In this document: in pieces, positions 1 through 27,440 of the stretch
How positions within the stretch are numbered: position 1 is the stretch's first letter
Layout of the letters: each line of letters begins with the position of its first letter
Origin: Proteobacteria bacterium UBA4656
GTDB lineage: Bacteria > Pseudomonadota > Gammaproteobacteria > Xanthomonadales > Ahniellaceae
NCBI GenBank assembly: GCA_002405525.1
Contig: DHLY01000078.1
Span: 1-27,440, forward strand
Direction: 5' to 3'
Length of the DNA stretch: 27,440 nucleotides
Made by a program: the position numbers and the translations under genes
Notes under the pieces: model-generated
Seen by the model: the letters and a program-made list of their open reading frames with translations, nothing else
Database searches by the model: none
Told to the model about the DNA's origin: nothing

Positions 1-88
1 CGGCATGGACCGCGGCAGCACCCAGAAGGCCTTCGCCCGCTTCGGCGCCGACTGCGGCATCCGCAAGAATGGCTCCATCCACAGCCTG
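1..88 (+). pseudogene. Possible transposase fragment outside the IS21 left end
   Basis: A plus-strand frame is open from base 2 up to the IS21 end and continues into it until a stop at 119-121. Its peptide contains DRGST, then AF, then GIRKNGS. This loosely resembles the second-aspartate region of IS3-type DDE transposases (DRGS-x-Y, AF, GIRxSM). If that is right, it is a fragment of another insertion sequence cut by the IS21 element. It does not continue the IS3-like gene on the right side of IS21: that gene is on the other strand, and the three minus-strand frames here show no DDE-like sequence. The fragment is short and the assignment is weak. Confidence 0.25.
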
Positions 89-138
89 TGTCACCGACCG
101 GGTCAAAGGAGCCACCCATGATCGCCGTTATGGAGCCA
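89..138. repeat. IS21 left terminal inverted repeat
   Basis: The 50 nt begin TGTCACCGACCGGG and end CGCCGTTATGGAGCCA. They match the reverse complement of 2637-2686 over most of their length, with one single-base indel near the outer tip and a compensating one in the middle. The core GGAGCCA occurs at about 109-115 and 132-138. Confidence 0.82.
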
Positions 139-173
139 GTCGGCGGATGCTGATTCGGGGCTCGAACGGGGTG

Positions 174-962
174 TCAGGATGCGGGGTTCTTGGGGGTCTT
201 CGCAAGCGCCGGTTTGGGGCCTGAGTCGTCGGTCCTTGGGGTGCGGTATGAAGCGCCGTCGAGGACGAGCTTGTAGGCGCCGTGGCGCAAGCGGTCGATG
301 GTGGCCTGCCCGAGCACGCGGTTGCCGGGGAACACGTCGCCCCACTCGTCGATGTCGAGGTTGGAGGTGACCAGCGTGCTGGCGCGCTCGTAGCGTTCGG
401 CGATGAGTTCGTGGAGATCTTCGTCGTGAGGTGCGCGCAGGGGCTTCAAGCCGAAGTCGTCGATGATGAGCAGGTCGATGCGGGCGAGTTGCTGGAGCTT
501 GCGTTCGTGGTTGCCGATGGCGCGGGCGGCGTGCAGGGTGCCGGTGAGCTGGGACTGGGTGGTGAACAGGACATCGTGGCCCTGGCGTGCGGCGGCGTGG
601 CCGAGCGCCTGGGCGAGGTGGCTTTTGCCGGTGCCGCAGGGCCCGACGATGAGCACGGGGACCTTCTCCTGCAGGTAGCGTCCGGTGGCGAGGTCGTGGA
701 CGAGGGCGCGGTTGAGCTTGGGCAGGCGGTCGAAGTCGAAGGCTTCGAGGGTCTTTTCGGCGCGGAAGGCGGCGCGGCGCAGGCGGCTGGCGAGCTTCTT
801 GTGCTCGCGGCGGGCGACTTCGTCGGCGATGAGCAGGGCGAGGAAGTCGGTGTAGGCGATGCGGCCGTCGATGGCCTGGCGGTTGCGGGCTTCGAGCGAG
901 TCGAGGATGCCGGACAGGCGCAGTTGCTTGAGCTGTGGGGTGAGGGCTGGAATCGGGTTCAT
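174..962 (-). CDS. istB: IS21 transposition helper ATPase IstB
   Basis: IstB is the AAA+ ATPase that assists IstA in target selection and strand transfer of IS21 elements. The 262-residue protein is full length for the family. It has the Walker A motif GPCGTGKSH and a Walker B segment LLIIDDFG, followed by the typical LVTSNLDIDEW and DRLRHGAY motifs. The start ATG at 960-962 gives the family N-terminus (MNPIPALTPQLKQLRLSG) and is preceded by a CCGGAG ribosome-binding site. The reading frame stays open further upstream inside istA, but that part is a shadow of istA in another frame. The gene starts 11 bases after istA ends, consistent with co-translation. No damage is visible. Confidence 0.93.
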   Translation of the reverse strand: MNPIPALTPQLKQLRLSGILDSLEARNRQAIDGRIAYTDFLALLIADEVARREHKKLASRLRRAAFRAEKTLEAFDFDRLPKLNRALVHDLATGRYLQEKVPVLIVGPCGTGKSHLAQALGHAAARQGHDVLFTTQSQLTGTLHAARAIGNHERKLQQLARIDLLIIDDFGLKPLRAPHDEDLHELIAERYERASTLVTSNLDIDEWGDVFPGNRVLGQATIDRLRHGAYKLVLDGASYRTPRTDDSGPKPALAKTPKNPAS

Positions 963-973
963 GGATGCTCCGG

Positions 974-2521
974 TCAGTGGATGCGGTGGGTACCGCGGGT
1001 GAACCGGCCGCCGGTGGTGTAGGTGCTGGCGAGCCGGTCGAAGGATTGGCCGATGGGCGCGAGTTCGAGCCCTTTGGCGAGGATGGTCTTGACGGTGCGG
1101 TAGCGCGGATCGTCGAAGGCGAGCGCGCGCTGGCAGGCGGCATCGAGTCGCGCGGCACCGTGGGTGCGCTCGAGCCGGATCACGCCTTGGGCTGCGCGCA
1201 GGTGGTCGAGCACGCGGTCGGCGAACAGGCGGGTGATGAGGGCATGGCAGTGGGGTCCGATGCGCTCGCTCTCGCGCAGGCAGTGCTGGGGATCGGCCAT
1301 CGACCAGGCCAGCGCATCGGGCGGCAGGTGATCGCGCACGGTGGCGCGTTGGCCTGGGGCCGTGCGGACATGGGTGGCGACGAGTTCGGTGTCGCGGTAG
1401 ATCTGGACCGCGCTGGCGGTCGCCCGCAGCCACAAGGTCTGGCTCATGAGTCGGAACGGGACCGAGTACAGGGCGCGATCGAACTGCACGTGTGCGTCGC
1501 GATGCACGACCACGGACGCCCAGGTGGCCAGCTCGGGCGGCACGTCGGGCAGCCTGCCGAGCAGGCCGCGCTCGGTGGTGGTGAATCGCTCCAGGGGCTG
1601 GCAGCGGGTGGTGCCATGGCAGCGCGTGCCGGCGCTCGCGAGCAGCCAGTCGTGGAGCTGGCGGTTGGCATCGGCGAGATCGCGGAAGCTGCGCAGCGGC
1701 ATCCAGGCGCGCTTGAGGTACTTCACGCCGGACTCGACGATGCCCTTCTTCTGCGGATCGCGTGGCGGACATGCATCGATCTTGAAGCCGTAACCTTCGG
1801 CGCAGGCAGCGTAGGCGCGCTGCACGGCGGGGTCGGTGTGGCAGGCGCGGGTGATTGCGCACTTGGGGTTGTCGATGATCAACCGCGCCGGCACGCCGTT
1901 GAACCACTCGAAGGCGCGCCGGTGGCAGGCGAGCCAGGTGGCCACGGTCTGGTCGCGCACGACTTCGGCGTACTGGTGGCGCGACCAGCACAGGGTCATG
2001 ACGAAGACCCAGGTCTTGAACGTTTCCCCCGTGGTCACGTCCACGATCCGCGGCCCAGCCCCGAAGTCGACCTGGGCGGCTTCCGCCGGGGCGAAGTCGA
2101 GCCGCGTGGTGGTGCACTGAGCAGGCTGCACGGCGGCCAGCGTGCGCACGAAGCGACGCACGGCGGAGTAGCTGCCCTTGAAGCCATGCCGCTCGACCAG
2201 TGCGGCGTGGATCGTGGTCGCCTGCACCCGCTCGGCGAACCACGCCGTGATCAGCGGTCGCAGCGGCTCCAGGGTCGACACGCAGGTCGGTGCCCGTGCC
2301 GGCGTGCCCAGCGCCGCGGCCAGCGCCGCGGCCAGCGCCGCGTCATCGGGCAGCGGGGTCGCCGGGTCGAGCCAGCCCCGGGCCTGCACGACCCGGCGCA
2401 ATGCGGCCGCCTTGCGCCGCCCCATTAACCGCGACCGCGCGATGTCGCGATCCGAATCCCCCTGGCGCATCCGCACCAGGACCTGGCGATACTGGAACCT
2501 CTCGAATCTCCGTCGGCTCAC
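974..2521 (-). CDS. istA: IS21 transposase IstA
   Basis: IstA is the DDE-type transposase of IS21 elements; it binds the terminal repeats and performs cleavage and strand transfer. The 515-residue protein has an N-terminal helix-turn-helix region (QVLVRMRQGDSDRDIARS), then an rve integrase core. The core includes EAAQVDFGAG (first Asp), the LIIDNPKCAI segment (second Asp) and KKGIVESGVKYLK (catalytic Glu). The start is a GTG at 2519-2521 with a GGGAGG ribosome-binding site seven bases upstream. That site lies in one arm of a hairpin (2525-2550). istB follows directly. The gene appears intact and therefore possibly functional. Confidence 0.93.
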   Translation of the reverse strand: MSRRRFERFQYRQVLVRMRQGDSDRDIARSRLMGRRKAAALRRVVQARGWLDPATPLPDDAALAAALAAALGTPARAPTCVSTLEPLRPLITAWFAERVQATTIHAALVERHGFKGSYSAVRRFVRTLAAVQPAQCTTTRLDFAPAEAAQVDFGAGPRIVDVTTGETFKTWVFVMTLCWSRHQYAEVVRDQTVATWLACHRRAFEWFNGVPARLIIDNPKCAITRACHTDPAVQRAYAACAEGYGFKIDACPPRDPQKKGIVESGVKYLKRAWMPLRSFRDLADANRQLHDWLLASAGTRCHGTTRCQPLERFTTTERGLLGRLPDVPPELATWASVVVHRDAHVQFDRALYSVPFRLMSQTLWLRATASAVQIYRDTELVATHVRTAPGQRATVRDHLPPDALAWSMADPQHCLRESERIGPHCHALITRLFADRVLDHLRAAQGVIRLERTHGAARLDAACQRALAFDDPRYRTVKTILAKGLELAPIGQSFDRLASTYTTGGRFTRGTHRIH

Positions 2522-2524
2522 CGC

Positions 2525-2550
2525 ACCCTCCCGGCCAAAAGGCCGAGGGT
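2525..2550 (-). promoter_or_regulatory. Hairpin covering the istA ribosome-binding site
   Basis: The arms ACCCT-CC-CGGCC and GGCCGAGGGT pair around an AAAA loop with a two-base bulge. On the istA mRNA the arm next to the start codon contains GGGAGG, the likely Shine-Dalgarno sequence of istA. Such a structure could mask the site in transcripts that enter from outside the element, a known way for insertion sequences to limit transposase production. The fold is seen in the sequence; the role is inferred. Confidence 0.45.
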
Positions 2551-2636
2551 ACGGAGGGTGGAGTTCGAGACCCGATCAGCCCCCGCCGGGCTACCTGGGC
2601 TGCCGCTCAGGTGGCGCCATAACGCCGGTCATGGAG

Positions 2637-2686
2637 TGGCTCCATTACGGCGATCCCGGAATGGCTCCATTGGGGCGGTCGGTGCA
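2637..2686. repeat. IS21 right terminal inverted repeat
   Basis: Read on the minus strand this begins TGCACCGACCGCCCC and ends CGCCGTAATGGAGCCA, matching the left end. The core appears on the plus strand as TGGCTCCAT at 2637-2645 and 2662-2670. A further ATGGAG at 2631-2636 lies immediately inside the repeat. Confidence 0.82.
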
Positions 2687-3230
2687 CGCACCGCCTGCCG
2701 GATCGGCTCCAGCGCCTGCCAGCGCGTTGCCCGGGCGCTGCGTGCACGCCAACCAGTTCAGCCGTGCAGTGGTCGACCGCGATGAACACGGCCGCCGTGC
2801 CCTCCCGCAGCGTCACCGTCGTCGAGAAGTCCGTTCCCCACATCAGGTCCGGCGCCTCGGTGATGATCGTGCCGTCGTGGGCCTGCGGGCCCCGCGGGCT
2901 GCCACCGCGTTGCGGTGCCAGCAGACCATGCGCGCCCATCAGCCGAAGCACACGCCGCTTGCCGGCACGAACATCCTCGGCCCGCAGCTTCGCCCACACC
3001 TTGCGATAGCCCTCGCCAGTGAACGCGCTGGCCGCCAACACGGCGCGAATCACCGCCACCAACCCATCATCGCTGAGCGCCGTCTTCGGCCCGCGCTTGG
3101 CCTGCGCTGGCCGATCAGGCCGTGCAGCCGCGGCCTGCGCGTACCACGTCGAGCGTGCAATCTCCCACGCCGCGCAAACGCGTTGCACGCCGTACACCTT
3201 GCTCGTGCCCTCCGAAGCTGCAGCGCTCAT
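2687..3230 (-). pseudogene. IS3-like transposase orfB, frameshifted and truncated
   Basis: OrfB is the DDE catalytic part of the transposase. The start ATG at 3228-3230 overlaps the orfA stop (ATGA). The N-terminal part reads MSAAASEGTSKVYGVQRV, then a segment ending ALSDDGLVAVIRAVLA, then GEGYRKVWAKLRAEDVRAGKRR. The first catalytic Asp is in MWGTDFSTTVTL and a second motif region is VFIAVDHCTAELVGVHAA. After VHAA the family-like sequence continues only in another frame (ARATRWQALEPIRQAV), so one base has been lost near 2735. The gene then stops at the IS21 end. The rest of the catalytic core is absent, so the protein cannot work. Confidence 0.75.
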
Positions 3231-3562
3231 TTCGGCAACTTCGTCTCGTCCAAAGGGAGGCCGGCTTTCAACCTCCGGATCGCGTCGCGCTGCAGCTCGA
3301 CCCGCATCGTCATCTCGCCGAGCACTGCCTTGAGCCGATCGACTTCCTCGTCGCGCGCATCCGCCTCGCGCGCCTTGAGGCCCGCCATGCCGGACGCCAA
3401 GAACGCCTCGCGCCATTCGGACAGCTTCGCCGCCGTGACCTTCAACTCGCGCGACACCGCGTCGATGTCCTCACCACGCAGCAGCTTCAGCACCGCCTCG
3501 CGCTTGGACTTCGCCGACTAGCGGCCACGCTCCTTCACCGACTCGACCTTCTTCTGCTTCAT
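3227..3562 (-). pseudogene. IS3-like transposase orfA with internal amber codon
   Basis: OrfA is the helix-turn-helix DNA-binding part. From the ATG at 3560-3562, behind a GAGGAGAG ribosome-binding site, the frame reads MKQKKVESVKERGR, then TAG at 3518-3520, then SAKSKREAVLKLLRGEDID and onward without interruption. The helix-turn-helix (LKVTAAKLSEWREAFLASG) and a C-terminal leucine-rich stretch (VDRLKAVLGEMTMRVELQ) are intact. A single base change from TGG (Trp) to TAG would explain the stop. An internal ATG downstream of it could still give an 88-residue product. The stop codon overlaps the orfB start. Confidence 0.78.
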
Positions 3563-3693
3563 CAGGGACTCTCCTCTTGGGGTGAGGATCCCTCAAGAGC
3601 GTGTCCAAGGAAATCGCGGGGCGGTGGAAGGGATTGGATCAGAGACTCCCGAGGGTGCGCGCGGTATCGCGAGCCACCGGCCGATAGGACTGC

Positions 3694-4950
3694 TCAGCCC
3701 GTGGTGGCGGTCGCCGGACTGTGGGAGGCGATCCACCGCCCCAGGTCGCCGCAGGGCATGGGACGGCTCAGCAGGTACCCCTGAACGTTGTCGCAGCCGA
3801 GGTCGACGAGGACCTGCAAGGTCGCGTCGTCCTCGACACCCTCGCAGACCGTCTCTATCCCGAGTCCCTTTGCGAGGGTGACCATCGCGCCGACCAGACG
3901 CCGGGTCCGGTCGTCGCGGACCACGTCGCGGGTGAACGACTGGTCGATCTTCAGCTCCGTCGCCGGGAACTGGCGCAGATAGGAGAAAGACGAGTAACCG
4001 CGGCCGAAGTCGTCGATTGCGACACCCAGGCCAACATCGCGCAGGGCGGAGAGCGTCCGTGCACTCACCTCAGGGTCCTCCATGACCGCGGTTTCGGTGA
4101 CCTCGATTACCACGCTGGCGGCCGGAACGCCCCAGATCGACAGCGCCGCCACGATCTGTTCGACCAGCCCGGCCTCTGCGAAGACCCGAGGAGACAGATT
4201 GATCGCACATCGGACGGCCGGCGCACTGCGCAGGACGTCGGCGTGTTCGCGCAGGGCGGCATACAGCGACCAGCGGGTCAGGTCCGCGGCCAGACCGCCC
4301 TGTTCGGCCAGCGGCACGAAACGGTCAGGGCTGACGTCGCCGCGCCGGGGGCAATGCCACCGCGCGAGTGCCTCCAGCGCCGCGATCCGCCGGTCGCGCA
4401 GCGCGACGATCGGCTGGAACACGAGTGAGAGTTCGTTGCCTCTGATCGCGGCGCGCAGGTCCTCGAGCAGCAGGGCGTCCTCGCCCGCGCCTCGGGCAAG
4501 GTGCAGCCTGGTGCTGCGGGCGATTGCGTCATCGACCGCCGCGGTGGCTCGGCGCGCGAGTGCGTCCGCGCCTCCCGCATGTTCAGGGGACCAGGCAAGC
4601 CCGAGCGCGACCACGGCCATGATCAAGTGGTCGCCGACTTGCAGCGGACGTTCGAACTCGCGAAGCAGACGCTGAGCGGCCAATTCGGCATGGCCCGGGC
4701 TCAGCAGCTGCGGCAGCAGCACCATGAAGTCCTGGCTGCCGATACGGTAGATGTGGTCGGAGCCGCGAAGGGCATCGCGAAGGCGCGTCGCGACGGCATC
4801 GGGCAACGCCGCAGCTTGCGCGTGGCCGAGGGCGACCGCGATCTGGCGGATCCGGCGGACGTGGACGTGGATCATACCGACCAGCGATCCGGGCTGCGCC
4901 TCGCGCAGCGCGCGCTCCGTGGCCTGGAGCATGTCGCCGGGCAGGTTCAA
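3694..4950 (-). CDS. EAL-domain cyclic-di-GMP phosphodiesterase with degenerate GGDEF
   Basis: The protein is a predicted cytoplasmic phosphodiesterase that hydrolyses cyclic di-GMP to pGpG. Residues 1-150 form a GGDEF-like domain whose signature is GSQDF (71-75) in place of GGDEF, so it should not make cyclic di-GMP and may only bind GTP or mediate contacts. Residues 165-418 are an EAL domain with its key residues: EALARW (193-198), INLSPR (250-255), EVTET, DDFGRGYSS (313-321), KID (334-336), CEGVE (369-373) and VQGYL. The EAL half is therefore probably active. The chosen TTG start at 4948-4950 overlaps the stop of the upstream HD-GYP gene (TTGA), implying coupled translation. An alternative ATG lies at 4930-4932; neither has a strong ribosome-binding site. 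No transmembrane or sensor domain is visible. Confidence 0.88.
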   Translation of the reverse strand: MNLPGDMLQATERALREAQPGSLVGMIHVHVRRIRQIAVALGHAQAAALPDAVATRLRDALRGSDHIYRIGSQDFMVLLPQLLSPGHAELAAQRLLREFERPLQVGDHLIMAVVALGLAWSPEHAGGADALARRATAAVDDAIARSTRLHLARGAGEDALLLEDLRAAIRGNELSLVFQPIVALRDRRIAALEALARWHCPRRGDVSPDRFVPLAEQGGLAADLTRWSLYAALREHADVLRSAPAVRCAINLSPRVFAEAGLVEQIVAALSIWGVPAASVVIEVTETAVMEDPEVSARTLSALRDVGLGVAIDDFGRGYSSFSYLRQFPATELKIDQSFTRDVVRDDRTRRLVGAMVTLAKGLGIETVCEGVEDDATLQVLVDLGCDNVQGYLLSRPMPCGDLGRWIASHSPATATTG

Positions 4951-6227
4951 AGAAAGAACTCAGACAGTTCGAGGCCGTAGGCGCCGGTGGGCAGTGCACG
5001 GGCGATCGACCGCCGGTTTCCAGTCACCGGATCACGGTCCGACCACAGATCGATCTGCGGGAAAGCATGGTCGATCGACTTGTCCGGATGCGTCAGCACG
5101 GTGATCCGCGGAAACAGGCGCCGGGCGAGGTTTTGCGCCATCACCACCGCCACCTCGCCGGTCGACAGCTCGACCAGTGAACCGGTGGGGTAGACGCCGA
5201 GTGCCTGGCTGAACTGTTCCAGCAACTCCGCCTGGTACAGCTCGTCGCGGTGCCGGTAAAGGCTCTGCAGCGCATGGTGGCGCGACATCGCCGCGCGGTA
5301 CGAGCGCTCGCTGCACATCGCGTCGTAGGAGTCGACGATGCCCAACATGCGCGCGGTGAGCGGGATATCGAGGCCGACGGCCCCATTCGGATAGCCGGTT
5401 CCGTCGTGTCGCTCGTGGTGGCCGGCGATCATCTCCACCACGGCAGGGTTGGCCAGACCCGATTCCTGCAGCTTCGACAGCCCGAGCGCAACGTGCTCCG
5501 ACATGGCGCTGCGGGCGGCTTCATCCAGGGGTTTGCTCTGACCCGGCAAATCCTCGGGCAGGGCGGCCATGCCCATGTCCATCAGCATGCCTCCGGCAGC
5601 CAGGTCAACGAGCATTTCGCGGGGAAAGCCGAGATGTCGACCGAAGGAAGCGGCCAGCGCACAGCAGTTGATTGCGTGGCTGTAGGCGTAGCCGTCCCTG
5701 CGCCGCAGTGCGTCGAGCCAGAAAAATGCATCCGGGTTGCGCACCACGCTGGCTACCACCGGCTGGATTGTCTCGACCAGCGCTTCGACCGCCACGCGTC
5801 GGCCGGCGCGGATGTCATCGATGCAGCGCGTGACGAACACCCTGGCATCGTCCCAGGCCGGACCAGCGCGTCTCGTCTCCTCGGCCAGCGTGACCGTATT
5901 CGGGTAGGGCGCCGGTTCCGGGAGCAGGGTCCCATCATGCCGCTCGCGCCGGAAGCCGAGCCGCTGGAGCAGGTTTGCAGTGCCGAGGCCGACGCTCTTC
6001 TCGACATCGATCCATACGTGGCGGCACAGCGCCGCCACCCTCGAGATGTCCTCCAAGGTCTGCACCAGAAACCCCTGCAGCGGGAAGTCGGTCTCCGTCC
6101 ACGGCCGGTCAAGACGGCAAATGTACATGCCGACCCTCAGGGCGGACGCTTCGACCTTCTGTTCTTCCACTTGCATCGCTCGGCGTTCCGGGATCGTGGC
6201 GGGCTTTTCGGCCACGTGCGGTCGCAT
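4947..6227 (-). CDS. HD-GYP-family protein with degenerate HD motif
   Basis: HD-GYP proteins hydrolyse cyclic di-GMP with a two- or three-metal centre. This 426-residue protein starts with the N-terminal domain common in the family (VEASALRVGMYICRLDRPW, about 25-43). The HD-GYP domain occupies roughly 165-345. The GYP part is well kept (GHHERHDGTGYPNG, 269-282). The HD part is not: the usual LLHDIGK is MLMDMGM (214-220), so the metal-binding His is Met and the Lys is Met. The upstream His (YSHA, 184) remains. Catalysis may therefore be lost or altered, leaving a binding or regulatory role. The ATG at 6225-6227 was chosen because GAGG lies nine bases upstream; a GTG at 6240-6242 is possible. 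It overlaps the EAL gene that follows. Confidence 0.85.
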   Translation of the reverse strand: MRPHVAEKPATIPERRAMQVEEQKVEASALRVGMYICRLDRPWTETDFPLQGFLVQTLEDISRVAALCRHVWIDVEKSVGLGTANLLQRLGFRRERHDGTLLPEPAPYPNTVTLAEETRRAGPAWDDARVFVTRCIDDIRAGRRVAVEALVETIQPVVASVVRNPDAFFWLDALRRRDGYAYSHAINCCALAASFGRHLGFPREMLVDLAAGGMLMDMGMAALPEDLPGQSKPLDEAARSAMSEHVALGLSKLQESGLANPAVVEMIAGHHERHDGTGYPNGAVGLDIPLTARMLGIVDSYDAMCSERSYRAAMSRHHALQSLYRHRDELYQAELLEQFSQALGVYPTGSLVELSTGEVAVVMAQNLARRLFPRITVLTHPDKSIDHAFPQIDLWSDRDPVTGNRRSIARALPTGAYGLELSEFFL

Positions 6228-6318
6228 GGCGACGACCCTCACAGCAAAAAGTGTGCCACAAAGGCGCCCGGGATGCGCCGATGTCTACGAATGCGTAACG
6301 AGGTTTGTCAGCGATCCA
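6228..6318. other. Short spacer between receptor gene and HD-GYP gene
   Basis: This contains the ribosome-binding site of the HD-GYP gene and presumably its promoter, since the receptor gene upstream is on the same strand. I see no clear terminator and no convincing -35/-10 pair. Confidence 0.4.
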
Positions 6319-8334
6319 TCAGAATCTGAAGCGCAGGCCGAGGGCGAGGTTGCGGCCCGGCAGCGGGGCGCGGTCCTTGATCAGCGAGGTGTGGACGCGG
6401 GCTTTCTCGTCGCCGAGGTTGCGGCCTTCCAGGAACAGCTCCCAGTCGCCGGCGGTGGCGGGCGACCAGGCGATGCGCGCGTCAACGAGGGTGTGGCCGT
6501 CGGTGGCGTCCTCGAACGTTGCGGTGCGGTCCTGCTCGGCCGTGCGGACCAGGTCGACGCCAGCCCGCCAGGCGCCGTGCGACCAGTCCAGGGAAGCGCC
6601 GATGCGGCCCGGCGCGATGCGCGGCAGGTCGCCGCCGTCGCGCAGGCGCCCGCGCACCGCGTCGGCGAACAGGCCGCCGTCGAAACGGCCCCACGCGGTG
6701 TCGGCGATGCGCCCCTTGATCTCGGCCTCGAAGCCATGGAAGCGGGCGTCCGCCTGCGTCCACACGCGCACCGGAAGATCGTCCTCGATCCCGTCGGTGT
6801 CCGCGAGGTAGATGAAATCGTCGAAGCGGTTCCAGTAGGCGGACAGCCGCGCTTCGATGCCATCCACGTGCCAATGCAGGCCCAGTTCGACCTGGTTGGC
6901 GGTCTCCTCGGACAGCGACGGATCGCCGATCTCGAAGCTGGCCGTGGCCTCGTGCGGGCCGTCGGAGAACAGTTCTTCCGCCTGCGGCGCGCGCTGCGCC
7001 CGGTCCAAGTTCACGGTGGCGTGCCAAGCCGCGGCGAAGTCCCAGCGCCCGGCGGCGGACAGGCTCAGCGCGTCGTGCTTCGCGCGCTCGCCATCGTCCG
7101 GCTCGACGGTCTGGCGGTCGTAGCGTGCGCCGAGTTCGAGCGCGAACGGCGCGAATTCCGCGCGTTCGACCAGGAACAGGCCGGTGTCGCGCGTCACCGA
7201 CGGCGGCACGAAGGCCTCGTCGCCGAGCGCCTCGAAATCGCGGCGGGACGCCTGCACGCCGACCGCGCCGCGCCACGCCCCGAGCGGGTCGTGGACGGCC
7301 TCGATGCGGCCCTCGACGGCGTCGTTGAAGAAGCGCGTGCCGACCTCGCGCTCACCGTCGTCCTCGTCGATCAGGAACTCGGTGTGCTGGTAATCGTTAT
7401 GCCCGATTCGCAGGTCGATCCGCTCCCAGCCCGCGAACGGCGGGCGCAAGCTGCCGTCGAAGTCGATGCGGCGCTGGTCGAGGTCGAGTTCGACCTTGCC
7501 CTCGCCGCCCTTGGCACGGCCGACGCCGGGCTTGGTCTTGGCGAACCGCGCTGCTGAGTCGTCGTCCTCTTCCTCCGGGGGGATGCCGTAGATGCTGTCA
7601 TAGGCCGAGAATGCGATTCCCGCGTGGCCGCGCTCGCCGGTCAGCGAGAACCCGACCGCGCGGCTGCGGGTCTCCGACTGCGTGTTCTCGATCTCGACCC
7701 CGTCGGGGCCCTCGTAGGGGTCGCCGCTGCGGTCCGACCAGTCGGCGTGGAAGGTGAAGTTGCCGTTGCCGGCATCGACGCGCCCGACGCCCGAGCGGCC
7801 CTCATTGACCGAGTCGGTGCGCAGTTCGACGCGGCCTTCGATGCCCTCGACCGGACGGTCCGGGATTCGGCCGTCTCGCACGTTGACCACGCCACCGATC
7901 GCGCCGCTGCCGTATAGCAGCGTCGCCGGACCCTTCAGGATCTCGATCTGGTCGGCGAGGAAGGGATCGATGGACACCGCATGGTCGACGCTGGTGGTCG
8001 AGACGTCGAGTGCGGAGATTCCGTCACCGAGGACCTGAACGCGCGGCCCTTCGAGGCCGCGGATGATCGGGCGCCCGACGCCCGGTCCGAAGTACGAGGA
8101 CCCTACGCCGGGCAGCTTGGCGATGGTTTCGCCCAGCGTATCGCCGCGTGCATCGTCCAGCGCCGTGCCGCCGAGCACCTCGGCAGGCTGCAGCAGTTCC
8201 TCTCCCTCGCGGGCCAGCGGATCGGCGGTGACGGTCAGCGCCTCCAGCCGTCGTGCGTCGGCTGAGGTTTCGGCGCGCGCGAGCGGCGCGAGCAGAGAGG
8301 CAATCGCGAGGGCAAGCAGATGCTGGCGGGACAT
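6319..8334 (-). CDS. TonB-dependent outer-membrane receptor (metal-type, ZnuD-like)
   Basis: TonB-dependent receptors import scarce metals or chelates across the outer membrane using energy from TonB-ExbBD. The 671-residue protein has a signal peptide (MSRQHLLALAIASLLAPLARA), a TonB-box-like LEALTVTA, and a plug domain with PGVGSSYFGPGVGRPIIRGL, DVSTTSVDHAVSIDPFLADQ and IEILKGPATLLYGSGAIGGVV. A beta-barrel follows, ending in the outer-membrane signature LGLRFRF. The plug resembles zinc receptors such as ZnuD, and a loop with EEEDDD and several acidic/His stretches would suit a metal, but the substrate is inferred. The ATG at 8332-8334 is preferred over the upstream TTG because it begins the signal peptide. 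The divergent MerC-domain gene supports a metal role. Confidence 0.88.
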   Translation of the reverse strand: MSRQHLLALAIASLLAPLARAETSADARRLEALTVTADPLAREGEELLQPAEVLGGTALDDARGDTLGETIAKLPGVGSSYFGPGVGRPIIRGLEGPRVQVLGDGISALDVSTTSVDHAVSIDPFLADQIEILKGPATLLYGSGAIGGVVNVRDGRIPDRPVEGIEGRVELRTDSVNEGRSGVGRVDAGNGNFTFHADWSDRSGDPYEGPDGVEIENTQSETRSRAVGFSLTGERGHAGIAFSAYDSIYGIPPEEEDDDSAARFAKTKPGVGRAKGGEGKVELDLDQRRIDFDGSLRPPFAGWERIDLRIGHNDYQHTEFLIDEDDGEREVGTRFFNDAVEGRIEAVHDPLGAWRGAVGVQASRRDFEALGDEAFVPPSVTRDTGLFLVERAEFAPFALELGARYDRQTVEPDDGERAKHDALSLSAAGRWDFAAAWHATVNLDRAQRAPQAEELFSDGPHEATASFEIGDPSLSEETANQVELGLHWHVDGIEARLSAYWNRFDDFIYLADTDGIEDDLPVRVWTQADARFHGFEAEIKGRIADTAWGRFDGGLFADAVRGRLRDGGDLPRIAPGRIGASLDWSHGAWRAGVDLVRTAEQDRTATFEDATDGHTLVDARIAWSPATAGDWELFLEGRNLGDEKARVHTSLIKDRAPLPGRNLALGLRFRF

Positions 8335-8367
8335 GACCGGAGTCCGTAGGGGTCCTGGAAGATACAA

Positions 8368-8378
8368 AGTAACTTACT
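8368..8378. promoter_or_regulatory. Small palindrome upstream of the receptor gene
   Basis: AGTAACTTACT is a perfect 5-1-5 palindrome in the AT-richest part of the divergent region, 33 bases upstream of the receptor start codon. It could be part of an operator for a metal regulator such as Zur, but it matches the published gammaproteobacterial Zur box only loosely. Confidence 0.25.
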
Positions 8379-8463
8379 GGGGCGGTTCTGAGTCAAGTGC
8401 TGGCGCCGACCCGATTGATTTTTTTGCCCGGCAGATTGACTCGCCGACCCGGCGAAGACGGGT

Positions 8464-8469
8464 TATACT
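8464..8469 (+). promoter_or_regulatory. Possible -10 element directly before merC-like gene
   Basis: TATACT ends six bases before the ATG of the MerC-domain gene, and no Shine-Dalgarno sequence fits in between. A TTGACT at 8436-8441 is a -35-like sequence, but the 22-base spacing is too long for a standard promoter. If the -10 is real the mRNA would be leaderless. Confidence 0.3.
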
Positions 8470-8475
8470 GTTGCC

Positions 8476-8919
8476 ATGATCGAGAACCGCCGTGTCGAGC
8501 GCGACGGGCAGGCCTTGTCCGGTCTGGATGTGGTCGGTGCGTCGGCTTCATTTTTGTGTGCGGTGCATTGCGCGGCCATGCCGATGCTGCTGCCGGTACT
8601 TCCATTGGCCGGGCTGGAGTTCCTTGCAGCCCACGAACTGGACCTTGCCTTCGTCGCCGGCGCGATCGTGCTTGGACTGGTGGCGGTGGTCCGCGGCTGG
8701 CGACACCACGGGGATCGGCGCGTGCCTGGCGGATTCGCGGTTGCCTCGCTATTGCTCGTCGCAGGTGTCTCGTTCCTGCATCACGGGCCGCTGCACGAGC
8801 CCACGCTGGTTGCCGGCGGGCTGGCGATGGGCTGGACTCACCTGCTGAACCTGCTGCTGCTGCGTCGCCACCGGTGTGACGCGTCCGGTCACGCGCCGCG
8901 TCCATCCGGCGCGGCTTGA
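8476..8919 (+). CDS. MerC-domain inner-membrane protein
   Basis: MerC-domain proteins are small inner-membrane proteins related to the mercury transporter MerC; chromosomal members are common near zinc-responsive genes and are thought to handle metals. The 147 residues contain four hydrophobic segments: about 19-50 with the motif FLCAVHCAAMPMLLPVLPL, then LAFVAGAIVLGLVAVV, GFAVASLLLVAGVSFL, and LVAGGLAMGWTHLLNLLLL. The Cys-x3-Cys pair (CAVHC) in the first segment is the likely metal-binding site. The C-terminus is His/Cys/Arg-rich (RRHRCDASGH). It is divergent from the receptor gene, suggesting shared control. Mercury transport is unlikely because no merR, merT, merP or merA is nearby. Confidence 0.85.
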   Translation: MIENRRVERDGQALSGLDVVGASASFLCAVHCAAMPMLLPVLPLAGLEFLAAHELDLAFVAGAIVLGLVAVVRGWRHHGDRRVPGGFAVASLLLVAGVSFLHHGPLHEPTLVAGGLAMGWTHLLNLLLLRRHRCDASGHAPRPSGAA

Positions 8920-8943
8920 TGTTTGCGCGATACTTGCTAACCT
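8916..8943 (+). promoter_or_regulatory. Likely sigma-70 promoter of the THX gene
   Basis: TTGATG (8916-8921) and TAACCT (8938-8943) are separated by 16 bases, with a TGC immediately before the -10. It overlaps the end of the MerC-domain gene and lies 35 bases before the THX start, a suitable distance. Confidence 0.5.
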
Positions 8944-8978
8944 GCCGGGCCCGAAGAACCGACGACTGGAGCAACCCC

Positions 8979-9143
8979 ATGGGCAAGGGCGACCGCCGCA
9001 CCCGCAAGGGCAAGATCGCGATCCGCAGTTACGGCATCAAGCGCCCGCACGCCGCGAAGACGGCCGGCGAGGTCAAGACAGCCGCTCCGGCCAAGCCTGC
9101 GCCGCGCAAAACCTCCGTCGCAGCGCCGAAGAAGAAGGCCTGA
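8979..9143 (+). CDS. Small ribosomal protein THX (bTHX)
   Basis: bTHX is a very small basic protein that sits in the head of the 30S ribosomal subunit in some bacteria. The 54-residue protein begins MGKGDRRTRKGKIAIRSYGI, which is diagnostic for the family, followed by a Lys/Ala/Pro-rich tail ending in PKKKA. The ATG at 8979-8981 has TGGAG eight bases upstream; a longer in-frame start further upstream has no such support. The gene is monocistronic, with its own promoter and a hairpin after it. Confidence 0.93.
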   Translation: MGKGDRRTRKGKIAIRSYGIKRPHAAKTAGEVKTAAPAKPAPRKTSVAAPKKKA

Positions 9144-9173
9144 TCGGGGTTCAGCGAACCAGCGTTGCTTCCA

Positions 9174-9204
9174 CCGACGGCGGGCGATGCCCGCCGTCGG
9201 CGTT
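9174..9204 (+). terminator. Strong hairpin after the THX gene
   Basis: CCGACGGCGGGC (9174-9185) and GCCCGCCGTCGG (9189-9200) form a perfect 12-bp stem with a three-base loop, followed by CGTTT. The T-run is short, but the stem is very stable and lies 31 bases after the stop codon. Confidence 0.75.
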
Positions 9205-9261
9205 TCAGGGGGCTCGCGGGCAGGGCGTGCGGAAAGTGCTTTCCTGCACTTCCTCGAGGTC

Positions 9262-9288
9262 GCGAGTCCGGCGCGTGTCCGGACTCGC
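9262..9288. terminator. Second hairpin, between THX and hutI
   Basis: GCGAGTCCGG and CCGGACTCGC form a perfect 10-bp stem around a seven-base loop in the convergent THX/hutI interval. It has no T-run on either strand, so a terminator or mRNA-stabilising role is a guess. The rest of 9144-9372 holds no gene that I can support. Confidence 0.4.
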
Positions 9289-9372
9289 TCCCGCCGAAGC
9301 AACCGCTCTTGCGACTGATTCGCGGGCGAGGCATTCATGCCGCGCGCCCGCAGAGTGTTTCTCGACACCCTG

Positions 9373-10587
9373 CTAGGGCAGGCCGCCGGCCACCAGTCGC
9401 CCACCGGCAAACACGCTGCGCGCAAGGCGCCCGGCTGCCCAGTACGCCAGCGCCTCCGGCTGTCCCGCATCCCAAAGCACGAAATCGGCGTCGCCCCCCT
9501 CCCTCAGTTCGCCCTTGCGGCCGGAGAGTCCGAGCGCGCCCGCGGCGTGGCGCGTGGCGCCGGCGAGCGCCTCCATGGGGTCCAGCCCGAACGCCGAGCA
9601 CGATAGGTGCATCGCCAGCCGCAACGAGCGCAGCGGGGACGAGCCGGGGTTGAGGTCGGTCGCCACCGCGATCGGCACCGCGTGCGCGCGCAGCGCCGCC
9701 ACCGGTGGCAGCCGCGTCTCCCGCAGGACCAGGAAGGACCCCGGCAGCAGCACCGCCACGGTGCCCGAGCGGGCCATTTCGGCCACGGCGTCTTCGCAGG
9801 TCCATTCGAGGTGGTCGGCCGACAGCGCGCCGTGGCGCGCCGCGAGTCGGGCGCCACCGCCATCGGACAACTGGTCGGCGTGCAGCTTCACCGGCAGTCC
9901 GGCCGCGTGCGCCGCGCGAAAGATGCGTTCGACCTCGCCCTGAGAAAACGCGATGCCTTCTGCGAAGCCATCGACCGCGTCGACGAGTCCCTCGGCGGCG
10001 AGCGGGCCGATCGTGGCGCAGACCTCGTCGACGTAGTCGCCGCGGCGCTGCGCGTGCGACGGCGGCAGCGCATGCGCCCCGAGGTAGGTGGTCCGCACGG
10101 TGATGCCGAGAATGCGGCCGATCCGTCGTGCAATCCGCAGCATGCGGCGCTCGGCGTCCGGCTCGAGACCGTAGCCGGACTTGATCTCGATCGTCGTCAC
10201 GCCGTCCTCGACGAGGTCGCGCGCGCGTGGCAGGGAAGCGGCGAGCAGTTCGTCCTCGGTCGCCGCGCGCGTCGCTCCGACCGTCGCCAGGATCCCGCCG
10301 CCCGCCTGCGCGATCTGCGCGTACGACGCTCCGCGCAGCCGGGCGCCGAACTCGCGGCTGCGATCACCGGCGAAGACGAGGTGGGTGTGGCAGTCCACCA
10401 GGCCCGGCGTGAGCAGGCGGCCCGCCCCGGAAAACCGCAGCACCGCGGTGCCGGCGTAGGCGCCCGCGGGTCCGGCGAACGTGATCCGGCCGTCGCGCCA
10501 TGCGATCGCGGCATCGTCGACGGGGTCGGAACCACGGCCGTCCCAGAGCCGGATGTCGCGCAGCAGGCCGTCATCGTGCAAGTGCAT
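9373..10587 (-). CDS. hutI: Imidazolonepropionase
   Basis: HutI hydrolyses 4-imidazolone-5-propanoate to N-formimino-L-glutamate, the third step of histidine degradation, in the cytoplasm. The 404-residue protein matches the usual family length. It is an amidohydrolase with the metal-binding DCHTH (65-69) followed by LVFAGDR, the substrate-loop IEIKSGYGL, YLGAHALPP, KLHADQLSD and the conserved ATDLNPGS. The ATG at 10585-10587 was chosen because it gives the standard N-terminus; the longer frame upstream has no family resemblance. The gene is divergent from hutF with 80 bases between them. No hutH, hutU or hutC lies in the window. Confidence 0.95.
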   Translation of the reverse strand: MHLHDDGLLRDIRLWDGRGSDPVDDAAIAWRDGRITFAGPAGAYAGTAVLRFSGAGRLLTPGLVDCHTHLVFAGDRSREFGARLRGASYAQIAQAGGGILATVGATRAATEDELLAASLPRARDLVEDGVTTIEIKSGYGLEPDAERRMLRIARRIGRILGITVRTTYLGAHALPPSHAQRRGDYVDEVCATIGPLAAEGLVDAVDGFAEGIAFSQGEVERIFRAAHAAGLPVKLHADQLSDGGGARLAARHGALSADHLEWTCEDAVAEMARSGTVAVLLPGSFLVLRETRLPPVAALRAHAVPIAVATDLNPGSSPLRSLRLAMHLSCSAFGLDPMEALAGATRHAAGALGLSGRKGELREGGDADFVLWDAGQPEALAYWAAGRLARSVFAGGRLVAGGLP

Positions 10588-10667
10588 GCGCCAATTGTAA
10601 GCCCGGTGCGCGGGCGCTTGAGGGGTTCGGGGTCGACGCGCGCCGGGCAAGGCCGTAACGTAGGCCG
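10588..10667. promoter_or_regulatory. Divergent hutI/hutF control region
   Basis: These 80 bases must hold both promoters if the genes are expressed from here. I found no palindrome resembling the HutC operator and no clear -35/-10 pair. The ribosome-binding site of hutF is weak (GTAGG five bases before the ATG). Confidence 0.4.
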
Positions 10668-12035
10668 ATGGACCTGCCAGGCCGCGTCCGCTGCGATCAT
10701 GCGCTGCTGCCTTCGGGCTGGGCCGACGACGTCGTGATCGAGGTTGGCGCGGATGGAAGCCTGGTTGCCGTCGCCGCCGGCACGCCGGGTACGGGCCTGC
10801 CGTCGATCGGGCGCTGGGTGGTGCCCGGCATGCCGAACCTGCATTCGCATGCGTTCCAGCGCGCGATGGCGGGCATGGCCGAGCGGGGGCATGCGGGCGA
10901 CGATGACTTCTGGACCTGGCGTGAGGCCATGTACGCCGTCGCTGAGCGGCTGTCGCCGGATTCGCTACGTGCGATCGCCGCGCAGATCTACGCCGAGTTG
11001 CTGTGCACGGGCTACACCGCGGTCTGCGAGTTCCACTACGTCCACCACCGGCCGGAGGGTGCGCCGTACGCGCCGGCGTCGGCGATGTCGGACGCCCTGC
11101 GCGAGGGCGCGCGCGAGGCGGGCATGGGGCTCACGCTGCTGCCGACGCTGTACCAGGTCGGTGGCTTCGACGGCCGGCCGCTGGCGCCGAGGCAGGCGCG
11201 CTTCGCGCATGCGGTCGATGGATTCCTTGACTTGGTGTCGACCCTGCGCGCTACCGAGGACGCCGACACGCGGATCGGCGTCGCCATCCATTCGCTGCGC
11301 GCCGTGCCGCCGGACAGCCTCGCGGCGCTGCTCGGTGCCGGCGTCGCGGGCACTGGCCCCGTGCACATCCACGTCGCCGAGCAGTTGGGTGAAGTCGACG
11401 ACTGCCTGCGCGAGCGCGGTGCGCGGCCGGTGGACTGGCTGCTCGACCACGCCGCGGTCGATCCCCGCTGGTGCCTCGTGCACGCCACCCATCTGGCGGC
11501 CGGGGAGCGCGAGCGCCTGGCGCGCTCGGGCGCGGTCGCGGGACTCTGCCCGACCACCGAGGCCAACCTCGGTGACGGCCTGTTCGCGTTGCCCGAGTGG
11601 CTCGGGCTTGGCGGGTCGTTCGGGATCGGCTCGGACAGCCACGTCTGCGTCTCGGTGGCCGAGGAGTTGCGCTGGCTCGAGTACGGGCAGCGACTGCGGC
11701 TGCTGCGTCGCAACGTCACCGCGCCGCAGGGCGGCGGATCGACGGCGCAGGCGCTGTGGCTTGGCGCCGCGCTCGGCGGCGCGCAGGCCTGCGGACGACC
11801 GGTGGGCGCGATCGCACCGGGTTGCCGTGCCGACCTGGTGGTCCTCGATCACGACGCGCCGATGTTCGAGGGGCATGGCCCGGAGCGTGCGCTCGACGCG
11901 CTGGTGTTCGGCGGCGGGCAGGGCGGGGTGAGAGATGTGTATGTCGGTGGCCGCCGCGTGGTCGCGGACGGCCGGCACCGGGATGCCGTGCGAATCACGA
12001 CGCGCTGGCGCGCCGCGATGCGGGACCTCGGCTGA
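10668..12035 (+). CDS. hutF: Formimidoylglutamate deiminase
   Basis: HutF deiminates N-formimino-L-glutamate to N-formyl-L-glutamate and ammonia, the branch used by many proteobacteria, where HutG then releases glutamate and formate. The 455-residue protein is of family length. It has the amidohydrolase motif PNLHSHAFQRAM (metal ligands H59 and H61), VHIHVAEQ, LVHATHL and the metal-binding Asp in FGIGSDSHV. The ERGHAGDDDFWTWR loop and the FHYVHH segment are typical for HutF rather than for other deaminases. The ATG start gives a complete N-terminus. It reads away from hutI and ends 39 bases before the convergent mtrB-type gene. Confidence 0.94.
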   Translation: MDLPGRVRCDHALLPSGWADDVVIEVGADGSLVAVAAGTPGTGLPSIGRWVVPGMPNLHSHAFQRAMAGMAERGHAGDDDFWTWREAMYAVAERLSPDSLRAIAAQIYAELLCTGYTAVCEFHYVHHRPEGAPYAPASAMSDALREGAREAGMGLTLLPTLYQVGGFDGRPLAPRQARFAHAVDGFLDLVSTLRATEDADTRIGVAIHSLRAVPPDSLAALLGAGVAGTGPVHIHVAEQLGEVDDCLRERGARPVDWLLDHAAVDPRWCLVHATHLAAGERERLARSGAVAGLCPTTEANLGDGLFALPEWLGLGGSFGIGSDSHVCVSVAEELRWLEYGQRLRLLRRNVTAPQGGGSTAQALWLGAALGGAQACGRPVGAIAPGCRADLVVLDHDAPMFEGHGPERALDALVFGGGQGGVRDVYVGGRRVVADGRHRDAVRITTRWRAAMRDLG

Positions 12036-12074
12036 GGCGGATGGCGATGGCGAGGACGCGCCCCGCCGGCGTCA

Positions 12075-14381
12075 TCAGAAGCGATACACGAAGGCCAAAC
12101 TGGCCACCCAGACGTTGTAGTCCGGGCTGTCCTCGCCGAGCAGGATCACGTTGGCGAGCTGGTTGGCCGGCACGTTGTCCACCGCCCAGTCGGTCGTCGC
12201 GTAGTCTTCGTAGGCAAAGCGCACCCGCACGGTTGTGTCCTTGCGCCAAGCCCAGTCGCCGTAGATCGACGCCGAGGTGAGGTCGGTCCTGGCGGTCGGC
12301 AGCGGCGCGCTGACCAGCGCAGGTCCGGTGGTGGTGAGTACGTCAGCGTCGGTCTTGGCGCGCACGTAGTCGACGCCGACCTTGAACTTCCCCTCGAGGA
12401 CGCTCGCGATGGCGCCGAGTCCCCAGGTGTCGATGTCGTCGCGGCTGCGCGTAGTCCAGTTGCGGTTGGGATCGAACGACTGCGGCGAACGGTTCGACCA
12501 GGCGCGGCCGTTCTGATCGTTCTTGTAGCGCTCGACCGAGTAGAAGCCGTACAGCGAGCCCACTTCGCTCGGCGCCCATGTCAGATCGGCGTTGTAGCCG
12601 TTGACGCGGCTGAAGGTGAGGCCGAACTCTGAGTTGTCGTAGTCGTCCTCGCTGTAGTTGACGTTCAGTCCCAGCGCCACGGTCTCGGCCAGTGCGAGGT
12701 TGCCAAACACCTCGGCCTGCCGGCGATCGCGGTCGGCCTGGTTGAACTTGCGCATGCCGGGCAGGTTCTCGAACGGGAATCCGCCGACGAACGGCAGCTG
12801 CGCGTTTGTGTAGCCCGGCGCGTAGCCGTTGATGAAAGTCTCGTAGCCGCGGTATTCGCTGCCGTCGCGGCTGGCGACCGACAGTCGCAGGCCGCCGGAC
12901 ACCAGGCCGGTGGCGGTGTTGGTGAACGACAGCGTGTAGCGGTCCTCGTCGAGCCGCTCGCGCTCCTGGTGCGGGCGGTCGATTCGCTTCCACTGCGCGT
13001 CGCCGGCGATCCGCAGCCAGTCCAGCGCGCGCCAGGTGCCGTCGAGCCGGAACGAAGTCTGTTCCTGGCTCTTGGGCTCGTTGAAGCGGCGGAAGCCGCT
13101 GTTGGCTGCGGTGTTCTGAGTGTTCGAGTCGCCGCCGATGTAGACGTACTCGTCGTGCGGCGTCCGGTTGTCGCGGTCGTCATAGCGCAGGTTGGCGTTC
13201 CAGTAGAGCGTCGACGTCGGGCGGTGCGAGAAACGCAGCGCCGCGTAGGTGCTGTCGACGCGACCGTCAAGCGACAGGCGGGGCAGGGGCTGGGTGATGC
13301 TCGCCGCCAGCACGGGGTTGATGGTGTAGGGCAGGAATGGTTCGTCCTGGGTCGCCCGGCCGTACGAGAGGTCACCGGTCAGACGCATGGTGTCGCTGAT
13401 CGTCCAGCCACCGGTGGCGTAGATCTGGTGGAACTCGTTGTCGGGCGCCAGACCCTTCTGGCCGGACCCGGCGGGGAACCCCGCCGATGTCCAGCCGTTG
13501 ATGTTGCTGTACGGGTTCTGCCAGCGCAGCGCGCTGTTCTCGTTGTCGAACAGCGACATGTAGTACCCGACCCGTATCTGGTAGTCGGGGCGGGCGAAAG
13601 TCAGGGCCACGTCGGCGGTCTGGGTGAGGTAATCCACCGGTTCCGGCGCCAACACCGCCCGCGGGTTACCGCCGGAGTTGCCGATCGTCAGGCCGATGGT
13701 CTTGAGGCCGTCCTTCTCCTCGCGGCTGTAGGCGGTCTCGAGGTTCCACTTCGGCGCGGGGATCCAGTCGAAGCCGATGTCGAACCGGCGACGCTCGTGC
13801 TCCACGTCGAACGGCCGCAGCGATTCCGTCAGCCGCGTCATGCCTGCGGTGTTCTGCCCTCCGACCCAGTTCGAGGGCAGGGTGAGGCTGGTCGCCCCCG
13901 GGTTGGTGAAGATGGTCCGCGTCGTATCGAGGTGGTTGTGCGGTGTCTGGTCGAAGCCGAGGCGGAAGGCCCACTGGCCCTGGCGGCCGTACTCGAACGA
14001 GGCTTCGCGCGAATCGAGGCCCAGTTTCTCGGCCTGCGCGCGCCACCAGGTCGGGTCATCGCCATCCCAGGCGCCGCGCTTGAAGATGTCGAAACCCAGC
14101 ACGGCGAACACGCCCTCGTCGGTGAGTCCGGTGTAGCGGCCGTAGCGGAAGGCATCGTCACTGAGGAAGCCGAGGCCGACCTCCACCATGCTGGTGATCT
14201 CGGTCTGCTCCTTGAGCAGTTCAGCCGTGTCCCTCATCGGCTCGTCGCCATCGAGCGAGAACTCGTCCTGCGCCAGCGCCGGCACCGAAGCCATGGCCAG
14301 CGCAAGCAGGCAGGCGCGCATCAGCGGCACTGCGAGTTGCGCGCGGATGGCACGGGACAGGGGGGTGCGTTTGATCGGCAT
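12075..14381 (-). CDS. mtrB: MtrB/PioB-type outer-membrane beta-barrel of a decaheme conduit
   Basis: MtrB/PioB proteins are large outer-membrane porins that hold an MtrA-type cytochrome inside the barrel, so electrons can cross the outer membrane. The 768-residue protein has a basic N-terminus and signal peptide (cleavage near ALAQDEF). Family motifs follow: VEVGLGFLSDDAFRYGRYTG, then repeated alternating strands rich in aromatic and charged residues, ending in ASLAFVYRF with a terminal Phe as barrel proteins do. It is somewhat longer than Shewanella MtrB (about 700 residues). The mature part has no cysteine, so the CXXC of Shewanella MtrB is absent. It is the last gene of the operon, 28 bases after the decaheme gene, with GAGGAG before the ATG. 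Its partner is almost certainly that cytochrome. Confidence 0.88.
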   Translation of the reverse strand: MPIKRTPLSRAIRAQLAVPLMRACLLALAMASVPALAQDEFSLDGDEPMRDTAELLKEQTEITSMVEVGLGFLSDDAFRYGRYTGLTDEGVFAVLGFDIFKRGAWDGDDPTWWRAQAEKLGLDSREASFEYGRQGQWAFRLGFDQTPHNHLDTTRTIFTNPGATSLTLPSNWVGGQNTAGMTRLTESLRPFDVEHERRRFDIGFDWIPAPKWNLETAYSREEKDGLKTIGLTIGNSGGNPRAVLAPEPVDYLTQTADVALTFARPDYQIRVGYYMSLFDNENSALRWQNPYSNINGWTSAGFPAGSGQKGLAPDNEFHQIYATGGWTISDTMRLTGDLSYGRATQDEPFLPYTINPVLAASITQPLPRLSLDGRVDSTYAALRFSHRPTSTLYWNANLRYDDRDNRTPHDEYVYIGGDSNTQNTAANSGFRRFNEPKSQEQTSFRLDGTWRALDWLRIAGDAQWKRIDRPHQERERLDEDRYTLSFTNTATGLVSGGLRLSVASRDGSEYRGYETFINGYAPGYTNAQLPFVGGFPFENLPGMRKFNQADRDRRQAEVFGNLALAETVALGLNVNYSEDDYDNSEFGLTFSRVNGYNADLTWAPSEVGSLYGFYSVERYKNDQNGRAWSNRSPQSFDPNRNWTTRSRDDIDTWGLGAIASVLEGKFKVGVDYVRAKTDADVLTTTGPALVSAPLPTARTDLTSASIYGDWAWRKDTTVRVRFAYEDYATTDWAVDNVPANQLANVILLGEDSPDYNVWVASLAFVYRF

Positions 14382-14409
14382 GGCTCTCCTCGCATCCGCT
14401 CGTGGGGAA

Positions 14410-15336
14410 TCAGCGCGTCTGGCGGGCGCCGGACGGATGGTTCGACCCGTGTACTTCGGTGTGGCAGTTCATGCAGTTCTTGCCGAGCACCTGCTGCGCG
14501 CCGGAGGGCCGGTTGGCGCCGGGCAGGCCGGTGCCGCTGTAGGCGTTCGACGGATGGTTGCCGGCCGAGTGGCACTGCTCGCAGAGCCAGGGGCCGCGCG
14601 TGTTGAGCATCGCGACATGCACCGAGCCGTGCGGCTTGTGGCAGTGGCTGCAGTCGTCGTTGACCGGCTGATGCTCCCACAGGAAGGGACCGCGCTTGTC
14701 GGCGTGGCAGGTGTAGCAGGTCTCGACGGTGTTGTTCTTCACCAGCGAGCCCTGGGACGTCGAGCCGTGCGGATTGTGGCAGTCCGAGCAGCCGACCTTG
14801 CCCTCCTGGATCGGATGGCGGAACGGCTTGAACAGGTCGGCGCGCTGCTGCGTGTGGCAGGACAGGCAGACTTCGAATTCGGTGCTCTTGTCGAGCACGG
14901 CGTCGTGGGCCACGTGGGTGTCGTGGCAACCCGAGCAGCTGACATTCTCGTTGTCGTGAACGCTGCCGGCCCAGTGCATCTGCGCGCCACCCTGGTGGCA
15001 GGTCAGGCACACCTGGTTGCCCGTTCTGGCGTCGGACTCCTTGAAGGTCACGTCGGGGGCGGGCTTGGCGTCGCCTTCGCCCTCGAGGTGGGCTGTGCTC
15101 GGGCCGTGGCAGGTCACGCAGGCCTGGTCGGCGAACGGTGTGCGCGGATCAGCGACCACGCCGTGCCTGGTCTTGAGGATCGGCAGCACCGGGACTTCGG
15201 ACGTTTCGTCGTGGCACTTCACGCACGACCTGTAGCCGGGGTTGTCGACACCCTCCGCGGCGCGCGCAAGCGGGGCGGCGACGGCGGTCGCGAGGGCTGC
15301 GGCCGCCATCCAGGCGTGAATGCTGTGCAGTGGCAT
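14410..15336 (-). CDS. mtrA: DmsE/MtrA-type periplasmic decaheme cytochrome c
   Basis: The protein carries electrons between periplasmic donors and the outer-membrane porin. The 308-residue sequence has a signal peptide (cleavage near residue 26, PLARA-AEG) and exactly ten CXXCH haem motifs: CVKCH, CVTCH, CLTCH, CSGCH, CLSCH, CSDCH, CYTCH, CSHCH, CEQCH and CMNCH. Ten haems and a length near 310-330 residues are the hallmark of the MtrA/DmsE/PioA group. Distal His residues sit in family positions such as HWAGSVHDNENVSCSGCH and FRHPIQEGKVGCSDCH. The ATG at 15334-15336 has GGGAGG upstream. No DMSO reductase genes are present, so the neutral name MtrA fits at least as well as DmsE. The gene lies between the haem protein and the porin. 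Confidence 0.93.
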   Translation of the reverse strand: MPLHSIHAWMAAAALATAVAAPLARAAEGVDNPGYRSCVKCHDETSEVPVLPILKTRHGVVADPRTPFADQACVTCHGPSTAHLEGEGDAKPAPDVTFKESDARTGNQVCLTCHQGGAQMHWAGSVHDNENVSCSGCHDTHVAHDAVLDKSTEFEVCLSCHTQQRADLFKPFRHPIQEGKVGCSDCHNPHGSTSQGSLVKNNTVETCYTCHADKRGPFLWEHQPVNDDCSHCHKPHGSVHVAMLNTRGPWLCEQCHSAGNHPSNAYSGTGLPGANRPSGAQQVLGKNCMNCHTEVHGSNHPSGARQTR

Positions 15337-15385
15337 GGTGCCTCCCAGGTTCGTTGTCGTGAACGCTGACGCGCGCGATGCCGGC

Positions 15386-16348
15386 TCAGTTCTTCTTCGC
15401 CACGAAGTCCGCCGCGCCGCTATCGATCGACAGCGAGTGCTCCATCGACACGTAATGCCAGCGGCCCTTGGTCGAGCCGTCGTGGATCGCGATTCCGACG
15501 GGGTAGGCCGCGCCCGCAGCCAGCGACTTCTGGCCGGGGCCGGCGCCTGCGAGCGCGCGGCTCAGGACCACGGTCCACTCGCCGCCGGCGAAACTGGCTT
15601 CGGCGCTGACCGAGGGCGTGGCCGCGGCATGAGTCTTGTCGAGGATGTAGCCGTTCCCGGCGACCGGAGGCTTGCCCGGGTTGAGCGCCGCCGTCCAGTA
15701 CTCGAGGAAGGTGCCGGCCGCGAGCAGCTTGTCGATCTCCGCCTGTGGCTTGAGGTTGGCGCCGCCGCCGCTGCGACCGAGCTTGGCACGCGAGGCGCCG
15801 AGGTACTTTTCCTGCGGCGCCGTACCGGCGCTGGCCATGCCTTCGACGTCGTCGTGGCATGCCGCCCAGCAGCCGGCGCGCACCGCTTCCTTCACGCTGG
15901 CGTCGGACAGCATCACGCTGGCATGGGCAGCGACTTCGGATTGATTGGCGTTGGTGCCGGTCTCCTTCCACTGCAACCGGAACAGGAGCTTCGAGCCGTC
16001 GTGCGCGACCTGCACCTTGACCGGCAAATGGCCGGGCTTGCCCGCGATCGGCGCAGGCTCGAGCTTGCCGCCCTTGGCGACCTTGGCGCCGTCCTTCGCG
16101 ATCGATTCGTGGTCATGGCAGCCACGGCAGTCCTTGCCGCCACGGAATTTCTCGGCGCCCTCGTGGTCGTTCTTGGTCAGCGTCCATTCCCAGGAGGCCT
16201 GGCCGGCGTAGGCGAGGGTGACGGTCTTCGCCGGCACTGCGCTCCAGTCGACGGCCAGCGACTGTCCGGCGGGCAGCCCGGCAAGCAGGCAGGCGAGGGC
16301 GAGAGGGCGCAGCGCGACGCGGGTCCGATTCGAGGTCATCGTCGTCAT
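15386..16348 (-). CDS. Periplasmic haem protein with ethylbenzene-dehydrogenase-type haem domain
   Basis: The 320-residue protein has a signal peptide (ALRPLALACLLAGLPAGQSLA). It carries one standard haem c motif CRGCH (74-78) and one unusual CWAACH (160-165, CX3CH). Spacing and sequence from about 95 on (LPVKVQVAHDGSKLLFRLQW, then EYWTAALNPGK, WTVVLSRAL, YPVGIAIHDGSTKGRWHYVS) resemble the haem-binding domain of ethylbenzene and DMSO dehydrogenase gamma subunits, which hold haem b. It is probably a soluble periplasmic electron carrier between the NapC-type protein and the decaheme cytochrome. The ATG at 16346-16348 was chosen; a second ATG lies three codons later. It follows the napC-type gene by four bases and precedes the decaheme gene by 49. 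I am sure of haem binding, less of the exact family. Confidence 0.8.
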   Translation of the reverse strand: MTTMTSNRTRVALRPLALACLLAGLPAGQSLAVDWSAVPAKTVTLAYAGQASWEWTLTKNDHEGAEKFRGGKDCRGCHDHESIAKDGAKVAKGGKLEPAPIAGKPGHLPVKVQVAHDGSKLLFRLQWKETGTNANQSEVAAHASVMLSDASVKEAVRAGCWAACHDDVEGMASAGTAPQEKYLGASRAKLGRSGGGANLKPQAEIDKLLAAGTFLEYWTAALNPGKPPVAGNGYILDKTHAAATPSVSAEASFAGGEWTVVLSRALAGAGPGQKSLAAGAAYPVGIAIHDGSTKGRWHYVSMEHSLSIDSGAADFVAKKN

Positions 16349-16352
16349 CCGT

Positions 16353-16961
16353 TCAGAGAGAGAAATCCTCGGACTCGCCTTCCTCGGCCGGCATGTCCGG
16401 CTTGCGGTGGGCGATACCCTTGTGGCAGTCGATGCAGGTTTCGCCGCTCTTCGACGCGTCCTCGTGCGCTTCGCGGGCACGGCCCGACTGCGCCGCGAAA
16501 TCCATGAACGCGCGCTCGTGGCAGGAGCGGCACTCGCGCGAGTCGTTGGCCTTCATCTCGGCCCACACGACCTCCGCCATGTGCAGGCGCCGGGCCTCGA
16601 ACTGCTCCGGGGTGTCGATCCAGCCGAAGATCTCACCCGGCACGTCGGTCCACGCAGCGCGGATCTTGCGCTGCATCTTGGGGATGAATTGCTGAGCGAG
16701 GTGGCAGTCCGCGCAGCCGGCGCGCACGCCGGCGCGGTTGGTGAAGTGCGCACTGGCCTCCCATTCGGGGGCCACGTGGGTCTTCATGGAGTGGCAGGCG
16801 TAGGCGCAGAACTGGTCGGTTTGCGTCGCCTGCAGCCCCGTGTTGGCCGCCGCCACGACGGCGATGCCGGCCACGAAGCCTCCCGTCAGCAGGGTGCCCA
16901 CAGACCAGCGCCGACTCGGCGTCAGGATCCCGACCCAGATGCGCTTGATCCATCCGAACAC
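16353..16961 (-). CDS. NapC/NirT-type membrane-anchored tetraheme cytochrome c (CymA-like)
   Basis: NapC/CymA proteins oxidise quinol at the inner membrane and pass electrons to periplasmic cytochromes. The 202-residue protein has one N-terminal membrane anchor (about 20-40, VGTLLTGGFVAGIAVVAAAN) and the haem region behind it. Haem motifs are CAYACH (52-57), CADCH (83-87), CRSCH (144-148) and CIDCH (176-180). The first one is CX3CH where the family normally has CXXCH, with the usual following Met kept (CHSM). The start is a GTG at 16959-16961 with GGAGG five bases upstream; the longer frame lacks family resemblance. It is the first gene of the operon, so it probably supplies quinol electrons to the haem protein, MtrA and MtrB. 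An FNR-type palindrome lies 101 bases upstream. Confidence 0.9.
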   Translation of the reverse strand: MFGWIKRIWVGILTPSRRWSVGTLLTGGFVAGIAVVAAANTGLQATQTDQFCAYACHSMKTHVAPEWEASAHFTNRAGVRAGCADCHLAQQFIPKMQRKIRAAWTDVPGEIFGWIDTPEQFEARRLHMAEVVWAEMKANDSRECRSCHERAFMDFAAQSGRAREAHEDASKSGETCIDCHKGIAHRKPDMPAEEGESEDFSL

Positions 16962-17061
16962 ACCCACCTCCGTTCGATCGCGCCGCGTTGAGCGGGCTCC
17001 GGCGGGTCGGGGCAGCCGGTGTGCCCGGTGGCGACTCTGCTTGCACCCAAGGGCTTCGGTC

Positions 17062-17075
17062 TTGATCGAGGTCAA
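17062..17075. promoter_or_regulatory. FNR/ANR-type box between the cytochrome operon and ubiA
   Basis: TTGATCGAGGTCAA fits the FNR/ANR consensus TTGAT-N4-ATCAA with one mismatch. It is centred in the 228-base divergent region, 101 bases from the napC-type start and 114 from the ubiA start, so it could act on either gene. The remainder of 16962-17189 shows no clear promoter elements. Confidence 0.6.
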
Positions 17076-17189
17076 GAACCGCGCGACCGACCCTGCGACC
17101 TCTTGCAGCGCTGCCCGAGGCCTCTCGCGCACGGTGTCCGGGGTGGGGCATCATCGTCCGCGCCGCACCACCATCGGGGAGTACGACAG

Positions 17190-18167
17190 GTGAAGCCCAT
17201 TCACGATCCACGCGCCCTCGCGCTGCCGCAGGAACCCACGCCGGAAAGCCTGCGCGCGCCGCTGGCGCGTCTGCTGCTGGCCACGCGGCCACCGTTCCTG
17301 ACCATCACCCTGGTCGGCGCCCTGCTCGGGATCGCGGTGGCCTGGTCCGGCGGCGCTGCGCTTTCCCCATGGATCGCGCCGGCGACCGTGCTGCTCGCGC
17401 TGACCATGCACGCCGGGGTCAACGTCCTCAACGACTGGTGCGACCACGTGAACGGCACCGACGAGATCAACGATGGCCGCATCTATCCGTTCACCGGCGG
17501 CTCGCGCTTCATCCAGAACCGGCTGATGACGCCGGCGTCGATGCGCGCCTTCGCGTTCGCGCTGTTCGCCTTCACCATCGCCGGTGGGCTGTTGCTGGCG
17601 GCGAAGGTCGGCGTCGGTCTGCTCGCCTTCGGCATCGCGGGCGCGGTGATCGGCTGGGCCTACTCGGCGCCGCCGCTGGCACTGAACAGCCGCGGGCTCG
17701 GGGAGTTCTGCGTCGCGGCATCCTTCTGGCTGCTGGTGGCGGGCGCGGACTTCGTCCAGCGGGGCGCCTTTGCCGCCACCCCGTTCCTCGCCGGCGGCGC
17801 CTACGCGCTGTTGACCACCAACATCCTCTACATCAACCAGTTCCCGGATCGCGCGGCCGACCTCGCGGTCGGCAAGCACCACTGGGTCGCCCGGCTTACA
17901 CCGAGTACCGCACGCTGGGGATATGTGCTGATCCTGCTCGCCGCGGTCGCGGCGCTGGTCGGACCGGTGGCCGCCGGCGCGCTACCGGCGTGGGCGCTGC
18001 TCGGGCTGCCGGCCTTCGTGCCGGCAGTGCTCGCCGCGCGCGGTCTGCTCGCCCACGCCGACGAGCCGAAGCGGCTCGCGCCGGCGATCAGGCAAACCAT
18101 CGCCGCCGCGCACCTGGTCGCGGTGCTGGTCGCGGTGGGGTTGCTGGTCGCCGGTCGAGCGGCCTGA
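17190..18167 (+). CDS. UbiA-family prenyltransferase, MenA-like
   Basis: UbiA-family enzymes attach an isoprenoid chain to an aromatic ring, for example in ubiquinone or menaquinone synthesis, in the inner membrane. The 325-residue protein has about eight or nine membrane segments. Its two Asp-rich motifs are NDWCDHVNGTDE (81-92) and NQFPDRAADLAVGKHHW (216-232). The first motif, with NDxxDxxxGxDE, is more like MenA (1,4-dihydroxy-2-naphthoate prenyltransferase) than UbiA. The GTG start at 17190-17192 has GGGGAG eight bases upstream; the longer frame is not supported. It is divergent from the cytochrome operon and upstream of the hydrogenase locus, suggesting a quinone used by these systems. 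The exact aromatic substrate cannot be read from the sequence. Confidence 0.85.
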   Translation: MKPIHDPRALALPQEPTPESLRAPLARLLLATRPPFLTITLVGALLGIAVAWSGGAALSPWIAPATVLLALTMHAGVNVLNDWCDHVNGTDEINDGRIYPFTGGSRFIQNRLMTPASMRAFAFALFAFTIAGGLLLAAKVGVGLLAFGIAGAVIGWAYSAPPLALNSRGLGEFCVAASFWLLVAGADFVQRGAFAATPFLAGGAYALLTTNILYINQFPDRAADLAVGKHHWVARLTPSTARWGYVLILLAAVAALVGPVAAGALPAWALLGLPAFVPAVLAARGLLAHADEPKRLAPAIRQTIAAAHLVAVLVAVGLLVAGRAA

Positions 18168-18204
18168 GAGGCCTTGATGAAACAGCCTCTCGGGCACGGC
18201 ATGG

Positions 18205-18271
18205 ATGGCCCGCGCGCGGGCCATGCAGGCCAGTGCATGATTCGAAAAGCCCAAGGCATGCGGTTTTTTTT
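18205..18271 (+). terminator. GC-rich palindrome and T-run after ubiA
   Basis: A perfect 20-base palindrome ATGGCCCGCGCGCGGGCCAT lies at 18205-18224, 37 bases after the ubiA stop. A run of eight T follows at 18264-18271, preceded by a weaker GCATG/CATGC pairing (18234 to about 18260). Together they are likely to end ubiA transcription, although neither half is a textbook terminator. Confidence 0.45.
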
Positions 18272-18464
18272 GCAGGCTCTGAGCGGTCGGCTGGGGCGCG
18301 CGCCCGACCCGGCCGGGCGACGGTGCAGGGCGGCGCCAGCGCGCGCTGCTTCTTGTCCGGCAGTTCGAGGCACGGCTGTGCGCCGGGCCACGGCCGTGGA
18401 TCGCCCCGCTTACGATTGTTTTCGCGGCGCGTAGAGCCTGCCGCAGCACGCCAACGCGTCGCAG

Positions 18465-18562
18465 CACCCGGCCCCGAAAATCAAGCAGACATCGGCGCGC
18501 CGCTGTACCTCGCCGCGGTGTTGTTGGCGATCGGACTCCCGGTCGCCGGCCGCGCGGGTTGA
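18465..18562 (+). pseudogene. Decayed copy of the ubiA 3' end
   Basis: The stretch resembles the last 100 bases of ubiA. In one frame it ends LYLAAVLLAIGLPVAGRAG and stop, against LVAVLVAVGLLVAGRAA and stop at the end of the intact gene. Just before, another frame reads APKIKQTSA against APAIRQTIA. Frames differ by a small indel, so it is non-coding now. It probably remains from a tandem duplication or a lost second prenyltransferase. The comparison was made by eye. The rest of the 18168-18593 gap holds the palindrome and T-run described above and nothing else I can assign. Confidence 0.5.
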
Positions 18563-18593
18563 CGCCCGGCGCGACCGGCCCGGCGGGCGGCAC

Positions 18594-19175
18594 TCAGACC
18601 AGGGCCAGAACCAACCCTGCAATCGCGATCGCACCGCCGACGCCGCGTGCCGCGCCGAGGTCATTGCGCGCGGTGCGCAGCGCGGCGGCAAGCGCGAGGC
18701 CGCCCACATGCAGCGCCGCGGTGCTGAGGACGAAACCCGCGACGTAGGCCAGTGCGTCGGCCTGCGCCGGCAGCTCCGCGCCATGCGCCTGCCCGTGGAA
18801 CAGCGCGCCGGCGGCGACCAGGGCGGTGGTGAGCACCGGCCCCGCGCGGATCGCGAAGGCGATCGCCAGCCCGATGGCCAGCACGCCGAGCGCAATCAGT
18901 TGTTCGGTCGGTGCGCCGCTGCCGATGCCGGCAAGCCCGGCCACCGCGCCGAGCGTCATCGCAGCCACGAAGGCCAGTGGCAGGCGCAAGCGCGAAGACC
19001 CGCCGAGCATGCCGGCGAACAGGCCCACGCCGAGCATCGCCAGCAGATGGTCGAGGCCCCCGAAGGGATGCGCGAGGCCGGCGATGAAGCCATGCATGTG
19101 GTCGTGGCCACCGTGCGCCATTGCCGCACCCGACGCGAGCAGCGCGGGCACCCCGAACCACATCTTGCGTGTCAT
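18594..19175 (-). CDS. hupE: HupE/UreJ-family nickel permease
   Basis: HupE takes up nickel for hydrogenase synthesis. The 193-residue membrane protein begins with a signal-like segment and a His-rich stretch ([11 protein letters not shown]), then has the family signature [16 protein letters not shown] (an HX5DH motif that binds Ni). It continues with five or so further hydrophobic segments, including the conserved [11 protein letters not shown] region. The ATG at 19173-19175 has GGGAGG seven bases upstream. In many hup clusters hupE lies within the operon after hupD; here it stands alone on the opposite strand, divergent from hupS, with an FNR-type box between them. Confidence 0.93.
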
Positions 19176-19262
19176 CGCATGTCCTCCCGTGCCGGCGTCG
19201 CCCACCGGATGGCGGCGTCCGCGGCGTGCATCGCATGGTGCTTTCGCCCGTCGTTCCACGAA

Positions 19263-19276
19263 TTGACCGGAGTCAA
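19263..19276. promoter_or_regulatory. FNR/ANR-type box between hupE and hupS
   Basis: TTGACCGGAGTCAA is a perfect palindrome of the form TTGAC-N4-GTCAA, a pattern bound by CRP/FNR-family regulators such as FnrN, ANR or FixK. It is in the 260-base divergent region, 87 bases from the hupE start and 159 from the hupS start. Other parts of the region show no clear promoter. Confidence 0.6.
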
Positions 19277-19435
19277 GATCGCATGTCCCTTTCGGGCGGA
19301 GTCTTCATCGCCAAGGCGAGGGGTGGATTCCGGTTGCCGGGCAGCGCGCACGAGCCGCGTGGCCGCCGCCCCTCCCGTCGCGTGACATCGCGACCCGGAT
19401 GCGCGTTCCGGGAGTTCGACGAGGAGGGCTGCGCC

Positions 19436-20545
19436 GTGGGCCGCGAGGAAACGTTCTACGAGACCATCCGACGCCAGGGAATCTCCCGGCGCAGCTTCAT
19501 GAAGTTCTGCGCCTTGACGGCGGCATCGCTCGGGCTCGCGCCAGAGTTCGCCGGCAAGATCGCCCACGCAATGGAGAACAAGCCGCGCGTGCCGGTGCTG
19601 TGGCTCAACGGCCTCGAATGCACCTGTTGCTCGGAGTCGTTCATCCGCAGCGCGCACCCGTTGGTGCGCGACGTGGTGCTGTCGATGGTCTCGCTCGACT
19701 ACAGCCACACCCTGATGGCGAGCGCAGGACACCAGGCGGAGGAAATCCTCGAGGAGATCCGCCGCGACTACAAGGGCCGCTATATCGCCGCCATCGAGGG
19801 CAATCCACCGCTCAACGAAGACGGCATGTACTGCATCGTCGGTGGACGGCCGTTCCTCGAGCAGTTGAAGGAGGTCTGTTCCGACGCCAGCGCGGTGATT
19901 GCCTGGGGGTCGTGCGCCTCCTGGGGCTGCGTGCAGGCCGCCAAGCCGAATCCCACCGCGGCGACCCCGATCCACAAGGTCATCGCCGACAAGCCGGTGA
20001 TCAAGATCCCCGGCTGTCCGCCGATCGCGGAAGTCATGACCGGCGTGGTGACTTACATGGTCGCCTTCGACCGCCTGCCGGAGCTGGACTCGATGGGCCG
20101 GCCGAAGATGTTCTACAGCCAGCGCATCCACGACAAGTGCTACCGGCGGCCGCACTTCGACGCCGGGCAGTTCGCCGAGAAATTCGACGACGAGGGCTCG
20201 CGCAAGGGCTATTGCCTCTACAAGGTCGGTTGCCGCGGCCCGACCACGTACAACGCCTGCTCCACGATCGGTTGGAACGAGGGCGTGTCGTTCCCGATCC
20301 AGTCCGGGCACGGCTGCATCGGCTGCTCGGAAGAGAACTTCTGGGACAACGGCCCGTTCTACCAGCGCCTGCTGGGTACGCGGCTGCTGAACGCGGAAGT
20401 CAACGCCGATACAGTCGGCGCGGTCACCGTGGGCCTGGTGGGCGCCGGCGTCGCTGCGCATGCTGGACTGTCCGCCCTGCAGCGGGCACGCGAGCAGGCC
20501 GGACGCGCCAGCGCGGCCCCGGTCGATACCGGCGCGGAGGGCTGA
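19436..20545 (+). CDS. hupS: Uptake [NiFe]-hydrogenase small subunit, oxygen-tolerant type
   Basis: HupS is the electron-transfer subunit of the periplasm-facing, membrane-bound uptake hydrogenase. The 369-residue precursor has a Tat signal (SRRSFMK, 17-23) and cluster ligands in ECTCCSES (C62, C65), GSCASWGC (C160) and PGCPP (C194). Two additional cysteines, C64 and C165, match C19 and C120 of E. coli Hyd-1 and are the mark of the [4Fe-3S] proximal cluster of oxygen-tolerant enzymes. [15 protein letters not shown] and HGCIGCSE carry the medial and distal clusters. A C-terminal hydrophobic segment ([19 protein letters not shown]) anchors it. The GTG at 19436-19438 has GAGGAGGG seven bases upstream and gives the usual length. 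hupL starts three bases after it. Confidence 0.96.
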
Positions 20546-20548
20546 TCC

Positions 20549-22339
20549 ATGAGCGTGACCACTCCCAACGGCTTCAACCTGGACGCCCGCGGCCGCCGCA
20601 TCGTCGTCGATCCGGTGACCCGCATCGAGGGCCACATGCGCGTCGAGGTCAACGTCGACGCCGATAACGTGATCCGCAACGCGGTGTCGACGGGCACCAT
20701 GTGGCGCGGCCTGGAGGTGATCCTCAAGGGGCGCGACCCGCGCGACGCATGGGCCTTCACGCAGCGCATCTGCGGCGTATGCACCGGCACCCACGCGCTG
20801 GCCAGCGTGCGCGCGGTGGAGCACGCGCTCGGCATCGACATCCCCGAGAACGCCAACACCATCCGCAACATCATGCAGTTGACGCTCTACGTGCACGACC
20901 ACATCGTGCATTTCTACCACCTGCATGCGCTGGACTGGGTGGACGTGGTGTCCGCCTTGTCGGCCGATCCGAAGGCGACCAGCGCGCTGGCGCAGTCGAT
21001 CTCGTCATGGCCGATGTCGTCGCCGGGTTACTACCGCGATCTGCAGGGCAAACTCAAGCGATTCGTCGAGTCGGGCCAGCTCGGTCCGTTCAAGAATGCT
21101 TACTGGGGCCACCCGGCGTACAAGCTGCCGGCCGAGGCCAACCTGATGGCGGTTGCGCACTACCTCGAGGCACTCGACTTCCAGAAGGAAATCGTCAAGA
21201 TCCACGCCATCTTCGGCGGCAAGAACCCACACCCGAACTGGCTCGTTGGCGGCGTTTCCAGCCCGATCAACGTCGACGACGTCGGCGCGGTCGGGGCGGT
21301 CAACATGGAGCGACTGAACCTGGTGAGCGGGATCATCGACCGCTCCATCGAGTTCGCCGAGCAGGTCTACATCCCCGACCTCGTCGCCATCGCGGGCTTC
21401 TACAAGGATTGGCTGCATGGCGGCGGGCTCTCCTCGAGGAACGTGCTGTCCTACGGCGAGTTCCCGTCGCGCGCCAACGACTACGGCGCGGGCAGCCTGA
21501 TGATGCCGCGCGGCGCCATCATCCGCGGTGACCTGTCGACGATCCACGACGTCGACCTCGAGGACCGCTCCGAGATTCTCGAGTTCGTCAACCACTCCTG
21601 GTACCGCTACGCCGACGACACCAAGGGCCTTCACCCCTACGACGGCATCACCGAGCCGAACTTCGACCTCGGCCCGAACTTCAAGGGCACGAAGACGCGC
21701 ATCGAGCAGGTCGACGAGGGGGCGAAATACTCGTGGATCAAGGCGCCGCGCTGGAAGGGCCAGGCGATGGAAGTCGGCCCGCTGGCGCGCTACGTCATCG
21801 GCTACGCGAAGGGCATCCAGGAGTTCAAGGAACCCACCGACCGTCTGTTGTCGACGCTCGGTGTTCCCGTCACGGCGCTGTTCTCGACCCTGGGGCGTAC
21901 CGCAGCGCGCGGGCTGGAATGCCAATGGGCGGCGCACAAGTTGTCGGCGGAGTTCGACAAGCTGATGGCCGCGATCAAGGCGGGAGACACCGCGACCGCC
22001 AACACGGCGAAGTGGGATCCTTCCACTTGGCCGAACCCGTGCCGGGGCGTCGGTTTCGCGGAGGCGCCGCGCGGGGCACTCGGTCACTGGCTGCATGTCG
22101 AGGACGGCAAGATCGCGAGTTACCAGTGCATCGTGCCCACCACCTGGAACGGCGGGCCGCGCGACGTGGAGGGCAACATCGGCGCCTTCGAGGCCGCTCT
22201 GCTCGACACACCGGTCGCGGATCCGAAGCAACCGCTGGAAATCTTGCGCACGTTGCACAGTTTCGACCCCTGCCTCGCCTGCTCGACGCATGTGCTGAGC
22301 CCGGATGGCGAGGAACTCACTCGCATCGAAGTGCGCTGA
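20549..22339 (+). CDS. hupL: Uptake [NiFe]-hydrogenase large subunit
   Basis: HupL carries the NiFe(CN)2CO active site that splits H2. The 596-residue protein is of normal length for group 1 enzymes. The N-terminal metal motif L1 is [10 protein letters not shown] (73-82; C75 and C78) and the C-terminal motif L2 is DPCLACSTH (573-581; C575 and C578). After H581 a 15-residue tail ([15 protein letters not shown]) remains, which HupD removes once nickel is inserted. It has no export signal and will travel with HupS through the Tat pathway. It starts three bases after hupS and ends ten before hupC. Confidence 0.97.
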
Positions 22340-22349
22340 GGAACCGGTG

Positions 22350-23090
22350 ATGGCATCCGTCGTCCATCCCAAGCGCGATCCCGGCCAGATCCAGCGGCCG
22401 CGCGTTACCGCGCCAGGCCGCACGCCGTGGGCTGTGTACGTCTACGAAGCGCCCGTGCGCCTTTGGCACTGGGTCACCGTGGTGTGCATGCTGGTGCTGG
22501 TCGTCACCGGCTACCTGATCGGCGCGCCGCCGCCCTCGATCGGCGGCGAGGCCAGCGGCCACTACCTGTTCGGGTACATCCGCATGGCGCATTTCATGGC
22601 GGGCTACGTGCTCGCCATCTTTTTCATCCTGCGGATCTATTGGGCCTTCATCGGCAACCACCACGCGCGCGAGGTGTTCCTGCCCCCGGTCCACCGGCTG
22701 TCGTGGTGGAAGGGGCTGTTCGACCAGCAGTTGTACTACCTGTTCATCAAGCCAGAAGCGAAGAAGCACCTCGGCCACAACCCGCTGGCCGGGCTGGCGA
22801 TGTTCCTGATGTGCATCGTGCCGCTGGCATTCATGATCCTCAGCGGCTTCGCGCTCTACGCGGAGGGGCTCGGCATGGACCACTGGATGTACAGCGCCTT
22901 CGGCTGGGTGATCCCGCTGTTCGGGGGGTCGTTCATGGTCCACACCCTGCACCACATCGGGATGTGGGTGCTCATCGTGTTCGGCTGCATCCACACCTAC
23001 CTCGTGTTCCGCGAGGACATCATGGGCCGGACCAGCATCATCTCGACCATGGTTTCCGGTTGGCGCTTCATGAAGGACGATCAGCCGTGA
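22350..23090 (+). CDS. hupC: Hydrogenase cytochrome b subunit
   Basis: HupC is the dihaem cytochrome b that links the hydrogenase dimer to the quinone pool. The 246-residue membrane protein has four main hydrophobic segments. They contain the expected haem His residues: RLWHWVTVVCM, RMAHFMAGYVLAIFF, and HTLHHIGMWVLIVFGCIH, ending in YLVFREDIMG as in other family members. The ATG at 22350-22352 follows GAGGAACCG, and the family N-terminus (YVYEAPVRLWHW) supports it. Its stop overlaps the start of hupD (GTGA). Confidence 0.95.
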   Translation: MASVVHPKRDPGQIQRPRVTAPGRTPWAVYVYEAPVRLWHWVTVVCMLVLVVTGYLIGAPPPSIGGEASGHYLFGYIRMAHFMAGYVLAIFFILRIYWAFIGNHHAREVFLPPVHRLSWWKGLFDQQLYYLFIKPEAKKHLGHNPLAGLAMFLMCIVPLAFMILSGFALYAEGLGMDHWMYSAFGWVIPLFGGSFMVHTLHHIGMWVLIVFGCIHTYLVFREDIMGRTSIISTMVSGWRFMKDDQP

Positions 23091-23716
23091 GCACTCCGGA
23101 GCGCGTGCTGGTCCTGGGCGTGGGCAACCTGCTGTGGGCCGACGAGGGCTTCGGCGTTCGTTGCGTGGAGCACTTTGCGCGACGCTGGACGGCGCCTTTC
23201 AACGTCGAACTGATGGATGGCGGCACGCAGGGGCTGTACCTCGTGCAGTACATCGCCGACGCGGACCGCGTGCTGGTGTTCGACGCGGTCGACTTCGGCG
23301 CGCCGGCCGGAAGCCTTGTGATGGTGCGCGACGAGGACGTGCCGTCATTCATCGCGCGCGGCAAAATGAGCCTGCATCAAGCGGGAGTGGCCGACGTTCT
23401 CGCCTGCGCCGAACTGCTGGGTCGCAAGCCGGTCGCGCTGACGGTGGTCGGTGCGCAGCCGCTCGATCTCGAGGACTATGGCGGCAGCCTGACGCCGCCG
23501 CTGCGCGCGCTCGTGCCCGAAGCCGTCGAGCGCGCCGCCGCGGAGTTGCGCGCTTGGGGTGTGGACCTCGCGCCGCGCGCCGAGGGTCATCCCGGACTGA
23601 TGGTTCCCGCGCTGGCGATCGACGCTTACGAACGCGGCCGTCCGCCGGCCGACGCCGCGTGCCGGCATGGCGACGAGCGCGTACTCGCCGCCGCGCGATC
23701 AGCCAGCGGGTCCTGA
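23087..23716 (+). CDS. hupD: Hydrogenase maturation endopeptidase
   Basis: HupD (HyaD/HoxM family) cuts the C-terminal tail from HupL after nickel insertion. The 209-residue protein begins with the family motif LVLGVGNLLWADEGFGVR, which includes a nickel-sensing Glu/Asp. Other nickel-contact residues are in VFDAVDFG and KMSLHQ. The GTG start overlaps the hupC stop by four bases, so translation is coupled. Its substrate site is the end of hupL at H581. Confidence 0.94.
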   Translation: MSTPERVLVLGVGNLLWADEGFGVRCVEHFARRWTAPFNVELMDGGTQGLYLVQYIADADRVLVFDAVDFGAPAGSLVMVRDEDVPSFIARGKMSLHQAGVADVLACAELLGRKPVALTVVGAQPLDLEDYGGSLTPPLRALVPEAVERAAAELRAWGVDLAPRAEGHPGLMVPALAIDAYERGRPPADAACRHGDERVLAAARSASGS

Positions 23717-23721
23717 TCGTC

Positions 23722-24024
23722 GTGTGCCTCGGCGTTCCGATGCAGGTCGTAGGCGTCGGCGCCGGCTGGGCGGACTGCCGAAACGGCGATGCGACACGGC
23801 GTGTCGACACCCTGCTGCTGGACGCGGTGGTGCCCGGCGACTGGGTGCTGGTCCACGTGTCCAGCGCGGTGCGCGCAATCGACGAATCCGAGGCGCGGGC
23901 GATCAGAGACGCGCTGCTTGCGGTCGAGAGGGCCGTCGTCGGGGCACCCTTCGAGCACCTCTTGGCCGACCTGATCGACCGCGAACCGCAACTTCCACCG
24001 CACCTGCGACCGGGAGGCGCATGA
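23722..24024 (+). CDS. hupF: HypC/HupF-family hydrogenase chaperone
   Basis: HypC-type chaperones carry the Fe(CN)2CO unit to the large subunit; HupF is the paralogue that also protects HupL under oxygen. The GTG start at 23722-23724 gives Met-Cys-Leu-Gly-Val-Pro, with the essential Cys2. The 100-residue protein continues MQVVGVGAGWADC and LLLDAVVPGDWVLVHV, both typical. It is longer than HypC (about 75-90), with a C-terminal extension of the HupF type ending in DREPQLPPHLRPGGA, supporting hupF. It starts five bases after hupD. The ribosome-binding site is weak. Confidence 0.9.
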   Translation: MCLGVPMQVVGVGAGWADCRNGDATRRVDTLLLDAVVPGDWVLVHVSSAVRAIDESEARAIRDALLAVERAVVGAPFEHLLADLIDREPQLPPHLRPGGA

Positions 24025-24027
24025 GCG

Positions 24028-24423
24028 ATGAACGTATTCGAAGCTTTGCATGAAACCCCGGGGGCGCTGGTCGTGTCGGCCGGTGACCTCGAGGCCCTTT
24101 TCACCCGCGACGACACGGTCACCGCGCTGTTCTTCGCCGGAGAACGCGACCGCACCGGCGAGTCTGCCGACGTGGCGGTGGTGCTGCGCGAACTGGTGCG
24201 CTGCCACGCGGGCCGGTTGCGTGCCGGCCTGATGGAGGTCGCCGACGAGCGCAAGCTCAAGGCGCTGTTCGGGGTATCCACCACGCCCAGCCTGGTGTTC
24301 GTCCGCGGCCGCGCCACGCTCGGCGCGATCGAGCGCATGAAGGGCTGGGACCACTACGCGGCGCGCGTCGGCGAGATGCTCGACGGCGCCGCCGGCACGC
24401 GCGGGCAGGCGACGCTGCAATGA
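24028..24423 (+). CDS. hupG: HupG/HyaE-family hydrogenase accessory protein
   Basis: HupG/HyaE proteins have a thioredoxin-like fold without the redox Cys pair and assist maturation or export of the small subunit. The 131-residue protein has the thioredoxin-like order beta-strand (VTALFFAGERDRTGESADVAVVL), then MEVADERKLKALFGVSTTPSLVFVRG with the conserved cis-Pro position, and ends in a helix. The active CXXC is absent, as in the family. The ATG at 24028-24030 follows GGGAGG at ten bases. Its stop overlaps hupH (ATGA). Confidence 0.88.
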   Translation: MNVFEALHETPGALVVSAGDLEALFTRDDTVTALFFAGERDRTGESADVAVVLRELVRCHAGRLRAGLMEVADERKLKALFGVSTTPSLVFVRGRATLGAIERMKGWDHYAARVGEMLDGAAGTRGQATLQ

Positions 24424-25286
24424 ACATCAAGCAACCAGGCCACTGGCAGGGCGAGGCGCAACCGGTCGGCGTGTTCCTCGGCGGCAACACCGACCAGGAT
24501 GGCCTGCGCTTGCTCGACATTCATTCCTCGGAATCCCCGCGGCAGGCGCTCGACCCGGACCTGATCGCGCGCGCCGGCGAGGGCGTGTGCGCCTTCCTCG
24601 ATCGCGTGCGCGCGGCGATCGTCGCGTATCGCGAGGGCGATGCGCATCCGCGTTTCGGTTTCGATGCGCTGCCCTGCGAAGACCGGCGGGTGCTGGCCGA
24701 GATCCTCGGCGAGGGCGAGGTCACGATCGGCATCGGCCTCGAACCGCGCTTCGATGCGTGCGAGTCGGTGCTCCCGGGACTCTGGCGGGTCCGCGTGGTC
24801 GAACCCGACGGCAGCATCGCCCAGGAGTGGCTTGAGATCGGCGACTTGCCGGACGTGGTGCGCGCCGGCGCCCAGGCCCTGACCCGGCCGGGCTTGGTGG
24901 TGCCCGAGCGCGCGCCGGAGGGCGCGATGAACGCGATGCCGGTGCTCGGCGAAATCGCCGACCGGATCGGCAGGCGCACGGCCGAACAGCCCAACCACGT
25001 GATCAACTTCACCCTGATGCCGATGACGCCGGTCGACACCACGCTGATCGTGCGCACGCTCGGTCGCGCGCCGTTCGACGCCACGTCGCGCGGCTTCGGG
25101 TCCTGCAAGGTGCACCTGACGGCCCACCGCGGCGTCTGGGGCGTGCAGTACTTCAACGGCATGGGCAAGGTGATCCTCGACACGCTGGAGATCGGCGACG
25201 TACCGGTGGCCCTGCTCGCCGCGCAGGACGACTTCGCTGAATCGGCCCTGCGCCTCGGCGAGATTCTCGAGGCGTACCGCGCATGA
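24420..25286 (+). CDS. hupH: HupH/HyaF-family hydrogenase accessory protein
   Basis: HupH/HyaF acts in assembly of the small subunit or its iron-sulfur clusters, in particular under oxygen. The 288-residue protein has typical family stretches: VTIGIGLEPRF, WLEIGDLPDVV, MPVLGEIADRI, NHVINFTLMPMTPVD, RGFGSCKVHLTAHRGVWGVQ and YFNGMGKVILDTLEIGDVP. The start overlaps the hupG stop and its own stop overlaps the start of the next gene (ATGA), implying coupled translation. Confidence 0.92.
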   Translation: MNIKQPGHWQGEAQPVGVFLGGNTDQDGLRLLDIHSSESPRQALDPDLIARAGEGVCAFLDRVRAAIVAYREGDAHPRFGFDALPCEDRRVLAEILGEGEVTIGIGLEPRFDACESVLPGLWRVRVVEPDGSIAQEWLEIGDLPDVVRAGAQALTRPGLVVPERAPEGAMNAMPVLGEIADRIGRRTAEQPNHVINFTLMPMTPVDTTLIVRTLGRAPFDATSRGFGSCKVHLTAHRGVWGVQYFNGMGKVILDTLEIGDVPVALLAAQDDFAESALRLGEILEAYRA

Positions 25287-26011
25287 ACGAGCGCTTCGAG
25301 GGGACCTGGTTGGGCGGGCAGGACAAGCTCGGCGATGCCACGCGCATGGAGTGCGGCATCTGCTGGGCGGTCTACGATCCCGCGCTCGGCGACCCCGGCT
25401 CGAAGATCGCCGCCGGCACGCCGTTCTCCGCGTTGCCGGAGCACTGGCACTGCCCGTCCTGCGACGCGCCGCGCGAAAGGTTCATGGTGCTCGACACGGG
25501 CAGCGCCGGGCGCGGCGTGCGCAAGTCGGAAGACGCCGATGCGCTGATGGGCGCGCGCGTGCTCGCGCTGGAGAACGCATTCCGCCAGCGCAACTCGCGG
25601 ATGCGCGAGCTGCCGGTCTACAACGGGTTGCTGCGCGTGGAGGCGGTTGGCGGCCGGCTCGACGGTGACCGCGTGGTGTGTGTGCTGATCAGTCCGTGGT
25701 TCATGAACGTGATGGTGCTGCCACTCGACCCGGGCCGCGCGCCGGCGCTCGCCGAAGGCAGCAAGCGGACCCTGCGCTTCCCGTCGGGCGACTATGAGGC
25801 GATCGCCGGGCGCATCGATGGCGTGGGCAGGTTCGAGAGCATTTCGTTGTTCTCTCCCGTGTTCGAGTTCGCCGACCAGGCGGTGGCTCGTGCCACCGCG
25901 GCCGCGGCAGCGCAGGGCCTGTTCGAGGCGCCGGCCCGCGACGCGCCGCCTGCGCCAGCGCTGCCGGCCGCGATCAGCAGGCGCGAGTTGTTGTTCGGCG
26001 GCCCGGCCTGA
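25283..26011 (+). CDS. hupJ: Fused rubredoxin HupI and HupJ/HybE-type chaperone
   Basis: In most hup operons a rubredoxin (HupI/HoxR, about 70 residues) and HupJ (HoxT/HybE-type assembly protein) are separate. Here one 242-residue frame contains both. Residues 20-70 are a rubredoxin with its two iron-binding knuckles, MECGICWAVYDP and HWHCPSCDAPRERF. From about 90 to 205 it is HupJ-like (ALENAFRQRNSRMRELPVYN, VCVLISPWFMNVMVLPL, LRFPSGDYEAIAGRIDGVG, FSPVFEFADQAVARATA). The linker is short. HupI helps form the oxygen-stable cluster; HupJ assists HupS assembly. The C-terminus (ISRRELLFGG) is as in HybE-like proteins. It overlaps hupH by four bases. Confidence 0.9.
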   Translation: MNERFEGTWLGGQDKLGDATRMECGICWAVYDPALGDPGSKIAAGTPFSALPEHWHCPSCDAPRERFMVLDTGSAGRGVRKSEDADALMGARVLALENAFRQRNSRMRELPVYNGLLRVEAVGGRLDGDRVVCVLISPWFMNVMVLPLDPGRAPALAEGSKRTLRFPSGDYEAIAGRIDGVGRFESISLFSPVFEFADQAVARATAAAAAQGLFEAPARDAPPAPALPAAISRRELLFGGPA

Positions 26012-26015
26012 GTCG

Positions 26016-26978
26016 ATGGCGGCCGCGGTCGAGGGCAGCGAGGTCGTGGTCCGGCTGCGCCACCGGGGCGGGAGAGTCCTCGCCGCGCAATTGACCTTGC
26101 GTCGTCCGCTGTCTGTGGTGGACGTCGCGCTCGGCCGCACGCCGGCCGACTTCCTGCGCATGCTGGGACTGCTCTTCCCGCTGTGCGGCGCCGCCCACGC
26201 GGTCGCCGGCTTGCGGGCGATCGAGGCCGCCGCGGGGGTAGCGGTCGATCCAGCCCACCAGGCCGCGCGTCGCGCGATCGCGCTGGCCGACGCGCTGGCC
26301 GCGCACGCTTGGCGCTGCGAGTTCGACTGGGCGGGCCTGGCCGGCGAAGACGCGCGACCCGTCGCGGTGGCCGCAGCCCGGCGCGCCGCCGAATCCCTGC
26401 TTCGCGCGCTCTATCCCGACGGCGATGCCCTGTACCCCGGCGGCGGTCGCCTCGCGGCGTCCGCTGCCCTTGCCGCTGAATGGGCGCCCGTGTTCGCGAA
26501 GGTCGCGGCGTCGCTGCGCCTCGAACAGCATCTGATCGCGCTGCGCCGCGGGCTGACGGTGGCGATGGCTGGCGCCGATCCGGCGTGGATGACCCGCCTG
26601 CACGCCCGGTTCCGCGTTGCCGCGGCGCAGGCGGCGGCGGACGCGGTGGCGTTGCAGGCCGCCCTGGCATCACTCGCCGGGTCGCGGGCCGGGCCTTCCG
26701 GCGGGCCGCTTTCCGCGGCCGGTCGCGGCGAAGGTGGCGTCGAGACCGCGCGCGGCGTGCTGCGGTGGCGCGTGGCCCTGCGCGGCGGGCTGGTGGTGGA
26801 GGGCGCGCCCGACGCGCCCGTCGACCGTGTCTTCGGGCCGGACGGCGAGGCCGAGCGCTGGCTGGCCGCCCTCGACCACGCGGCGCGGCCCGCAGAGGCG
26901 GCACGCTGGATCATGGCCGCGCTCGATCCCTGCGCACCGTTGCGGATCGAGGCGCAGGAGGCGGCCGGCGATGCATGA
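26016..26978 (+). CDS. hupK: HupK/HoxV-type large-subunit-like scaffold
   Basis: HupK is an assembly scaffold thought to descend from the hydrogenase large subunit. The 320-residue protein keeps remnants of both metal motifs: FPLCGAAHAV (54-63; C57, H61) in place of L1 RxCGxC, and LDPCAPLRIE (303-312; C306) in place of L2 DPCxxC. The middle is Ala-rich and poorly conserved. The ATG at 26016-26018 lies four bases after the upstream stop. Its stop lies inside hypA, overlapping by eight bases. The name is supported by position between hupJ and hypA and the two motif remnants. Confidence 0.87.
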   Translation: MAAAVEGSEVVVRLRHRGGRVLAAQLTLRRPLSVVDVALGRTPADFLRMLGLLFPLCGAAHAVAGLRAIEAAAGVAVDPAHQAARRAIALADALAAHAWRCEFDWAGLAGEDARPVAVAAARRAAESLLRALYPDGDALYPGGGRLAASAALAAEWAPVFAKVAASLRLEQHLIALRRGLTVAMAGADPAWMTRLHARFRVAAAQAAADAVALQAALASLAGSRAGPSGGPLSAAGRGEGGVETARGVLRWRVALRGGLVVEGAPDAPVDRVFGPDGEAERWLAALDHAARPAEAARWIMAALDPCAPLRIEAQEAAGDA

Positions 26979-27312
26979 GCTCTCGCTGTGCCACGAACTG
27001 GCACGGATGATCGCCGAGCGCGCAGCCAGCGAGGGCTTCACCCGCGTTCGTCGCGTGGTGCTCGAGATCGGCGGCTTGTCGCACGTGCTGCCGGACGCGA
27101 TGGCCTTCGGCTTCGACGTGGCGACCCGCGGTGGACCGGCCGACGGCGCCACGCTGGATATCCTGCGACCGCCGGGCACGGCATGGTGCGCCGACTGCGA
27201 CGCGCAGTGCGAGATTGCCGCCCGCGGCGATGGATGCCCGTCCTGCGGCGGCCATAGACTGTTGGTCACGGGCGGCGACGAACTGCGCCTGAAGGAACTG
27301 GAGGTGCTGTGA
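26971..27312 (+). CDS. hypA: Hydrogenase nickel-insertion protein HypA
   Basis: HypA delivers nickel, with HypB, to the large subunit. The 113-residue protein begins MHELSL, with the nickel-binding His2, and carries the structural zinc site WCADC ... GCPSCG (two CXXC pairs). Its length is usual. The start is inside the end of hupK and its stop overlaps the hypB start (TGATG), so the whole run from hupS to hypB appears to be one transcription unit. Confidence 0.96.
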   Translation: MHELSLCHELARMIAERAASEGFTRVRRVVLEIGGLSHVLPDAMAFGFDVATRGGPADGATLDILRPPGTAWCADCDAQCEIAARGDGCPSCGGHRLLVTGGDELRLKELEVL

Positions 27313-27440
27313 TGTGTACCGTGTGCGGTTGTGGACAGGGCGGGACGCGGATCGATCCGGACCGGAAGTTCGTCGGCGCGCGCTTCGAGCCGCTGGCGGC
27401 CCGCGGCTACGGTCAAGAACACGAACACGAACACGAACAC
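27312..27440 (+). CDS. hypB: Hydrogenase nickel GTPase HypB, N-terminal part
   Basis: HypB is the GTPase that works with HypA in nickel insertion. Only 43 residues are in the window. They start MCTVCGCGQGG, the high-affinity nickel motif CXXCGC of the E. coli type, and end in a repeated Glu-His stretch encoded by GAACAC hexamers. The His-rich segment is a nickel-storage feature seen in many HypB proteins. The GTPase domain is beyond the window end. Confidence 0.93.
   Translation, partial: MCTVCGCGQGGTRIDPDRKFVGARFEPLAARGYGQEHEHEHEH
27413..27440 (+). repeat. GAACAC hexanucleotide repeat in hypB
   Basis: Four or more tandem copies of GAACAC encode Glu-His units; the array runs off the window. 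It extends the His-rich nickel-binding stretch of HypB and could vary in length. Confidence 0.8.

Follow-up and report, generated by a model that had tools for sequence, protein, structure and literature searches.

A probable NirTB-like electron module coupled to an MtrAB conduit in a gammaproteobacterial contig

Introduction

How do electrons cross the periplasm to an outer-membrane MtrAB conduit outside Shewanella, and in which direction do they travel? The question is raised by four consecutive genes in the window, the whole stretch of 27,440 nucleotides of contig DHLY01000078.1 that was analysed. MtrAB homologues are known in both electron directions. To our knowledge, the periplasmic carriers known so far (STC, FccA, PdsA and PmcA) are group-specific. 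In the window, the conduit genes stand beside a cytochrome with an EB_dh (ethylbenzene dehydrogenase-type) fold, which the original prediction took for an added periplasmic link, and near an uptake hydrogenase, which it took for a possible electron source.

The four-gene cluster

The features relevant to the question are as follows.

12075..14381, minus strand: MtrB/PioB-family outer-membrane beta-barrel (PF11854 494 bits; TIGR03509 456 bits; 6r2q_B E 1.3e-47)
14410..15336, minus strand: MtrA/DmsE-family decahaem cytochrome (TIGR03508 281 bits; 6r2q_A E 7.4e-83)
15386..16348, minus strand: EB_dh-fold dihaem c-type cytochrome, NirB-like (PF09459 101 bits)
16353..16961, minus strand: NapC/NirT-family tetrahaem quinol dehydrogenase, NirT-like (PF03264 214 bits; TIGR02161 230 bits)
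near the cluster, opposite strand: uptake hydrogenase small subunit (PF14720/PF01058)
near the cluster, opposite strand: uptake hydrogenase large subunit (PF00374 762 bits)
near the cluster, opposite strand: hydrogenase b-type cytochrome (TIGR02125 221 bits)

The four tightly spaced minus-strand genes lie where they had been placed, and profile scores confirm their families. Counted from NapC to MtrB, the intergenic gaps are 4 (or 13, depending on whether EB_dh starts at 16348 or 16339), 49 and 28 bases. The NapC start, a GTG at 16961, was set from the homologue in the closest relative (locus L001), a protein of 202 aa with three CXXCH motifs and one CX3CH. The translated window protein likewise has three CXXCH and one CX3CH (CAYACH), the latter coming first, while the EB_dh translation has a signal-like stretch at its N terminus, one CXXCH (CRGCH) and one CX3CH (CWAACH). 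The earlier labels "tetraheme" and "diheme" are correct if CX3CH is counted and fail on CXXCH alone; "decaheme" stands, with ten CXXCH in the MtrA translation.

MtrA exceeds the cut-off of 192 for TIGR03508 (DmsE family) and MtrB that of TIGR03509; the NapC protein remains under the curated TIGR02161 cut-off of 311. In a sequence search, MtrA and MtrB matched the chains of 6r2q, named as the MtrAB complex in the available text of PMC10654088, over nearly their full length, and by this homology the MtrB barrel would sheathe MtrA. Judged by its sequence, with a decahaem MtrA/DmsE cytochrome and an adjoining MtrB/PioB barrel, the cluster is a conduit of the MtrAB/PioAB/MtoAB kind, and the proposed NapC-type feed is supported. 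The profile scores, together with the fact that distant genomes show the order again, exclude a chance origin of the cluster. A promoter and terminator scan of positions 11900-17500 gave no sigma-70-like site and a single terminator-like site, compared with 2.7 in shuffled sequence.

Recurrence of the gene set in relatives

One genome scan returned 347 loci encoding EB_dh relatives, on alpha- and gammaproteobacterial contigs by their titles, and 80 were kept as loci L001-L080. One of the two seed patterns included CX3CH, so that motif conservation within these 80 is partly a product of selection; a separate HMM search is free of this bias. MtrA was counted as close downstream when a match above 60 bits lay on the same strand with its ORF midpoint within 4 kb. 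This applies to 53 of the 80 kept loci; of the remaining 27, 6 lie on contigs that stop too early to judge. The full order NapC-EB_dh-MtrA-MtrB, which the original prediction proposed to seek in related genomes, was found in 34 of the 80, and co-conservation thus holds. Rehaibacterium terrae DSM 25897 (L009, genome G006), which is in culture, also has the complete set.

The genes of the set differ in how closely they keep together. Across 33 gene sets (L021 and L032 of the 34 four-gene loci excluded), EB_dh distances between pairs correlate with those of MtrA at r 0.87, a value that includes shared species history; none of 500 permutations exceeded 0.22. NapC distances follow EB_dh less closely (r 0.54). 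The ORF search found EB_dh-MtrA-MtrB without an adjacent NapC in 12 of the 80 loci, in one of which (L005) tblastn shows NapC. Because of this weaker correlation and these 12 loci, NapC is taken to be replaceable.

Genome-wide searches covered 49 genomes with an EB_dh relative; 30 of the 80 loci, L015 and L065 among them, lie outside this set, and L022 and L060 share one genome. MtrB was matched in 43 of the 49 and had no match in 6, MtrA exceeded its cut-off in 42, and MtrC exceeded its own in 2. Seen from the barrel, a hand comparison of two 369-genome searches found MtrB above 200 bits in 28 genomes. EB_dh adjoins MtrB in four of these (G001, G287, G576 and G331, the last with a divergent EB_dh), lies on a different contig in G570, G342 (divergent) and G403 (fusion type), and is represented by weak matches only in G604 and G460. 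EB_dh next to MtrB is a minority design in the class compared. Among viral contigs, 83 stretches fit an EB_dh pattern and none encoded a relative.

The NapC and EB_dh pair and nitrite reductase operons

The haem motifs of EB_dh, CXXCH and CX3CH, are kept in all 116 rows compared; this count and the tree exclude the duplicates L086, L088, L091, L093 and L095 as well as wide re-fetches of loci already included. Of the 30 loci L091-L120, 21 encode NapC and EB_dh as one polypeptide, which Pfam confirmed on two fusions. A NirS homologue stands directly ahead of the fusion in 15 of the 18 fusion loci fetched wider, and L140 has NirS, NapC and EB_dh unfused. The NapC and EB_dh pair resembles NirT and NirB of cytochrome cd1 operons, a likeness pointed out here as new.

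In those operons, tetrahaem NirT and dihaem NirB are encoded immediately downstream of nirS, nitrite reduction requires NirT, and a fused NirTB is known (PMC13086519, 2026). In Pseudomonas stutzeri RCH2, nirS, nirF and Psest_0817, annotated "Ethylbenzene dehydrogenase", lose fitness alike, at -2.1 each under Cr(VI) plus nitrate and -0.5 to -0.7 in the control (PMC5554334).

The NirS-linked branch of the tree has 30 rows (96% SH-aLRT) and does not include the window EB_dh; 27 rows of this tree were labelled NirS-fusion from ORF length in L097-L120, without NirS seen in each. No cd1 domain was found among the window proteins scanned, and the best score in the closest relative (G001) is 28 bits. 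Because of this absence and the separate branch, the window pair is regarded as NirTB-like and not as NirTB. A cytochrome-D1 match above 450 bits occurs in 12 of the 49 genomes, a score that alone cannot separate NirS from NirF or NirN; the NirS-like protein of L124 scores 404.

The surroundings of EB_dh vary further. In three loci (L043, L079 and L132) a monohaem porin takes the place of MtrAB behind NapC-EB_dh, and in L029 EB_dh is followed by such a porin on a contig that starts there; the pair is therefore exchangeable between exits. EB_dh also adjoins a PQQ alcohol dehydrogenase in L039 and L065, and a small dihaem cytochrome in L036, L056, L058 and L070.

Direction of electron flow and location of EB_dh

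In the window set, a NirTB-like electron module is probably coupled to an MtrAB conduit in the outer membrane, with outward flow and without an MtrC-type surface cytochrome. The NapC/NirT protein would oxidise quinol at the inner membrane, and the NirB-like EB_dh dihaem protein would accept the electrons in the periplasm and hand them to MtrA inside the MtrB barrel. MtrAB would then deliver them to a cell-surface acceptor without the aid of an MtrC-type cytochrome; candidate outside acceptors are Fe(III), Mn(IV), humics, an electrode or another cell. That EB_dh passes electrons to MtrA, that they flow outward and what accepts them outside are our inferences. By analogy with NirTB, the electrons are probably sent outward.

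An Mto/Pio-like uptake route is unlikely, although several observations are in keeping with it. Fe(II), minerals or electrodes would then be the electron source of MtrAB, EB_dh would ferry the electrons across the periplasm and NapC would reduce quinone. The mtoA, mtoB, imoA (NapC family) and pmcA cluster of Sideroxydans lithotrophicus shares this logic, and PmcA, to which EB_dh can be compared, interacts with both ImoA and MtoA (PMC13390432). A Ferrovaceae region encoding DmsE, MtrB/PioB, NapC/NirT and a c-type cytochrome has been hypothesised to be Mto-like (PMC13390463), and MtrC is absent beside the window cluster. RuBisCO matches above 390 bits occur in 19 of the 49 genomes, so some relatives may be electron-uptake autotrophs; this count does not decide direction. 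Against uptake, 30 of the 49 genomes have no such match, and the match in the closest relative, G001, scores 85 bits and contains an internal stop. On the reductive side, the closest experimental use of NirT and NirB is reductive (PMC13086519), and a published enrichment with an EB_dh-MtrA-MtrB operon reduces goethite (PMC6933298).

That EB_dh is instead an extracellular terminal cytochrome replacing MtrC, as suggested for the Telmatospirillum "cytochrome c-552 (2 hemes)", is improbable. A localisation program put the Telmatospirillum protein outside (PMC6933298), and L037, from the same isolate (SA7853_bin3), has EB_dh followed by MtrA and then by a weak match to MtrB. The order EB_dh-MtrA-MtrB parallels mtrC-mtrA-mtrB, and 47 of the 49 genomes have no MtrC match over cut-off. 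However, EB_dh is fused to a NapC domain in NirTB-type proteins that stand with NirS, which is periplasmic, and in the porin variants EB_dh stays while the outer protein is a different one. The lipobox pattern, used as a lipoprotein signal, does not fit the window protein and fits one (P0106) of the 26 rows of alignment A1, which comprises the window and 25 rows picked by hand from 180 homologues; this is weak location evidence. In a Foldseek comparison, a link between EB_dh and MtrC (6qyc) appeared only at E 0.5 and was taken as chance. The NapC-EB_dh fusions place EB_dh beside the inner-membrane cytochrome, which supports the originally predicted added periplasmic link. From the NirTB-like reading it follows that EB_dh would be a periplasmic bridge and not a substitute for MtrC.

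The hydrogenase lies behind a UbiA gene (17073-18167) and a HupE/UreJ gene. Considered as a candidate menaquinone link, the UbiA gene has DHNA polyprenyltransferases as its top NCBIfam models, all under cut-off. The order conduit-UbiA-HupE-hydrogenase is common to the window and L001, and H2-fed iron reduction has been discussed for the Telmatospirillum culture (PMC6933298). Among the 80 loci, 53 of which extend 7 kb or more beyond the EB_dh match on its upstream side, both the UbiA match and the HyaB match within the fetched DNA occur in L001 only. A close HyaB relative (at least 69% identity, above 650 bits) occurs in 8 of the 49 genomes. It is very improbable that the cluster is dedicated to H2 oxidation, with the adjacent uptake hydrogenase feeding it through the quinone pool: the hydrogenase is on the opposite strand, and Rehaibacterium (G006) has the conduit with no HyaB match above 20 bits. 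Since the hydrogenase is nearby in the closest relative only, H2 coupling is not a conserved function; the hydrogenase was rejected as a conserved partner, and its coupling, proposed earlier, is not supported as a property of the system.

Significance

The four genes most likely wire the inner membrane to the cell exterior. The feed is a pair of haem proteins that otherwise supply electrons to a nitrite reductase, suggesting that bacteria have re-used one electron module for several end points. The chances are about even that NapC plus EB_dh is a general plug-in from the quinone pool to the periplasm, attached by evolution to at least three exits: cd1 nitrite reductase, MtrAB and a Cyc2-like monohaem porin. 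The results bear on how electrons traverse the periplasm to MtrAB conduits outside Shewanella, and point to a carrier that is usually accompanied by a quinol dehydrogenase of its own and is found repeatedly on alpha- and gammaproteobacterial contigs. They suggest a testable direction (outward, on the NirTB analogy), question the published guess of an extracellular EB_dh protein in Telmatospirillum (PMC6933298) and offer a reason for the labels "NapC" or "cytochrome c-552" on the EB_dh carrier. If the proposal is true, many bacteria annotated with just these labels would be unrecognised users of an MtrC-free extracellular electron pathway.

Comparison with known systems

The EB_dh fold is shared with the gamma subunits of type II DMSO reductases (EbdC, NxrC). 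Unlike these, the window protein has two covalent c-type haem motifs, and against TIGR03477 it reaches 45 bits, far under the cut-off of 170. No molybdenum-subunit domain was found among the window proteins scanned, and the DmsA and DmsB domains of a DmsEFAB system, a possible dedicated partner in the original prediction, were absent from the 19 window translations scanned with Pfam, a subset of the ORFs.

With MtrCAB of Shewanella (6r2q), the window cluster has MtrA and MtrB homologues in common, and its NapC-family feed resembles CymA. MtrCAB has MtrC, whereas the window cluster does not: none of the four genes encodes an OmcA/MtrC-family surface cytochrome, and the best match in G001 is 18.8 bits. 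The place of the Shewanella carriers STC, FccA and PdsA would be taken by EB_dh. A term search of the main text of a survey of MtrCAB accessory genes (PMC8805035) did not find the word ethylbenzene.

The MtoAB-ImoA-PmcA system of Sideroxydans lithotrophicus ES-1, which additionally encodes MtoD, likewise clusters a NapC-family protein, a periplasmic cytochrome and an MtrAB-type conduit (PMC12016527, PMC13390432). PmcA is a His/Met cytochrome with one haem and a potential of about -143 mV (PMC13390432), whereas the window has the dihaem EB_dh protein as the sole other cytochrome between NapC and MtrA; monohaem cytochromes of the PmcA or MtoD type are absent from the cluster. Slit_2494 of Sideroxydans, which has one haem motif and is co-expressed with Mto on magnetite (PMC12016527), was ruled out as an EB_dh protein, being the monohaem PmcA (PMC13390432).

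The "cytochrome c-552"-MtrA-MtrB operon of Telmatospirillum SA7853_bin3 (PMC6933298) has the same EB_dh-MtrA-MtrB order in L037; there NapC is not adjacent, whereas in the window it adjoins EB_dh. By product names, the Ferrovaceae four-product region (PMC13390463) has the same list as the window, its c-type cytochrome being a candidate counterpart of EB_dh. NirTB and EB_dh are unmentioned in the available text of these two papers.

The nirTB genes of Stutzerimonas, fused in Halomonas, likewise combine a tetrahaem protein of the NapC/NirT family, as a neighbour or in one chain, with a dihaem protein taken to be EB_dh and sharing both haem motifs; NirB is equated with EB_dh by gene order, haem number and annotation. 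The nirTB pair stands behind nirS, whereas the window pair precedes mtrAB.

The four-gene cluster

The original prediction described four tightly spaced minus-strand conduit genes, and this is borne out by the domain scores and the intergenic distances. On the minus strand of the window, the gene order is NapC/NirT, EB_dh, MtrA, MtrB; the intergenic gaps measure 4 (or 13), 49 and 28 bases, and profile searches make the families of the four products certain. MtrA and MtrB match both chains of 6r2q, described as the MtrAB complex (PMC10654088). EB_dh contains one CXXCH and one CX3CH haem motif, while NapC contains three CXXCH and one CX3CH. By hand count, CX3CH is present in 15 of the 51 NapC matches (ORF search, 80 kept loci); it is also reported adjoining the membrane anchor in two Rhodoferax CymA homologues (PMC6295460). 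Other window features are:

174-3416 (-), left end: IS21-type transposase pair (rve/Mu-transpos_C_2; IstB, PF01695) and an HTH_21 fragment
3694-12035, left of the conduit: EAL/GGDEF protein, HD-domain protein with DUF3391, TonB-dependent receptor, MerC protein, two amidohydrolases (one with HutF_N)
25283-26011 (+): one hydrogenase accessory protein, a rubredoxin domain fused to HybE

Conservation of the gene set

Searching genome contigs with an alignment of 26 EB_dh rows gave 347 encoding loci, and 80 of these were retained. The four-gene order, for which a search in relatives had been proposed, proves to be co-conserved: by same-strand ORF search, 34 of the 80 loci show the full order and 53 have MtrA close downstream of EB_dh; for 6 of the remaining 27, the contig is too short to tell. 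Weak tblastn matches missed by the ORF search are NapC in locus L005 and MtrB in L037. According to record titles, the sources include Lysobacteraceae, other Gammaproteobacteria (Methyloprofundus, Thiohalomonas, Nevskia), many Alphaproteobacteria and three Marinimicrobia-labelled bins. Because EB_dh is rare in the Rehaibacterium family (two full-length matches, one in Rehaibacterium itself, and one weak partial match in 198 genomes), sporadic transfer or loss is suggested there.

Whole-genome searches covered 49 genomes behind 50 loci. MtrB is found in 43 of these genomes, which may be incomplete, MtrA exceeds its cut-off in 42, and MtrC in 2 (G020, G027). MtrB was not found in the six source genomes of L036, L056, L070, L043, L079 and L044; EB_dh neighbours there include a small dihaem cytochrome (L036, L056, L070) or a porin following EB_dh (L043, L079). 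Consequently, the tie between EB_dh and MtrAB is strong, but not exclusive.

Probable NirB identity of the nir-operon EB_dh

Within the same class, a profile search of 369 genomes found EB_dh matches, some weak, in 46. In 21 of the 30 loci returned (L091-L120), NapC and EB_dh share one open frame. Single fusions are 559-604 residues long and carry one CX3CH besides five CXXCH; double fusions with tandem EB_dh (NapC-EB_dh-EB_dh) comprise 914-989 residues with six CXXCH and two CX3CH, and three are complete:

L098, 667-3636: double fusion
L102, 487-3273: double fusion
L108, 114-2858: double fusion

Pfam confirms one single and one double fusion (L124 and L131). Wider DNA was obtained for 18 fused-type loci (L121-L131, L135-L139, L149, L150; L130 and L149 partly seen). 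Immediately upstream of the fusion, 15 of them encode the cytochrome cd1 protein of L124 (PF02239, 404 bits) or a protein at least 69% identical to it; in the remaining three, the contig ends there. NirF-like, NirDL-like and uroporphyrinogen-methyltransferase genes lie near the fusions in the representatives scanned, and in L140 a cd1 protein, NapC and EB_dh are encoded by three unfused genes.

A 2026 paper on Stutzerimonas reports tetrahaem nirT and dihaem nirB immediately downstream of nirS, a requirement for NirT in nitrite reduction by strain ZoBell, and a fused NirTB in Halomonas (PMC13086519). In P. stutzeri RCH2, Psest_0817, named 'Ethylbenzene dehydrogenase', is reported with fitness nearly equal to that of nirS and nirF (-0.7, -0.5 and -0.6 in the control; -2.1 each with Cr(VI); PMC5554334). 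Taken together, the fusion loci, the published nirTB genes and the Psest_0817 fitness identify the nir-operon EB_dh protein as the probable NirB by gene order, haem count and annotation. One source labels P0002, P0005, P0009 and other EB_dh homologues 'cytochrome c-type protein NapC'; the fusions would explain the origin of this mislabel.

In a quick EB_dh tree, built with no bootstrap or outgroup and silent on which use arose first, the 30 NirS-linked rows group together (96% SH-aLRT), and the window EB_dh lies in a separate branch with 56 of 57 MtrAB-labelled rows; the lone exception, L134, has a long branch. NirTB joined to MtrAB was not found among the best-ranked matches in open-licence PMC papers. 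Two papers notice the EB_dh-MtrA-MtrB operon in Telmatospirillum (PMC6933298) and a Ferrovaceae region with the same product list as the four-gene cluster (PMC13390463), without identifying NirTB in the relevant passages, and the word ethylbenzene is absent from an MtrCAB survey (PMC8805035).

Possible hydrogen coupling

The suggested coupling to H2 oxidation is not supported as a general function. The hydrogenase stands beside the conduit in both the window and L001, the closest relative's locus, where the order conduit-UbiA-HupE-hydrogenase is the same. It is not conserved as a partner: HyaB lies near the cluster in L001 only among the 80 loci (in 53 of which the sequence extends 7 kb or more upstream of EB_dh), and 8 of the 49 genomes encode a close HyaB homologue (at least 69% identity, >650 bits). 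H2 coupling is therefore no property of the conduit system as such; in the window organism, it is possible via a shared quinone pool.

Direction of electron flow

The observations concern genes, motifs, fold and conserved neighbourhoods. In the proposed route, electrons would pass from quinol to NapC, from NapC to EB_dh, and then through MtrA inside MtrB to the outside. Against outward flow, MtrAB homologues are used in both directions, the Mto pathway is described with the same layout (PMC13390432, PMC12016527), and the Ferrovaceae region has been hypothesised to be Mto-like (PMC13390463). Outward flow is nevertheless preferred, because NirTB feeds a reductive chain and because a Telmatospirillum culture with the EB_dh-MtrA-MtrB order is reported to reduce goethite (PMC6933298); L037 comes from the published Telmatospirillum isolate. 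MtrAB with two monohaem cytochromes, likewise without MtrC, is described from a Methylobacter bioanode (PMC13322032).

Other neighbourhoods and a proposed second exit

EB_dh also occurs in the following settings:

L039, 8127-10951, and L065, 7928-10879: PQQ-dependent alcohol dehydrogenase (TIGR03075 over cut-off) beside EB_dh, small monohaem cytochromes nearby
L036, L056 (9099-9830), L058 and L070 (9184-9885), magnetospirilla and Terasakiella: two-CXXCH cytochrome of about 240 aa, divergent from EB_dh
L019, 6138-8978, and mates such as L022, L027, L049, L052, L060, L062 and L068 (group of nine loci): DUF1800 and DUF1501 genes after EB_dh-MtrA-MtrB, no adjacent NapC
L029 (995-2248), L043 (8252-9454), L079 (10991-12226) and L132 (7956-9185): monohaem porin-cytochrome of about 410 aa after EB_dh, one CXXCH behind a signal-like stretch

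MtrAB was not found in the fetched DNA of L039 and L065. The two-CXXCH cytochrome of L056 weakly matches PdsA, and three of the four genomes of its group give no MtrB match. A cytochrome-b561-like stretch was read by eye upstream in L037 (7549-8415), L038 and L069.

The four porin-linked EB_dh rows form one clade (95%), and NapC precedes EB_dh in three of these loci; the L029 contig begins at EB_dh. The porin-cytochromes of L029, L079 and L132 are 45.9%, 43% and 52% identical to that of L043. The predicted structure (pLDDT 68, pTM 0.69, weak towards the haem end) has outer-membrane porins as its matches (best E 4.6e-12), and in a Pfam scan of two of the proteins, one matched a porin weakly. 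This arrangement would be a second exit beside MtrAB, in which a monohaem porin takes MtrAB's place behind EB_dh; in layout it resembles the fused cytochrome-porin Cyc2.
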